64,000 nucleotides of DNA from Pseudomonas silvicola (lineage in GTDB: Bacteria > Pseudomonadota > Gammaproteobacteria > Pseudomonadales > Pseudomonadaceae): NCBI RefSeq assembly GCF_026651855.1, contig NZ_CP093281.1, positions 868,001-932,000 of the forward strand, read 5' to 3'. This document shows positions 1 to 64,000 of this stretch, piece by piece (position 1 is the first letter of the stretch; the number at the start of each line of letters is the position of its first letter). The notes under the pieces are model-generated. The model was not told where the DNA came from and made no database searches. It was given only the letters and a program-made list of their open reading frames with translations. The position numbers were made by a program, and so were the translations under genes.

Positions 1-1040
1 GGTGTCCGCCACCATAATCACCAGCATTACCCAGAAGAGTGCATTGCCAATATTCACCAATACACCAGACAGTGAGATAAGCACTGCCCCTTGCGGCGCC
101 CAAACAGCAATCGCGAACAGCATAAAGCAAGGAGCACCGGCAGCACCGACGCGCTGAGCCACAATACCTGACGGGAGAAAATGCGAACTAAACGTGGGAA
201 CAACACAATGGTGATGAGATTAGCCACACCGGCAAACGCCATATACCACGGGAAAAGATCCTCTCGTCCAAATACATATTTAAAGTAATACACGGCGAAT
301 GCTGTAATGATGCTATAAGCCAGGTTCCACGCCAATGCCATGATTAACAATACAAATAATGGTCGGTTGCGGGTGATCATACTGAGCACGGTGCCGAGAC
401 TGTGTTGTTCGCTTTTTGTTGTTGTTTGCGATGAGGAGTACCTCCTCATGCACATTCAGCAGCGTCACCAACGTAGAAAGGATGAAGAAACACGATGATG
501 TAAGTGAAGTAGAGAAACCTCGCCTTGGTTGCCGCCACCTAGCCAGCGGATAGCGGGTAATCCAATCACCCCGTGAAATAGCATGCCTGCAACAACTGGC
601 AAAATCGCGGCCAGGAATCAATGCTTCGCTCACGTTTATCCAGCGTAATGCAAGGTACCAGTGACCAGAATGGCACATCCATGATGGTGTAGGTAAATCC
701 CCACAACAGATAGGTTATCCAGATCCACAATTTGGCCGGTACCCTGAAAATGATGAGCATGAAACACGGCAATCAACATCACTGAGTTCACTAACGTACC
801 AAGCAAAATCCAGGGTTTAAATTTGCCCCAACGGGACCGGGTGCGTTCGACGATCCATCCCATAACAGGATCGGCTAACGCATCGAGAAATCGTGCCACC
901 AGAAATAACGTGCGACCATGCCCATCGAAATACCGGCCACATCGGTGAAACATCAGATACATGTAGATGATGCCAATGGCGAAATCTTTGCCGAATGCAC
1001 CCAGGCCATAGCTGATTTTGGTCTTTAGCGACACACTCAT
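1..1040 (-). CDS. melB: MelB-like sugar:cation symporter (3' end cut by window edge, frameshifted)
   Basis: Inner-membrane symporter of the GPH (glycoside-pentoside-hexuronide) family, expected to import melibiose-type galactosides with Na+ or H+. The N-terminus contains [20 protein letters not shown] and then [15 protein letters not shown], both hallmarks of MelB. Later blocks ([35 protein letters not shown]) follow in MelB order but in different frames, so at least three indels are present. The last visible codons read [15 protein letters not shown], which in MelB lies about three quarters of the way along, so the C-terminus is outside the window. The start ATG at 1040 is preceded by GGAGGAGAG. 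It lies 90 bp downstream of the alpha-galactosidase gene on the same strand, as in a mel operon. Exact sugar specificity is inferred from the neighbour. Confidence 0.85.
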
Positions 1041-1130
1041 GATTGACTCTCCTCCTTGAACGGGTGGCAACCGACAGCCATGAAGCAGTTGCCTCCACGC
1101 ACAGGTAATTTAGCAGAAATTCTCTGAATA

Positions 1131-2437
1131 TCAGTGATATGAAGGCAACCAATCGCCATGTGCCGCAATCAGTTCGTCACACAGACGTATCGTATCGTCG
1201 ATGGAAAGCTCCGCAGTAGGTATGCGGATCGAGCAGAGCCGCATGATAAATGTGCTCTTTCTTACCGGTGACCGCCGCTTCAATGGTCAGGAGTTGCGTA
1301 TTGATATTGGTGCGATTCAGCGCCGCGCACCAATGGCGGAAGATCACCGACGTAGCAGGGAGTAATGCCTTGAGCATCCACCAGACAAGGCACTTCTACA
1401 CAGGCCTCGCGGGGTAAATTAGTGATTAAGCCGTTGTAAGTACGTTACCGCCAATCTTATAGGGTTTATCAAGCATCAATGCTTTCAATGATATAAGAGG
1501 CATATTCCAGGCTGCGGGTATGGGTGAGATTTTCATTGTGGGTTAATTGCTCACGTTGCATATGCCAGCGTTCAATCTGCTCAATGCAGCGACGCGGATA
1601 CTCATCGAGCGGAATATTAAACTGCTCAATTAATTCCGGATAATTTCGCTTGATCCAGTAAGGCATGTATTCCGCATTGTGCTCGGAGGACTCAGTGACG
1701 TAATAGCCGAATTTATGCATGATCTCTCATGTCGCACCCTATCATCATGTTGCTCTGTCAACGCCAATGAACGACGCCGAATCTCAGGATAGAAGGTCCT
1801 CACCATTGCGTCGAATATCTAATAACCATGCCATATGATTGATACCGGCAATATTGAACACCACATTGTCAGTTGGCATATCAACGCTCTTTAACAACGT
1901 TTCAGCGCAAACTTGTACGCTGTGGCATAAGCCCACCGTTTTGATGCTGGTATATCTGAGCATTGCGCCCGTCAATGATGCCATGGGATTGTATAATTGA
2001 GCAGCCACGCATTTGGCAAACCTCTTCCATGTCCCTCGCCAGATCAAACATCACGGGTAGGTGCGTAGCGCGCGGAAAAGCCCCCCGACGCCCAAAGTAT
2101 CCGCAATGGTCTGACGTAAACCGTATTTTTTAGGAATATCGAAATCAATCACGGTGCTGGGCTGATACCCACCCACCTGAATGGCATTGATAACGAAGTC
2201 TGCTTGCTTCAATGCCTCACGTCGTAATTCAACCCCCGCATATTGATGAATGCGTGCGCGGTTTTGGTTAATATTGGCATTAATGTTTGTCAGCATTTTG
2301 TAAGACTCATCGAGTCGCTGCGCATCAATATCATACAGCGCAATCTCAGCATCAGAGATATCAGCAGTAGCCAGCACATCACCGAGCACATTTTTGGCAA
2401 AAACAGTGCTCCCCGCTCCAATGAACGTTATTTTCAT
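1131..2437 (-). CDS. melA: MelA-like GH4 alpha-galactosidase (frameshifted)
   Basis: NAD+ and Mn2+ dependent glycoside hydrolase family 4 enzyme that cleaves alpha-galactosides such as melibiose in the cytoplasm. The N-terminus MKITFIGAGSTVFAKNVLGD is the GH4 Rossmann motif. INAIQVGGYQPSTV, GLRQTIADTLGVGG, VGLCHSVQ, AGINHMAW, YYVTESSEHNAEY and IYHAALLDPHT follow in the order seen in E. coli MelA. Frame changes near 2050, 1780, 1450 and 1200 break the reading frame. After the last one the C-terminus reads DELIAAHGDWLPSYH and stops at 1131. The total span of about 435 codons is normal for MelA. It is divergent from an AraC regulator and followed by the symporter, so local induction by an alpha-galactoside is likely. 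Confidence 0.88.
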
Positions 2438-2549
2438 TTTTTCACCTTATATTCAGCACGACCTGTGTCGTTAATATAACAACTGGCCAGGCGAAGCGAT
2501 ATGTATAAATGTGACATCCTTATAGCAGAATAATTGTGCCGTTAAGAAG

Positions 2550-2565
2550 TGTGATGAATATCTCA
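2550..2565. promoter_or_regulatory. CRP-like site between melA and its regulator
   Basis: TGTGATGAATATCTCA matches the CRP consensus TGTGA-N6-TCACA at nine of ten conserved positions. It lies in the 215-bp divergent region upstream of both the galactosidase and the AraC gene, where catabolite control is expected. The assignment is by consensus only. Confidence 0.5.
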
Positions 2566-2652
2566 TTGCCTTTTATCAGGTAAATCCGGCGTGCTAGCCG
2601 CTTAAAATGTGTGATAGAAAGTTCAAGCATCCCCTCCCGTTGATGATTACAT

Positions 2653-3557
2653 ATGGAAAAATATTTACTACCTGAACATATATTGCATTTTGGTTTGAAT
2701 ATTTATCAGTTTGGCCACGAGGCGTGTGTGCCCGCTCATACTTTCGGCCCCGCAGTACGCCAACACTATTTATTGCACTATGTTATGGCTGGCAGAGGGA
2801 GTTTACTTTCTGAAGAGGGACGTTGGGATATTTCAGCCGGGGAAGCTTTCTTAATCTTCCCGCATCAGATAACCACCTACTCTGCCGATAAGAAAATACC
2901 CTGGGAGTATATGTGGCTAGAGGTAGATGGATTGATAGCGCAGCGCACCTTTGAGCTTTGCGGGCTTAACCGAGAGACCCCCGTTTGGACGGCAGCATTA
3001 CCGCGAGGTCATCAGGAACTGGAGGGTATGGAAATTATTGATTGCTGAAGATGCCGATCGTCCGATCAAACTGGCTGGATTAACCTGTTTATTATTCGAT
3101 GCATTAATCAGTGGCGGGAAAAATAGTGCTGTCTCCACCAGCAATGATAACAAGCAGCTGGATCATGCCATTGCCTTTATCGAACGCAACTATCAGAACC
3201 CCATCGGGGTCAGTGATATTGCGAACCATTGCCGAATTGACCGCAGATTATTTGAGTCGAATGTTCCAAAAAGCGTTGGGTGTAGGACCTAAACAGTATT
3301 TATTACGTACGCGTATGAACATGGCGAAATCTTTACTGCAAGATGCATCATTACCCATCAAAGTGATTGCCTGTTCGGTGGGTTACAACGATCAACTCCA
3401 TTTCTCTCGCGCTTTCAAACAATATTTTGATTTACCACCGACAGAATGGCGAAAACGTTATCCGCCAAACAGCGACTGTTTGAGCTTAACATTACCGACG
3501 CCACAATCAGGATTTTGCCATCAGCGATTTAACCGTGGAGATAAGTGCGGCCACTGA
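2653..3557 (+). CDS. AraC-family sugar-operon regulator (frameshifted)
   Basis: Transcription factor with an N-terminal cupin-like arm domain and a C-terminal double helix-turn-helix of the AraC/XylS type. The N-terminal half (residues 1-130) reads HYLLHYVMAGRGSLLSEEG and AGEAFLIFPHQITTYSAD, a sensor-domain layout closer to MsmR/RafR proteins than to E. coli MelR. The C-terminal half contains HAIAFIERNYQNPIGVSDIA, FQKALGVGPKQYLLRTRMNM and IKVIACSVGYNDQLHFSRAF, the two HTH modules. Indels near 3045 and 3250 split it. It is divergent from the galactosidase gene and is presumed to be its activator. The last 25 codons are uncertain because of the frame damage. Confidence 0.8.
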
Positions 3558-3685
3558 TGGAATCGCATAATCGGTATATGAGCCTGGCGTTGCCCTTAAT
3601 GCATCGACAAATGCGCTGGCTTGCTGATCAATATCTTGATGATTCTGTTTTCATGGGCTGCCCCTTTTGCGGAAGTGTTAAGACG

Positions 3686-3710
3686 GAAAAAGCCGCCCCG
3701 TAAGGCGGCC
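3686..3710 (-). terminator. Rho-independent terminator after the DUF1471 gene
   Basis: Stem GGCGGC/GCCGCC (3692-3697 with 3704-3709) is followed on the minus strand by five T residues. It lies 35 bp beyond the stop codon of the small minus-strand gene and can also limit read-through from the converging AraC gene. Confidence 0.75.
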
Positions 3711-3744
3711 TTTCCCGGCACTTCCCTGTGCAACCATCCGATAC

Positions 3745-3962
3745 TTATTTGTACAATTCTGCGGTCATGTGCACGACATTGCCGTTGCTGGCTTCAATGA
3801 TTTTGTATTGTTCATTCTGCTGATGAGCCTGAGCAGCAATTTTCGCTTCTGCTCCATCCAGAGTCAGAGAAGTTGCAGTCACTGTTTGTGCGAAGCTGGC
3901 AGCAGACATCAGAGAAAGAGCGGCAACAGCGGCGATTGGAACATAGCTTTGATAGTTTTCAT
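3745..3962 (-). CDS. YdgH/BhsA/McbA-like (DUF1471) periplasmic small protein
   Basis: Small secreted stress or biofilm-related protein of the YhcN/BhsA/McbA family. The start ATG at 3962 (MKTIK) has AAGGA eight bases upstream. One indel near codon 6 joins it to the frame reading SYVPIAAVAALSLMSAASFAQ, a Sec signal peptide with an A-x-A type cleavage site. The mature part of about 50 residues ends in a DUF1471-like block that includes EASNGNVVHMTAELYK. The family is single-domain and 70-90 residues long, which agrees with 72 codons here. It is monocistronic with its own terminator. The exact role is not known; relatives respond to copper, peroxide or acid. Confidence 0.75.
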
Positions 3963-4045
3963 GGTCATATTCCTTGGTTTGTTTGATGAGAAGGCTGTGT
4001 GCCTTCGATGGAAACAATAATAACCATGTAACCATATTGGTCTTT

Positions 4046-4084
4046 TAACTATTAGTGCGAAAACTATGATCGCACTAATAGTTA
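4046..4084. repeat. Perfect 15-bp inverted repeat with a 9-bp loop
   Basis: TAACTATTAGTGCGA (4046-4060) and its exact reverse complement (4070-4084) flank AAACTATGA. It lies seven bases beyond the stop of the DapA-family gene and about 85 bp upstream of the DUF1471 start. There is no T tract after either arm, so it may be an operator or an mRNA 3' stabiliser rather than a classic terminator. Confidence 0.8.
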
Positions 4085-4090
4085 ACTGAG

Positions 4091-4977
4091 CTAGGCCAAC
4101 TCCAGCGATCTCATCACCTGGAGTACTTCCCGTTGATGCTCACTGGATAAAGCACGTAGCGGGCGCGGCAAGTTGTTTTCCTCCGCCAGCCCAAGCAGTG
4201 CCGCTGCGGCCGCTATCACGCGAATACTGCCGCCATGTTGACGGAACAGCGTCCAAAGCGGCTCCAGTCGCTGGGATTGCTCAACGACAGCAGCGAAATC
4301 GCCCGCCTGAGCGGCTCGTGTCAGCGCTAATGCTGTGTTGGGAAATAAGCCGCCAGATACGGAATACCAGACATCGCATCCCGCCATTAAACCGTTGCCG
4401 GCCGATGCATCACCACTGACACCAATGCTTATCTCTGCGGGGAGTTGCGCACGTAATGCGCTCACCCGCTGGGCTGCGGAATGCATGTCGGCAGGCACAC
4501 CCGGTATTTTGATGGAAGCGATATTGGGAAGCGCGGCTATCCGTGCGTAAAGATCATTTTGAGAACTCGGTGGTGCCGGGATTATCATAAACGCAGATGG
4601 GCAGCGAAACATTCCGCGCCACCTCGGCATAGAAGCCAAACACTTCTTCTTCAGTGGAGCTTTTGTAGGAAACAGCAGGTAATAATAAAGGCTTACGCGC
4701 ATGCTGCGCACTTCCGCCAGTCGCAGCACCTCATCTGTGCTGGTTGCGCCAATGCTAACCATCACCGGAATGCCATCCGCATGCTGTACGGCCAGCGTCG
4801 CCACGCGCTTGCGCTGCTCGCGGGTGAAATAGGCGTAGCTACCGGTTGAACCCAGCACGCCCAGTGAATCGACTTTTGCCGTTGTTAGACGCGCGAGAAG
4901 CGAGAGAAAGGATTTTTCATCAATGCCTGTCGCATTGACCGGGGTCAGCAGGAAAGGCACTGAAGACCTGAAAACAT
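4091..4977 (-). CDS. Dihydrodipicolinate synthase/N-acetylneuraminate lyase family protein
   Basis: Class I aldolase-type TIM-barrel enzyme of the DapA superfamily. Such enzymes form a Schiff base with a 2-keto acid such as pyruvate. The N-terminal part reads FLLTPVNATGIDEKSF and then SLGVLGSTGSYAYFTREQR, the family phosphate/carboxylate-binding region. The block IASIKIPGVPADM holds the Schiff-base lysine, and GVSGDASAGNGLMAGCDVWYS follows. A stretch near 4560-4720 is out of frame; the correct frame carries the conserved YDNPGTT motif. ATG at 4977 with AGGAG nine bases upstream is the likely start, followed by one indel near 4960, giving about 295 codons, normal for the family. It stands alone. 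Its substrate is not evident, and it is not expected to be the biosynthetic DapA. Confidence 0.8.
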
Positions 4978-5050
4978 AGCCAGCTCCTGATGTTAGATAA
5001 CGTAAGCGCATCTTAACAACAGCTGACTATTTGTCATAGAGACAAAGCCG

Positions 5051-6363
5051 TTAGCGTTTGTTCTTTCTTCTGAAACCTAACCAGAACAGCCCCAGCACCA
5101 CGGTATCCGGCAGCGTGCGCGTGCGACACCAGCATCAGCGGCGAAGCATCACCACCAGCACGCAGTGATTTCACTCGCTCCTCGCTGATCTGCACCTTGC
5201 TGTGCCCGATATCTTGCATCACATAGTTAGTCAGCGCAGCGATTTGGTGGTCGTTGAGTTGACCGGCAAAGCCAATCATCCCTTGCCCTTTTTCAGGCCA
5301 AACGCCTTGCAGTACCGCCATCGCCACATTGTCCGCATTGGGCTTATTCAACGGATGATTTTGTAATGCCGGTAGTCCATTCAGCCCCTCGCCTGTCAGG
5401 TTATGGCAGGATGCACAGTTATTGCGATAAATCTGTGCGCCTTCGCTTAATACCGCCTGCGGCGTATCGTCACCTCTTACCAGCGTCCAGCGATTGGCCT
5501 GCGCAGGTTCAGCAGTGGCGCTATCACCTGTGGTAACAAATAAGTCAATAGCCTGGCGATCTTCTGCTGTCATACGCGGCTCTTATCGATCGCTTCAGCA
5601 TCGGATCCGCCCGCCGTTGCGCCGTTGCTGGCGTGAAGCCAGTTGCAAGATACTGCGCCAACATTTCACGTGTCAATGCGGTTTGCCTGCCAAGGCCCTG
5701 CGCCGTGATATCGGAAGTGCAAACGAGTTCCAGTGACGCACCCTGCAAGTTTTGTCCTGCTGTTCCGCCATCAGGAAATTACGAGGTGTGGCACGTGCTG
5801 CAGTGGGTTAACCCCTGTACCAAATACACCGCGATTCACTCTTGTGACTGTTTAGCATCTGGCTGGAACGGTTTGCTGTCGAGGACAACAGTTCCACGCC
5901 GCCATGCTGAAACGCAAATTGAACGGGAATGGCAGCGCGGTTTTCTCCGGCTGCACATCCACCGGCTGCACGCCATGCATAAAGTAAGCATACAAAGCAG
6001 CGACATCTTCATCGGTCAGCTTCGCATAAGCGGTATAAGGCATCGCCGGATAGAGCTGACTGCCATCACCGCGAACCCCTTTACGCAACGCATCGGCAAA
6101 CTGCTGCTCGCTGTATTGGCCGATCCCTGCCGTTTTAGAGGGGGTGATATTGGTACTGAAGATCGTGCCTAACGGACTAGCGGCAATAGGCATGACCACC
6201 GCTGAACGGCGCTTTGCCCCGCTTCGGTGTGGCACGCGCCACAGTCACCGGCAATCGCCAGATACTCGCCACGTTTAATAAGCTGCTGATCTTCGGCATG
6301 CGCCTGTGAAACCGCTAACGCCAAACTGCCTGCGGCAAGCAGGGCTTTCCAGTGCTTAGCCAT
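5051..6363 (-). CDS. Triheme cytochrome c subunit of FAD-dependent sugar dehydrogenase, system 1
   Basis: Membrane-anchored electron-transfer subunit that passes electrons from the flavoprotein to ubiquinone on the periplasmic face. A Sec signal peptide (MAKHWKALLAAGSLALAVSQAHA) is followed by three c-type heme sites: CGACH near residue 41, CSTCH near the middle, and CASCH in the third domain. Indels near 6200, 5870, 5560 and 5110 break the frame. After the last one the C-terminus reads VVLGLFWLGFRRKNKR, a membrane anchor with a positive tail, stopping at 5051. The repaired length of about 437 residues fits gluconate 2-dehydrogenase/fructose dehydrogenase cytochrome subunits. The start overlaps the flavoprotein stop by eight bases, implying translational coupling. 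Confidence 0.88.
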
Positions 6364-7965
6364 GTTGCGTCTCCTGCAGGATTTTGTCTGCGGTGCGTAA
6401 AGCCAATGCCATGGCGGTCAGCGTCACGTTACAGGTGCCGACAGTTGGCATCACACCGGTGCCGACCATAAACAGGTTTTGATGGTCGTGCGCGCGTCCC
6501 CAGGCATCAGTGACGCTGGTGGTCGGATCGAGTCCCATCGAGAGCGTGCCGGTGATGTGCTGACGATTAGAGAACTTGCCAGTTTTGCTGTGCTTAATGT
6601 TGGTTGCGCCGAGTTTGGCCGCAATCGCGTCATAGCATTCACGCGTTTTTTCGGTGCCTTTGATGACATAGTCGTTCACGTCCCAATACAGCGATGGCGT
6701 GGGTAAACCCAGCTCGTCCTTGTTGCTGCTCAAGGTCACGCGGTTGTTCGATCGGGTAACTGCTCAAGCGCATTTTTGATGCTAAGGCGATCGCGCGCGG
6801 CGCGAAGCGAATCGCTTCCTGCAACTTGCCAAACAGCCCTTCCGCCAGCGCTTTAGTCACTGAGGCAACCTGTGAGGCGTTAGAGATATCGATACGGAAC
6901 GGTGAATGTTCGCTGCGGAAATCGCCGTCACGGAACTGACCAATCGAACAAGGACTCACCGGGCCACGCCCTGGCCAAATCTCTTCATCGACGTCAAACG
7001 TCACGCCTATCGCCGGGTGATCGCACAGGTTGCGACCCACATTATCGTGCGCGTTGGCGATACCGTTCGGGAATTTATCGCTGACAGACATCAGCAGCAG
7101 TTTTGGGGTTTCAATCGCGTTGGCGGCCAGTACAAAGGTTTCAGCCGTGACACGATGGCTGACTTTGTTCCAGTCATAGTAATTGGCTGCCACGATATTG
7201 CCTTTGGCATCGTGCTCCAGCTGATACACCACCGCTTCGGTGATCACTTGCACGCCGCTGTTTTCAGCCTGCTGTGCGGCAATCCGCCGTGATACTGGGC
7301 GTCGATTGGGCAAGCGGCATGCAGTTGTTATTACCGCAGCAGGCTGGGCGTGACCATCATAACTGTGGCTATTTCGGCCGGTACTGTCATCCAGCACGGT
7401 GAAGTCAGGCGCAAGGCGAGCTGTCACACGCTGCTGAAGCCAGGAGGCGGGGACGCGTTCCATCGGGTAAGGCTTGCTGCGCGGCGAACCATTGTCCGGC
7501 GATCCGCCGACACCCGCGATCACTTCCGCCTGATAGTAGTACTCTTCCAGGTCGTCATAGCCAATTGGCCAATCTTTGCCGACGCCATACTGGCTGTACT
7601 GACGGAAGTCGTTGGGAACAAAGCGCCACAACTGCGCCGCCCAGTGCCAGCTGGTGCCACCAAACATGCGAATGTACTGCGCAGCAAACGGATGCGGCCC
7701 GGCCTGATGGCAGGTAATCATTCGGCTCTGGCGTATAACGCGGATGCGGCGCCTTAGGGCGAGAACGGATACGGCGACATAAAAGTCAGCTTTGAATGCA
7801 GACGCACGGAAACGCCTTCAACCAGTTGGGATCGCGTCTCAACTTTCGGGCCGGACTCCAGTAACAGTACTGCTTTACCTGCTTTTGCCAGACGGGTCGC
7901 CAGCAGCGAGCGTTAACGCCCGCGCCGATAACAACCACATCGGCGTGAATTATTGTTTCTTTCAT
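6356..7965 (-). CDS. GMC flavoprotein subunit of FAD-dependent sugar dehydrogenase, system 1
   Basis: Catalytic subunit of a membrane-bound periplasmic dehydrogenase (gluconate 2-dehydrogenase, 2-ketogluconate dehydrogenase and fructose 5-dehydrogenase group). ADVVVIGAG near the N-terminus is the FAD dinucleotide fold. MFGGTSWHWAAQLWRFVPNDF, ETPKLLLMSVSDKFPNGIAN and the C-terminal block RQHITGTLSMGLDP with TLTAMALALRTADKIL match this family in order. Restoring one T near 7310 gives NNNCMPLCPIDAQY, part of the cysteine cluster that holds a 3Fe-4S centre in relatives. About 536 codons, against 544 in Gluconobacter FdhL. The start is eight bases after the small-subunit stop. Substrate specificity cannot be read from the sequence. 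Confidence 0.88.
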
Positions 7966-7972
7966 AACGACA

Positions 7973-8488
7973 TTACTCTTCTGAATCAGGGCTGTTGCGC
8001 GCCCAGCTACCACATTTGCCGTAGGAGAAATCTCGGCGGCACTAATTTGTCATCCACCAGCAGATTGGCGAGCGTGTTCACGTAGGTGACATACAGCGCG
8101 TGATTGCCTTGCCGACCACACCGTTGTACCAGCCGCCAAGTATCACTTTTGCCAGCTTTTCGCTGTCCGCATCCGAGGCAAACGCCAGGTGATCATGCTG
8201 CAGCAGTTCTGGCTGGTTTTGCAGTAACGCCTTCAACTGTGCCAGCGCAGGGAGAAGACCTTTCTGCGTCTGGCTCAGGGCCAAAAGCAGCGCACACCCA
8301 ACGGTGGCATTCAGGGATTCTTGTTGCGTCAGCTGTTGTGAAACCTGCATAAAATCATCCAGCCCAGCCACGTTGGTCGGTGACTGGGCGGCGTTAAGGC
8401 GCGGCAACGGCAAAAGCTGGCCTGCGGCGCTGGCAATCGTCACCAGCCCGACCATCTTCAACACGCTGCGGCGTGAGTAGTGCTTCAT
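7973..8488 (-). CDS. Small Tat-exported subunit of FAD-dependent sugar dehydrogenase, system 1
   Basis: Gluconate 2-dehydrogenase subunit 3 family protein. It carries the twin-arginine signal YSRRSVLKMVG followed by a hydrophobic stretch, and pilots the folded FAD subunit through the Tat pathway. The mature part has alpha-helical blocks (LTQQESLNATVGCALL, HLAFASDADSEKLAKVILGGWYNGVVG) typical of the family. An indel near 8085 leads to a C-terminus with SYGKCGSWARNSPDSEE. About 172 codons. It is the first gene of the system 1 trio, 56 bp after the last gene of system 2. That gap holds a strong terminator hairpin, so expression probably depends on read-through or an internal promoter. Confidence 0.85.
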
Positions 8489-8501
8489 AGTGTCTTCCAG
8501 T

Positions 8502-8530
8502 AAAAACGTCGCCTGCCATCACAGGCGACA
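8502..8530 (-). terminator. Terminator hairpin between the two dehydrogenase operons
   Basis: GTCGCCTG (minus strand 8529-8522) pairs with CAGGCGAC (8515-8508) across a six-base loop and is followed by a run of five T residues (8506-8502). It starts 15 bp beyond the cytochrome stop of system 2 and ends 14 bp before the ATG of system 1. Confidence 0.85.
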
Positions 8531-8544
8531 GAATAAAATCGAAT

Positions 8545-9922
8545 CTATTTTTTATGTCTGCGGCGCATCAGCCACCACATTAGCAGTGCAATTACCACCA
8601 ACGCACCGACGCCTACCCCGACCTGCGCCAGCATCACCAGTGGTGATGACGGTCCACCACGACGGATTTCCGCCACCTGATCAGGTGAGACGGTTGCGTC
8701 AACATTGCCGTAGTGATGCAAGATCCAGTTCGACAGCGTGGCAACTTGCTGATCATCAAGCTGATTCAATGCATTCGGCTGCGAACCAAACGGCGGCATA
8801 AACACATCACCTTCGGCGGTATGACGCTGAACACCGTAAAGAATGGTAGCAATCAGGTTCGACGATTACGCTCTGCAGTAGCACTATTATGGAATAGGCT
8901 CGGATAAAACGCGTCTTTGGTTCCCTGGCCGCTGCTGCCGTGACACGACGCGCAATTGCCGGAGAACAGGCGAGCACCTTCATCGCTGGTGGGCGCGTTG
9001 AATGCATCACCACGAACGCCACCAGATTTTGAGCCGCTTTACTCCTGTTCGAAGCGCGAAGCGCCGCTCGCAGGTGCATCTTTATCCGTCACGCTGACCA
9101 TGTATTCGGCAATGGCGGCCAAATCGGCATCTGATAAGTGCTGGAAGCTGTGGGTAATCGCCTCCGCCATGCTACCAGCAGCCTGCGCTTTCCCCGCGAG
9201 ACGACCGGTTTTCAGGTAAGTGACAAGATCCTGCTGTGACCACTGGCCAATCCCACTCACCGCGTTGGCGGTGATATTCGGCGCGAACCACGGGCCGACC
9301 TGCGCACCAGTAAAGGCATCACCCTCTTTCTCCTGCATCAGAAAACCGCGTGGGGTGTGGCAAGTGCTACAGTGCGCTGCGCCATCCACCAGATAGCGTC
9401 CGCGATTCCAGCTGTCAGAGTGTGACGCATCCGCTGTGTAACCCGGAGCTTTCAGGAACAGCGCGTTCCAGAACATCATCGAAAAACGCAGATTCAACGG
9501 GAACGGCAGATGGGTCTTTCCGTGGTGTTATCCACCGGCTGCACGCCTGACATGAAGTAGGCGTACAGCGCATGCACATCTTCATCCGTTAAGGTGGCGT
9601 ACGCGGTGTAAGGCATCGCCGGATAAAGATTGGCGCCATCGGCACGCACACCTTTACGCAGCGCATCAGCAAATTGCTGCTCACTGTAGTTGCCAATCCC
9701 TGCGACCTTCGACGGCGTGATGTTGGTGGCGATGATTTCACCCACCGGTGATTCAATCGCTTTGCCACCGGCGAAGGGTTTACCGTGTTCAGCGGTATGA
9801 CAGGCAGTACAATCTGAGGCTACCGCTAAATATTCGCCTTTTTTGACCAAGGCATCATCAGCGGCATGAGCGGCACCGCTCGCCAGTGCCAGAACCAGCG
9901 CGATCTGTTTTATTTTCAACAT
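8545..9922 (-). CDS. Triheme cytochrome c subunit of FAD-dependent sugar dehydrogenase, system 2
   Basis: Paralogue of the cytochrome at 5051-6363, with the same three-domain plan. Signal peptide MLKIKQIALVLALASGAAHA; heme sites CTACH near residue 40, CSTCH in the second domain and CASCH in the third; then a C-terminal membrane segment GVGALVVIALLMWWLMRRRHKK. Domain 1 has ATNITPSKVAGIGNYSEQQF and LYPAMPYTAYATLTDEDVHA, almost the same as in system 1. Indels lie near 9500, 9040 and 8820. The span is about 459 codons. The start is two bases after the flavoprotein stop. It accepts electrons from the flavoprotein and reduces quinone. Confidence 0.9.
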
Positions 9923-9924
9923 GA

Positions 9925-11548
9925 TTACGCCTCCAGAGCCTGTTTAACGATGGCATCAGCGGCTTTAAAGGCGAGCGCCACCATCGTCAAGGTGCTGTTA
10001 CCGCAGGCGGTACTTGCCATCGCCCCGCCGCCCGGCAGGAACAGATTGCGGTGATCGTGAGCGCGACACTCGTTGTCCACCACCGAATTAGCCGGGTCGT
10101 TACCCATGATGGTGCCACCCATGATGTGCTTGCTCTGGTTGAATTGTTTCGAGAACTTCTTATCGATCGCGCCCATCGCTTCGGCAATCTTGTCAGCGAT
10201 CGGTTTGGAGTAGTTCTGGTACGAACGGCGAACATAGTCGCCCACATTGTAGTGAATGGCCGGTTTCGGCAGACCAAGCCAATCCTTTTTATCGCTCAGC
10301 GTCAGGCGGTTATTGGCATCAGGCAGGATTTCATGCGCCAGCACGATATCGGCGGTGCAGGCGGTCATGCGGCGGATCTCTTCATCCAGTGCTTTACCCA
10401 CCAGCCCTTTCTCCAGTGCGCCAAAAGTGACGAAGCGGTTGCGCGCAAAGTTGTTGAAGCGGAAGTAAGCACCCGCATGCTCAGAACGGAAATCGCCTTG
10501 CGAGGTTTCCATAATGCCGCTATTCACCACCGGTCCTACGCCCGCCCAATAAGGTTCATCCAGCGTTAAGGTCATGGTGATTTGTGGATGGTCCATCATG
10601 TTGCGGCCGACTTGATCGGAGCTATTCGCAATGCCGTTCGGGTTGCGCGAATCAGCAGACATCAGCAGCAGTTTTGGTGTTTCCAGCCCGTTACACGCAA
10701 TGATGAACAGCTTGCCGCTGACACGATGGGTTTGCTTGTGCTGATCGTAGTAGTGCACCGCTTCGATTTTGTTGCCGGCATTGGTTTCAATACGCCACAC
10801 CACCGCGTTATCGAGGATGGTGGCGCCTTTGGCTTCAAGGCGGGAAAGTGCCGTCGCACCATCATACATCGCGCCCACCGGACAAACCGGCACACATTGT
10901 TAGGTGCCGTTGGCGCAGCATGCCGGGCGACGTCATAGACATGCCGCTGTTACGGGCCTGCGCGGTAGGGTAGGGATGTTAAAAACCCGCCGCGCACCAC
11001 TTCGGTAGCGTGCTCACCCGGTCCAAACGGCAGCGCGGGCATCGGATAGGTTTCGAACGCAGGGAGGCCATTGCAGTGCCGGATCGTCCGGTCCATCAAA
11101 TGCCGAGTTTATATTCAGCACGGGCGTAATAAGGTTCCAGCGTCTCATAATCAAACGCCCAGTCACGGCCCACGCCATAACGTGAATGCAGCTGCATATC
11201 CGCTGGGGTTAAGCGCCAGCAAGTACCGGCCCAGTGCCAGGTCGAACCACCGGCATAGCGCACGTAGCTTTGCGCATAAGAGTCTTCACCGCTTAATTGC
11301 AGATAGCCTTTTCCTGCGCCCGCCGGTTCCGGATGAGGCGCCCATTCGCGTGATGGGTAGCACTCAATCGGGTTGCCTTTGGCTGCCAGCGGCAGGTTAC
11401 GATAATTTTCTACGATTTCGGCACGCGATACGCGCGGGCCGGCTTCCAGCATCAACACCGGAATACCGGCATCAAGCAGTTGCTCAGTCACCACACCGAC
11501 CACGCCGGTGCCAACGATCACCACAGGTGACTGAGAAGGAGCTGCCAT
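9925..11548 (-). CDS. GMC flavoprotein subunit of FAD-dependent sugar dehydrogenase, system 2
   Basis: Catalytic subunit, very close in layout to Gluconobacter fructose 5-dehydrogenase and 2-ketogluconate dehydrogenase large subunits. The N-terminus has VVIVGTGVVG (FAD fold), then GGSTWHWAGTCWRLTPADMQ, ETPKLLLMSADSRNPNGIAN, VGRNMMDHPQITMTL, HEILPDANNRLTLSD, and the C-terminal KHIMGGTIMGNDPANSVVD with STLTMVALAFKAADAIVK. Adding one T near 10900 restores NNCVPVCPVGAMY, the iron-sulfur cysteine motif. About 541 codons, with one broken zone at 10890-11100. It lies between its small subunit and its cytochrome in the usual order. The substrate is probably a sugar acid or ketose, but this is inference. 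Confidence 0.9.
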
Positions 11549-11568
11549 GTTTTGTCTTCTTTTAGTGG

Positions 11569-12105
11569 TCAGAATTGCGGTACGGGAAGAACCGGAGTGT
11601 TAGCACGCTGCCAGTTGTTAGGCCCACTGATGCCGTAAGACGGGATCGTGATGGTGTCTAACGTGGTCTGCCAGGTGAGCGCCTGCTCGTAAGCGAACGC
11701 TTTTGCCGAACGTTTCGTTCGAGGCAGCCGGTGTACTCAGCCAAAGATGATTTTGTGCGCCAGTTGCTGCAAGGCACCTTCCGGAATCGCCGGGAAGAAG
11801 TCTTCAACGATCTGCGCCTTATTGGCTTTGGCAATCGCCAGCAGATATTGAGATTTTGTCATTGAGATCCGGCTGACCGAGTTCCAACAGCGCCAACATA
11901 CGCTGCCCAACCGCATCATCCAGTTTGTGATTGACCAGAAGACGAGATATCTGCATGAAAGAAATGAAATTTTTCGACGAGTCTGCAACGCTAAACGCGG
12001 AGAGCGCCGGAGTGATCAGGCCGCCTGCCACGATCACAGCGCCGGACAGTAACACTCTCCGACGTGACAACTGGACCTCGCCAGCGGTCTTGGCAACTTA
12101 CTCAT
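11569..12105 (-). CDS. Small Tat-exported subunit of FAD-dependent sugar dehydrogenase, system 2
   Basis: Gluconate 2-dehydrogenase subunit 3 family. ATG at 12105 (MSKLPRPLARS) joins after one indel to SRRRVLLSGAVIVAGGLITP, a twin-arginine signal peptide. The middle reads MQISRLLVNHKLDDAVGQRM. Further indels near 11860 and 11740 precede the C-terminus YEQALTWQTTLDTITIPSYG, a conserved ending in this family. Span 179 codons. It is the first gene of system 2 and has 347 bp of upstream non-coding DNA, so the promoter for both dehydrogenase systems probably lies there. Confidence 0.85.
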
Positions 12106-12409
12106 GGTGTATCCTGGTTAGTGACACGGCTCAAAACCCATCGCAATGCGAAGGTAAAATCTAATTATTTGAATAACGAAACAGCACCGCGAGTTAACAA
12201 TCACATAACGCCATGTTAATCAGATGCCTTATAACGCCACGGACTTTTAATATAATAAATGGATCTTAAACAAAAGCCATAATGTACGATGTTTTAAAAT
12301 CAAAAATGAGTGAGATTGGGCATTAATGCGTAATCACTTTGGGTGATGTGAGTCGCACTACATTTGAGAGATGCGAGGATGGGAGCTGTGAGGCTTTATC
12401 ATGAACATA
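12106..12409. other. AT-rich non-coding region upstream of dehydrogenase system 2
   Basis: No open frame with family resemblance. The stretch is AT-rich near 12200-12310 and holds a short inverted repeat ATCAC-TTTGG-GTGAT near 12330, followed by TGTGA, which resembles half of a CRP site. It is the only plausible promoter region for the minus-strand dehydrogenase genes. No specific -35/-10 pair is convincing. Confidence 0.5.
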
Positions 12410-12436
12410 AAGCCGCCATCCCAAAGATAGCGGCTT
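12410..12436 (-). terminator. Stem-loop terminator after the TIM-barrel isomerase gene
   Basis: AAGCCGC and GCGGCTT (12430-12436 with 12410-12416) form a seven-base stem 17 bp beyond the isomerase stop, followed on the minus strand by TATG. It would insulate the isomerase operon from the dehydrogenase operon downstream. Confidence 0.55.
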
Positions 12437-12452
12437 GCAAAACAGCATAAAT

Positions 12453-13384
12453 TTACTTGCTCAACGTTGCATTCAGCGCATCAATTGAAGTCTGCAAGCC
12501 TGCCTACGCTCATGGTGAGATCTTCCATCTCCAGCGACACATCACCGTTGTAGCCCGTCATGCGCAGCACAGAAAAGAACTCTTTCCACCACTTCAGATC
12601 CTGACCGCAACCGACAGCAACGTAGTTCCAGGTCCGGGTTTTCGTGTTCGTCACCGGTTGATATTCCATCAAACCGTCAACATCGGCCAAACCACGCTCA
12701 ATGGGCGCGCGTCCTTGCCGTGGACGTGGAACTGCCCCTTCCACGTGCAGCAGCAATCGGTCCGCACCCATCGCAATCAGGTGCGAAGGATCGAGGTTCA
12801 TGCCGATCATGTCACCCACCTCGTGACGCAGGCGCAGCAATGTCGAGGGGTTGTACACCAATTGGCATGGGAACTCTTCAATCGCGATTTGTTCGACGCC
12901 ATGCTGTTTAGCGTGCTGGACAAATTTCTTCCACCACGGAATGGCCACCTCATGCCACTGATAATCGATCACACCCGGCATATAATCTGGCCATGAGATG
13001 GTAGAGGTAATCCAGTTCGGCACGCGATCTTCTGGCCCCCCACCGCAGGCCACTCATCATCACGATCTTTTTCACGCCCAACTTGCCTGCCAACTCAACC
13101 GCGCGATAGCTACTTTTCGTGTGTGTCTCACCCATTCACTCCGGTGCTAACGGGTTCCCCGAGCAGTTGAGCGCCACGATGCGCATTTCACGTTCAGCCA
13201 GCTCTTGCTTGAACTTCTCCAGTTTTTCTGGCGAGGCCAGAAGTTCCTCTGTTTTCACGTGCGGGCAGGGTGACCATCCACCCGCCGTCATTTCTACGCC
13301 CTCAATACCGTAGCTTTTAACTTTATCCAGCATCGCCGCGAAAGGTAAATCCGCCAGAACGTCAGTACATAATGCAAGCTTCAT
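12453..13384 (-). CDS. Sugar phosphate isomerase/epimerase-like TIM-barrel protein (frameshifted)
   Basis: AP-endonuclease-2 fold TIM barrel (xylose isomerase-like family). It is related to inosose dehydratase IolE, inosose isomerases and 3-keto-sugar processing enzymes. The N-terminus reads MKLALCTDVLADLPF and IEGVEMTAGGWSPCPHV. Metal-site blocks IAIEEFPCQLVYNP, GMNLDPSHL and VSLEMEDLTM give the expected Glu, Asp, His and Glu ligands of the divalent metal. Frame changes near 13130, 13040 and 12500 break it. The repaired C-terminus is AGLQTSIDALNATLSK, stopping at 12453; about 311 codons. It is the last gene of an operon with EIIA, Gfo/Idh/MocA dehydrogenase and a sugar porter. The reaction is likely isomerisation or hydration of an oxidised sugar or inositol. 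Confidence 0.8.
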
Positions 13385-13411
13385 TGTTTAATCCTTCATC
13401 TGGTGCGTAAA

Positions 13412-13831
13412 TCACGCTTTCTCAAATTGTTCGATAAATTCTTGTTTGGTTTTTGCATTGGCTAATAACGTGGTTTTCACTTCATCGCCGAGCAAATTGG
13501 CAATATCAATAACGATGAATATTCGCTCGTTGCCGCAACAGCAGCGACAAACACCACAGCACCAGCGCCCCAACTCCACCATTTGGAAATTGAAAAACCT
13601 GATACCCGGTTTTAATCACCTGGTCGAGGTTCTCTTTCGCACAATGAGGGAAAGCAATACCCGCCGCAATATAGGTAGAAACGCTTTTTTCACGCGCTAA
13701 CATGCCATTGATAAAGCCAGGTTTTACATAACCGGACTGCTCTAACGCCTTTGCCGCTATCTCCAATGGCTTGGTTTTATTCGCTTTGCCCGACATTGCA
13801 AATGCAGCGCATCTTCCGTCAGTTTCAACAT
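13412..13831 (-). CDS. Stand-alone PTS EIIA (fructose/mannitol type) domain protein
   Basis: Single-domain phosphocarrier of the PTS EIIA-Fru/Mtl family (about 140 codons). The start MLKLTEDALHL has AGGA seven bases upstream. After an early indel the frame gives KPLEIAAKALEQSGYVKPGF and AREKSVSTYIAAGIAFPHC; the GIAFPH block holds the phosphorylated histidine. After a second indel near 13520 the C-terminus reads DIANLLGDEVKTTLLANAKT. No EIIB or EIIC is present. The transporter of the same operon belongs to the major facilitator superfamily, so this EIIA probably regulates (as EIIA-Ntr or EIIA-Glc do) rather than drives phosphorylating transport. The regulatory role is inference. Confidence 0.82.
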
Positions 13832-13864
13832 CGTCATTCCTCACTTTCGCGAGAAGTTAGGTTA

Positions 13865-14872
13865 TTAGCGATAAAGCGCGGGCTGCTCTGGAATCACCAC
13901 GTCATGTTTCTCGCCATCTTTCCAGCGAGGCCAGACCGGCATCACAACCAGCGCGACGACGTAGCCATCAGGAGGAAGGGCCGCTCATTTCGCGACCATC
14001 ACGCACGCTGTCAACAAAATGCTGAACTTCGCGATCGTAAGCCGTTGCAAAACGTTCCATGCAAGATTGCGCAATGTGTTGTGCATTGCCGTTCAGTGAG
14101 CGGGTACTGATGAACTGTTGCTCCGTCAAGGCGGCAATGGCATTTTCACCAATCACTTCACAGCGGATGTCGTAGCCGTAGTGGCAGTTCACAAACAGTT
14201 CATCGTCAATACGAACACCGGATTCGGTTTCGAAGATCACAATCAGCGGATCCTGCAAGTGCGGCAATGCGCGGCGGGTTTTCTTACGCGGCTTGTCTAC
14301 ACGCACAGACGTGATGTTTTCGTTCAGCAAATAGCGAATGATGTCGATTTCGTGAGTGGCGGAGTCGTTAACCGCCATCTCGAGCGTGTAGCTCTCTGGT
14401 ACTGACGGGTTGCGGTGAGCACAGTGAATCAACATGATGTCGCCCAACGCGCCCCCCTCGATCGACTGCTTCAGCGCCTGATAACCCGGTCAAAACGACG
14501 CATAAAGCCCAATTGTAAAAGGCGCTTACCCGCTTTGACCTCTGCATCAATAATTTCTTTCGATTCATCAGCCGTTGGTGTCAGCGGTTTTTCGCAGAAT
14601 ACGGGCTTGCCCGCATTAAAGGCCGCCAAAATTTGCGCTTTGTGTACCGGACCAATAGAGCAGATAAAGACTGCATCGACCAATTCGGAATTGATCATCT
14701 CTTCTGCATCATAAAACGCGGTGGCACCAAATTCGTTCGCCACGGCATCGGCTGTTGTGTGGTTAATATCGCAAACAGCAGTGACTTGCGCGCCGGAAAT
14801 AACATGGTGGAAACGTTTCAGATGGTCCAGGCCGATCATGCCCAGACCAATTAAGCCGATTTTGACTGTCAT
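13865..14872 (-). CDS. Gfo/Idh/MocA family dehydrogenase (IolG-like, frameshifted)
   Basis: NAD(P)-dependent oxidoreductase closest in layout to inositol 2-dehydrogenase IolG. The N-terminus MTVKIGLIGLGMIGLDHLKR is the Rossmann fold. VFCEKPLTPTAD contains the conserved EKP with the catalytic lysine. LGFMRRFDRVI, the HEIDIIRYLLNE block with the catalytic histidine region, and YDREVQHFVDSVRDG follow. Two indels (near 14470 and 13975) cancel in length, so the span is exactly 336 codons. The C-terminus is EKHDVVIPEQPALYR. It sits between the sugar porter and EIIA genes on the same strand with short gaps. The likely substrate is a cyclitol or a 3- or 2-keto sugar taken up by the porter. Confidence 0.88.
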
Positions 14873-14887
14873 TTATTCATCCTCAGG

Positions 14888-16326
14888 TTAAAAACGAAAT
14901 TTCTTTTCAATCTGTTCCAGAGTCAGGCCACGCGTTTCTGGTAAATATTTCACCAGCAGAATAAGCATGATGACGTTGGTCGCGCCGAAGAAACCGAAAG
15001 TCATGCCGCCACCGTAATGGCTAAGCAAATAAGGGAAGATGGATTGGATCATAAAGTCGAAGATCCACAGGCCAAATACCGCAAAGCCCATGCCGACACC
15101 ACGCATTCTTAATGGATAGATTTCCGCTAACATCAGCCAGAATACCGGCGCAATCCAACCCTGCATAAACACCAGGAATACCAACATCAAGCCAAGAATG
15201 ACATAAGGTGCGTTGGCGAAATTGGCATGCAGCGTATCCACTCCGTTGACGGTTTCAGTGTGGAAGAAGAATTTAAACGCCAGGCCAATCAACACCAGGC
15301 TAACGGTTACCCCAGCCTGACCGGTGAAAAACATTTTTCGGCGTGAATGCTTGCCAATCAACGCCATGCCCAGCAGCGTCGCCAATACGGAGATAATGCC
15401 GTTCGCCACCGCACCGGTAACCGCTGCCGCATCACCGAGCCCGGTTGCTTTCAGGACGGTTGGCGCGTAGTACATGATGGTGTTGACTCCAGTCACTCGA
15501 GTGGCCAGCACAATCATTAAACCAATCAAAACCAGTTGAATCACCCAGCGATTTTTAGCTCAGCGAACAGATTAAACTTCACCTGATCAGCCTTAACGAT
15601 CTGCTGAATCTCTTTCACTTCGCGGTCTACTTCCTCCGGAAGACGCAATGTTTTCAGCACCTTCACGGCCTTATCCGTTTCGCCACGGCGAATAAAGAAG
15701 CGTGGTGATTCAGGCATCATTAACATCCCGAACCACAAAAGCGCACCCGGCAGTGCGGGAATCGCCAGCATAATGCGCCAGTTGTGCTGCATCTCTGGAT
15801 ACAGGTTTACAATCGCAGCGTTAACGGAATACGCCAGGAATTGCCCGGTCACGATCATTAATTCGTTGACCGTCACCAATCGTTCACGCTGATCTGCCCG
15901 CGCTAATTCGGAAATATAAATAGGTACTGTCACGGAGGCACAGCCCACCGCTAAGCCCAGAATAAAGCGGGCCACAATCATTGAGGGCACATCCCAGGCG
16001 AATGCAGTGCCTAAAGCGCCAAACATAAAGATAGCTGCAACCCATAGCAGGTTTTTACGCCTCCCCTGTTTATCCGATAAATATCCGCCAAATAATGATC
16101 CAAGTGCCGCACCGAATAACAGGAATGAGGTAATAAAACCTTCCTGCGCAGGTGTCAGATTCAGGTCATACTTCATGAATATCAGCGCACCGGAAATAAC
16201 ACCGGTATCGTAACCAAAGCATAAACCACCAATCGTTGAAACAATGGTGATTAACCGCATGCGCTGAGGATTTTGGTTCGTTTTTATACAAGCTGTTCCA
16301 TCTGGTTGTAGGTAAAACCGTTGCAA
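14888..16326 (-). CDS. MFS sugar porter (IolT/GalP type, frameshifted)
   Basis: Proton-coupled sugar or inositol transporter of the sugar porter subfamily with 12 membrane segments. Hallmarks in order: GLCFGYDTGVISGALIF (TM1), GGYLSDKQGRRKNLLW (loop 2-3), PIYISELARADQRERLVT (TM4-5), PESPRFFIRRGE (central loop), GVNTIMYYAPTVLKATG (TM7), and PETRGLTLEQIEKKF at the C-terminus. One indel near 15545 splits it. The N-terminus is uncertain: ATG at 16326 or 16301. It is the first gene of the operon with Gfo/Idh/MocA, EIIA and isomerase genes. It is divergent from an AraC regulator across 705 bp. Sequence style is closest to inositol transporters, but the exact substrate is unproven. Confidence 0.88.
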
Positions 16327-17031
16327 GCCGTATTTTGGTCAGTCGTCGCTGAGATTTTACGCAGCCTGAATCAGAACATTTATTTAATGCACAACATCAT
16401 TATTGTTATTTTCGCAACGCTGAACGCTGCCAGTCCTTCTCGTTACAACAACGTTATATCAAAGTGAATTCCAAACACCAGTTGCTCTCGCCCACACGAT
16501 TTAACAGCGTGCGAAAGATCATATATTCTCACAAAAGCACGAAAACCAGTGATTAAAGTCACATTGCAAATATTGTGCGTTGACATAGCAAGAATGAGAC
16601 AGATTAAAAAAGCCATATTTTCACATTTTTGTTAAAATATTTCCTTAGCGACTATGGCACGCATTTAATGGCGCTTATGCCTGTGGTTTCGTCAATTTTG
16701 TATTTCTACCTGTTCGTATACAGCAATTTTGATGATATTTTCACTTTAGCCCTCAACTTATCCCTATTGATTGCAAGTTCATGCCGCTCAACACAACATC
16801 ATGCTTTCCTGGTATTTAATGTGTGGGTATATTTTGATCAAAATAAAAGTGTGACGACGATCAAATTTATATTTTAGCCAATGTTTAAAAAACAAAAAAA
16901 TCACCTTTTTGGCACTCTCCTAAAATCATCAACGCCTTACCTGTCAATGGATTAAATATCAGTAAAAAGCAAAAATGATGATTACGAGGCTGAAAACTAA
17001 TGCAGAATAGCGCTATACCAACAGGGCTACC
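16327..17031. other. Long AT-rich divergent regulatory region
   Basis: 705 bp between the sugar porter and the AraC gene. It is much richer in A and T than its surroundings. An 82-codon frame at 16629-16877 has skewed, family-less composition and is not accepted as a gene. A CRP-like site is annotated separately at 16850. Several AT tracts near 16600-16630 and 16860-16890 could be promoter elements or H-NS sites. Confidence 0.5.
16850..16865. promoter_or_regulatory. CRP-like site upstream of the AraC regulator
   Basis: TGTGACGACGATCAAA matches TGTGA-N6-TCACA at nine of ten conserved positions, 167 bp upstream of the AraC start. Consensus match only. Confidence 0.45.
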
Positions 17032-17874
17032 ATGATTACCTTTTGCATAAATGAACATCCCTCCGCCCGTGGCTTCGACAACAGTTTGCGTCCGCGCCTG
17101 GCGTTTATGTGCAAAGCAGAAGGTAAAGAAGAGGCCATTCCTCGCGTCATGCACAAGCATGATGACCGCTTTGAAGTGATGTTCATACGCTCAGGCAGTG
17201 GCATCTACAACATCGATGGCCAGGCTATAACGTCAAGCAAGGCGATATCATGTTGTTTAACGCGAATGTGCTTCATGACGAAAGCCCTGATGCGTCAGAC
17301 GATTTATTGATCTTCAGTTGCGGCGTCGAACAACTTAAGGTTGATGGCTTGCCTCTCAATATTCTCACCACGCGCGCCCAACCTGCCGTGATGCCCAGCG
17401 GTGAGTTTTATGATGAAATTTGCCAGTTGTTTGATCAGATGTGGGCGCACGTTAACAGCAAACGGCTCTTTAGTGCCGAAATCGGCGATAACTTACTGAG
17501 CGTGCTGTTATTACTGTGCCGCAATATCTGGATTGAAAACAAACAAGAGCAGGAGAGCAATAACACCCTACTGGGACAACGCATCAAAGATTACATTGAT
17601 AATCACTATAAAGAAGATATCGCTCTGAGTTCGATCACCGCTGCATTGAATATGAATCAATTTTATCTGGCGCACGTATTTAAAGATTATTCAGGTTATT
17701 CACCCAAACAATATCAGACACGTCGCCGAATTGGCGAGGCGCAAAATTTGCTATTGAGCACCAATCTGGGTGTCACTGAGGTGGCTAACGCCGTGGGTTA
17801 CGATAACGTCAATAACGCTTCATGCATCTTTAATCTTGTCGGCATTCCACCTGCGCTATAAAAATTCTGGCTGA
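17032..17874 (+). CDS. AraC-family regulator of the sugar/inositol cluster (frameshifted)
   Basis: AraC-type regulator with an N-terminal cupin arm (MHKHDDRFEVMFIRSGSG, then GDIMLFNANVLHDESPDASD across an indel near 17230). The C-terminal DNA-binding domain has RIKDYIDNHYKEDIALSSIT, MNQFYLAHVFKDYSGYSPKQ and GVTEVANAVGYDNVN. An indel near 17815 affects the last helix; the correct frame ends VGIPPARYKNSG at 17874. About 281 codons. It is divergent from the MFS porter operon, which it presumably controls. A terminator follows. Confidence 0.82.
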
Positions 17875-17916
17875 CCGGGCACTCAATCGTTAATTTTTCG
17901 TTCTTCCAAAAGCAAA

Positions 17917-17941
17917 ATGCCCTCTTTCGAGGGCATCTTTT
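17917..17941 (+). terminator. Rho-independent terminator
   Basis: ATGCCCTC-TTTC-GAGGGCAT stem (17917-17936) followed by a T run. It ends the AraC transcript and can also act on the converging YncE-like gene. Confidence 0.85.
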
Positions 17942-17953
17942 CATAGCGCAATC

Positions 17954-19034
17954 TTATTTCAGTGTAATACGCGCAATACCATCGGTGCCTTTAGTTGAAG
18001 AGTCTTTATTGAACTCGGCCTTCAAGGTCACATACAGGGTATTGTTATCCGGTCAATCAGCAGGCTGTTGGGATTCTGTTCGAATGACCAACTGTTCTTC
18101 ACTGCGTAAGTGGTGGCATCCAACTGCAGTACTCTCTTCGATTCGCGCTGGCTGATGAAGATCTCATTGCGCTTCGCATCGAATTTAATACCCAGAGAAT
18201 CACCTGTTGCAGCGATCACTTTACCGGTGCGCTCGTCAAAGACCAATGTGGCTTTGCCTTTAGAATCGTCAGTCACAAACAGGCGGCCAGTGGATGGATC
18301 TTCTGCCATGTTCAGGAACAGATACTCTTTACCGTCACCGGCTGTCCAGCGCTTCTCGATTCTGTGGGTGCGCGGATTAATCACCAGGATCTCGCCAGAG
18401 CCGTTGGCCGCATAAATACGTTCAGTAACTGGAGAGTAAATAATGCCCGTTACCCATTTGCCCGCATTTTTAATCTCGGTTTTCAGTTTGAAGGTCTTAG
18501 TATCGACCACGGAGATATAACCTGGATCGGCCACTCGACCGACATACAACTCATTGCCATGCCACAGCACTTCGCGCACCCGCTGGGTAGCCTTCTTTGC
18601 TGATTTTGCCGGGAACACTAAACGCTGCAGCACTTTACCGCTTTGCGCGTCCACTTTGGAAATAGCGCCATCCCAGTGGAGAGTTGGTGGTGTAAACACG
18701 CTGCCCTGCTCATCGATCGCCGTACCAAAGTTTTTCAGATCGGTGTGTCTCACCCCTTGGTCTCAAGCGTCACAGGATCGGGCGATAGATCATACCGCCG
18801 TTAGCATCTTTGAATGCCTGTGCGCTGGCGACAAACAGTGCTCGATGCTGGAGAAGTAGGCCATTTCGTACAGGCCATCGCCAGGTCGCGTTTCAACACC
18901 GGTATCCAACCGGTTTTACAGTCTCAGCGGCTGGTGCCTCGGCTTTTTTGGCAGGTGCCTGGCAAGCCGTCAGGCTAAATGCTGCGGCGATCGCCATAGC
19001 AACAGTGGCTTTACGGGCTAAACAACGATTTCAT
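17954..19034 (-). CDS. YncE-like beta-propeller lipoprotein (frameshifted)
   Basis: Seven-bladed beta-propeller protein of the YncE/PQQ-quinoprotein-like repeat type. ATG at 19034 (MKSLF) joins after one indel to KATVAMAIAAAFSLTACQAP, a lipoprotein signal with lipobox LTAC, so it is probably anchored in a membrane on the periplasmic side. Propeller blocks include GMIYRPDPVTLETKG, YISVVDTKTFKLKTEIKNAG, GEILVINPRTHRIEKRW, RLFVTDDSKGKATLVFDERT and KRVLQLDATTYAVKNSW. The C-terminus is STKGTDGIARITLK. Span about 360 codons, against 353 in E. coli YncE, which is not a lipoprotein. It is divergent from a TonB-dependent receptor with a Fur box between them, like the E. coli yncE-yncD pair. Confidence 0.8.
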
Positions 19035-19484
19035 GCTGAACTCCATCAATGGATGAACGGCTCCGACCACATCGTAGCGGGCGGAAAATATAAGAAGAAT
19101 GAGAATCATACGCATTAACGTAAAAAGTAATCAAATATTCGCGTAGGTTTATGTGCTCATTCATCGACTTAATGAAATAAACGTTCAGCCAAATCGGGCG
19201 CTGTGTAGAAGACTAAAACGAGTAAAATCTTGCCTGATAAATGTGAAAACGTCCGCAACGGGTTATAAATCCATCCAGTTAACTGAATTTCCTCGAATTT
19301 ACATATTATTACACTTCAGATTGAATCCTTGCGAGATTCTATAAAGCAAATGATTATCATTGGCGTTCGTAATTAGATAGTGCATTCGTTTGTTCTGCCC
19401 TTTTAGGTAGCACGACGTAACCACCAGCATAACAACCGAAGCGTAATGAAGCTCTTATAACCATCTTTTACCACGGAAACGATT
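19035..19484. other. Divergent iron-regulated intergenic region
   Basis: 450 bp between the YncE-like gene and the receptor gene. It holds a Fur box (19347-19365) close to the receptor and otherwise no recognisable gene. Confidence 0.6.
19347..19365. promoter_or_regulatory. Fur box upstream of the TonB-dependent receptor
   Basis: AAATGATTATCATTGG contains the core AATGATTATCATT, a near-perfect match to the Fur consensus GATAATGATAATCATTATC. It lies about 120 bp upstream of the receptor start, so repression by Fur-Fe(II) is expected. Confidence 0.85.
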
Positions 19485-21676
19485 ATGTCTTTGATCGGCA
19501 GGGAATCAGGTATCCGCAAAACGTTCAGCGTTTCATTGTTGAGCTATGGCAGTACACGCCCTTCTCAACCCCACATTGGCGCAGGCTGCCGATACGACTC
19601 AGCAGGATCTGGTGGTCAATGCCACCACCAGTGACAGTAGTGATGACACTGACAAGCAGGACTATGCGGTGAAAACCACGCGAGCGGGCACCAGCTGCGC
19701 TACTCACCCCGCGCGATGTGCCGCAATCAGTGAGCGTGGTGACGCAGCAGCGTATGCAGGATCAGCAGCTACAAACTGTCACCGACGTGTTGAATAACAC
19801 CACTGGTATCACCAGCAATTTGGTGGATTCTGAACGTTCTGAATACTATTCCCGCGGCTTCAAAATCACTAACTTCACCTTTGATGGTATCCCCACTTCT
19901 ACGGGTGATAACTGGAACTACGGTGACGCGGCATCTGATACCGCCATTTATGATCGTATTGAAGTGGTACGCGGCGCGACAGGCCTGATGACTGGGCTGG
20001 CAGCCCCTCCCGCTTCGGTCAATATGGTGCGTAAACACACGCCGACAGTAAAGATTTTACTGGCTCGGTCAGCGCCAGCTATGGCAGTTAGATAAACAAC
20101 GCTGTCGCTGATATCGCCGGGCCGTTGAACAGTGAAGGTTCGCTCCGCGGGCGCGTGGTAACGGGTTATCAGGATCAGGACAGTTGGCTCGATCGCTATC
20201 ATAAAAATAAGAAGTTCCTTTATGGCGTGGTCGATGCGGATATCACCGCTAATACTATCCTTTCATTAGGTTATGACTACGAAAAGGCCGATACGCGCGA
20301 TCCTACCTGGGGTGGCTTACCAGATTTCTATAGCAACGGTTCTCTTACGCACTACAACCGCAGCCTGAACTCCGCCGCCGATTGGACTTACTATCACACC
20401 GAAATACAGAAGGTTTACGCCGATCTGGTGCATAACTTCGATAACGGCTGGAGCTTCCATGTGAATGGTACCTATGCCAAAAATACCTTTAGCGATAAGT
20501 TGCTTAACCTGTATAGCGCATTCCCTGACGAGAGTACCGGCGAAGGCGTAACCGGCTACGGCAGCCTGGACCGTGGTAAACGTGAACTGACCTCCGTTGA
20601 TGGTTACGCCAGCGAGCCCGTTGAGTTACTTGGCCGTCAGCACCAGTTGATGGCAGGCCTGAGTTACAGCCGCCAGCACAACCAGACTTACAGCCAGGAT
20701 GGCGTCACTGACCTGGATGAATGATATTACCGCCGCTGATATGGGGCCATTTAACAACTTAACTGGAACGGCAATCTTGCTGAGCCGCCTGCAGTGGCAA
20801 GGTTGGTATCCTGAATGCCATGATGTCATTCGCCAGAAGTCTGCTTATACCGCCGCGCGTATTTCATTTGGCCGATCCGCTATCACTGATTATTGGTGCT
20901 CGCTACACCGAATGGAGCACCAACGGCAGCAGCGGCGATATGATGACCCAGCACAACACCACGCCGTATGCCGGTCTGGTGTATGACATCAATGATACCT
21001 GGTCTGCGTACGCCAGCTACACGTCGATTTTCCAGCCTCAAACCTACCGCAATAGCTCAGGCCACTACCTTTCTCCGGTTACCGGAAAAAGCTACGAAAC
21101 GGGGTTAAAATCGACTGCCTGGTATGACGGTCGTTTGACCGCAACCTTTGCGGTATTCCGCATTCAGCAAAGAAAATGTCGGGACAGCAGAGGATGGCGT
21201 CTACGTTAATAACAGCAGCGAGCAGGCCTACACCGCCACTAAGGGCGCACCTTAAAGGCGCCGAAGTTTGAACTGAGACGGTGCGCTTACCGATAACCTG
21301 CAATTAACCTTCGGCGCAGCGCTATGCTAGCGCGTGATTCGGATGGTCGTTATAACCCTGATCAACCGCAAGAACCCAGTTTAGCTGTTCACCCGTTATC
21401 AGGTTCCAATGCTGCCCGACCTGACTATCGGCGGGGGTATTAACTGGCAGAACCGCGTATTTGAAGATGTGAGCGCGCCAGATGGCAGCACCCAGCGCGT
21501 GTATCAGGGAAGCTATCCACTGGCAAACCTGTTTGCCCGTTATCAGGTCACCAAACAGGGTTGCGGTGCAAGCTAACGTCGATAACTTATTCGACCGTGA
21601 GTACTACACCTATATGAACAACTATGTTTACGGTGAGCCGCGCAACTTCTCGGTTAGCGTGTCATATCAATTCTGA
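19485..21676 (+). CDS. fhuE: FhuE-like TonB-dependent siderophore receptor (frameshifted)
   Basis: Outer-membrane receptor for ferric hydroxamate siderophores such as coprogen or rhodotorulate. An N-terminal signal region leads to a mature start AADTTQQDLVVNATTS. The plug domain reads MPQSVSVVTQQRMQDQQLQT, YYSRGFKITNFTFDGIPTS and IEVVRGATGLMTGLAAPPAS. Barrel strands include SWLDRYHKNKKFLYGVVDAD, DPTWGGLPDFYSNGS, GRQHQLMAGLSYSRQHN, TPYAGLVYDINDTWSAYASY and TSIFQPQTYRNSSG. It ends VDNLFDREYYTYMN and GEPRNFSVSVSYQF with the terminal phenylalanine needed by the BAM machinery. Span about 730 codons, like FhuE (729). At least six indels interrupt it. It is Fur-controlled by the upstream box. Confidence 0.9.
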
Positions 21677-21683
21677 TAAAAAA

Positions 21684-21710
21684 ATCCCCGGCGCCAGGCC
21701 GGGGATACTT
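21684..21710 (+). terminator. Rho-independent terminator of the receptor gene
   Basis: ATCCCCGGC-GCCAG-GCCGGGGAT stem (21684-21706), preceded by a run of A and followed by ACTTTC. It works in both directions between the receptor and the converging nlpC. Confidence 0.85.
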
Positions 21711-21716
21711 TCTGCA

Positions 21717-22248
21717 TCACACTTTATTTTTATAATTAAAGCTGATCTGCGAATTCTGTTCACGTGGCAGACGCCGCGCCTCCAGATATACCGATTTCCA
21801 ATACGGATTATTCAGTGAGGAGCGCATCACGCCCTGGCTAACCGAAGCGTGGAGGAATTGATGATCGGTGTCATAAAAGCCAACGTGTAACTCGTGTTTG
21901 ATACGAAAGAACACTAAATCACCGGGTTGCAGGTGCCCTTATCAACCGGCTGCCCCATGGCAATTAATTCGCGCGTGACACGATCCATTGGAATATTGAG
22001 CAGAATCTTTCAGGTTCGCCAGATAAACCGGGCAATCCCACACCGTTTAGTGCGTGCCGCCACTGATATTCGTTTGCCTTCCATGATTGCATCGTTGATA
22101 TGTGCCGTCAGAATCAATCAGGTTAACACCACCATCGGTTGAAGCCTTCGACTCTCTTCCCGCGAATTGGATGAAGTTTGGAAGAGCAACCTGCCAGGGT
22201 AATAACAAACAGACAGGCGATAAATTTTCTGGCCGCAGAGTTGATCAT
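21717..22248 (-). CDS. nlpC: NlpC/P60 lipoprotein peptidase (frameshifted)
   Basis: Cell-wall peptidase lipoprotein of the NlpC/P60 cysteine peptidase family. ATG at 22248 gives MINSAARKFIACLFVITLAG followed by C, a lipoprotein signal with lipobox LAGC. The catalytic cysteine lies in a damaged stretch near 22045 where one frame reads DC followed by a proline and the expected aromatic residues. The C-terminal half is clean: DLVFFRIKHELHVGFYDTDH with the catalytic histidine in LHVGFYDT, then FLHASVSQGVMRSSLNNPYW, close to E. coli NlpC. Span 177 codons, against 154 in E. coli. Monocistronic. Confidence 0.88.
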
Positions 22249-22466
22249 GGGATGACGTTTTCGCTGAGGGAGACAGTGGTTAGAGATTTATACCGCAAAA
22301 AAGTTGCAAAAATAAATAGCTCGCCGCTGAATTCTTTTAATCCTCTTCTTTTTTACTTAAGTTTACGCAAAGGTAACATCATGTATTTGGGATAAAAATT
22401 ATATATTCCTTCGCCAATTTTCGCTTTGGAGGTTATTAATTCGCCCAACTCTGCTGCTATTTCATC

Positions 22467-22496
22467 CCACCATCAGCATCTGGCTGCCGATGGTGG
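22467..22496. terminator. Inverted repeat after the DHA2 transporter gene
   Basis: CCACCATC (22467-22474) pairs with GATGGTGG (22489-22496), with an inner AGC/GCT pair. It lies 16 bp beyond the transporter stop. There is no clear T tract, so function as a terminator is only likely. Confidence 0.5.
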
Positions 22497-22511
22497 CAAG
22501 CCGGCATCATT

Positions 22512-24036
<1,525 letters not shown>

Positions 24037-24097
24037 TTAATTAAATACACAATTAATATTGATCGAAGTCTGACATGAAACAAGTGAGCGCGTAAAG

Positions 24098-24766
24098 ATG
24101 ACCGCACAAAAAGTCGCTGCTGATGATAAGGCAACCATTGCCAAACCTCGCCGTCCTGGACGTCCGCGTGGCGGTGCCATCTCTGCACAACAGCGCGAGC
24201 ATTTATTGGATATCACGCTGGCACTATGCCGAAAGCGGCATCCGCTGAAACCTCGCTGAATGCGGCGTCAAATCATCAAGGCTGGCGTGAGTCCGGCGAT
24301 GCTCAACTATTACTTTCAGTCGCGCGAATCGTTGTTAGATGTGGTGGTTGAGGAGCGCTTTTTACCGTTACGCCAGCGGCTGGAAGCACATTTTGATGGG
24401 GAGATAAGTGACCCTGTCACCACATTCAGTGGATTCATCCGTGAAATCGCTGATATCGTTCTGAACAACGACTGGTTCGCCCCATTATGGATGCAAGAAG
24501 TCACCAGCGGTTCGCACGGCTTAGGTCAACACATCAAAGAACGTTATGGACATGCGGGACGCGACAAAGTCAGGGCGTTAATTGTGCGCTGGCAACAGCA
24601 GGGTTTATTGAATGCAGCGTTGAATCCCGATTTGCTGATGACCTCCATCCTGAGCATGATACTCGTGCCCTTCACACGCTTCGCCAATGAGCCGGAGTTT
24701 GATACGGAGCTGATTGTACAGCACACGCTTAGCTTGTTCTGTCAGGGGATCCGCCCAGTCAGCTAA
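24098..24766 (+). CDS. TetR-family repressor (frameshifted)
   Basis: TetR-type repressor, 223 codons. A basic N-terminal arm (AKPRRPGRPRGGAISAQQRE) precedes the HTH, which is disturbed by paired indels at 24225-24290 but recovers at SPAMLNYYFQSRESLLDVVV. The ligand-binding half includes LRQRLEAHFDGEISDPVTTF, WFAPLWMQEVTSGSHGLGQH and LLMTSILSMILVPFTRFANE. It is divergent from the efflux pump gene and most likely its regulator. The short downstream gap suggests the SRPBCC gene may be co-transcribed. Confidence 0.85.
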
Positions 24767-24824
24767 CCCGTTTTCTGCCTCGCAACTACACTGTTGAAAT
24801 GACATTCTGCGAGCAGGAAAACTG

Positions 24825-25283
24825 ATGATTTTAGATGCCGATACCGATTTACAGCTTGAGCGTTCCCTGCAAGTACCGGCCGATGTGATTTGGCGCTGCT
24901 GGACCACACCAGAACATCTCAAACACTTTTTTGTGCCTAAGCCTAATAAGTTAGTCAGTTGCGATATCGATCTGCATCCTGGTGGTCCGGTTCAACACGT
25001 TTTGAGGTGGATGGGAATAAATGCGCAACGAAGGGGTTCTGGCTGATACCTGGTCCGGAAGCTGGTTTTTACCGATACCTTTACTGAGGGATGGAAACCT
25101 GCTGAGCATCCTTTCATGACCGCAATATTGCTACTGGAACCGCTCAATCCTCATGCGACCCGCTATGTTGCCATTGCCAGGCATCGCAACGCTGAAGCGC
25201 GTGCCGAACATGAAAAAATGGGCTTTCATAGCGGCTGGGGCATGGTTGCCGATCAGCTTGAGGCCTATGCCCAGATGCTTTAA
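24825..25283 (+). CDS. SRPBCC/AHSA1-domain protein (frameshifted)
   Basis: Small START-like hydrophobic-pocket protein (activator of Hsp90 ATPase-1 homology family). LERSLQVPADVIWRCWTTPE followed by HLKHFFVPKP is the diagnostic N-terminal helix-grip start. After frame changes near 24995 and 25050 the rest reads FTDTFTEGWKPAEHPFMTAI and HEKMGFHSGWGMVADQLEAY, the conserved C-terminal helix region. Span 153 codons. It is 58 bp downstream of the TetR gene. Function is unknown beyond likely binding of a small hydrophobic ligand. Confidence 0.8.
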
Positions 25284-25498
25284 TGGGCACCTGCGGTTTT
25301 CTTGATAATGAGCCTACTTAAAGGCTCATGGGCAATGAAGCTTTACTTAAATTCCTTGAGCCAGGATTAACCTACTGCATGGCCAAACATGTGAGCCTTT
25401 GTGGCTACGGAATCAACCTGCTCGGCAGTAACAGCAAACTCGGTCTGCCGAATGATGACCGGAGGTAGCATTGGTCGGTGTATCAGTTCTAATATATT
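25284..25498. other. Spacer without a recognisable gene
   Basis: The plus strand has a 46-codon frame starting at ATG 25328 (MGNEALLKFLEPGLTYCMAK) and the minus strand a 34-codon frame. Neither has a recognisable family or a good ribosome-binding site. It ends in the terminator at 25499. Confidence 0.4.
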
Positions 25499-25524
25499 GA
25501 GGCCAGCAATAGCTGGCCTTTTTC
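25499..25524 (+). terminator. Rho-independent terminator
   Basis: GGCCAGC-AATA-GCTGGCC stem followed by five T residues on the plus strand. It lies just beyond the antitoxin stop of the converging higBA operon and closes transcription from the SRPBCC side. Confidence 0.8.
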
Positions 25525-25553
25525 GACTCTCGCAGTCAAGTTTGCAGCGCGTG

Positions 25554-25890
25554 TTACTCGATCACCAACTGGACCTTTTGCCCATCGCCGCAACATACCC
25601 ACTAACGAATCAATGGTAAATTTTTCTGTTTTTAGATTAACCACATCTGAAACTCGGGGTGGAAACGTGCAGGATCTTTGCCGCTTCAATCTGCTTATGG
25701 CCACGCCGTCATCCATTCCCAGAAATTTCAGTCATTAGCTGCTTCTTTAATTCGTCGGCTCGGTTAATTTCTTCACGAGATTGTGTCAGAAGGGAGTCCG
25801 CTTCAGCCGGTTCGAATCCGAGATCAGCAAAAATATTGCTGCCCGCTTTGGTGATATGCCGCGACTGGGTATCGATTTTATCGGTCGTAT
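25554..25890 (-). CDS. higA: HigA-type XRE antitoxin (frameshifted)
   Basis: Helix-turn-helix antitoxin of the HTH_37/XRE type. RHITKAGSNIFADLGFEPAE followed by ADSLLTQSREEINRADELKK is the usual N-terminus. After an indel near 25710 the DNA-binding part reads KQIEAAKILHV and PRVSDVVNLKTEKFTIDSLV, and after another it ends MGKKVQLVIE at 25554. About 110 codons. No clear ATG was found in frame; the start must lie near the toxin stop at about 25890. It pairs with the toxin upstream, autoregulates the operon and neutralises the toxin by family analogy. Confidence 0.8.
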
Positions 25891-26222
25891 TTAGTTTTCT
25901 CCGTTCTTCGATAACTGCTTTATAACAATTATCGTTATTCACATCTTTGGGGCTGGTTTGTTGTGTTTTCTTTTGGAAGGCATGTATGACATAAATGGCT
26001 TCAACAAATTTTCGCCACATAAACGACGCGATATTCGCCATCATTCCCTTTTATTTGACCTCAACTAACACTTGCTCCCCAGCGATTCACAGCCTTGTAG
26101 TGAGTGGGATTATGCCCATTTGAATTTTGGAAGTTCAAATCCAACGTCCTTTCACCTCATTGGGGAACATTTTGATGTCACTCCAGGGTTGTACCACGCC
26201 AGTATAAATCCTTTTCATCCAT
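25891..26222 (-). CDS. higB: HigB-type (PF05973, phage-derived Gp49-like) toxin (frameshifted)
   Basis: RelE/HigB superfamily mRNA interferase-like toxin. ATG at 26222 gives MDEKDLYWRGTTLSDIKMFP with NEV following across frames. The core RVVYVAKFVEAIYVIHAFQK followed by KTQQTSPKDV is highly typical of Gp49-like toxins. The C-terminus is RYKAVIEERRK-like. About 110 codons. The toxin comes first and the antitoxin second, the normal HigBA order. No neighbouring phage genes are seen, so it is a solitary chromosomal module. Confidence 0.82.
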
Positions 26223-26295
26223 TTCTGTGCGCTCCACACCACTCCATTTTATTAGTATAAAATATTATACCTCAAGTGCTGGAACAAACTTCACA

Positions 26296-26321
26296 CAATA
26301 AAAACCCCGCATTTGCGAGGC
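26296..26321 (-). terminator. Rho-independent terminator after gdhA
   Basis: CCTCGC-AAAT-GCGGGG stem followed on the minus strand by TTTTTATTG, 20 bp beyond the glutamate dehydrogenase stop. Confidence 0.85.
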
Positions 26322-26340
26322 TTCTCTCAAACTAATGTGT

Positions 26341-27580
26341 TTACGGATACAACCCGCGATCCTTCCGCCGCCAGCAGGTGCTCATAGGCAACAGCATGAA
26401 ACTGCCGTACGCAGCAGCTCACGTTCAACGCATCCGCTTTGCTCACTGTTCAATCACGCGTGCTGCATAATGCTGTCCAGCCGTTGATCTCTCTTCGCTC
26501 CAGAAGAAGCTGGAAAGTCCTGCACCCATTCAAGTAACTCCCGTCACGCCGCCCGCATTCGCAATCACATCTGGCACCACAGCAGTAATGCCGCGTGCTG
26601 CAAGATATCATCGGCTTCCGGCAACGCGTCAGGCCGTTTGCGCCCTCAATAATCAGGCGACACTGGAAGCAGGTTAGCGCGTTCGGCTGTGATCTACTGT
26701 CCCTCCAACGCTGCAGGCACCAGAATGTCGTAAGGCTGCGTCAAAAATGTTCATCCGCTATGGTGTCAGCACCGGGAAGCCGCGATACTACGTGAGGCCT
26801 GCTGCCGTCTGTAACGCGGGATATCACTCCGCTGGACAAAATACAATGTGGCACAGCGATCCCCTGCCGCCACCGCTTTTGCTGCGTCATGTAAACAGGA
26901 TGACGCGACGCTACCGTTGCAAACCCTGCACCGCCACGCGGCTACCTGGCACACCAATGCCCAGCTTAGTCGCAGCGCTGCAACCGGTGACGAAAACCCC
27001 GCGCCCGGTGGCTTTGACGCGCCCCAGTGACCCGCCCAGATGCACCGGTTTGCCGGTACTACGCCGGTGGTGACAGTGGCGGTTCATCGACCAGGTATCC
27101 ATCATCACGCCATTACCTGCGCGTTGGTTCCAACATGTAAACTTCAGGAATATCCTGCTGTGGGCCAATCATATTACCGATTTCGCTGGTATAGCGCCGC
27201 GTTAAACGCTCCAGCTCTTTATGGGATAAGGTTGCCGGTCATTTTGCCCTTTCGCTCCGCCAAACGGCAGGTTGAGCGCAGCGCACTTCACCGTCATCCA
27301 CGCGGAAGCGCCATCACTTCCTCAACACGTCACATCAGGATGAAAAACGCACCCCGCCCTTGCCCGGTCCGCGCGACAAATTGTGCTGCGCGATAACCTC
27401 AAAATGACGCACTGAGCCATCATCCATTTCAGGGGATATCAACAATTAATGCCGCTCGGACGTCAACGTATCGGCCCAACGGCTGAGATCGCCCAGCAGT
27501 GGCAACACGCGTTCAACCTGCGTCAAATACGTTGACCAGGCTGAGTGACAGTCGCCTGTCACATAGGAAAGTTCAGACAA
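26341..27580 (-). CDS. gdhA: Glu/Leu/Phe/Val-type glutamate dehydrogenase (heavily frameshifted)
   Basis: NAD(P)-dependent oxidative deamination of glutamate to 2-oxoglutarate and ammonium. Recognisable blocks are [12 protein letters not shown] (catalytic region), [35 protein letters not shown] (dinucleotide fold) and [13 protein letters not shown]. The C-terminus in the correct frame is KDRGLYP, the common ending of this group, stopping at 26341. About 413 codons. Nine or more indels make it the most damaged gene here. The start appears as TTG at 27580 with GGAGG five bases upstream, followed by SELSYVTG; this may be a miscalled ATG. It follows accC on the same strand after 74 bp and has its own ribosome site. 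Confidence 0.75.
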
Positions 27581-27654
27581 ACTGACCTCCAGATTTTACT
27601 GTCAGGATAGAAAATGCCGCCAACGGCAGGAGAATGGCGGCGAGGAGGATTGGT

Positions 27655-29000
27655 TTAGTCGTGCAGGCCGAGTTTTTTCTCCAGATAGTGGATGTTGGTG
27701 CCACCCTGCTGGAAATGTTCGTCGGACATGATTTTCATCTGCAGCTCGACGTTGGTCTTGATGCCGTCGATGATCAGTTCCGCCAGCGCATTTTTCATGC
27801 GCGCGATGGCCACTTCACGGGTGTCACCGTAGGTGATCAGCTTGCCGATCATGGAATCGTAGTACGGCGGCACGCTGTAGCCGGCATAGATGTGCGATTC
27901 CCAGCGCACGCCGAAACCGCCTGGCGCGTGGAAACGGGTGATCTTGCCCGGGCTCGGCAGGAAGGTGTTCGGATCTTCGGCGTTGATACGACATTCCACC
28001 GCATGACCGCGTACCACCACGTCTTCCTGTTTGATCGACAGCGGCTGACCGGCAGCAATACGCAGCTGCTCTTTGATCAGATCCACGCCGGTGATCATCT
28101 CAGTCACCGGATGCTCCACCTGAATACGGGTGTTCATCTCGATGAAGTAGAACTCACCGTTTTCGTACAGGAACTCAAAAGTACCCGCACCGCGGTAGCC
28201 GATATCGATACAGGCTTTCGCGCAGCGCTCGCCGATAAAGCGACGCAGTTCTGGCGTGATGCCCGGCGCTGGCGCTTCTTCAACCACTTTCTGGTGACGA
28301 CGCTGCATTGAGCAGTCACGTTCCGCCAGATAGATGGCGTTGCCCTGGCCGTCGGCCATCACCTGAATCTCGATGTGACGCGGGTTCTCGAGGAATTTCT
28401 CCATGTAGACCATGTCGTTGTTGAAAGCCGCTTTGGCTTCCGCTTTCGTCATGCCGATGGATTGTTCAGATCTTTTTCACTGCGCACTACGCGCATACCA
28501 CGACCGCCGCCGCCGCCAGAGGCTTTGATGATGACCGGGTAGCCGATGCGTTTGGCAATGGCACGGTTTTTATCCATGTCTTCGGTCAGCGAGCCATCAG
28601 AACCTGGCACGGTCGGAACGCCGGTTTTCTTCATGGCGGTGATCGCAGACACTTTGTCGCCCATCAGGCGGATGGTGTCAGCTTTCGGGCCGATGAAGAT
28701 AAAACCAGAGCGCTCAACCTGCTCGGCGAAATCGGCATTCTCAGAGAGGAAGCCGTAGCCCGGGTGGATCGCCACGGCGCCGGTGATTTCGGCGGCAGAG
28801 ATCAGTGCAGGGATGTTCAGGTAACTTTTGACCGACTGTGCCGGGCCGATGCAGACGGTTTCGTCCGCCAGCAGCACGTGCTTCAGGTCGCGGTCAGCGG
28901 TTGAGTGAACCGCAACGGTCTTGATGCCTAATTCTTTACACGCGCGGAGAATACGCAGAGCGATCTCACCGCGGTTAGCAATGACAATTTTATCCAGCAT
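27655..29000 (-). CDS. accC: Biotin carboxylase subunit of acetyl-CoA carboxylase (one frameshift)
   Basis: ATP-dependent carboxylation of biotin carried on AccB, the first step of fatty-acid synthesis. N-terminus [23 protein letters not shown]-grasp lid [20 protein letters not shown]; then [60 protein letters not shown] and the C-terminus [13 protein letters not shown]. Length about 449 codons, as in E. coli. One indel near 28450: restoring a lost C turns ...LNNP into [17 protein letters not shown], the expected sequence. The gene is essential, so the break must be a sequence error. It is twelve bases after accB. Confidence 0.97.
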
Positions 29001-29011
29001 GCTTCGCCTCG

Positions 29012-29479
29012 TTATTCGATGACGACGAGCGGCTCGTCAAATTCAACCGGTTGGCCGCTTTCCACCAGGATCGCCTTCACAACGCCGGATTTATCGGCTT
29101 CGATCTGGTTCATCATTTTCATTGCTTCAACGATGCACAGGGTGTCGCCCGCGTTGACTTTCTGGCCCACTTCCACGAAGGCTTTCGCATCCGGGCTTGG
29201 GGTACGGTAGAAAGTGCCGACCATCGGAGAACGCACGATGTGGCCGGTGATTTCCGGCTTAGCGGCTTCAGCCGGCGCAGCGGCTGCAGGTGCAACGGCG
29301 GTCGCCAGCGCAGGCTGCTGCATCACTGGCGCAGCATAAGCCTGTTGCATGACCGGATAGCCAGCGTTCGCAGGTGAACGGCTGATACGAACTGACTCTT
29401 CACCTTCAGAGATTTCCAGCTCGGAGATGCCAGACTCTTCTACCAGTTCGATCAGTTTCTTAATTTTACGAATATCCAT
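29012..29479 (-). CDS. accB: Biotin carboxyl carrier protein of acetyl-CoA carboxylase
   Basis: Carrier subunit, 155 residues, uninterrupted. N-terminus [20 protein letters not shown], then a proline/alanine-rich linker (residues 55-75), then the biotinyl domain with the thumb region and [18 protein letters not shown], where the lysine of AMKM is biotinylated by BirA. It is co-transcribed with accC. A long upstream leader with paired palindromes precedes it. In E. coli, accBC transcription is set by growth rate and AccB autoregulation. Confidence 0.98.
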
Positions 29480-29608
29480 GAAAAACTTTTCCTACGCGTT
29501 ATCAACTCGCAGCAGTTATAGCAGAGGGGATTCTTGAGCAGGACATAGGGAGTTCAGTTGGGGTTATAAGGAAAAGGTGGCGGGGTGGATCGTTGGTCAT
29601 CTGAATTT

Positions 29609-29654
29609 TATCCCCACCTGAGGATAATGGATGCTTTATCCCCACGTGGGGATA
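29609..29654. promoter_or_regulatory. Pair of 18-bp palindromes in the accB leader
   Basis: TATCCCCACCTGAGGATA (29609-29626) and the perfect palindrome TATCCCCACGTGGGGATA (29637-29654), centres 28 bp apart, lie 130-175 bp upstream of accB. Spacing near three helical turns suggests a dimeric regulator binding the same face twice. No regulator is recognised; each half also resembles a DnaA box with one mismatch. Confidence 0.65.
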
Positions 29655-29695
29655 TCGTGGATAATATTGCAGTCTTGAGGTAAACGACATATTAG

Positions 29696-29718
29696 GAGGC
29701 GTAATCTTGTTACGCCTC
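29696..29718 (-). terminator. Stem-loop beyond the chorismate mutase gene
   Basis: GAGGCGTAA and TTACGCCTC form a perfect nine-base stem with a five-base loop, 14 bp beyond the stop codon. There is no T run, so termination may be partial and could let transcription continue toward accB. Confidence 0.6.
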
Positions 29719-29731
29719 TTATGAATGACCG

Positions 29732-30235
29732 TTACTTCTTCAGACTAATTTTCTGCAGGGCTTCCACAGCCGCGTTTTATCACCCTGTTCCAGATTCGCT
29801 TGATCAAGCGTGTGCAGAAAGGCGGCTTTATGATGAGGTTTTCCCTCGGCTAACTGCACTTTGGATCCCTCAGAATGCTGGCGCTCAGCACATTAATTTT
29901 GCTTCGACCTGATCCAGCGGCAAAGGCTGCCAACCTTGTTCAGGTGTGGAGAGCCAATCTGCGCGATAGCGATATTGAATCGCTTTTGCTGCATCCATCT
30001 GAGCCTGCACAAAGGGTTTCACAGACTCGCCCGCTAAGCCCAGCTTTTCGGCTTGCTGCACAGCACTGGCCAGCACTTTTTCTTCTTGCGGCAGATCTTC
30101 AATCGCAAGATGATTGGCAACTTCTGTCGGCCACATCCTTCGCATATAGGACAGGCGTTGATTGATCAGGAAGCCATCGCTATCAATGACAGGTGCCGCC
30201 AGCGCGGTGGCAGAGCAAGATACCAATTAACCAAA
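29732..30235 (-). CDS. Periplasmic chorismate mutase, AroQ-gamma type (frameshifted)
   Basis: Exported monofunctional chorismate mutase (chorismate to prephenate). A hydrophobic N-terminus (FWLIGILLC then SATALAAP) is a signal peptide, with the start codon obscured by an indel near 30200-30240. The helical catalytic core includes INQRLSYMRRMWPTEVANHL, IEDLPQEEKVLASAVQQAEK, LAGESVKPFVQAQMDAAKAI and QYRYRADWLSTPE, typical of AroQ-gamma. The C-terminus is LEQGDKTRLWKALQKISLKK. About 168 codons, against 181-185 in Yersinia and Erwinia homologues. The physiological reason for periplasmic chorismate mutase is not known. Confidence 0.85.
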
Positions 30236-30395
30236 ATGTTTTACTAGAGGAAATAATTCCGATTATCTCTCTGTAGCCTCTTTTTCCATGAGTCACATTG
30301 CGTCGCTAATTTAACTGCTTGCCGAACCTTTCCCGCCTCCAGCAGAACGATGTATTGAGTCACTAAAACGGACCTCCCTTATCGCAGGGCAGATA

Positions 30396-30960
30396 ATGAA
30401 ATCGTTTAAAACCCTCGTTTGTACTCTGAGCATCACCGCCGCATTGGGCCTCTCTGCCACCGCTTTTAACGCCAGCGCCGCGCTGCCGGTTGGCAAAGCC
30501 CAAATTTTGAACTGCAAGGTGCATTAGCCGGCAAACCATTGACCTTCTCGCTGCAAAAAGCGCTGCAAAAAGGGCCAGTGGTGCTTTACTTCTTCCCGGC
30601 CGCATTCAGTGCGGGCTGTGATAAGCGCATGACTTCGCCGAAGCCACCGACAACTTCACCAAAATGCACGCCACAGTTATTGGTGTGACTGCAGGCAATA
30701 CCGATCAGGTGAGCGATTTCTCTAAACTGGAGTGCCGTGACAAATTCGCTGTTGCCGCCGACCCAGGTGCTAAAGTGGCCGCCCAGTATCAAACCACCAT
30801 GCAGATGAAAGGCAAAACCCTTTCCGATCGCACCTCTTATGTGATTGCGCCTAATGGCGACATCCTGCTGAGTTACACTGATAGAAACCCGGATACGCAC
30901 ATCGAGAAAGCCCTCGCCGCCGTGAAGCAGTACGACGCTGCACATCCGCAAACTAACTAA
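30396..30960 (+). CDS. Periplasmic peroxiredoxin, AhpC/TSA-BCP type (frameshifted)
   Basis: Thiol peroxidase that reduces peroxides in the periplasm. The signal peptide MKSFKTLVCTLSITAALGLS with ATAFNASA cleavage region is clear. The peroxidatic cysteine is in PAAFSAGCDKRM; a second cysteine is in KLECRDKFAVAADP. MQMKGKTLSDRTSYVIAPNG and DILLSYTDRNPDTHIEKAL form the C-terminal thioredoxin-fold half. Two indels near 30515 and 30625. About 188 codons. It is 15 bp upstream of a DsbD-like gene, which could supply electrons to it across the membrane. It is the first gene of an ECF sigma operon. Confidence 0.85.
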
Positions 30961-30975
30961 GCAAAGAGGCCAGCG

Positions 30976-32181
30976 ATGTTAACCGCCATGCTGGCCGCCT
31001 TTATTGGCGGCATCATTCTGAACTTAATGCCCTGCGTCTTTGGTCATCTCCTGAAAGCGCTCGGCCTGTTCGCCACACTGACAATGCCGCCAACGCGTCG
31101 TGAAGGTTTAGCTTTTTACTGGGCCGACGTGATCGTTACCATGATGGCGCTAGCGGAAGTATTTGCTGCCGCGCGTGCAGGCGGTGCCGCCGTGGGCTGG
31201 GGATTCCAATTACAGTCCCCCCTGGTGATTGCCTGCTGTCACTGGTAATCCTTGCCGCTGCGCTCAATCTGCTTGGCGTATTTGAAGTGGGCTTATCTGT
31301 TCAGCGCGTCGGAGCGGTGGAAATCAATCGCGGCGCCTTCTTAAGTTCTGCACTCACTGGCGTATTGGCAATTTTGGTTGCCACCCCTTGTGCGGCTCGT
31401 TTATGGCTAGTGCGATTGGCTATGCTGGTGCAACCCCCTGCTGGCGCTGGTGATCTTCTTCGCACTGGCACTTCGGTTTCGCAGCGCCTTTCACACTGAT
31501 TTCTCTTTTCCTCAGCTGGCGGGATTCTTGCCTCGTCCAGGGCGCATGGATGGATGTACTGAAGCGCGGTTTAGCCTTCCCAATGTTTGGCGCTTATGCC
31601 TGGCTGGTGTGGAGTGCTGCGCAACAGGCAGGCAGCGCGGCATTGGCTACACTGTTAGCAGCCTCAGTGGTGGTAGCATTCGCGGGCTGGCTATATGGGA
31701 TGGCGCAACATCGCCGCTTGCCGGTAAAGGCCATAAAGTGCTGTTCGCCGTGACCGCCGTATTGGTTATCGCCGTGCTGGCCCCACTGCCAGCATTCAAC
31801 CGGGCGCAGCGCTGGCAGGTGACCAGCCAGCCAGCTCACTAAAGAGAAATGACACCGCAGCCGTCGCCTTCAACGTGGACACGGTAGTTTATCTTTGTCG
31901 ATTTCACCGCCTCATGGTGTATTACCTGTCAGGTGAATGAAAACCTCCCTTTCGACGTGCAGGCAGTGAAAGACGCGTTGGCAAAAACCGGTACGGTGTA
32001 TATGGTGGCGGATTCCACCAAGTTTAACCCCGATGTCGATGACGCCATGAGCGAGTTTGGTCAGGGCGGACTGCCGATGTATCTGGTTTAACCCCGCCGA
32101 TGGCGGGCCGCCAAAAAGTACCGCAAGTGCTGACACCGAGACATGGTGAATGCGCTGCAAGCGGCCAGCACCAAGGCGTAA
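30976..32181 (+). CDS. DsbD-like thiol:disulfide interchange protein (frameshifted)
   Basis: Inner-membrane electron conduit from cytoplasmic thioredoxin to the periplasm. NLMPCVF (TM1) and LVATPCAA (TM4) carry the redox cysteine pair of the membrane domain. AFYWADVIVTMMALAEV, GWGFQLQSPLVIA and RGLAFPMFGAYAWLVWSAAQ match DsbD. The C-terminal thioredoxin domain has the CxxC site WCITCQVNE near 31920 and MVADSTKFNPDVDDAM. It lacks the N-terminal immunoglobulin-like DsbD-alpha domain. About 400 codons, with indels throughout. It lies between the peroxiredoxin and sigma factor genes, so its likely partner is the peroxiredoxin rather than DsbC or DsbE. Confidence 0.85.
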
Positions 32182-32198
32182 TTGTTTCAAGGCGGATT

Positions 32199-32743
32199 AT
32201 GCAAGCAAGTGATAGCGCGCGCGAAAGTTGGCCCGCGCTAATGGAACAGGCGCAGGCGGGCGATCAACTCGCCTACACCCGACTGCTCAAAGCGCTAGTG
32301 CCGGTGATACGCGGGCAAATACGCCAACAACTCACCGACCGCATTAGGAAGATGTGATTCAGGATGCTGTGAACAGTGCATCGGGTGCGTCCACCTATGA
32401 TCCTGCCTCACCCGTTCTTACCTGGCTGATGGCCATCATCTCCGCTCGCGCAGTCGATGCCCTGCGGCGGCGCGGACGACATCAGCAATGGGAAGTTCAT
32501 GAAGAAACGTTAACTGAAGCCGCAATTGCGCCAGAAACACCACCGCTGGATACACAAGAGGAGCTGGCCAGTTATTTGCGCCAGCTTCCCTCGCGTCAAC
32601 GTGAGATTGTTGAACACGTCCATCTACGCGAAATGAGCCTGAGTGAAGCGGCAGAACATAACAATTTAAGTGTGGCAGCGGTGAAATCGCTGTTGCATCG
32701 CGCGCTGAGTAATCTGCGTCGCTTTGGGATAAGCACACCATGA
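32199..32743 (+). CDS. ECF-type RNA polymerase sigma factor (one frameshift)
   Basis: Extracytoplasmic-function sigma factor of about 181 codons. Sigma-2 region: AGDQLAYTRLLKALVPVIRG, then, after an indel near 32347, DVIQDAVNSA and TWLMAIISARAVDALRRRGR. Sigma-4 region: LRQLPSRQREIVEHVHLREM and SLSEAAEHNNLSVAAVKSLL with HRALSNLRR. The start ATG 32199 has AAGGCGG upstream. The stop overlaps the NrsF-like gene start (ATGA), so sigma and anti-sigma are translationally coupled. Relatives of this pairing (Caulobacter SigF-NrsF) respond to oxidative or metal stress. Confidence 0.9.
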
Positions 32744-33368
32744 ATAACCATGACCTGTTAATCGAAAAACTCAGCCGCAACATGCAGCCCGTTCAACCGA
32801 TGCGGCCGACTTATTGGCGTGTCTTGATGTGGCTGCTGCTGGCACTACCCTGCGGCATCGCCGCCAGTTTTCTGGTGCAGCGCACCCTCACCGACTGGTC
32901 ACAACCCGGTGCGATGCGCGCGCTCATCCAGTTGGCGCTGGCGTTTGTGCTCGGCTTGTTCGCGATTCGTAATGCGTTCAACATGAGCATCCCTGGTCGC
33001 CGCAGTGTCAGTTGGAAAGTGCTGTTGCCGCTGGGTTTATTGTGGCTGGGCCTGAGCCTGAGCAGTATCCCGCACGCCGAAGTTGAGGCACATGATAATG
33101 ACAGCACGCGCTGTTTTACCTTCCTGTTAGTGGTGAGCACACCGATGATGGTGCTGATGATTGCCAGTTTACGCAAGACACGTGCACTCCATCCGGTTCG
33201 CAGCCTGGCGATGGCCGGGACTGGCATATCCGCATGGCCGTCACCATGCTGGCGTTTTGCCATCCGGTGCATCTGCATCCCATGATTTCGTGGATGCATC
33301 TGGCCGCCATTGCGGTGATTATTGTTCTGACAGTGCTGCTTGGTCGCCGCTGGGTGAAGTTGAGGTGA
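32740..33368 (+). CDS. NrsF-like (DUF1109) six-TM anti-sigma factor (one frameshift)
   Basis: Integral membrane anti-sigma of the DUF1109/NrsF family. Six hydrophobic segments are visible, including VLMWLLLALPCGIAASFLVQ, ALIQLALAFVLGLFAIRNAF, WKVLLPLGLLWLGLSLSSIP and, after the indel near 33225, HLAAIAVIIVLTVLLGRRW. Cysteines in LPCGIAAS, STRCFTF and CHPVHLH may serve as redox sensors, as in Caulobacter NrsF where paired cysteines are required. The length of about 209 codons fits. It holds the sigma factor at the membrane until stress. Pairing and operon position make the assignment strong. Confidence 0.85.
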
Positions 33369-33496
33369 TAAAAGGATGTCATTCTCCCTATTAAAATAGA
33401 AAACAGGAGTCTGGCTCTCATTAAATCTACCTCATCACTATCCTTTCATGTGTTAAGTTAATTAATGGAGAGAGGCAATCAAGTGAAGGAATACGC

Positions 33497-34136
33497 ATGC
33501 CAGTGCTTAACAAGGGGGATTCAAATATGGCCATAATGCCAATGTCATACAGCCCCAATACATTACAACGACGTTTTGAGATTATTGATGAGTTTGAAAT
33601 GGGTAGTTCTACTTACTGGATTATCTATGATCGCAAAACACCTTTTTCAGCAGTCGTCGATGCTGGTCCAGCATTAATTGAGAACGATTTACGCCATCGC
33701 GTCATTAAGCACGTTGGAACTAATTCGCGTTGAAAATTTTGATGGGCTTAAAGGTAAAGTCATTCTGGGATGCTGCCGCGCTGCAGGTTGAAGTTGTTGT
33801 ACAAGAGATCATGCATATTTTGGTCTGGCAACCCGCATGTATGAAACCTTGGTGGTGCATCAAAATATCACGCTGATGAGTGATCATCACCACTATGAAG
33901 GCGGAAAAGCACTTTGGAAACACATTGCGCAAAAGTCTCGTCTGTTGCAGGTTTTTGTTTTAGATACAAACGAAGGTAAATTTTATCCCTACGACGGCAC
34001 CAAAATACGTTATGACGGCATTTGCATCCCCGAAAGTAAAATATGGAGTGTTCATCCTGATGAATCCTTGCAGGGGATTATTTTAATTGCTGAGGCTAAA
34101 GAAAAAGTCTCAGCATTATCCGTCCCTGTTATATAA
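33497..34136 (+). CDS. Hypothetical protein (frameshifted)
   Basis: Not recognised. A start with GAAGGA six bases upstream gives MPVLNKGDSNMAIMPMSYSP, then TLQRRFEIIDEFEMGSSTYW and IIYDRKTPFSAVVDAGPALI. After indels near 33725 and 33800 the rest reads HAYFGLATRMYETLVVHQNI, DHHHYEGGKALWKHIAQKSR and KIWSVHPDESLQGIILIAEA. About 213 codons, no signal peptide and no membrane segment. AT content is above that of the neighbours. The product looks like a soluble globular protein. The gene stands alone after the ECF operon with its own 128-bp upstream region. Confidence 0.6.
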
Positions 34137-34260
34137 ACAGGTAAAAATAAAGGTGAGTAAAACGGCAGCGCATGAAATGTAAAATATCGCGCTGCCCGTC
34201 TTTCTGAGTTCCTGTAATTAAAACCCAATCCAGGCTTCTTCAGCCACCTTCTTTTCTTCA

Positions 34261-34620
34261 TTACGAGCAATGAAGTAGCCGGTTCTGTTCCATCACCGGG
34301 TTGTACCCATCGCCCAGCCGCCAGGTATTACAAAGGGCTGCTGCAGCGAATCAGCTAAAGGTGTGATGTTGTGCATTCCACACCGTGGCGAAGTTGGTAG
34401 CACTCTTACGGTTCACAAGACCATTGCGCTCGAGACGTTTGAGCGCATCCGCCAGTGCCTTATGCGTAATCCCCTCCAGTCTGCGGCGAATCTCATTGAA
34501 CCTTGAGGGCTGTGTGCAAAGCACGGTGAGAATTAATATCGACCATTTATTGGTGATGTTTTCCAAAACAGGTCGGGTTTTACCGATATCAATCAATGGC
34601 TTGTCAGTTTTCTCATTCAT
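34261..34620 (-). CDS. HxlR-family regulator (frameshifted C-terminus)
   Basis: Winged-helix regulator of the HxlR/MarR-like group, 120 codons. DIGKTRPVLENITNKWSILI followed by LTVLCTQPSRFNEIRRRLEG and ITHKALADALKRLERNGLVN is the canonical HxlR DNA-binding domain. After an indel the C-terminus reads WAMGYNPVMEQNRLLHCS-like. It is divergent from an SDR gene 99 bp away; the gap has repeated GATATAA/TATATC motifs that could be operators. Members respond to electrophiles or aldehydes; the signal here is unknown. Confidence 0.85.
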
Positions 34621-34719
34621 GGCGATATACCCGTATATATCTGATATAAACTAAGTGCGTAATTGATATCAAGTATAGTTTTTATATCATCTGGGTTCCA
34701 CTCTTTAAGGAGCATGCAG

Positions 34720-35447
34720 ATGAGCAGATTAGAAAACAAAGTTGCCGTGGTACTGGGCGGCGCAAAAGGTATCGGTTTGGCGATCAGCCAGCGTTTCGCC
34801 AGCGAAGGAGCAACCACCGGTTTACCTCCCGTCGTGAAGAAGAATTAGCTACTGCCCGCCGCAAGATATCCGGCATCGCGAAGCCATTACGCGCCGATGT
34901 TAGTCAGAACGAAGAGCTGGCCGGTATTATGGACACCATCAAAAGCACGTCAGGCCATTTGGATGTGTTGGTGATCAATGCGGGTATGTCGGAATACGCC
35001 CGGTTAGACGAGATCAGTGAGTCTCACTACGAGCAGATTTTCGGACTTAACGTGCGCTCGCCGCTCTTTGCCTTACAAGCTGCGTTGCCCCTGCTGAAAC
35101 CAGGCGCGAGCGTGGTTCTGATTGGCTCGATTGCGGATGTGATTGGCACGGAAGGCTATGGTGTTTACTCTGCCAGCAAAGCCGCTCTGCGCTCCTTTGC
35201 CCGCACCGACCCGTGAATCGCCGCACGCGGTATCCGCGTCAATGTGGTCGCACCCGGCCCTGTTGATACTGAAATGATGGCAGCAGCTTCAGAACAGGTT
35301 AGAAATGGACTCACCAGCGCCATACCGCTCGGCAGAATGGCACAACCGGAAGAGGTGGCAAATGCCGCGTTATTCCTCGCCAGTGATGAGAGTAGTTATA
35401 TCGCGGGCGCTGAGATCTGCGTTGATGGTGGATTGACCCAGGTTTAG
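34720..35447 (+). CDS. Short-chain dehydrogenase/reductase (frameshifted)
   Basis: Classical SDR of about 243 codons. MSRLENKVAVVLGGAKGIGL holds the NAD(P)-binding glycine motif. VLVINAGMSEYARLDEIS carries NAG, GSIADVIGTEGYGVYSASKA has the Ser-Tyr-x-x-x-Lys catalytic set (YSASK), and the C-terminus is SDESSYIAGAEICVDGGLTQV-like. Indels lie near 34820 and 35215. ATG 34720 has AAGGAG seven bases upstream. It is divergent from the HxlR regulator that likely controls it. Substrate unknown. Confidence 0.9.
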
Positions 35448-35600
35448 AGGCGGCATTTAAACAGCCACTTCCAGGATGGCTGTCACTTCATTTCAGGGCA
35501 GACACGGCTTCGAAATCAGTATGCTTTTCTCACCACACCTTAGGCGCTCTAAGATCACTCACCCATCACAACATCGAATCACTGATATTGACGGAGTGAC

Positions 35601-35912
35601 TCACGCATCACCACTTATTGGAATATTTTTAGCGGGATGCTTTTTCAAATCGCCACTTGTTCACCGCTCTTATAAATCCGCGTCATCAAACAGATGGTCG
35701 GGTGGATTGCACATGCGCATTTCACTGACCTTCCCTTGCGCATCGACATCATAAAAAAATTGCACCTTTCCTTCGATATGATTCTTTGCAGCATAAAAAG
35801 GATATTCAGGCTTATCCATCCGCAGGGCTTTAGGATGTGCTTTATTGGCGGATGAAGTAGTGCAACCTGCTAATGCCAGAGTGAGAATGGGATGGGTATG
35901 ACTCTTAAACAT
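35601..35912 (-). CDS. Small TonB C-terminal-domain lipoprotein (frameshifted)
   Basis: About 103 residues. The start MFKSHTHPILTLALAGCTTS with AGGAGG upstream is a lipoprotein signal with lipobox LAGC. The mature protein reads LRMDKPEYPFYAAKNHIEGK and VQFFYDVDAQGKVSEMRMCN, the fold of the TonB C-terminal (energy transducer) domain, ending after an indel NKWRFEK-xx-PAKNIPISGDA. It has no proline-rich linker or membrane helix, so it cannot work as a classical TonB. Similar orphan TonB-domain lipoproteins occur in Enterobacterales with unknown role. Confidence 0.75.
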
Positions 35913-36049
35913 AACAACCTCCTGTTGTTGAGACCATTTCATGCTGTCATCGCGATGATATCAACAAGATAGCGCCAGTTTAACGTAAAGAATCCTTCAT
36001 TAGGCTTCTGCTACCATGTTCATCCATCAAGATTAAGGAATAATCGTCG

Positions 36050-36423
36050 ATGAAAAACATCGTATTTATCTACATGCCCAGTCCAACATTGTTCAGAACA
36101 CCGGGATTCGGAGTGAGTGGCGGATTGTTTGCCTATTTTCGCGAAGATAAATATATCGCCGCAGTACAGAAGGCGATCGATAAACGCCAATTGAACTGGC
36201 GCTTCACTCGCGACACCACAGAATCGAATATTGCAAACGCTTATGGACGAACGTGTTGAATTACTGGTCTGTGCACCCGGCCCAAATTTATGTTTTATCG
36301 CAAGAATTATGATAAGCAACGCATGGTGTTTCTCTACCACCATGGAAATACCTGAGTAACGATGTCCGGCCTGTAATGCGTAAAATACGGGAACGAGAAG
36401 ACAGGGAAGGTTTGTTGCGCTAA
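36050..36423 (+). CDS. Hypothetical small protein (frameshifted)
   Basis: Not recognised. MKNIVFIYMPS starts a frame that shifts near 36080, 36230 and 36290. Other blocks are AVQKAIDKRQLNWRFTRDTT and MDERVELLVCAPG, and the tail NDVRPVMRKIREREDREGLL. About 124 codons. It is charged, has no signal peptide, and has AAGGAATAATCG upstream. No functional clue from the neighbours. Confidence 0.5.
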
Positions 36424-36485
36424 AGGGCCCGAATACCTCATGTCGGATATTACAGCCCCAAAATAGTATGAGTTGTTGTTCATGA

Positions 36486-36507
36486 AGGTGCGCATTGATG
36501 CGCACCT
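36486..36507. terminator. Perfect 9-bp inverted repeat between converging genes
   Basis: AGGTGCGCA-TTGA-TGCGCACCT lies between the small plus-strand gene (stop 36423) and the converging SDR gene (stop 36533). A four-base loop and strong stem suit a bidirectional terminator, although no T run follows. Confidence 0.6.
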
Positions 36508-36532
36508 GGAACACCGATTACGATGAATAAAA

Positions 36533-37605
36533 TTACTGCGGAATCACCTTCTCCGCCTTCAGCCGATCAAACAGCGCAGTAAACGAATCCAGCGTTGAAC
36601 GATATCCGGTGAATCCCGCTTTGCGGCTTCTTTGCTCATATCGGTGAACGCTTCCATTGACGCCCCAGATCCGCATCGGTATGCCACCACGAAGCCACCT
36701 TATTGATATCCGCCTCACGCAGCTGTTCGCGCGCGGCAATTTCACGCCATGCGTCTGCGGCTTCCTGCATGCGCCCTTCTAATGGCATCTTCTGCGCAGG
36801 AAACGCGGCGGCCTCAACGCCAAAGTACGCGGCCAGACGTGGCCACAACCAGTTCCAGCGGAACACATCGCCGTTGACCGCGTTGAAGTCCTGATTGGCT
36901 GCTTCGTCCGCCGTCGCTGCCCATAATAACTGCTCCGCCAGCAAACCGGCGTCCGTCACATCCGCAATACCGTTCCAACTGCTCCGGCGAGCCGGGGAAG
37001 ATAAATGGCCAGCCCTGCTCACGACACAGCGTGGCATACACTGCCAGCGTTTGGCCCATATTCATGGCATTGCCCAGCGCAAAACCGATGATGGTGTGCG
37101 GGCGATGCACGCTCCAGCGATAGCCATATTGCTCGGCACCAGCAAACACTTCATCTTCCTGCGCATAATAAAAGTTATCGACCGGCTGGCGTCCCTGCTC
37201 TTCACGGAATGGGCGTCACCGGGACTGCGCCTTTGCCATACGCCTCAAACGGACCCAGATAGTGTTTCAGCCCGGTCACCAGCGCCACGTGCGCACCGTT
37301 CAGGCGCTCACCCAGCGCTTCAATCACATTGCGCACCATGCCGCCGTTCACGCGAATGTTCTCTTTTTCGTTTTCCTGACGCGCCCAAACGCTTTCAAAG
37401 AACACCGCATCAGGCTTCTCTTGTGACAGTGCGGTGCTGACCGCTTCAGCATCAGCAGATCTGCGGTCAAACTACGGCAACCTTTCGGGAATTGCGCCGC
37501 GTCCACGGATAGTCCAGTGACCTGCCATCCTTCACTTTGCAGTTTTTCCGCCAGCGCACGTCCAATCACACCACTGATGCCAACAATTAACGCCTGCTTT
37601 TGCAT
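36533..37605 (-). CDS. Extended SDR of the progesterone 5-beta-reductase-like (PRISE) family (frameshifted)
   Basis: NAD(P)H-dependent reductase-like protein of about 357 codons. MQKQALIVGISGVIGRALAE has the extended-SDR glycine motif. VALVTGLKHYLGPFEAYGKG contains the lysine of the PRISE catalytic region. YGYRWSVHRPHTIIGFALGN, WPFIFPGSP, NAVNGDVFRWNWLWPRLAAY and VASWWHTDADLGR are strongly diagnostic. The C-terminus is FDRLKAEKVIPQ. Breaks lie near 37450, 37205, 36970 and 36640. It is divergent from a LysR regulator 100 bp away. Bacterial members reduce enones; the native substrate is unknown. Confidence 0.85.
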
Positions 37606-37705
37606 TTCAATTCTCCTCGGTTTCAGTAATGATTAGCCTAATAGAGAATTGAATTCTTATCTCTGGCTTTAATTCACATCATTCACAACCTGGATTCATG
37701 AATAG

Positions 37706-38589
37706 ATGCACGATCAGCGCCTGAAAGACATTGTGTTCCCTTTGTAGCCAGTGTTGAGAGTGGCAGTTTCGCAGCCGCGGCGGAACGTTTGCACCTGACC
37801 GGTTCAGCCGTCAGTAAAAGCGTGACGCGACTTGAAACCCGTCTCGGTTCACGTTCTGCTGGAACGCACCACGCGCAGCTTAAACTCACTCGATGCCGGT
37901 AACGCCTACTATCAAACCCGCTCATATCATGGAGGAGCTGGCCGAAGCCGAAGTGCTGGCGGCGCAGCGCACCATTCCTTCGGGCCGACTGCGCGTGGCG
38001 GTGCCGAATACCTATGGTCGCCTTGGCGTCATGCCGCTACTGATTCCGTTTTGTCAGCAACATCCCGAGCTGGAACTTAATCTCACCTTCTCGGATCGTT
38101 TTATCGATCTGTTTGATGAAGGGATCGATGTCGCGGTGCGCATTGGCGGATCACCGGATGTGCCGGCTTCGCTCGGCTGCCGTCAGATGGGCCGCGAACG
38201 CATGGTGTTTTGCGCGGCGCCAGAATATTTAGCCCGCGCAGGTCGTCCTCGCAACGAAAGCGAGCTGTTGCAGCATCAGGCGATTATGTATGAACGAGTG
38301 GATGGCAGCAGTAAGCCCTGGCTGTTTACCACCGCTGATGGGCATCCGCACTGGCGCAATGTGCCACACCGGGATGGCGCCATGACGTTGATGCCCAAGT
38401 TCAGGCGCTGTGTGGCGGATTGGGCGTAGCGCAGATGCCATCCTGGTTGGTGCGCGAACTGGCGCGCGGTGAACTGGAGATCATCTTGCCGGAGCAACAG
38501 CCCGATGGATTGGCTTGACGCTGATATGGCCGCGCCGCAAGCAGTTGTTGCCGAAAGTCGATGCACTATTGACGCGCTGGCAGAATTAG
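37706..38589 (+). CDS. LysR-family regulator (frameshifted)
   Basis: LysR-type transcriptional regulator of about 294 codons. The N-terminal winged HTH spans FVASVESGSFAAAAERLHLT and SAVSKSVTRLETRLGSRLL across two indels. The effector domain reads PSGRLRVAVPNTYGRLGVMP, LIPFCQQHPELELNLTFSDR, DVAVRIGGSPDVPASLGCRQ and VFCAAPEYLARAGRP. After an indel near 38385 the C-terminus is LCGGLGVAQMPSWLVRELAR and LLPKVDALLTRWQN. It is divergent from the PRISE reductase gene, its likely target. Confidence 0.88.
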
Positions 38590-38771
38590 ATTCGCTGGAG
38601 GTGGGCGGCCTGAAGGTCGCTCACACCACGAAGCGTCTACTAAATCATAACAACATGCACGTTTGCAGCAGCGCGATGATGGTCTGCATTTATAGCGTCG
38701 CAACAGTTGTGGAAATAACTTGCCGCGACGCAATTTACTACGCCTTCTTCCACAGCCTTTCAGCGGGTGAT

Positions 38772-39401
38772 TTAACCGCCGCGACAGCCGATCACCACAA
38801 AAATTGCACCGTCACCAACGCCACCAGCACCACTGATGACCGTCAACATCACCTGCATATCAAAGCGCTGATAGCCGTAGCGATAGGCCAGATCGCCTAA
38901 TCCGCCGGCGCCTATCGCACCGGCCATGGCGGAAGCATTGATCATCGTCACCAGCGTGTGATGGTAGCCGCTCACAATGCCGGGACGCGCTTCCGGCAAC
39001 AGCACATGCCAGACAATATGCCAGCGATGAAATCCCATCGCCTGTGCCGCTTCGGTCAACTTTATCCACCTCACGCAAACTCACTTCGGCGATGCGCGCA
39101 AAAAAGGGCGTCGCCGCTAAGGTCAAGGGGCACCACTGCCGCCCACACGCCATAGCGGTGGCACCCACAATCCAGCGGGTAAACGATCAGCGCACCATCA
39201 GATCAAAACGGGATCGATCGAAACAGATTCACTACCCATCCCAATACACGATTTAACAGCGGTTGGGAACAGGTCGCCGTCCCGTCACCATCTAGAATCA
39301 CGGCCATTGGCAGGCCAATCGCCAGCGCCAAAGCATGACACGCCGACCATCAACAGCGTATCCAGCAGCCCGGTCCATAAACGTTCAAGACTCAGTGACA
39401 T
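38772..39401 (-). CDS. MetI-like ABC transporter permease (frameshifted)
   Basis: Inner-membrane permease of the D-methionine (MetI) type, about 210 codons. The start [20 protein letters not shown] is followed by the conserved block PLTLAATPFFARIAEVSLRE. The EAA loop reads TEAAQAMGFHRWHIVWHVLL with PEARPGIVSGYH, and ASAMAGAIGAGGLGDLAYRY with GYQRFDMQVMLTV is typical of MetI. Frame breaks lie near 39300, 39060 and 38830. The start overlaps the ATPase stop by 17 bases. In this operon it probably imports an organosulfur compound. Confidence 0.85.
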
Positions 39402-40473
39402 AACCTGCAACCGTTGATCCGCTGGATTCTGCCAGAGTCAACACCTGAGCCGCATCGTGTGATGGGCATCCAGTAGCAACAGAGTTGCCCGGTGGGCTTA
39501 CGCTCAACCCACTCAACCGCGCTATAAATCAGCGTTAACGCACCCGGCACGCGTGCACTGATCGCCGCTAAGTCAGGCTGTGCGCCTTGCCCGCTATAGC
39601 GCAATCGCACCAATAAGCGTGAATCGGGCTGCTGGCGCGTCGGCGTCAGCAGCGGCTGAAGTGTTTCGGGCAGCGCCGAAAACTGCGGATTGAGCAACTG
39701 CCGTGGTCTCCTGTTGTGGATCGCTGTAGCCACACCGGGCCGCGCTCATGATCTCACCTCTGATCGATCACCGCCACCTGGGTGACAGAGAGATCGTGCA
39801 CCACATCCATTTCATGGGTGATCAGCACAATAGTGATATGCCGCTGCTGATTGATTTTCTTCAACAGCGCCAGAATTGAACGCGTGGTTTCGGGATCGAG
39901 TGCCGAGGTTGCTTCGTCACACAGCAACAACTCTGGGTCGTGCACCAGCGCGCGCGCAATGCCGACCCGCTGTTTCGTCCGCCAGAAAGTTGTGCACATG
40001 CGTTTTGGCGCGTCCTCCAGCCCCACCAGCGCCAGCAGTTCATCCACCTTCTGCCGCCGTTGTTGCGCGGGCACGCCCGCCACTTTCAACGGCAACTCAA
40101 TGTTTTCCCTTACCGTTTTCGCCGACAGCAGATTAAAGTGCTGGAAGATCATCCCGGTACGACGACGCCACGCCACCAGTTCGCGGTCAGTTAAACTGCT
40201 AAGGTCGATACCATCAATCACCACCGTTCCCTGGGTGGGCTTTTCCAGACGATTTAGGCAGCGGATCAGCGTGGATTTTCCCGCGCCACTGCGGCCGATA
40301 ATGCCAAAGATCTCACCGCGCTTAACCTGCAAATCGATCTCTTTCAGCGCCTCCTGCGCCTGTCCGGCATAGCGTTTGCTCAGCGCATGAATCTGCACGT
40401 GCACCTTGCCAGCCGCATCCACGGTAGGCGTCAGCAGCGCATCACGCTCGCCGGGAATCGTCAGGCTCACCAT
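39385..40473 (-). CDS. MetN-like ABC transporter ATPase with NIL domain (frameshifted)
   Basis: ATPase of a methionine-type importer, about 362 codons. Walker [11 protein letters not shown]-loop [20 protein letters not shown], Walker [17 protein letters not shown] and the H-loop [13 protein letters not shown] are visible. The ABC signature is disturbed by an indel near 40000. After another indel near 39760 the C-terminal NIL substrate-sensing domain reads [20 protein letters not shown] and [20 protein letters not shown], ending [14 protein letters not shown]. It starts two bases after the binding-protein stop. Confidence 0.9.
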
Positions 40474-40475
40474 CC

Positions 40476-41277
40476 TTACTGGCCCAGCGCCGGCTGGATA
40501 CAGCTTGCCGTAGAAATCATCCAGTTTGGCGCGTACTACTGGGGAGCATGGTAGATATCGACAAACTTTTTCAGGCGCGGATCGTCCTGATGGCCTTCGC
40601 GCACCACGAACTGAATCACATACTCAGGATGTTCGAGGCCATCAAACAGCAGCGCATTGTTCGGATCGATGGTTTTCGACAAACGAAGATAGTGCGGATA
40701 ACCCTGCGCAAGGTCGACTTCATCCAGCGAACGCGACAGCCTGAACGGCTTCGACTTCGATGATCTCTTCAGATGCTTCGGATTGCTGGCGATATCATCC
40801 ACGGTGGATTTGAGGCCTGCACCCGGCTTGAGGTGATCAATTTCGCTTTCTGCAACAGCAGCAGCCCGCGTGCGCCATTAATCGGGTCGTTGGCAATCGC
40901 CACCGTACCGCCGTCCGGGATCTGATCAATAGCCGTGTGCTTTTTCGAGTAAAGACCGATGTTGTTGATGATGGCCGGGGCATAGGGCACCAGGTGGAAA
41001 CCGCCCTGCTGATTGGCGTTTTCAAGGAAGGGTTTATGCTGGAATAGGTTCACATCAATGTCGCCGTTCTCCACGCTGACATTCGGTGCCGTCCAGTCGG
41101 TGAACTCCACCAGCTGCACGTCAAGCCCTTGCTTTTTGGCTTCAGCCACGGCGGTTTCCAGCGGCGGCGCGAAGGCGGCTGTCGTACCCACTTTCAGCGG
41201 TCCGCTATAATCATTGGCGCAAACGCGCCGAAGGTCAAAATCGAGGCGCTGAGCGCCAGTACCTGTGCAATCTTCAT
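40476..41277 (-). CDS. MetQ/NlpA-family substrate-binding protein (frameshifted)
   Basis: Periplasmic binding protein of a methionine-type importer. [20 protein letters not shown] is a Sec-type signal peptide without an evident lipobox cysteine. The mature part reads [60 protein letters not shown] and [20 protein letters not shown], conserved in MetQ. Later blocks are [20 protein letters not shown] and [20 protein letters not shown]. About 267 codons (MetQ 271). Gene order is substrate-binding, ATPase, permease, rather than metNIQ. Specificity for an organosulfur compound is inferred from the flavin enzymes upstream. Confidence 0.88.
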
Positions 41278-41297
41278 ATCAAATCCCTGAGGTTAAA

Positions 41298-42651
41298 TTA
41301 ACGAATGTTTTTAGCCGGCCGCCAGCGCGCCGCCGGATGGCGATCGGGCAAACGGTCCTGCTGCTGGAATATTTTTTGCCGCAAGCTGCCAGGCTGATAG
41401 GCGGTTTTATAGCGGCCGCGCTGTTGCAACTCCGGCACCACCAGATCGATAAAATCGCGGTAGCTTTGCGGATTAAGGATGCGCGTCAGGTTAAAGCCAT
41501 CGATGTCGCCTTCATCGATCCACTGAATCAACGCATCCGCCACCTGTGAAGGATTGCCGACAATCAGCGGATAACGGCTGCCCATGGCGTGCTGCTCCAG
41601 TAAGCGACGGCGTGTCCAGCCGCTGAACGCCTTACTCACCGATTCAATGGCACGCGTGTCGCCGCTTTGGATAGGTTCATCCAGACCAAACGCCGCCAGA
41701 TCCAGGCCAATCGAACTGGAGAAGTGTGCGATACCCGCTTCCGGGCTGGCATATTCGAGGTAGCTGCGATGCTTTTCCTGCGCTTCGCGCTCAGTGGGCG
41801 CGACAATCACGCTGACACCCATAAAAATGCGCAGATCGTCAGCCTGGCGCCCTGCTGCCACCGCCGCCTGGCGCAAACGTGTGGACTGCTCACGCATCGC
41901 CGCCGGTGAGGCCGCATTGACAAACGAGCACTCAGCGTGGCGTGCAATTGGACGCCACGCGTCGATGAACCCGCCTGAAACAGCAGAGTACGTTGTGGTG
42001 AGGGGCTGTCAGGTGATAACCCTGCACCTGATAGAACTCGCCTTGATGGTTGATTGCATGGATCTTACTGGCATCGGCGTACAGCCTTTTGGCCTTGTAA
42101 GCTTGTAATGCATCATCCTGCCAGCTGCCTTCCCACAGTTGATAAGCCACATCGAGAAACTCATCGGCCTGATCATAGCGGCGGTCATGATCCTGTAACT
42201 GCCTCTGGCCCATGGCACGTGCTGCGCTGTCGAGATAGCCGGTGACAATATTCCAGCCAATGCGTCCCTGAGTGAGGTGATCGAGCGTCGAGAAACGGCG
42301 GGCAAACGGATACGGCGCTTCATAGCTGAGGTTAGCGGTGACACCAAAACCGAGATGCTGCGTGACGCTTGCCATGCCGGAGATCAGCATCAAAGGATCG
42401 TTGACCGGCAACTGGATCGACTCGCTGGCTGTCAAGCCGATGCCCTGCTGATACACATCGTAAACACCGAGAATGTCAGCAATAAACAGGCCGTCGAACA
42501 GGCCACGCTCCAGCAGCCGCGCCAGATCCAGCCAGTACGTCAGCGAATTGAAATCCACCGAACGATCGTCTGGATGCGTCCACATCCCATGATGGATGTG
42601 CCCGACGCAGTTCATATTGAACGCGTTGAGCAGAATCTGTTTCTGGCTCAT
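41298..42651 (-). CDS. LLM-class flavin monooxygenase, NtaA/SnaA/DszA family (frameshifted)
   Basis: FMNH2-dependent monooxygenase of the bacterial luciferase-like superfamily, about 451 codons. ILLNAFNMNCVGHIHHGMWT with HPDD, the family start, then FDGLFIADILGVYDVYQQGI, NDPLMLISGMASVTQHLGFG, APYPFARRFSTLDHLTQGRI and GWNIVTGYLDSAARAMGQ are hallmarks. HDRRYDQADEFLDVAYQLWE follows. After breaks near 42020-41900 it reads LRIFMGVSVIVAPTEREAQE and YPLIVGNPSQVADALIQWID. It likely oxidises an organosulfur or sulfone compound using reduced flavin. Its start overlaps the upstream SfnB stop (ATGA). Confidence 0.88.
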
Positions 42652-43845
42652 ATTGTCCCCGGCGCGGCGGCAGCACATCGTTGAGCAGATAGTTGCCAAT
42701 CGCCGGATATTTCCAGCGCACCGGATCGTGCAGCGTGTGAGTGCGCGCATTGCGCCAGTGGCGATCGAAATGATGCTCTCGCAAGCTGGCGCGCGATCCG
42801 CCAAGCTCAAACAGCAGATTGCTGGCTTCCAGTGACACTTCGGTGGTCCAGGCGCGCGCTTTCGCCACCTCTATCGAGGCACGCGCAACGTTTTCCGCCG
42901 TTGATTCATGCTGCGCGGCGTCTACCGCGTCTCCAGCAACCGCCAGCAATGCATCACCGGCACTCAGTCGTGACGCCAGCCGGCCAATACGATCCAGCGT
43001 GAGCGGATCTTCGCTGGCCTTTGTCACGCCGCTGTCCGGCCACGGCCGCGCACGTTCACGCACAAAGCTCAGCAGGTCGTTAAACGCTTCACGCGCGATA
43101 CCCTGATCCACTGCGGCATGCATAATCTGCGCGAACGGGCCAACGGTGGTCGGTCGCTCAAACGCGGTCTGAATGGCACCACATCTTCTGCGGCATTGCC
43201 ACGTCTCGGAACTGCATCGCTGCCGCTGCCGGTGGTGCGCTGCCCAAAACCGCTCCAGTCATCAATCACCGTGACCCCCGCTTGATGGCGCGGCACAAAC
43301 ACCAACTGCTCTTTGCCGTCATCGGCCAGCGCTAGCGTGGGGATACGATCGGCGAACAGCGCCCGTGGCATAAAACTTATCGCCATTGAGGCGCAGTCCC
43401 TCAGCTTGTTGGGCGATCGCCGTGGTGCGCTGGTGCGCGGGAAGGCGAGCTAAACTCCGCTAAGGCATTACCCAATGCACCCGGCTAATACTTCAGCGTA
43501 CAGTCGCTGCTGTTGCGCCTCGCTGCCGTTAATCCGCAGCACTTCCAGCGCATAAAAATGATTTTGAGGCACCTGGCCGATTGAGCCATCTGCTGCACTG
43601 AGAATCACGAAAATCTCAGCCAGTTCGGCGGTGGAAATGGCGATGCCGCCATGTTCTCGCGGCACGGTGATGGCACCGAGACCCGACTGAAAATAGCGCT
43701 GCAGTTCTGCATGCGGTAGCTCACGCTGGTGATCACGCTGAGCCGCACCGCTGCGGAAACGCTCAGCGAGAGCGTATGCGACATCCAGCGCCTGTACCGC
43801 GCTGCTGATACGCTCCGCACGCTGTTTGGCGGAAACCTGCGTCAT
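42648..43845 (-). CDS. sfnB: SfnB-family acyl-CoA-dehydrogenase-like monooxygenase, copy 1 (frameshifted)
   Basis: Flavin monooxygenase of the acyl-CoA dehydrogenase fold, in the sulfur-acquisition SfnB/DszC group, about 399 codons. The N-terminal helical part reads GAAQRDHQRELPHAELQRYF and LGAITVPREHGGIAISTAEL, then AADGSIGQVPQNHFYALEVL. The C-terminal half reads RPWPDSGVTKASEDPLTLDR and GGSRASLREHHFDRHWRNAR with THTLHDPVRWKYPAIGNYLL, the signature ending. Several indels fall at 43130-43480. It shares its plan with the next upstream gene, so the two arose by duplication. The stop overlaps the start of the LLM gene. Confidence 0.88.
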
Positions 43846-43854
43846 GAAGACTCC

Positions 43855-45055
43855 TTAAATCCAGGCATGACGCGCAGGCAGCACGTCGTTGAGGTAATAG
43901 TTTCCGATGGCGTGATGCTTCCAGCGAACGGGATCGTGCAGCGTATGGGTGCGCGCATTACGCCAGTGGCGATCGAGGCCGTGACGCAGCAGCGTGGCGC
44001 GACTGCCGCCCCATTCCAGCAGTTTCTCGCTGGCGCGCAGCGCAACATCAGTGGTGAGCACTTTAGCTTGCCACCGCATCGAGGCGCGCAGTTTTCAGCA
44101 GTGAGTGACTGCTGATCAACGCTATCAATCACGCGGGCGGCGCGGGCCAACAGCGCATTGGCTGCACTCAGCTCGGTGCTGATGCGCCCAACGTCGGCGA
44201 GGATATAGGATCGTCGGCATACGACTGACTCCCGCATCGACCCATGGACGGAACTGCTGCGCACAAACGCCAGCGCCCTCATCCAGCGCACTCCTGCGCG
44301 ATCCCGGCATCACGGGGTAGTTTTGAACGAAGCTGGAGACACCGCACCGCGCAGCGTGGGTTTATCGGCTGTAGGTAATGGCATGGTTAGCGCCGCCTCC
44401 ACCGTAACCTGCTGCAGTTCACCGTGCCGCTGGCGGTGGTGCGCTGTCCAATGCCTGACCAGTCATCAATAATTTCCACCCCGACAGCAGGCAGTGGAAT
44501 AAACGCCATCACCGGCTGCTCACCATGAATGGCGGTAGTGGCAAGCACGTCCGCAAACAGTGCGCCAGTGGAGTAGAACTTTTCGCCCGTCAGCCGCAAA
44601 CCTTGTGACGTTGTCACCAATCGGGCCTGCACATCTCGCGTGTGTTGGGTATTTTTTTCCGGCCCGCCATTACCCAGACGTTGACCCTGCACCACTTTGC
44701 TCAACAAAAACTGCTGCTGTGCCGCGCTGCCTTCGCCAAGAATGAATTGAATTAAACCAAAATGATTTTGCGGAATTTGTCCCAGAGAAGGATCGCTGGC
44801 TGAGATCACCCGAAAGACTTCCGCCACGGTCTGAAATGACAATCCGCCACCGCCATATTCGCGCGGCACACTAATACTACCGAGCCCCAGTTGGGTGAAC
44901 TGATTGAGCAGTTCCCGCGGATAAATACGCTGCTGGTCGCGTTCTATCGCGCCGCTCAACGCCAGCTCTGCCAGATGTTGTGCGGCGGCGATGGCCTCTG
45001 CATCTGTGGTTATCACCGCAGTGCGTGGCGTTAAGGAATCACTGTTTTGCGTCAT
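43855..45055 (-). CDS. sfnB: SfnB-family acyl-CoA-dehydrogenase-like monooxygenase, copy 2 (frameshifted)
   Basis: Paralogue of the downstream gene, about 400 codons and first in the operon. AERDQQRIYPRELLNQF-like helix, LGLGSISVPREYGGGGLSFQ, SDPSLGQIPQNHFGLIQFIL, TGEKFYSTGALFADVLATTA and DDWSGIGQRTTASGTV form the flavin-binding core. The end has EWGGSRATLLRHGLDRHWRN and HTLHDPVRWKHHAIGNYYLN. Indels lie at 44050-44430. SfnB proteins take part in using dimethyl sulfone and related sulfur sources under sulfate limitation. The two copies may act on different substrates or form a heteromer; the latter is speculative. Confidence 0.88.
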
Positions 45056-45380
45056 TTTTTATTTCACTTTTACCGCGCAGTGAATAACAAGCCCGCTCTG
45101 TCGTTCGCAGCGGGCCATGGAATAAATAAAGAATTGAACGGGATATTAATCAGGGGGGATAAAACAAGTAAATAGCGTGAGTTATGCTATATCTGGCAAT
45201 CCGTTGCCACTAATCAGATATACCATCATCAAGCCCTGGGATAATAAGGTATACGCGGAGAACGGCAAGCGTGCTGCAAATAAATGCCGGGGAAAGTCTT
45301 AATAGCAATTAACACTAATGTTGGTTAAAAACGCATTAACAGTAAATAAATAAAATAAGATGACGGTACTGGCATCGTGT
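45056..45380. other. Upstream region of the sulfur operon
   Basis: 325 bp without a gene. AT-rich, with a palindrome at 45194-45209 described separately. It must hold the promoter for the sfnB operon (minus strand) and the 3' end region of the unknown gene at 45381. Confidence 0.5.
45194..45209. promoter_or_regulatory. 16-bp palindrome upstream of the sulfur operon
   Basis: TGGCAATCCGTTGCCA (six-base arms, four-base centre) lies about 140 bp upstream of the first sfnB start. On the minus strand it reads TGGCAACGGATTGCC, which resembles a sigma-54 -24/-12 element with the GG-GC spacing one base too short. Confidence 0.45.
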
Positions 45381-46791
45381 TTAATTTTCCGACTCAAACA
45401 GTGCGCGGGCGTAATTCTGTGAAGAGACCCTTTTCTCGCTGTGCGGGATCTCCACGCTATCGATAAGCTTGGCTTGCTGATAGCTTTTCACCGTCTCATG
45501 CTGCGTGAGTTGCTGCGTAGTCTGTGCTGTCAGCTCACCTTTTTTGTTCTGCGAAACCACGGTCTGGCTACGCTCTTCATCGTCAATCAGATGATAGCGG
45601 TAATTTTGAGATGACTTAAGTGCCGTCAGTTTCGCTGCCCCGTCTGAATCCAGTGCGGTGTGGAAACTGGCTTTGAGTTTGAACAGCGTATCCTGTGTCA
45701 AATCCTGGGTATCAGTGTGCTGTTGCGAGCGGGTTTGCTGCGCGACCTCTAAAGAGAAAGTGTCCTGCTCATCCGGTTTATAAGGATTATCAGAGCGCGG
45801 CGTCTGCTGATAGCTGGCGGAAAATCCCAATCCACTAATGGCACCGTTTTTAGCGGCATTAGCATCAATGGAGATCACTCGCTGGGTATTCACGCTGTGG
45901 CTTGCCTGTCCTGCGTGGTATTCAGCGCCCGGAAAGCTGGCTTGAAGAGATTCAGCATGTCGCGATCGCCGTGCCCACGCGTTGCGGCCTGATCCATTTT
46001 GGCAGACCACTGATCGAGTGCGGCGGCCTGCTGTTCGGCGCTGCCTGCCTGGGTCAGCTTTGACACATCAGTATCGAGTTTGATACTGACATCCCCGTTG
46101 TGAAAACCGAGCCAGCGCTCTTTATCATCTGCGTGAAGGTTGAGGGACTGCGTCACATTGTCGCCATTACGCAGATCGGTTCAAATCGACACTTTTCAAC
46201 TGCGAGGTATCAAACTTCATCAGGTCGCTGATATCTAGCTGAGTTGTCCCTGCGTCCAAACCGTCCAGCGCTTTTTGCAAACCGTCGGAGAGTTGGCTGA
46301 TGGCTGTGGCCTCATCACTGTTGAGTTTACCCCCGCTGGTATTCAGCTCCACCACCAAACCGCCCTGTTGGCGTGTCATTTGCAGACTCACTTCAATCCC
46401 CGATTGTGTGGTCACGGTGAGCGCCACCGCGCCTGACTGTTGCTGGTGCCGTTGGCTGCTGAGGTTGCGGGCACGCTTAGCGTGACATCACCACTTTGCA
46501 CCAGGCCCTTGTAAACTGCTGCCGATACCGTTCATACCAACGCCGCCCGATTGTGACGCCGCGTTGAGTTGCGCCTGTAAATTGCTGGTGATCGTGCCGC
46601 TACTCTGTACCTGTGCTGGCACAATTTTATAGATGGCGGCAATGGCCTCGCTTGCTTTCACTGAAGGTCACTTTCGTGGACGCTTCAGCCTGTAAGTGGC
46701 TTTGTGCTGCCTTGCTGTTTGCGGTGGTAATTACGCTTGAACCCGCAGAAATCAGGTTGCGTAGAACGCCGTTGCCAATCCCATTTAGCAT
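45381..46791 (-). CDS. Unrecognised protein of about 470 residues (frameshifted)
   Basis: Not recognised. ATG 46791 with AAGGA nine bases upstream gives MLNGIGNGVLRNLISAGSSV and ITTANSKAAQSHLQAEASTK, then, after indels, LTVTTQSGIEVSLQMTRQQG with GLVVELNTSGGKLNSDEATA. Next are LDISDLMKFDTSQLKSVDLN, LNLHADDKERWLGFHNGDVS and a glutamine-rich C-terminal half (TQQLTQHETVKSYQQAKLID). No cleavable signal peptide or membrane helix. The repetitive beta-type patterns (VSIKLDTDVSKL, ISGLGFSASYQQTP) and the abundance of Ser, Thr and Gln suggest a surface or exported structural protein. Single gene with flanking non-coding DNA on both sides. Confidence 0.6.
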
Positions 46792-47013
46792 CAAAATAAT
46801 CCTTCTTGTGAACTATTCCTGAAGGTTATCGGCATCATATCGCCATGCTTTAACGTTCCCCTACGGTTAACGCCAGCTCCTGATAGGCCGCTGGCACTTC
46901 TGGCAAGCATCTGTCTGCCTAAACACAGCCGAACCCGCGCGTCTGATTTACGTTGTTGATCAACACATTGTCTACCGTACAGGTAGCCCCCCTTGAACAG
47001 AGGTAAAGTCGCG

Positions 47014-48389
47014 ATGAATAATCTGCATTACAAAAGCTTGCTGGAAATTGACGCCTGATTCAGTCTGGCGACATCACCTCGGTAGCGGTCACTGAATCAC
47101 TGTTAACGCGCATCGACACACTGGATAAGCGATCTGCACAGTTATTTCTACGTGATGCGCGACAGTGCGTTAAAACTGGCGGCAGAAGCGGATCAGGAAT
47201 CGCGGCAGGCCAACTGCGTGGTCCGTTGCACGGCGTGCCGATCGCGTTAAAGATCTGATCTGACCAAGGATGCGCCCACCAGCCACGGCATGATCATCCA
47301 CAAGGATCACTATCCGGCGGAAGACTCCAGTGGTGATCGTTTCCCGCGCTGCTGGTGCGGTGATCTCGCTGACGCAAACTGAAAGCGCTCTTGCCGATCA
47401 CCATCCGGAAATCACCCGCCCTAATAACCCCGGGGCAGCGCACCTGGACCGTGGTGTCTCCTCCAGCGGTTCTGGCGTCGCTACTGGCGGCTGGACTCTG
47501 TTATGGCGCGATTGGCACCGATACCGGCGGCTCCATTCGCTTCCCGTCAAATGCCAACGACTGACCGGCATCAAACCCACCTGGGGTCGCGTCACGCGCC
47601 ACGGTGCCTGTGAGCTGGCGGCGTCGCTCGATCACATTGGACCGATGGCACGCTCTGCAGGCGATGCCGCTGCGATGTTGCAAGCCATTGCCGGGCGCGA
47701 TGATAAAGATCCGACCTCCAGCAGCGAGTCGGTGCCGACCACCTGGCGTTGATGACGCGCGGTGTCAGTAAATGCGCATCGGACGATGCGCTGGGCGTTG
47801 AAAAGGTGGATGCGGAAACCCGTGCCGCGCTGGAATCAGCGATAGCTACCCTGACATCGCTGGGTGCCACCTTCGTGGATATCACCGTACCAGACACGGA
47901 AAAGCCGCCGCCGAGTGGAGTGCGCTTTGTGCAGTGGAAACCGCCCTGGCGCATGAAGAGACCTATCCGGCGCAGAAAGATCAATATGGTCCAGGATTAT
48001 CTGGTCTGCTGGATCTTGGCCATCAGGTCACCGCATTGGAGTATCAGCGCCTGCTGCTGAGCCGTGCGGCACTGCGTGGCGATATTTCTGCCCTGTTCAG
48101 CAAAGTGGATTTGATTCTGGCCCCCGCCACCGCTTATGCCGGATTAACCTGGGACACCATGACCCGTTTTGGTACCGATCAGGCACTGTTTAACGGCGTA
48201 TTGCGCTATACCAGTGCATTTGACGCGAGCGGGCATCCGACCATCACCCTGCCATGTGGCATGACTTCCGCCGGTGCACCCATTGGTTTCCAGTTAGTGG
48301 CGGCCCATTTCGATGAAACCGCAATGATTCAGGGCGCCTGGGCTTATCAGCAAGTCACTGAATGGCATAAAAAACATCCTGCTATCTAA
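47014..48389 (+). CDS. Amidase signature-family amidohydrolase (frameshifted)
   Basis: Hydrolyses carboxamides to acids and ammonia, about 458 codons. The start MNNLHYKSLLEID has AGAGG upstream. The catalytic lysine lies in GVPIALKD near 47235-47260. The glycine/serine-rich signature reads VSSSGSGVAT and, after an indel, IGTDTGGSIRFPSNAN, which contains the cis-serine and nucleophilic serine positions. GLTGIKPTWGRVTRHGACEL, ASLDHIGPMARSAGDAAAML and, at the C-terminus, HPTITLPCGMTSAGAPIGFQ are typical. The partner in this island is nitrile hydratase, so it probably takes the amide produced there to the acid. It is followed by an AraC gene on the same strand. Confidence 0.88.
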
Positions 48390-48502
48390 AGCTGCTTATT
48401 TTGGCCGCACTGCATTGCGTGCGGCCTTTTCATGTCGATATGGCCTGAAACTTGCTTGGTTTGTTGTGATTTCACCCTTTTCGCCAGTTTAGGGATGTTG
48501 CC

Positions 48503-49426
48503 ATGAAAGAAACGTTCACCACGGATCACTTAGATAATCGCCACCGCTTTGATGCCTGGCGCGATGCCGTCTGTTCACGCTTGATTAATGCCGAAGCGCG
48601 TCAGGTTAATGCCGGTACTTTTTCCGGCAGCTTTGGTTATTCCATGGGCCATGTCGATATCGCACACCATGTGTCCCAAACCGCGCTGGTGTGGCAACGC
48701 ACCACCGAGTGCATTCGCCGCCATCCTAATCATGATTTTTATCTCGGCTACGTTCGTTCCGGCATCGGGACATTGCGGCAAAACGATAACCAGTCACGGG
48801 TGAGCGCAGGGGATGTGGTGATTTACGATGCCGCAACGCCCTTTGATTTCGCCATGGATAACGTGGCCATCAATATTGTGCATTTACCCCGTCAGATGAT
48901 TGAAAAAGAGGCGCCAGCGATTGCCCGGCTTGCGGGGAAAACGCTGGATCTTAGTCGTCCCGGAATGACCTCACTCAAGCAATTACTGGAAGAGGCATTT
49001 GTCTTTAACGCGGAGAGTGAGAACACCTTTCTCGCGGAACAGTTCGCCAATACGTTGATCAATATGATCTCGGTGAGTGTCAATTTGCAGAAAGGCGATG
49101 ACGCACTAAAACTGGATCTTTACCGCGGGTGGTGAGTTATTTACGGCAAAATCTGCAGGAAGCGGACCTGACTTCATGGCGCAATTGCCAATGCCCATCA
49201 TGTTCACCGCGCACCATCGCGTGTTGCTGCACACGGCACTACGCCGATGAATTTTGTCTGGCAGGAGCGCCTGCTGGCGTGTCGCAAAGCGCTGGCCGAA
49301 GGTAAAGCGCAACATCACTCAGGTGGCGCTGATCACGGCTTTAGCGATATGTCGCACTTCAGTCTCGCTTTCCGCAAGGCGTTTGGTTACACCCCAAGCA
49401 GTCTGCTGCGTCAAAGCGAGGTGTAA
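48503..49426 (+). CDS. AraC-family regulator, NitR-like context (frameshifted C-terminus)
   Basis: AraC/XylS regulator of about 307 codons. The N-terminal sensor domain (AraC-binding-like) is intact over 210 residues: DNRHRFDAWRDAVCSRLINA, YLGYVRSGIGTLRQNDNQSR, SAGDVVIYDAATPFDFAMDN and FLAEQFANTLINMISVSVNL. After indels near 49130-49300 the HTH region reads RTIAR-type helix, ACRKALAEGKAQHITQVAL and HGFSDMSHFSLAFRKAFGYT with PSSLLRQSEV. This group regulates nitrilase, amidase or nitrile hydratase genes (NitR) and other catabolic genes. It is downstream of the amidase and upstream of the nitrile hydratase block, so it is a likely inducer-sensing activator. Confidence 0.85.
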
Positions 49427-49468
49427 CGGCGCTTTGTTTTACCCTTTCTGCAACTGACTGATCACACG

Positions 49469-50021
49469 TCAGCAGTAAATCAGTGCTGCTGCGTTCATCG
49501 CTTCGGTACGCATAAAGCGATATGCCCGACTCATCCAGACCGAAAGTCTGCATCAACACGCCTTTAGCCTGTGCCAGTCGCTCATTTCTCATTTTACGCT
49601 GTTGGCGAGCCTGCAGTTCACCCCGCAACTGGACATTCTGCTGGGCGGATTGCCAGGTGCCGATGATCTGCACAATCAAGGCAAAGGGATTAAGTTCTCG
49701 CTCGGCGATAGCAGCGGGTTGCAGTTTCATTAACAGCGGGAACAAGCGCGCATCATGGCAGTTCGCCAGGGCAATCACCGGTGTGTGATGCTGTTGCAAT
49801 GAACGAAACAGCGGCGTTAATACCGCCTCGTGGTGATTTTCAATCGCCACCAACAGCAGTTGCGCGTCAGCCGGACGTTCGGCGACAGGCGGCCAGCTGT
49901 GTTGGGCGTGACAACCGATTTGCGTCAGCGAGGCACAGAACGCCCGCACGCTTTGCGAATCAGGATGGAAAATATGCAACCGCACACCCGCAAGCGTTTT
50001 CAGCAAAGATGGCTCATTCAT
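49469..50021 (-). CDS. AmiR/NasT-type ANTAR-domain antiterminator
   Basis: RNA-binding regulator of about 184 codons. The N-terminal pseudo-receiver domain reads LAGVRLHIFHPDSQSVRAFC, DAQLLLVAIENHHEAVLTPL and HHTPVIALANCHDARLFPLL. A coiled coil follows (WQSAQQNVQLRGELQARQQR), then the ANTAR helices MRNERLAQAKGVLMQTFGLD, with the tail, after one indel near 49500, reading YRFMRTEAMNAAALIYC. The conserved ERAKG-type helix contact is ERLAQAKG. As in Pseudomonas AmiR, it is expected to melt a terminator in an mRNA leader when its amide-sensing partner releases it. It is the last gene of the urt operon, 128 bp after urtE. Confidence 0.88.
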
Positions 50022-50149
50022 GTTTCACCCGTGTGCATTCTGAAGTTCGAAGCATCACGTTAGAGGAGTCGGGCAATCGATGCTGTGTTGCTGCTGCCGG
50101 TGCTGGTGTCAGGCGAGACAGGGCATGCACCCCGTCCCGCTTCCACGAT

Positions 50150-50854
50150 TTAAGCGTGAAACCCTAAAAACTGCTCCGCCACACTGGCACTCGGCTGGGT
50201 GCGCGGATCAATCTGCTGCACGATCTGCCCTTTTTCGATCACATGAATCCGATCCGACAGCGCATACAGAAACTCGATATCCTGCTCCACCAGAATGATC
50301 GAGATATCCATTTCATGGCGTAACCGCTGCAACGTCTCAATGATCTCCTCACAGATATTGGGCTGGATGCCTTCGGTCGGCTCATCCAACAATACCAGCT
50401 GTGGTTGCCCGCAGAGACAGCGCGCCAACGCCAGCAGTTGCTGCTCGCCGCCCGAGAGCGCCCCGCCCGGTTGAGCCAGTAAACGTTTCAGGCGCGGGAA
50501 AATCTCCAGCATCTGCTCAATGATCTGACCCGCGCGCGAAAAGTGCTTCACGCAGCCCATGCGCAGGTTCTCTTCCACAGTCAGCAGCGGGAAGATTTGC
50601 CGCCCTTGCGGCACAAAACCGATGCCGGCCGCCGCCCGCTGGTGGGCCTGATAGCGCGTGATATCAATGCCGTTGAGCGCGATAGTTCCCTGCCAGGCGG
50701 GCAGCTCTCCCATGATGGTGCGCAGCAGCGTGGTTTTTCCCATGCCGTTACGTCCTAACACACCGGTGAAGGATTTCGCCCCGACAAACAGCTCGGACAA
50801 GTGCAGGACCGGAATTTTGTTGTAGCCCGAGACCATCTCTTTTATTTCAAGCAT
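50150..50854 (-). CDS. urtE: UrtE-type ABC ATPase of amide/urea importer
   Basis: ATPase of a branched-chain/urea/amide-type ABC importer, 234 residues, uninterrupted. Walker A GRNGMGKTT; GFVPQGRQIFPLLTVEENLR; signature ALSGGEQQLLALARCL; Walker B LVLLDEPTEGIQPNICEEII; H-loop SIILVEQDIEFLYALSD. The PTEGIQP block is characteristic of UrtE. The start overlaps the urtD stop by eight bases. With UrtD it powers transport of short-chain amides or urea. Confidence 0.95.
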   Translation of the reverse strand: MLEIKEMVSGYNKIPVLHLSELFVGAKSFTGVLGRNGMGKTTLLRTIMGELPAWQGTIALNGIDITRYQAHQRAAAGIGFVPQGRQIFPLLTVEENLRMGCVKHFSRAGQIIEQMLEIFPRLKRLLAQPGGALSGGEQQLLALARCLCGQPQLVLLDEPTEGIQPNICEEIIETLQRLRHEMDISIILVEQDIEFLYALSDRIHVIEKGQIVQQIDPRTQPSASVAEQFLGFHA

Positions 50855-51578
50855 GTTTAATCTCCAGATTGCCGAGATACGCCTCTTTCACCAGAGGATT
50901 CTGCGTCACCTCGCGGAAAGTCCCCTCCGCCAGCACCGCGCCCTGATTAAACACCGTGACCTGCTGCGCGATCATGCTGATGAACTCCATATCGTGCCTC
51001 CACCACCACCACAGTGCTCTGCTTGATTGATCGCTTTAATCAGCTGGGCGGTTTTACGCACTTCCTGATGCGTCATGCCTGCGGCGGGTTCATCCAGCAA
51101 CACCAGTTGCGGACGAGAAATCAGGATCATCCCTAACTCCACCCACTGTCGCTGCCCGTGCGCCAGTTCAGAGAGCACGGCATCCTGATGATCTTCCAGT
51201 CCGATATCGTGCAACACCTGATCAATTGCGGAGGACAGAGCTGCTCTCGCCAGCGTATTGGCTGCCGCCTGCCAAGCAGATTCTCCCGAACACTCAACCC
51301 TTCAAAGACGCTCGGCACCTGAGTTTTGATGCCGATACCCAACCGGGCAATATCCCACGGGCGTTTGCCGGAGATCACTTGATTGCGGTAGCGGCACTCA
51401 CCGCGCGGGCGTTACCTGACCGCTGAGCATTTTGAAAAAGGTGCTCTTTCCTGCGCCGTTCGGGCCGATCAGGCAGCGAAGCTCCTTCATGCAGGTGAAA
51501 TCCACCTCCTTCACCGCATGCAACACCACCAAAACTGACGCCATTTTGCGGTGTTTCCAACAGGACTGTTGCCGTCAT
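50847..51578 (-). CDS. urtD: UrtD-type ABC ATPase (frameshifted)
   Basis: Second ATPase, about 243 codons. MTATVLLETPQNGVSFGGV is the start; the Walker A region is out of frame near 51450. ISGKRPWDIARLGIGIKTQV with PSVFEGLSVRENL is a UrtD hallmark, followed by LHDIGLEDHQDAVLSELAHG and QRQWVELGMILISRPQLVLL with DEPAAGMTHQEV (signature and Walker B). The C-terminus across an indel is VVVEHDMEFISMIAQQVTVF and LVKEAYLGNLEIKHA. Ten bases separate it from urtC. Confidence 0.92.
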
Positions 51579-51587
51579 GGTTTCACC

Positions 51588-52596
51588 TCACTCACCGATG
51601 CGGGTTGCAGGCAGCGTGTTCGGACGCTTGCGTCGCCACAGCCGTTGTAGGTCGGTTAAAATGCCTCCGGGATCAGCAGCACAAACACCAGAATCAGAGC
51701 ACCAGATTGACATCCACTGTTTGCTGCGCGCCCAGCCGCGTCACCATCCACTGCAACAGCAACACAGCCTGATCACCGGACCGATCAACGTGCCGCGCCC
51801 CCCGACAATCACCCAAATGATGATCTGTGCCGACTGACTGATACTAAACACCCCGGGGCTGACAAAGGCACCCCAGTTGACGTACAGGCATCCCGCTAAC
51901 CCGGCAATCGCCGCGCCAATGGCAAAGGTGACGAGCTATGTGCCGGCACGTTGTAGCCAAGCAGCCCTGCGCGCTGTTCGTTTTCCCGAATGGCCACCAC
52001 CGTTTTGCCAAAGCGGCTGAGCAGCACAAACTTCAGCAGCGCATAGCAGAGCGCCAACGCACCGGCGGTCACCATAAAGATCGCCTCCGGTGACAAAATG
52101 GCATCTGGCTGGAATGGCATGTTGAGTGTCGGCACTGACGGAATACCATTGAACCCACTCCAGCAGCGCTTCGCCGATATGGTATTCACTGCCCGAGGAG
52201 TTTACCCAGTTAAACAGCACCAGGCTCACGGCTAACGTAATCGCGCCGAGGTACACACATCACCTGACGCCACCGTAGAAGATCACGTAACCCAGCAGCA
52301 GCGAGAACAACGTTATAAGAGAACGCCATCACCACGCCCATGTGGAGTCGCCCCAATTAATGGGCCACAGATGGCGTAGGTGTAGGCCCCCAGCCCAAAA
52401 ATGCCGCCTGACCAAAACAGAGGATGCCGCCGTAGCCCCAGATAAACGCCAGGCTGAGTGACAACAGTCCCATCACTAAAAACACCGTAATAGAGAGCAA
52501 GGTGTACAGCTCAATCACGCCAGAGAGCCAAAACGCCAGCAGGATCAGCATCAGCGCACTGAGCACAATGCGCACTTTTTCCGAAAACAGTTTCAT
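51588..52596 (-). CDS. urtC: UrtC-type ABC permease (frameshifted)
   Basis: Inner-membrane permease, about 336 codons. MKLFSEKVRIVLSALMLILL, then WLSGVIELYTLLSITVFLVM and GLLSLSLAFIWGYGGILCFG with QAAFLGWG match the LivM/UrtC N-terminus. Later blocks are WRYLGAITLAVSLVLFNW-like and LALCYALLKFVLLSRFGKTV with VAIRENEQRAGLLGYNVPA. The C-terminus is LTDLQRLWRRKRPNTLPATR. Many breaks lie between 52360 and 51650. Its ATG overlaps the urtB stop by one base. Confidence 0.9.
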
Positions 52597-53462
52597 TACA
52601 GCGATCTCCTGAAGAAGCGCCCGGTGATGCCCTGCGGCAGCAGACGCAGCAGTACAATGGCACTCAACAGCAGCGCCACCGCACCAAACACCGGCGTGGA
52701 GAGATAGGTGACTAATTGCGAAATGGTGCCAAACAGCGTGGAAGAGGTCAGCGTGCCGGCGATGATGGCGCTGCCGCCGCCAATCACCGTGATAAAGGCC
52801 TTGGCAATAAAGCTGACGCCGATAGTCGGTATCACGCCGGTGATCGGTGCCAGCAGCGCGCCACCCAATCCGGAGAGCGCGGCTCCCAGACCGAAGGTCA
52901 GGCTGTAGATTTTACCGGGATTGCTGCCTAGCGCCGCCGCCATGCGCGCATTCTGCATAGTGGCACGTGCGCACAATCCCAATGTGGTGAAGCGCAGCAA
53001 CAGCCACAATGCCGCCACCAGACACTGCGCAAACACAATCATAAACAGCGAATAGCCGCTGGTGCTGTAACTTCCCACATTCACGCTGGGCAGCGGCGAG
53101 CTGATGCCCAGCGTAGTGTTGCCAAACAGCATGGTCGCGGCACCGATCAACGCCGCAGACTAACCCCGCACAGCATGGTGCTCGATCATCCTGCCGTACA
53201 GATGACGAATAATGACGCGTTCAATCACCATGCCAAACACGCCAACACAAATCGGCGCAACCACCAGCATGGAGATCCAGATCGGCACGCCAAAGTGGTT
53301 AGTGGCCATAATGGCGCTGTAGCCGCCCAGCATCATAAATTCGCCGTGCGCCATATTGACGATTTTCATCATGCCAAACACCACCGCCAGCCCCAGACTC
53401 ATGATCACCAGCACCGCGATGGCATTCAGCACTTCGATGCCATAGATAACCGACAGATCCAT
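52596..53462 (-). CDS. urtB: UrtB-type ABC permease (frameshifted near 53155)
   Basis: Inner-membrane permease of the LivH/UrtB type, about 289 codons. MDLSVIYGIEVLNAIAVLVI, then SLGLAVVFGMMKIVNMAHGE with FMMLGGYSA is the family start. After an internal break near 53155 it continues NVGSYSTSGYSLFMIVFAQC, FTTLGLCARATMQNARMAAA and LGSNPGKIYSLTFGLGAALS with GLGGALLAPI, and ends LLPQGITGRFFRRSL. An in-frame TAG at the break is best explained by two compensating indels. Confidence 0.92.
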
Positions 53463-53474
53463 TAGCGCCTCCCG

Positions 53475-54706
53475 TTACAGCTCAATCTGATACTGTTTGG
53501 TATCACGTGGATTTTTCTTCAGGTCGCACACCATGGCGGTATCAACCGGTGCCTGGTTGGTGAAGGTTTCCAGAATTTTCATCTGATGGTTCTCCACCTC
53601 GGCAATGTGTACGTCCAGCGAACAGTGATGCGTGGTGGGATCGACACTCAGCTGACCTTGGCGAGGTCAGCGTGACGCCCGACTCCAGCGCTTCAATCAC
53701 TTTCATGCGGTCGATATCACCTGCCTTGCGCAACCCCTTCAGCCCAAATCAACATGCCCTGGATACGCGCCCATCGCCAGATCGCTGATGTACATGTCGC
53801 CGTAACGAGCATGGAATTTATCGACAAACGCTTTGTTCTCGGCAGACGGAATTTCCTGCATGTAGTTCGCCGCCACCAGAATGCCGTTGCTCTCTTCCGC
53901 GACAGAATGATGTTCATTACCGCCGCCGAATACGGTAGAAGCGATGGGAATCTGCCGCTCATGCCTGCCGCATGCCATTGGCGGTAGAATGAGATGTGCG
54001 CCCCGCCCACCAGCGCTGACCACACCATGTCTGGTTTAGCGCTCTGGATTTTTGAAATGGCGGCACCGAAGCCGTGACATCCAGCGGAAGAACTCCACCG
54101 TCATCACTTCACCGCCGTTGTCACGCAATCGACCTCTTCACCCATGACGAAACAATCTGGCCGTAGTTGTAATCCGCCGCCAGTTAAGCACATAGACTTT
54201 CTTGCCCCCACTTCTTCATGGCGTACGGCACCAGTTTTCCTCCACGGTTTGTGCGGGCGTTGAGCCTGGAAGAGAAGTAGTTGCGGATCGCAGACGCCAC
54301 CTTCATACTGCGCAGGATAGAAATAGAGCGAACGGAAACGATCCAATACGGACGAATCACCTCGCGCGACGCAGACGTGATGCCGCCGTGCACCACTGCA
54401 CTTTGTCTTCAGCGCGGCCTGGGCGATTGCGCGTAAAGCTGCATGTTAGATTGCGCATCATAATTGATGATTTGCAGCGGTCGGCCTAACAATCCCCGGC
54501 TGCGTTGATCTCATCTGCGGCTAAGTTGATGGCGTTGGACATCGGCTTGCCATAAATATCCAGCCCGCCTGACAATCGAGAATGCTCGCCACTTTGATGG
54601 CGTCTTTACTGTCAGCGGCGAAGGTGAATTTTGGTGCTACCCCCGCAGCCAGGCCCAATGCTGATACGGCAGATCCCTGAAGAAATGAACGACGACTAAT
54701 AGCCAT
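53475..54706 (-). CDS. urtA: UrtA/FmdD/AmiC-type substrate-binding protein (frameshifted)
   Basis: Periplasmic ligand-binding protein of the amide/urea receptor family, about 410 codons. A Tat signal peptide is clear: MAISRRSFLQGSAVSALGLA with AGVAPKFTFAAD. The mature protein starts KDAIKVASILD, and after indels shows ENKAFVDKFHARYGDMYISD and AMGAYPGHVDLGLKGLRKA-like blocks; the C-terminus is DTKQYQIEL. The family includes UrtA (urea), FmdD (short-chain amides) and AmiC, the amide sensor that controls AmiR. No urease genes are visible and amidase and nitrile hydratase flank it, so amides are the more likely ligands. Confidence 0.9.
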
Positions 54707-54838
54707 AGCACCCTCGAATGAAGTAATTGAATAAATAGAGTTGAGTATTCCGGAACCGGAAGAGATAAACGGATACACAGACAGCGCTGTCATGCTAATG
54801 CGAGAAAAGGGCCACAACATTGGGGCACGTTTTTAGAT

Positions 54839-54856
54839 TAGCAATAAGCGGGCCAA
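54839..54856 (-). promoter_or_regulatory. Sigma-54 (RpoN) promoter of the urt operon
   Basis: On the minus strand TTGGCCCGCTTATTGCTA matches the consensus YTGGCACGRNNNTTGCW at 15 of 17 positions, with exact GG-N10-GC spacing. The GG (-24) is at 54853-54854 and the GC (-12) at 54841-54842. Transcription would start near 54829, about 123 bases before the urtA ATG. Confidence 0.85.
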
Positions 54857-54994
54857 AAACATTCATGTTCATTGGAAATTATTCTTTATTCCCGCCGTTG
54901 GTGCCACTCAACGAAAATTATTAACGCATTTAATCCTGACTAACATTAATTAACTCCAGTTACCTGGCCTTACTGCACTTAATTAAAGCAATCA

Positions 54995-55009
54995 GCACCA
55001 TCAAGGTGC
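54995..55009. promoter_or_regulatory. NtrC (NR-I) binding palindrome
   Basis: GCACCATCAAGGTGC is a perfect GCACC-N5-GGTGC palindrome, as in the glnA enhancer. It lies 141 bp upstream of the -24 element of the urt promoter, a usual enhancer distance, and 136 bp upstream of the nitrile hydratase start. Confidence 0.85.
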
Positions 55010-55144
55010 ACTTAAATCTTTTAACACTGCGCTGTCCGCTCAAACACAGCGAATGGCAGCATTAACAAAGATGTAATTACCAGAAGCGTTAACGTCTCTC
55101 ACACACTCATTCATCTCATCAGTAAAAATCTTTGAGGAGACATT

Positions 55145-55728
55145 ATGTCGGACCCTTCGGTATTACCTTCGGATGCCGCGTTAAAGATCCGTGCTATCCA
55201 ATCCCTGTTGGCAGAAAAGGGATTTCTGAGTCAGGAGGTCACTGACACCATCGTGGATTATTTCGAAACCAAAGTGGGACCCCGCAATGGTGCGCAGGTG
55301 GTGGCGAGAGCCTGGCGCGATCCCGCCTTCAAAGCACGCTTACTGGAAAATGGCCGCGAGGCGGTGAATGAACTCGGCTTCTCCGGCTTTGAAGCCGCTA
55401 CCCTGCACGTGCTGGAGAATACCGACAGCGTGCACAACGTAGTGGTGTGCACGCTTGCTCTTTGCTACCGTGGCCGGTGCTGGGCTTTGCCGCCCATCTG
55501 GTTTAAATCGACAATCCCTATCGTTCACGTGTGGTGATTGATCCCCGTGGCGTATTAGCAGAATTTGGCACTGAAATTCCGGCCAATAGGAGATTCGCGT
55601 ATGGGACAGCAATGCCGAAATCCGTTACTTCGTGCTGCCTCAGCCCCTGCTGACAGGAAAACAAGAGTGAGAGCGAGTTGGCCGCATTGGTCACACGCGA
55701 CTCCATGATCGGCACACGCACGCTTTAA
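55145..55728 (+). CDS. nthA: Nitrile hydratase alpha subunit, cobalt type (frameshifted)
   Basis: Metal-binding subunit of nitrile hydratase, which hydrates nitriles to amides. About 195 codons, with GAGGAGA upstream of the ATG. ALKIRAIQSLLAEKGFLSQE, TKVGPRNGAQVVARAWRDPA and FKARLLENGREAVNELGFSG are the alpha-subunit core. The metal claw follows HNVVVCTL; moving one T (lost before GC and gained in TTT at 55450-55462) restores C-T-L-C-S-C, where threonine at position two indicates a non-corrin cobalt centre. The rest reads LPPIWFKST, RVVIDPRGVLAEFGTEIPAN, EIRVWDSNAEIRYFVLPQ and ELAALVTRDSMIGTRTL. The cysteines become sulfinic and sulfenic acid in the mature enzyme. Confidence 0.93.
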
Positions 55729-55741
55729 GCGGAGAAACACC

Positions 55742-56398
55742 ATGAATAATATCCACGATTGCGGCGGCATGCAGAATTTAGGTCCAATCGAGATTGAAGC
55801 TGATGAACCTCATTTTCACAGCCAATGGGAAAAAGATATTTTCGCCACCACGCTGGTGTTCTTTATGAGCGGAAAGATCGTGCTGGATGACTTCCGTTAT
55901 GAAATTGAGAAAATGTCCGTAACAGAGTATCTGCAATCCAGTTATTACGAGCACTGGTTATTTTCCATTGAGCAGTTGATGTGTAAAACCGGCGTATTCA
56001 CCGAACAAGAGTTACAGCAGCGTCTTACCGAACTCTCCGCCTGGAGGATACAACATGAATACTTATTCACCGCAGGGCTACCGGATTTAATTACTACACC
56101 GCCCAATTACCATCGTGATGTTGAGATCGCACCGGAATATCAACCGGGTGACACTACATGCAATAAATTTAAACTGGGCTGGAGTCATATTCGCGCCGCG
56201 CTGGCGTGCGGGTAAAAGGGCGTGATTGTTGCCAACTACGGTGCCTGCGTATTTCCCGATGCGCTGGTCGCAGAGCAACAGGAGAAACCGCAGTACGTCT
56301 ACCTGGTGAAATTCAGTGCCGCCGAGTTGTGGGGAGAGAATAGCGAGAATTTCTGCGTCCACCTGAGCGTCTGGTCCGACTATTCAGGGCAGATGTGA
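55742..56398 (+). CDS. nthB: Nitrile hydratase beta subunit (one frameshift)
   Basis: Partner subunit of about 218 residues. MNNIHDCGGMQNLGPIEIEA followed by DEPHFHSQWEKDIFATTLVF is the diagnostic N-terminus. DDFRYEIEKMSVTEYLQSSY and YEHWLFSIEQLMCKTGVFTE continue without a break. After an indel near 56210 the SH3-like C-terminal domain reads RGVIVANYGACVFPDALVAE, KPQYVYLVKFSAAELWGENS and CVHLSVWSDYSGQM. It starts 13 bases after nthA. Confidence 0.93.
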
Positions 56399-56400
56399 GG

Positions 56401-56874
56401 ATGCTGCGCATGGATGAGTTAAACGCGATTATTGCTCAGGTGAAGGAGGCCGATCCCGCCTTTGCACAACCCTGGGAAGCCGATGCGTTTGTCATCGCGG
56501 TGGCCCTGTCTCAACGCGGCTACTTTAGCTGGCCACAATGGGTGGAACAATTTGCTCAGGAGATTAACGACTTCCCGCAGCGCAAAGGATGAAAACGCGC
56601 ACACGGCCTACTATCGCCAATGGCTGAGCTTGGAAAAGATCCCTGTCACAACATCAATTGATTCCGATGTCCGAATTCGCTGATTCGTGAAGAGCAGTGG
56701 CGCCAGGCTTTCCTCAACACGCCCCATGGCAGCCCGGTGGATCTCGCTGCCGCCAGCTGTCCGCCCGACCACCCGCATGATCATGACCATCATCACCACC
56801 ATCATCATCATCACGACCATCACGCCGCGCAGCCACTGATCCAACCGCTGCGCGTCTTTGCCGCTGTCGGGTAA
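56401..56874 (+). CDS. Nitrile hydratase activator/accessory protein with histidine-rich tail (frameshifted)
   Basis: Metallochaperone-like activator of nitrile hydratase maturation, about 157 codons. MDELNAIIAQVKEADPAFAQ, PWEADAFVIAVALSQRGYFS and WPQWVEQFAQEINDFPQ match the accessory family, which is homologous to the beta-subunit N-terminus. After indels near 56585 and 56660 it reads WRQAFLNTPHGSPVDLAAAS, then a tail of about 20 residues made almost only of His and Asp (56770-56825). Such a tail can bind cobalt. In known cobalt systems the activator delivers the metal by subunit swapping. It is three bases after nthB. Confidence 0.88.
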
Positions 56875-56889
56875 TTCTCAGGAGTCTTT

Positions 56890-57963
56890 ATGAAGGTGCT
56901 GAGTCATAAGCAAAAAGGCGCTGCGGTGATTGGTGGCGCCATGCTGTTTAATTTGCTGGTCATCGGTACGGCGTTGGTGACTTTTCAGCATTCACCGGCC
57001 GCGCTGAGTGTCGCGCTGTTAGCCTATCTGTTTGGTTTGCGCCACGCCGTCGATGCCGATCATATCGCCGCCATTGATAATGCCACGCGCAAGTTGAGTA
57101 ATGAGGGCAAGAGCCCGTTTACCGCAGGTATGTGGTTCTCACTCGGCCACGCTTCGGTGGTGCTGATCGCCTGCCTGATATTCGCTTTGACCACGCAACC
57201 TTTGCAGCAGATGTTTCCCGGCGTGAAAGAGATTGGCGGCATGATTAGCACACTGATCTCCGGTGCTTTTCTGCTGCTACTCGCCTGGACTAACTCCCGC
57301 ACTTTGTGGCAATGTATTCGCCAACGTCAGCGGTTGCTGCGTGGCGATGCAACGCGGGTCCCGCAGGAGAGCCATCACCACGGCGTGCTCACCCGGCTAT
57401 GCGCGCCACTGTTTCGCATGGTGAGCAAAAGCCATCATCTGTTCCTCATCGGTTTCCTGTTCGGCATTGGCTTTGATACCGCAACCGAAGTGGCGATTTT
57501 CGGTATGTCCGCCAACCACGCAGCGGGTGGCGAAGCGATGCTGCACATCATGTTGATGCCGCTTTTATTCACTGCCGGCATGATGCTGATCGATACCACC
57601 GATGGCGTCATGATGTTGAAACTGTATCGCTGGTCGCAATTCGATCCGTTGCGCAGCCTCAATTACACCCTCGCCATTTCATCACTCTCAATTGTGGTGG
57701 CCTTCGCGATTGGCTGTTACGAAGTGTCGACGGTGTTACAACTCAACACGCTGATCTCCCCTGCGCTGGATGGCGTGATGAAGCAATCATCAGTCAGATG
57801 GGTTGTGCTGATTATAACGTCCATTGGTGTATGGCTGCTGTTTTCACAGCGGCTAAGCGTCGGCGCTGTAGTACAATGGCGGCTTTGTGCCGCCCTGTTT
57901 CTGGCATCAGCTCGTGTTAGACCCCCGTCAGGTTCAACATCCTGTCAAAAAAGCCTTTCCTGA
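56890..57963 (+). CDS. NiCoT-family cobalt/nickel permease (NhlF-like)
   Basis: Eight-TM secondary transporter of the HoxN/NixA/NhlF family, 357 codons. The signature RHAVDADHIAAIDNATRKL holds the H-x4-D-H metal site. FTAGMWFSLGHASVVLIACL, HLFLIGFLFGIGFDTATEVA and LMPLLFTAGMMLIDTTDGVM are also diagnostic. It has an in-frame histidine cluster QESHHHGV in a loop. The last 50 codons may be frame-shifted near 57790. It lies 15 bp after the activator gene, and RBS AGGAG is present. In Rhodococcus the NhlF protein supplies cobalt to nitrile hydratase, and the same coupling is inferred here. Confidence 0.92.
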   Translation: MKVLSHKQKGAAVIGGAMLFNLLVIGTALVTFQHSPAALSVALLAYLFGLRHAVDADHIAAIDNATRKLSNEGKSPFTAGMWFSLGHASVVLIACLIFALTTQPLQQMFPGVKEIGGMISTLISGAFLLLLAWTNSRTLWQCIRQRQRLLRGDATRVPQESHHHGVLTRLCAPLFRMVSKSHHLFLIGFLFGIGFDTATEVAIFGMSANHAAGGEAMLHIMLMPLLFTAGMMLIDTTDGVMMLKLYRWSQFDPLRSLNYTLAISSLSIVVAFAIGCYEVSTVLQLNTLISPALDGVMKQSSVRWVVLIITSIGVWLLFSQRLSVGAVVQWRLCAALFLASARVRPPSGSTSCQKSLS

Positions 57964-57998
57964 AACAGGCTGCCATCAGTAAAAAGAATTGAAATCAA

Positions 57999-58016
57999 GA
58001 ATCATTCTCATTATGG
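57999..58016. promoter_or_regulatory. Fur-like site upstream of the esterase
   Basis: GAATCATTCTCATTATGG matches the Fur 19-mer at 11 of the last 15 positions. It lies about 45 bp upstream of the IroE-like start, in the expected promoter position. Confidence 0.55.
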
Positions 58017-58059
58017 TGCAAGGTGATATGTACCAATAACCAATAGAGTAAGGATTTCA

Positions 58060-58945
58060 ATGCTTTATAGATTTTCAGCAATAAACCGTCCCATTGGCCT
58101 GCTGCTGTTGTTGCTCAGCAGTGTCACCACCAGCGTTTTTGCACGCCCGAATATGACGCCACTCGGCCCGAATATCGCCGACAAAGGCTCCGCTTATTAC
58201 CACTTCTCCATCAGTGAATATGACTCGGCTGATGGCCAGCGGCATTACAAAGTTTGGACTGCGGTGCCAGATAAAGCGCCTCCGCCATCTGGCTCCCCGA
58301 TGATCACGATGCTGGATGGCAATGCGGTAATGGACAGGCTGACCGATCCGCTGCTGCAAAAACTTTCGGCAGGCAACCCTCCGGTTCTGGTGGTGGTCGG
58401 GTATCAAACCACTTTGCCGTTTGAGGTAAACGCGCGAACTTACGATTACACCCCGCCTGACAAAGAGCATGGCGATGCAGGATACACTTTTAGTCGCGGT
58501 CGCAAGGGCGGCGGCAGCAGCGCATTCCGCACCTTGTTAGAGCAACGGGGTATTTTGCCCGCAGCGGAGAAAGGTGTGCATGTCGATCATCAACAACGCG
58601 CTGTGGGCCACTCTACGGCGGATTGTTTGTACTGACAAGCACTTCAGCTGTTTACGCTATTTCGCTGCCAGTCCATCAATGTACAGGGATTTAACTCTGT
58701 TGAGGAGATGCAGACCCGCAAAGCCAGTAATAAGCAGTTCACTTTGATGGAAGGGAATGGCGATCGCCGCAGCGATAGCAACACGGCGGAACCTGAAGTG
58801 TTGCGCGCGGTGCGCACCACTATCGAAGGTATGGCAGAGAACGGCACAGGCTGTCACGCTATCAACTTTATCCGGGACTGTCCCACTGGACAAATGTTTG
58901 GTATCAATGGAAGAGGCGCTGCTGGAAATGTCACAGGCAAAATAG
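58060..58945 (+). CDS. IroE-like periplasmic siderophore esterase (frameshifted)
   Basis: Alpha/beta hydrolase of the IroE/Fes/BesA group, about 295 codons. A signal peptide MLYRFSAINRPIGLLLLLLS with SVTTSVFA precedes the mature chain. FSISEYDSADGQRHYKVWTA, PMITMLDGNAVMDRLTDPLL and NPPVLVVVGYQTTLPFEVNA follow. The nucleophile motif G-H-S-Y-G-G appears across an indel near 58610. The tail includes QTRKASNKQFTLMEGNGDRR and EEALLEMSQAK. IroE-type enzymes linearise or cleave enterobactin-type siderophores in the periplasm. A Fur-like site upstream supports iron control. Confidence 0.82.
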
Positions 58946-58954
58946 CGAGGAGAA

Positions 58955-58975
58955 GTGGGCGAAAAATGCGCCCAC
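58955..58975. terminator. Inverted repeat between converging genes
   Basis: GTGGGCG and CGCCCAC flank seven bases, 9 bp after the esterase stop and 9 bp before the lactonase stop. Probably a shared bidirectional terminator; T runs are weak. Confidence 0.55.
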
Positions 58976-58983
58976 CGAACGGC

Positions 58984-60172
58984 TTAATTAAAGAACTTTA
59001 TATCAGTGGGCGTGGATATTTTTGCTGCATCGCCCGCTGCTTTCAGCTCACCGCTCTTTTCATCGAAATGGAACAGGGAAATATTGTTGGTGAACACGTT
59101 AGTGACATAGAGATATTTTCCACTGCCATCAAATGAGAACGCCCGAGGTTCAATGCCGTTGGCTTTATAACTGACCGGCTTGCCTAACTGGCCATCCGCC
59201 TCAATTTTAAACACCAACAGCTTATTATCTGAACCACGATTCGCTGCAATCACATATTTACCGTTCGGACTGAGAATAATTCCGCCGCCGCTACGGTATT
59301 CAGCACTGTTATTTTCAGTGTTCAGCTTCACGGTATTGCTGCGATCCAGGCTGATCGTCTTTCACTGTAAATACCGCGATCTCACCGGCCATTTCGGTGG
59401 TGACGTAGGCATGTTTGCCATCTGGTGAGAACACCATATGACGCGGGCCAGAACCGGCGGTAAGGTCACGTCATGCGCGGTATCCGCTTCCAGAGTGCTC
59501 AGCCTTATTGGCGTGATAACGATACGCATGGAGCTTGTCACCGCCGAGATCGGCAGCGAACAGATATTTACCGTCGTGGGTAAAGGTGGTCGAGGTGCGT
59601 GACCGCCATCCTGACGTCCTTTCACCGCGCCCGTGCCGTGGTCGAAAGCAAAGTGCTGCACCTGCTCACCCAGTTTACCGTCATGATGAATCGGGAACAC
59701 CGAGACGCCCGCGCCGCCTTTCGCCACCGAGTAGTTAGCGACAAACAGGAACTTACCGTCCGGGCTGATGGTGGCGTGCGTCGGCTGTTGCCCATGGCTA
59801 TCCAACCGCATTAGCACTTTCACCTGACCGCTTTTATCAATGGACAGTGCGGTAACGGCCCCGGCGTTTTCTTCATTGGTGGTATAGGCAGCGGCCATCC
59901 TGGGATTTTACAATCCATGACGGGCTTTTCATTTTGATCACATCAAGTGGTGTTAAAGTGCCATCCGCATTCACCTTGAGGCGATATAAACCTCGCTAGG
60001 ATGATCCGGTTTCTGCCTATCAGCATCTGGAATCGACGTCCGTACCCACTAAAGCGATTTGATGATGTTCCGCATTTGCCATAGCGCTCCCCGCCAGTGA
60101 AAAACAGCTAAGGATAATGCCATGGTTATGTTTGATGCTAAACCGTTGAATGCGGCTTTTATTTCTATTCAT
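58984..60172 (-). CDS. Periplasmic beta-propeller lactonase, Pgl/YbhE-like (frameshifted)
   Basis: Seven-bladed lactonase family protein (6-phosphogluconolactonase/carboxymuconate cyclase fold), about 396 codons. MNRNKSRIQRFSIKHNHGII followed by LSCFSLAGSAMANAEHHQ forms a signal peptide, unlike cytoplasmic YbhE. Propeller blocks include MAAAYTTNEENAGAVTALSI, GQQPTHATISPDGKFLFVAN, SVFPIHHDGKLGEQVQHFAF, GGGIILSPNGKYVIAANRGS and EPRAFSFDGSGKYLYVTNVF. The C-terminus is STPTDIKFFN. Breaks lie near 59930, 59620, 59470 and 59370. A periplasmic lactonase could open aldonolactones made by the periplasmic sugar dehydrogenases elsewhere in the genome. Confidence 0.82.
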
Positions 60173-60268
60173 TTTCGTACCCCACCATAATCGGAATGTT
60201 TAACGACTATAGTGGATTAATTTGAATAGCGCCCGGCCAGGTGACCGTTCAAATATAGCAGATTAGTT

Positions 60269-61284
60269 TTAGGAAATCGTGCCTTTAAATTCTGGCTCAT
60301 CACGATTCAAGGTAAATATCTGCCAGTCAACTTGTTTGGCATGCAGCGTAAATACCGCTGTCGCCAGGGTGTTCTCTTCATCCGGATCGTTCGGCGAAAG
60401 GCGATAAATGGGCAGCACCGCATCATGCTGGTCAGAGAGAATCACTTTTGCTGCATCGCCATCCAGCTGCGTTTGCGCCTCCAGCCACTCAATTAACCGC
60501 TGCTGGCGTGATCCGGAGCTGGCAGTGATCACCTGTTCCACGCCATCGTTGCGGATGAATCAGGTGATTGGCATGGGCGAACACTCCGGTCAGTGGCGTT
60601 ACGGAGCAACCCGAACCCGTGGCTTCCACACTAAACAGACGGCTATCGCCCATCTGTCCGAGCGTATGGTGGAACGATCCGGCGCGCGGTGATGTGGTCA
60701 GAATAGCGATAGCCTCATCCAGCGTGGCCGCATTCAACGCGGCGCGGGCCAGGATTTGACGCGGCACTCCTTCCGGACGATGCAGCGCACGAATATTATT
60801 CACCGTATTCACCACGCCCTTCTCGTTTACGGCAACGGTATGACCGCAAATCGACCCCGGATAAGCAAAGCTGGTAAACGCCATGCCGCTATCCGGACAG
60901 ATGCTGACGATGGCACAGTCATCGCGTAATTGCGGAAAACCATCTTCATTGTGCGCGATGGTTAACACGCCATCAGCACGCTGTCCCGCCACGGTGGTAC
61001 ATCCATCCGAGGTTGAACGTACTAAATCGCCACGGCAGTTCCAGGCAAAAACCTCCTCAATCGGCGCCTGTAATCCTGCGGCCAGCCCTTCCAGCTCCTG
61101 CCAGATCAGCGGATAGTGCGCCTGGACCAACGCGCGCATGGCCACCGTTTGGTCGGCGTCTTTCATGGCTGTCACTGTCTGCCAGAGTGCGGTGACGTCA
61201 GCTTCTGATGCCAGGCTTCGGCCCAAATTCACCCAATTGCTGACCAATTTCGAAGGCGGAACCATGGATTGCGATTTTTTTCAT
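60269..61284 (-). CDS. Peptidase C45/acyl-CoA:6-aminopenicillanate acyltransferase-like protein (frameshifted)
   Basis: Ntn-hydrolase of the penicillin acyltransferase type, about 338 codons. The start MKKIAIHGSAFEIGQQLGEF joins after an indel to RSLASEAD. WNCRGDLVRSTSDGCTTVAG contains the DGCT processing site whose cysteine becomes the N-terminal nucleophile. LTIAHNEDGFPQLRDDCAIV, FTSFAYPGSICGHTVAVNEK and GVVNTVNNIRALHRPEGVPR are diagnostic. The C-terminal part is DPDEENTLATAVFTLHAKQV. It is the last gene after a glnHPQ-type importer, so its likely substrate is an acylated amino acid or small peptide-like amide brought in by that importer. Confidence 0.85.
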
Positions 61285-61305
61285 ATTGTTATCGTTCACT
61301 TCTGT

Positions 61306-62024
<719 letters not shown>

Positions 62025-62029
<5 letters not shown>

Positions 62030-62682
62030 AAGATATAAATCGCTTTTCTCCAGTTGCTTCAGCAGGAAACTCAGGCACAACGTCACCAGCAGATAAATCA
62101 TCGCTACCGCTGTCCAGACTTCCAGTGCGCGGGCAGAAGGGCAATAATCTCTTGCCCTTGACGAGTTAATTCCGCTACGCCAATCACAATAAATAGCGAG
62201 GTGTCTTTGATACTAATAATCCACTGATTGCCTAACGCGGGGATCATACGACGTAGCGCCAGCGGCATAATAACGTGCAACACAGTACTGCGTTGTGATA
62301 ATCCCGTTGCCAGACTGGCTTCTTTAAAACCTTTATTAATGGAGAGAATCGCACCGCGCGTAATCTCCGCAATATACGCACCAGAGTTAATCACAATGGT
62401 CACAATCGCAGCCGTAACCGGATCGATACGGATCGGCATGACCATCGGCAGTGCAAAATAAATGAACATCACCTGCACCATAATCCGGCGTTCCGCGAAT
62501 TAACTCAACGAAAATCGAGTAAAGTGTTTTTGATATTCGACCGCCCAATGCACGACAGGTGCCCGCCAGCAAACCAATAATAAAACCACCACTAAGCCTG
62601 ATAAAGAGATAATCAGCGTTAACTGTAATCCCTGTAATAGCAGTGGCAGGGACTCCCAAATATATTTACTTTCGAAATTCAT
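62025..62682 (-). CDS. GlnP-like amino-acid ABC permease (frameshifted)
   Basis: Inner-membrane permease, about 219 codons. [20 protein letters not shown] with [16 protein letters not shown] begins the HisM/GlnP fold. FVELIRGTP carries the conserved loop, and [20 protein letters not shown] with [20 protein letters not shown] and [18 protein letters not shown] forms the EAA loop. Breaks lie near 62590, 62490 and 62120. The stop is taken in the frame ending AIYIL. It is 51 bp after the binding-protein gene. Confidence 0.88.
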
Positions 62683-62733
62683 CTTTCTACCCGTAAAAGC
62701 GAAACGAGGCCGGTTTGCACCGGCCTGGCGGGA

Positions 62734-63480
62734 TTATTTAGGCTGTTTGGCAAACCACTTCACGTAGATCTTGCTGTAAGTGCCATCTGCGCGCAGTGCC
62801 TGCAACGCAGCATTCACCTTAGGCGTTAAGCTGCTGTTCTTCTGCATCGCAAAGCCATACTGCTGTGGCAGAATGCTGTCGGTTTCACCGGTGGATTTCA
62901 CTTTGCCATCGCCTGCCGTTTTCACGTAATAGAGCACGTTCGGTGAGTCATGCACCACGGCGTCCAGATTACCGGCTTGCAGGTCAAGATAGGCGTTATC
63001 GATATTAGGGACTCGACGAGTTCGCTTTATATTCTTTTCATAAAGCTGGCAGCGGCGGTGCCTTGCTTGAGGCCCACTTTCTTACCCGATAAATCGCTAA
63101 ATTTCGTGATGGAATTATCGGAGCTTTTTACCGCCATCAATAAATCGGCGTCGTAATATCCTTCACTGAAATCGACGACCTGCTTACGTGCATCCGTAAT
63201 AGTAATGCCCGCCATCGCCACATCCAGATTACGCGATTGCAAGCCCGGAATTAACCCACCAAAATCCATTGGGCGTAATTCGTAGCTAACGTGCATTTTC
63301 TTCGCAATGGCATCCCATAAATCGATATCAAAGCCGACGTATTTATCACCTTGTTTAAATTCGAACGGAACAAATGCGGTGTCTACACCGACGGTTAATT
63401 TATCTTGCGCTGCTGCAAAAAAACTGGCTGAACAAGCAACCAATGCTAACGTAACTTTTAATTTAGAATAATGCAGACAT
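62734..63480 (-). CDS. GlnH-like amino-acid binding protein (frameshifted)
   Basis: Periplasmic solute-binding protein of about 248 codons, close to E. coli GlnH. The signal peptide HYSKLKVTLALVACSASFFA precedes KLTVGVDTAFVPFEFKQGDK and YVGFDIDLWDAIAKKM. DFGGLIPGLQSRNLDVAMAG and ITITDARKQVVDFSEGYYDA carry ligand-contact residues conserved with GlnH. After a break near 63030 it ends LRADGTYSKIYVKWFAKQPK. The first indel falls at codon 2, and GAGGG lies upstream of ATG 63480. Whether the ligand is glutamine itself or another amino acid conjugate is open, because the operon ends in a C45 enzyme. Confidence 0.88.
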
Positions 63481-63606
63481 AATAACCCTCAGCGTCAGTG
63501 AAATAGCGTGCGATGAATGTCACCCAGCGAAATATTTCGTCGGGAGTAAAGATAAATCCATTTGATATTCAGGCGCATCCGATCACGCCCTGATGAAAAC
63601 GACGGC

Positions 63607-64000
63607 TTATGCCGGGATAATATCATCCCGTGTTTCGGGTACCGGCGTCTGTGCGCCGTTCATGATCATCGAGAGGAAGCTGTAATAACCGTTAATGCCA
63701 ATCAGATCCACCACGCCCTTTTCGCCCCATAAATCGATGGCTTGTTGCCAGGTGGTGTCAGTGACTTTTTGCTGTTGATGCAGTTGCTGGCAAAAGTGGT
63801 AAATCACCCACTCATCCGGCTTTAAGTCATCGGGCAGGTGCTTCTCATTAATGGCCTGCACGGCAGCGCCGGATATGCCCTTTTCCCGGGCGATGGGCGC
63901 ATGAATCGCCCACTCCACCGGCTGCGACCAGTGACGCGCCGTCATGAGAATCGCCAGTTCCGATAAGCGCTGACCGAGCGCGCTGCGATAGCGCAGGTAC
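63607..64000 (-). CDS. Carboxymuconolactone decarboxylase/AhpD-like protein (5' end outside window)
   Basis: C-terminal part of a CMD-family protein. RSALGQRLSELAILMTARHW followed by SQPVEWAIHAPIAREKGISG is the CMD core; the usual catalytic cysteine pair is absent in the visible part (the position reads ARHWSQPVEW), so it resembles 4-carboxymuconolactone decarboxylase-like rather than AhpD peroxidases. The rest is WVIYHFCQQLHQQQKVTDTT and GEKGVVDLIGINGYYSFLSM. It is the only gene to cross the right edge. Its substrate is unknown. Confidence 0.82.
   Translation of the reverse strand, partial: YLRYRSALGQRLSELAILMTARHWSQPVEWAIHAPIAREKGISGAAVQAINEKHLPDDLKPDEWVIYHFCQQLHQQQKVTDTTWQQAIDLWGEKGVVDLIGINGYYSFLSMIMNGAQTPVPETRDDIIPA

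Follow-up and report, generated by a model that had tools for sequence, protein, structure and literature searches.

The window, the whole 64,000-nt stretch of DNA that was analysed, carries a block of 13 genes, here called the island, with amidase, regulators, importer, nitrile hydratase and cobalt permease side by side (Table 1). Using gene coordinates mapped by homology from Erwinia sp. S63, we recovered the whole order amidase, AraC, AmiR, UrtE to UrtA, nthA, nthB, activator and NiCoT, as given in the initial annotation, which had named absence of the arrangement from relatives as grounds for abandoning it. The order is common to five genomes: Erwinia sp. S63, Pantoea sp. alder81, P. rwandensis, Ca. 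P. formicae and Chimaeribacter coloradensis. Every island gene is open in four of these carriers, the exception being P. rwandensis, where urtB changes frame close to the gene end; in the window, 11 of the 13 genes are gapped in the alignment to S63, and only UrtE and nthB1 are gap-free. The NiCoT frame, previously drawn to 57963, had to be shortened, since homology stops at 57870 and the remaining tail is unrelated. A gene for a FepA-type TonB-dependent receptor adjoins NiCoT in four of the five relatives, is absent from Chimaeribacter and has no match in the window; it was left outside the system as defined here. No published account of this arrangement stood among the open-access papers listed, at most 20 per search and in one search mostly unrelated; the accessible part of PMC8955678 makes no mention of Pantoea.

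Table 1 Genes and regulatory features of the island (positions in the window)
Feature	Position	Strand	Evidence
Operator-like motif CTGTC-N6-AACACAGC before amidase	46911..46929	+	Exact match in window
Amidase, amidase-signature family	47014..48389	+	PF01425 on S63 protein; frame broken in window, open in relatives
Sigma-54-like promoter TGGCC-N6-TTGCT before araC	48441..48456	+	Exact match in window
AraC-family regulator	48503..49426	+	Homology to S63; frame broken in window
AmiR-type ANTAR antiterminator	49440..50021	-	Homology to S63; ANTAR domain unreadable in window
UrtE-like ATPase	50150..50854	-	ORF of 234 aa; no gaps relative to S63
UrtD-like ATPase	50847..51578	-	Homology; frame broken in window
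UrtC-like permease	51575..52596	-	Homology; frame broken in window
UrtB-like permease	52596..53462	-	Homology; broken in window
UrtA-like binding protein	53475..54706	-	Weak Tat-signal match; frame broken in window
P2, second hairpin core of ANTAR target RNA, hexaloop A1..G4	54780..54791	-	Conserved leader before urtA
P1, first hairpin of ANTAR target RNA, hexaloop A1..G4	54811..54826	-	Conserved leader before urtA
Sigma-54-like promoter TGGCC-N6-TTGCT before urtABCDE-amiR	54840..54855	-	Exact match in window
NtrC-like palindrome GCACC-N5-GGTGC	54995..55009	+	One match in window
Operator-like motif CTGTC-N6-AACACAGC before nthA	55032..55050	+	Exact match in window
nthA, cobalt-type nitrile hydratase alpha	55145..55728	+	Homology; frame broken in window
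nthB1, nitrile hydratase beta N-terminal half	55742..56043	+	Homology; no gaps relative to S63
nthB2, nitrile hydratase beta C-terminal half	56055..56417	+	Homology; frame broken in window
Histidine-tailed nitrile hydratase activator	56395..56874	+	TIGR03889 above cut-off in S63; frame broken in window
NiCoT-family nickel/cobalt permease	56890..57870	+	PF03824; end altered in window

The hydratase had been described as one alpha and one beta subunit. Both are present, but on three genes: beta is encoded by two genes, divided at the domain linker, in all five relatives, and looks like a single gene in the window because an indel joins nthB1 and nthB2. The S63 alpha protein passes the NCBIfam nitrile hydratase model TIGR01323 (274.4 bits, cut-off 249.85), and alpha residues 7–191 align to 3qxe_A. 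The CTLCSC motif, which we take to be the cobalt-type metal motif of nitrile hydratase, is readable in alpha of S63, formicae, rwandensis and Chimaeribacter; in the window, a broken frame cuts through it. Both beta halves align with solved hydratases and match TIGR03888 at profile positions 1–97 and 130–224, with 109.5 and 89.9 bits; as beta lies on two proteins, each below the cut-off of 152.2, we read the enzyme as departing from the standard two-domain form by a split beta. The NiCoT frame of the window scores 225.2 bits with the NicO family PF03824 (cut-off 27.7). With the HoxN/HupN/NixA subfamily model the permease reaches 276.1 bits, below the cut-off of 333.05. In an alpha tree of 57 rows, the alpha-first split type falls mostly in one 14-row group (12 split, 2 fused); given the weak support of this group (84/91), its two fused rows and two further split rows elsewhere, a single origin of the split beta is not claimed.

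The enzyme resembles the cobalt-type nitrile hydratases 3qxe and 1ire (presumably from Pseudomonas putida and Pseudonocardia) in its alpha alignment, CTLCSC motif, both beta domains and downstream activator gene, and differs in the two-gene beta and the order alpha–beta1–beta2–activator–NiCoT. With AnhD/AnhE/AnhA of Streptomyces canus it shares the three-chain composition; according to the accessible part of PMC7329996, that enzyme matures without an activator protein, whereas the island has a histidine-tailed activator followed by the permease. A further operon, aldoxime dehydratase–amidase–nthA–nthB–accessory–CbtAB, is found on P. vagans pPag2 and At-9b pPAT9B04. It likewise joins nitrile hydratase and amidase in Pantoea, but its beta is unsplit, CbtAB stands in place of NiCoT, aldoxime dehydratase is added, the Urt-type importer is missing and the alpha fragment is 52–53% identical to that of the island.

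The operator-like motif is aligned upstream of amidase and of nthA in the relatives. Four of the five genomes contain exactly two copies, both at the island and 8.2 kb apart, and the reversed-pattern control gives 0, 0, 1 and 1 matches in those four; Chimaeribacter carries the motif upstream of nthA and at one further site elsewhere, and has a form differing by one base upstream of amidase. The ANTAR genes of At-9b and SOD02 contain the pattern as well, and that of the window contains it with one mismatch. That AraC acts at the shared motif is our guess from proximity. Sites of two further kinds fit the consensus sequences of the -24/-12 element and of the NtrC palindrome. A sigma-54-like site precedes araC in 7/7 aligned upstream regions, and GGCC-N6-TTGC precedes urtA in 11/11 sequences. 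The full pattern occurs twice in the window against 0.21 expected, a count reached by 1 of 100 shuffles; genome-wide the pattern alone is common, with 20–30 matches per genome against 7–10 for its reverse. The NtrC-like palindrome in the window (0.09 matches expected, present in 9 of 100 shuffles) has a looser counterpart in all five hydratase-bearing loci. From these sites we infer that the island is probably under sigma-54/NtrC control. The regulatory sites and motifs thus favour nitrogen scavenging, as annotated, but the accompanying picture of a self-contained unit holds only in part: the amidase–AraC–AmiR–urt core stands without this hydratase on four Pantoea plasmids (in a sample leaving out Pantoea sp. 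X85) and in two further genomes.

The S63 AmiR protein contains both AmiR_N and ANTAR domains, of which AmiR_N alone is readable in the window. Ahead of urtA, a two-hairpin ANTAR-type target RNA is present in 11/11 sequences, in which only A1 and G4 are invariant in both hexaloops, the positions named for ANTAR target RNAs in the accessible part of PMC3369931. A loose two-hairpin scan yields one to four extra hits per 10-kb locus, so the motif is given weight only for where it lies and how well it is conserved. A third hairpin follows the second in all 11 leaders, with no clear U-tract behind it and hence no canonical terminator seen; loci L010, L012, L013 and L005 gave no Rfam match at gathering score. 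The leader shows little covariation (a single pair with changes in both partners, matched by 253 of 500 shuffles), and this was dropped as support for the structure because the changes are too few. Switching by hiding the urtA ribosome-binding site was also rejected, as folding leaves most of the site base-paired whether the two hairpins are present or not. No second binding-protein gene that could be an AmiC partner appears among the listed island ORFs of the five relatives; AmiR may perhaps take its signal from the binding protein of the transporter instead.

The split beta could indicate a thiocyanate hydrolase, in which the beta halves also sit on separate chains (2dd4_A and 2dd4_B were both matched). 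We regard this as highly improbable, because alpha exceeds the threshold for nitrile hydratase and reaches 173.1 bits with the thiocyanate hydrolase gamma model TIGR03887, under its cut-off of 291.45, beta1 matches 2dd4_B at a mere E of 0.21, and the operon begins with alpha and is linked to an amidase. The window copy might instead be a decayed, non-functional relic, given the indels in 11 genes and the lack of concentration of one-base indels in long homopolymers (of 92 one-base deletions relative to S63, 35 fall within runs of at least three). Set against this, window positions 44001–64000 differ from S63 by 151 deletions and 62 insertions, 213 indels in all, across an alignment of 17.7 kb, or 12 per kb at 94.4% identity, compared with about 4 per kb in relatives diverged to 80% and 6 in 20.4 kb between S63 and alder81, whose identity is lower than that of window and S63. 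Genes flanking the island are as broken as its own, and the short regulatory motifs are intact to the letter. We therefore read the window indels as sequencing or assembly error and judge gene decay very unlikely from the indel statistics, although the homopolymer bias of the one-base indels is not strong. The annotated Enterobacterales origin fits the island contig, which is 953 kb long and Erwiniaceae-like, but not the assembly, whose chromosome is Pseudomonas and whose sole rpoB match, on C1, is 90% identical to Pseudomonas asturiensis and 73–76% identical to five Enterobacterales genomes over the aligned parts. The Pseudomonas assembly, the corrupted sequence and the split beta subunit were all absent from the initial annotation.

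The importer shares its five-gene layout and protein families with the UrtABCDE urea transporter, and could be a urea importer feeding a urea carboxylase/allophanate pathway of the host, with amidase and hydratase as neighbours that have other jobs. However, the S63 UrtA-like protein scores 354.2 and 252.2 bits with two NCBIfam urea models (cut-offs 494.8 and 492.75), and the UrtB-like protein is also under its urea cut-off. Of the eight conserved urea-pocket residues in the accessible part of PMC10392092, five are kept (Ser122, Tyr141, Gln144, Glu146 and Tyr190), Trp120 and Asn246 are replaced by Ile and Val in 10/10 UrtA-like proteins, and the Ser274 column is poorly aligned; the same source reports a W120A variant unable to bind urea. 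Among the relatives examined, amidase and AmiR adjoin every UrtA-like protein of at least 83% identity, and are missing beside two of 55% identity. A urease locus elsewhere, part of the outcome that was to count against amide import, was not seen above cut-off in any of seven genomes (weak sub-threshold matches in two). Urea carboxylase is above cut-off in all seven, which keeps urea as a possible substrate, and the solved relatives of the UrtA-like protein include urea-binding proteins. On balance we favour a predicted importer of small amides, as the annotation had suggested, and consider the urea pathway unlikely. We are slightly more doubtful still that the island processes plant nitriles (indole-3-acetonitrile, for example) to form auxin or to detoxify them instead of supplying nitrogen: the sigma-54-like and NtrC-like sites and the importer favour nitrogen supply, and the S63 amidase is below the cut-off of all 25 families listed. 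Such a pathway is nevertheless in keeping with the sub-cut-off match of the amidase to the indoleacetamide hydrolase model, with the carriers, whose genera live in association with plants or insects, and with the established formation of indole acetic acid by a hydratase together with an amidase.

Importers of Urt or other ABC type linked to amide enzymes also occur in other settings. Loci L097 and L098 carry a Urt-type transporter beside a formamidase, together with AmiC-like and AmiR-like genes, and have Val at the place of Asn246; they differ from the island in their amidases, and neither a hydratase nor an AraC match was seen there. The accessible part of PMC13209695 describes amiE-fmdAB-urtABCDE without amiC or amiR in Pseudomonas veronii and an amiE-amiC-amiR-ABC operon on a Klebsiella plasmid.

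The genes and their order, the divided beta, the residue substitutions and the conserved motifs in DNA and RNA are computed results; building on them, we propose, with a probability of about two in three, that the block is a nitrogen-limitation regulon that scavenges nitrogen from nitriles and amides, a novel variant of known parts. When nitrogen is short, phosphorylated NtrC and sigma-54 RNA polymerase would transcribe araC and the urtABCDE-amiR operon, and AmiR would let transcription through its own leader by way of the two-hairpin RNA. Small amides would be brought in by the Urt-type ABC transporter, while AraC, bound at the one shared operator, would activate both the amidase gene and the operon nthA-nthB1-nthB2-activator-NiCoT. 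Cobalt would be supplied by the NiCoT permease and put into alpha by the histidine-tailed activator; the three-chain alpha/beta1/beta2 hydratase would then turn nitriles into amides, from which the amidase would free ammonia. All activities, protein–DNA and protein–RNA contacts and substrates in this scheme are predictions.

More tentatively, and at somewhat under even odds, a two-tier Enterobacterales nitrogen regulon (NtrC/sigma-54, then AraC and the ANTAR antiterminator) may drive a little-described lineage of three-chain cobalt nitrile hydratases that keeps a separate activator, and couple it to a Urt-type importer specific for amides, in which the Trp–Asn pair that reads the urea amino group is replaced, with an antiterminator possibly answering to the binding protein. 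Loss of Trp120 together with Val for Asn246 suggests a candidate sequence criterion for telling amide from urea importers, and a hydratase whose beta is naturally split and which has an activator would be useful for following subunit assembly during metal insertion. The proposed circuit would link nitrile hydration, studied mainly for industrial catalysis, to the way in which bacteria associated with plants and insects control nitrogen.

The gene order claimed in the initial annotation is real and conserved: although the window copy is damaged, the order was found in five related genomes. Used as a query, the alpha-subunit fragment of the window's hydratase matched 60 loci, of which five, at 84–91%, carried the full order (Erwinia sp. 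S63, Pantoea sp. alder81, Ca. P. formicae, P. rwandensis and Chimaeribacter coloradensis). Apart from urtB of P. rwandensis LMG 26275, in which a frame change near the end leaves 251 aa versus 289, the listed island genes were open in all five. A FepA-type TonB-dependent receptor lies between NiCoT and an esterase in four of these relatives and is absent from the window and Chimaeribacter.

Alignment of the island stretch of the window with S63 (94.4% identity) revealed 213 indels, comprising 151 deletions and 62 insertions, over 17.7 aligned kb. The corresponding numbers were 6 in 20.4 kb for S63 and alder81 (93.0%), 4 in 18.7 kb for formicae and rwandensis (96.2%) and 70 in 18.3 kb for S63 and formicae, which share only 80% identity. 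One-base indels relative to S63 were not concentrated in long homopolymers. Gaps fell in 11 of the 13 island genes, and five neighbouring genes outside the island (two SfnB-type, an LLM, a hypothetical and a lactonase gene) were equally broken. In a 20-kb stretch around the hydratase of the Pseudomonas chromosome (C1), most genes read through, one porin-like gene being in two frames. We concluded that the window frames were damaged by sequencing or assembly, and the biology of the island was therefore read from its relatives. SfnB-type and LLM-class genes upstream of the island also occur on related Pantoea plasmids.

Coordinates of the island and of features discussed in the text
Feature	Sequence	Coordinates
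Island	Window	~47014–57870
Stretch aligned with S63	Window	44001–64000
Start of S63-collinear stretch	Window	20005
Two SfnB-type sulfur-acquisition oxidoreductases and LLM-class flavin oxidoreductase, upstream of island, frame-broken	Window	41301–45055
Separate hydratase locus (L004)	C1	3221000–3240999
P. rwandensis urtB	L024	6427–8326
FepA-type receptor	L010	12939–15239

The window occupies positions 868001–932000 of contig C2 (952,764 bases; Erwiniaceae-like and indel-rich), part of a three-contig, 8.65-Mb assembly whose contamination is estimated at 8.04. About 14 kb of C2 is collinear with S63 at 92%; among plasmids, the best relatives of the island stretch come from Pantoea and measure 0.74–0.93 Mb. 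The 7.6-Mb chromosome C1 is that of a Pseudomonas, because the assembly's single rpoB match, located on C1, shows 90% identity to Pseudomonas asturiensis, versus 73–76% over aligned parts to five Enterobacterales genomes. C2 is thus read as a plasmid from a co-cultured Erwiniaceae or, less likely, as a very large acquired replicon. C1 has separate hydratase genes with an unsplit beta, near CbtA-like, AmiC-like and AmiR-like proteins and an acetamidase/formamidase-like gene (names assigned by eye, except for hydratase and AmiC-like, which rest on matches).

In all five relatives, hydratase beta is encoded by two adjacent genes. Because nthB1 covers beta-profile positions 1–97 and nthB2 covers 130–224, the break falls in the interdomain linker. 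Alpha retains CTLCSC and scores above the nitrile hydratase cut-off and below that for thiocyanate hydrolase. Both beta halves align with solved cobalt hydratases, and the aligned FRYEIE and HTRLPRY stretches contain what we take to be R52 and R157 of beta. These arginines are named in the accessible portions of PMC7193024, where the gene orders include a four-gene thiocyanate hydrolase type and a hydratase with two beta genes is not among them. The three-chain hydratase AnhDEA of S. canus is matured without an activator (PMC7329996), whereas the island has a separate one. Further carriers of the alpha–beta1–beta2–activator order are Pseudomonas asturiensis, two Kiloniellaceae, Ancylobacter, a Rhodospirillales bin and four genomes of a 295-genome sample drawn from the family of S63; in the alpha tree, most of them belong to one weak group (84/91), which includes two fused forms.

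Other arrangements were also seen. In another genome of the family sample (locus L099), nitrilase-like, AmiC-like and AmiR-like genes directly precede a hydratase with split beta, and a sigma-54-like site lies upstream; this is a second case in which split hydratase and antiterminator go together. Plasmids of Pantoea At-9b and P. vagans carry a separate aldoxime dehydratase–amidase–hydratase–CbtAB operon with unsplit beta. Eight plasmids of Enterobacter, Hafnia, Kluyvera and Citrobacter matched nthA in two pieces at 49.4%; their incomplete gene table lists no gene there, and the copy may be broken.

The amidase–AraC–ANTAR–urtEDCBA core is present on the plasmids of Pantoea SS70, SOD02, SO10 and At-9b; none of these four opened plasmids has a hydratase between urtA and the gene that follows (the X85 plasmid was left out). 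Within the family sample, nthB2 matched in 9 of 295 genomes (2 of island type at 89–100% identity, 7 at 34–46%) and the UrtA-like protein in 14 at E 1e-60 or better, of which four reached at least 83%. From the latter, G245 and G224 fall outside the nine nthB2-matching genomes and show the bare core. As the core stands without hydratase on these plasmids and in G245 and G224, the hydratase is either an add-on to the amidase–importer core or was lost from it.

The amidase and nthA upstream regions share CTGTC-N6-AACACAGC, found exactly twice per genome in S63, alder81, formicae and rwandensis, both times at these promoters (reversed-pattern control: 0, 0, 1 and 1). In Chimaeribacter, the nthA copy is accompanied by one match at another site (control 0), and a variant differing by one base stands at the amidase. 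Both window copies are exact; allowing two mismatches, the window holds five matches versus 1.62 expected, and at least five arose in 3 of 100 shuffles. The amidase copy persists in hydratase-free SS70, SOD02, SO10 and G245, and is altered in At-9b and G224; At-9b and SOD02 additionally carry the pattern within their ANTAR gene. Sigma-54-like TGGCC-N6-TTGCT precedes araC in 7/7 upstream regions, and GGCC-N6-TTGC precedes urtA in 11/11 sequences. Because the sigma-54-like pattern occurs 20–30 times per genome (7–10 for the reverse), these elements are suggestive by position and conservation, not by rarity. An NtrC-like palindrome lies ~100–155 bp upstream of the urtA element (window: 1 versus 0.09 expected; one also in 9 of 100 shuffles). 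These consensus motifs are interpreted by their general meanings.

From promoter to urtA start codon, 122–140 nt contain two hairpins with hexanucleotide loops in all 11 sequences, in which only the first A and fourth G of each loop are invariant, the positions shown in PMC3369931 to matter for ANTAR binding. A loose two-hairpin scan gave 1 to 4 other matches per 10-kb locus, covariation was slight and no canonical terminator was found after the hairpins. Because amiR is the last gene of the urt run, AmiR would control its own operon, acting on this leader.

The UrtA-like and UrtB-like proteins score below the urea cut-offs. Among the eight residues that PMC10392092 describes as strictly conserved for binding urea, Ser122, Tyr141, Gln144, Glu146 and Tyr190 are kept in 10/10 UrtA-like proteins, Trp120 and Asn246 are replaced by Ile and Val in all ten, and the Ser274 column aligned poorly. 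The C1 UrtA-like protein keeps Trp and Asn. At the Asn246 place, AmiC (1pea) has Val in the printed alignment, four AmiC-like proteins have Val (two) or Ile (two), and the Urt-type proteins of two formamidase-linked loci have Val; PMC13209695 provides a published precedent for formamidase-linked urtABCDE. Since Asn246 bonds an amino group of urea (PMC10392092), its replacement fits an amide as ligand, as the initial annotation had supposed. Urease was above cut-off in none of seven genomes (weak matches in two); urea carboxylase was above cut-off in all seven, so urea may still be a substrate.

The proposed nitrogen-scavenging purpose was well guessed, all functions being predicted from sequence. 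New elements are a beta subunit split in two alongside a separate activator, the operator-like motif common to amidase and nthA, nitrogen-type promoters, the ANTAR leader and the altered binding pocket. Together, the parts and principles are known, and their combination represents a new variant with predicted functions.
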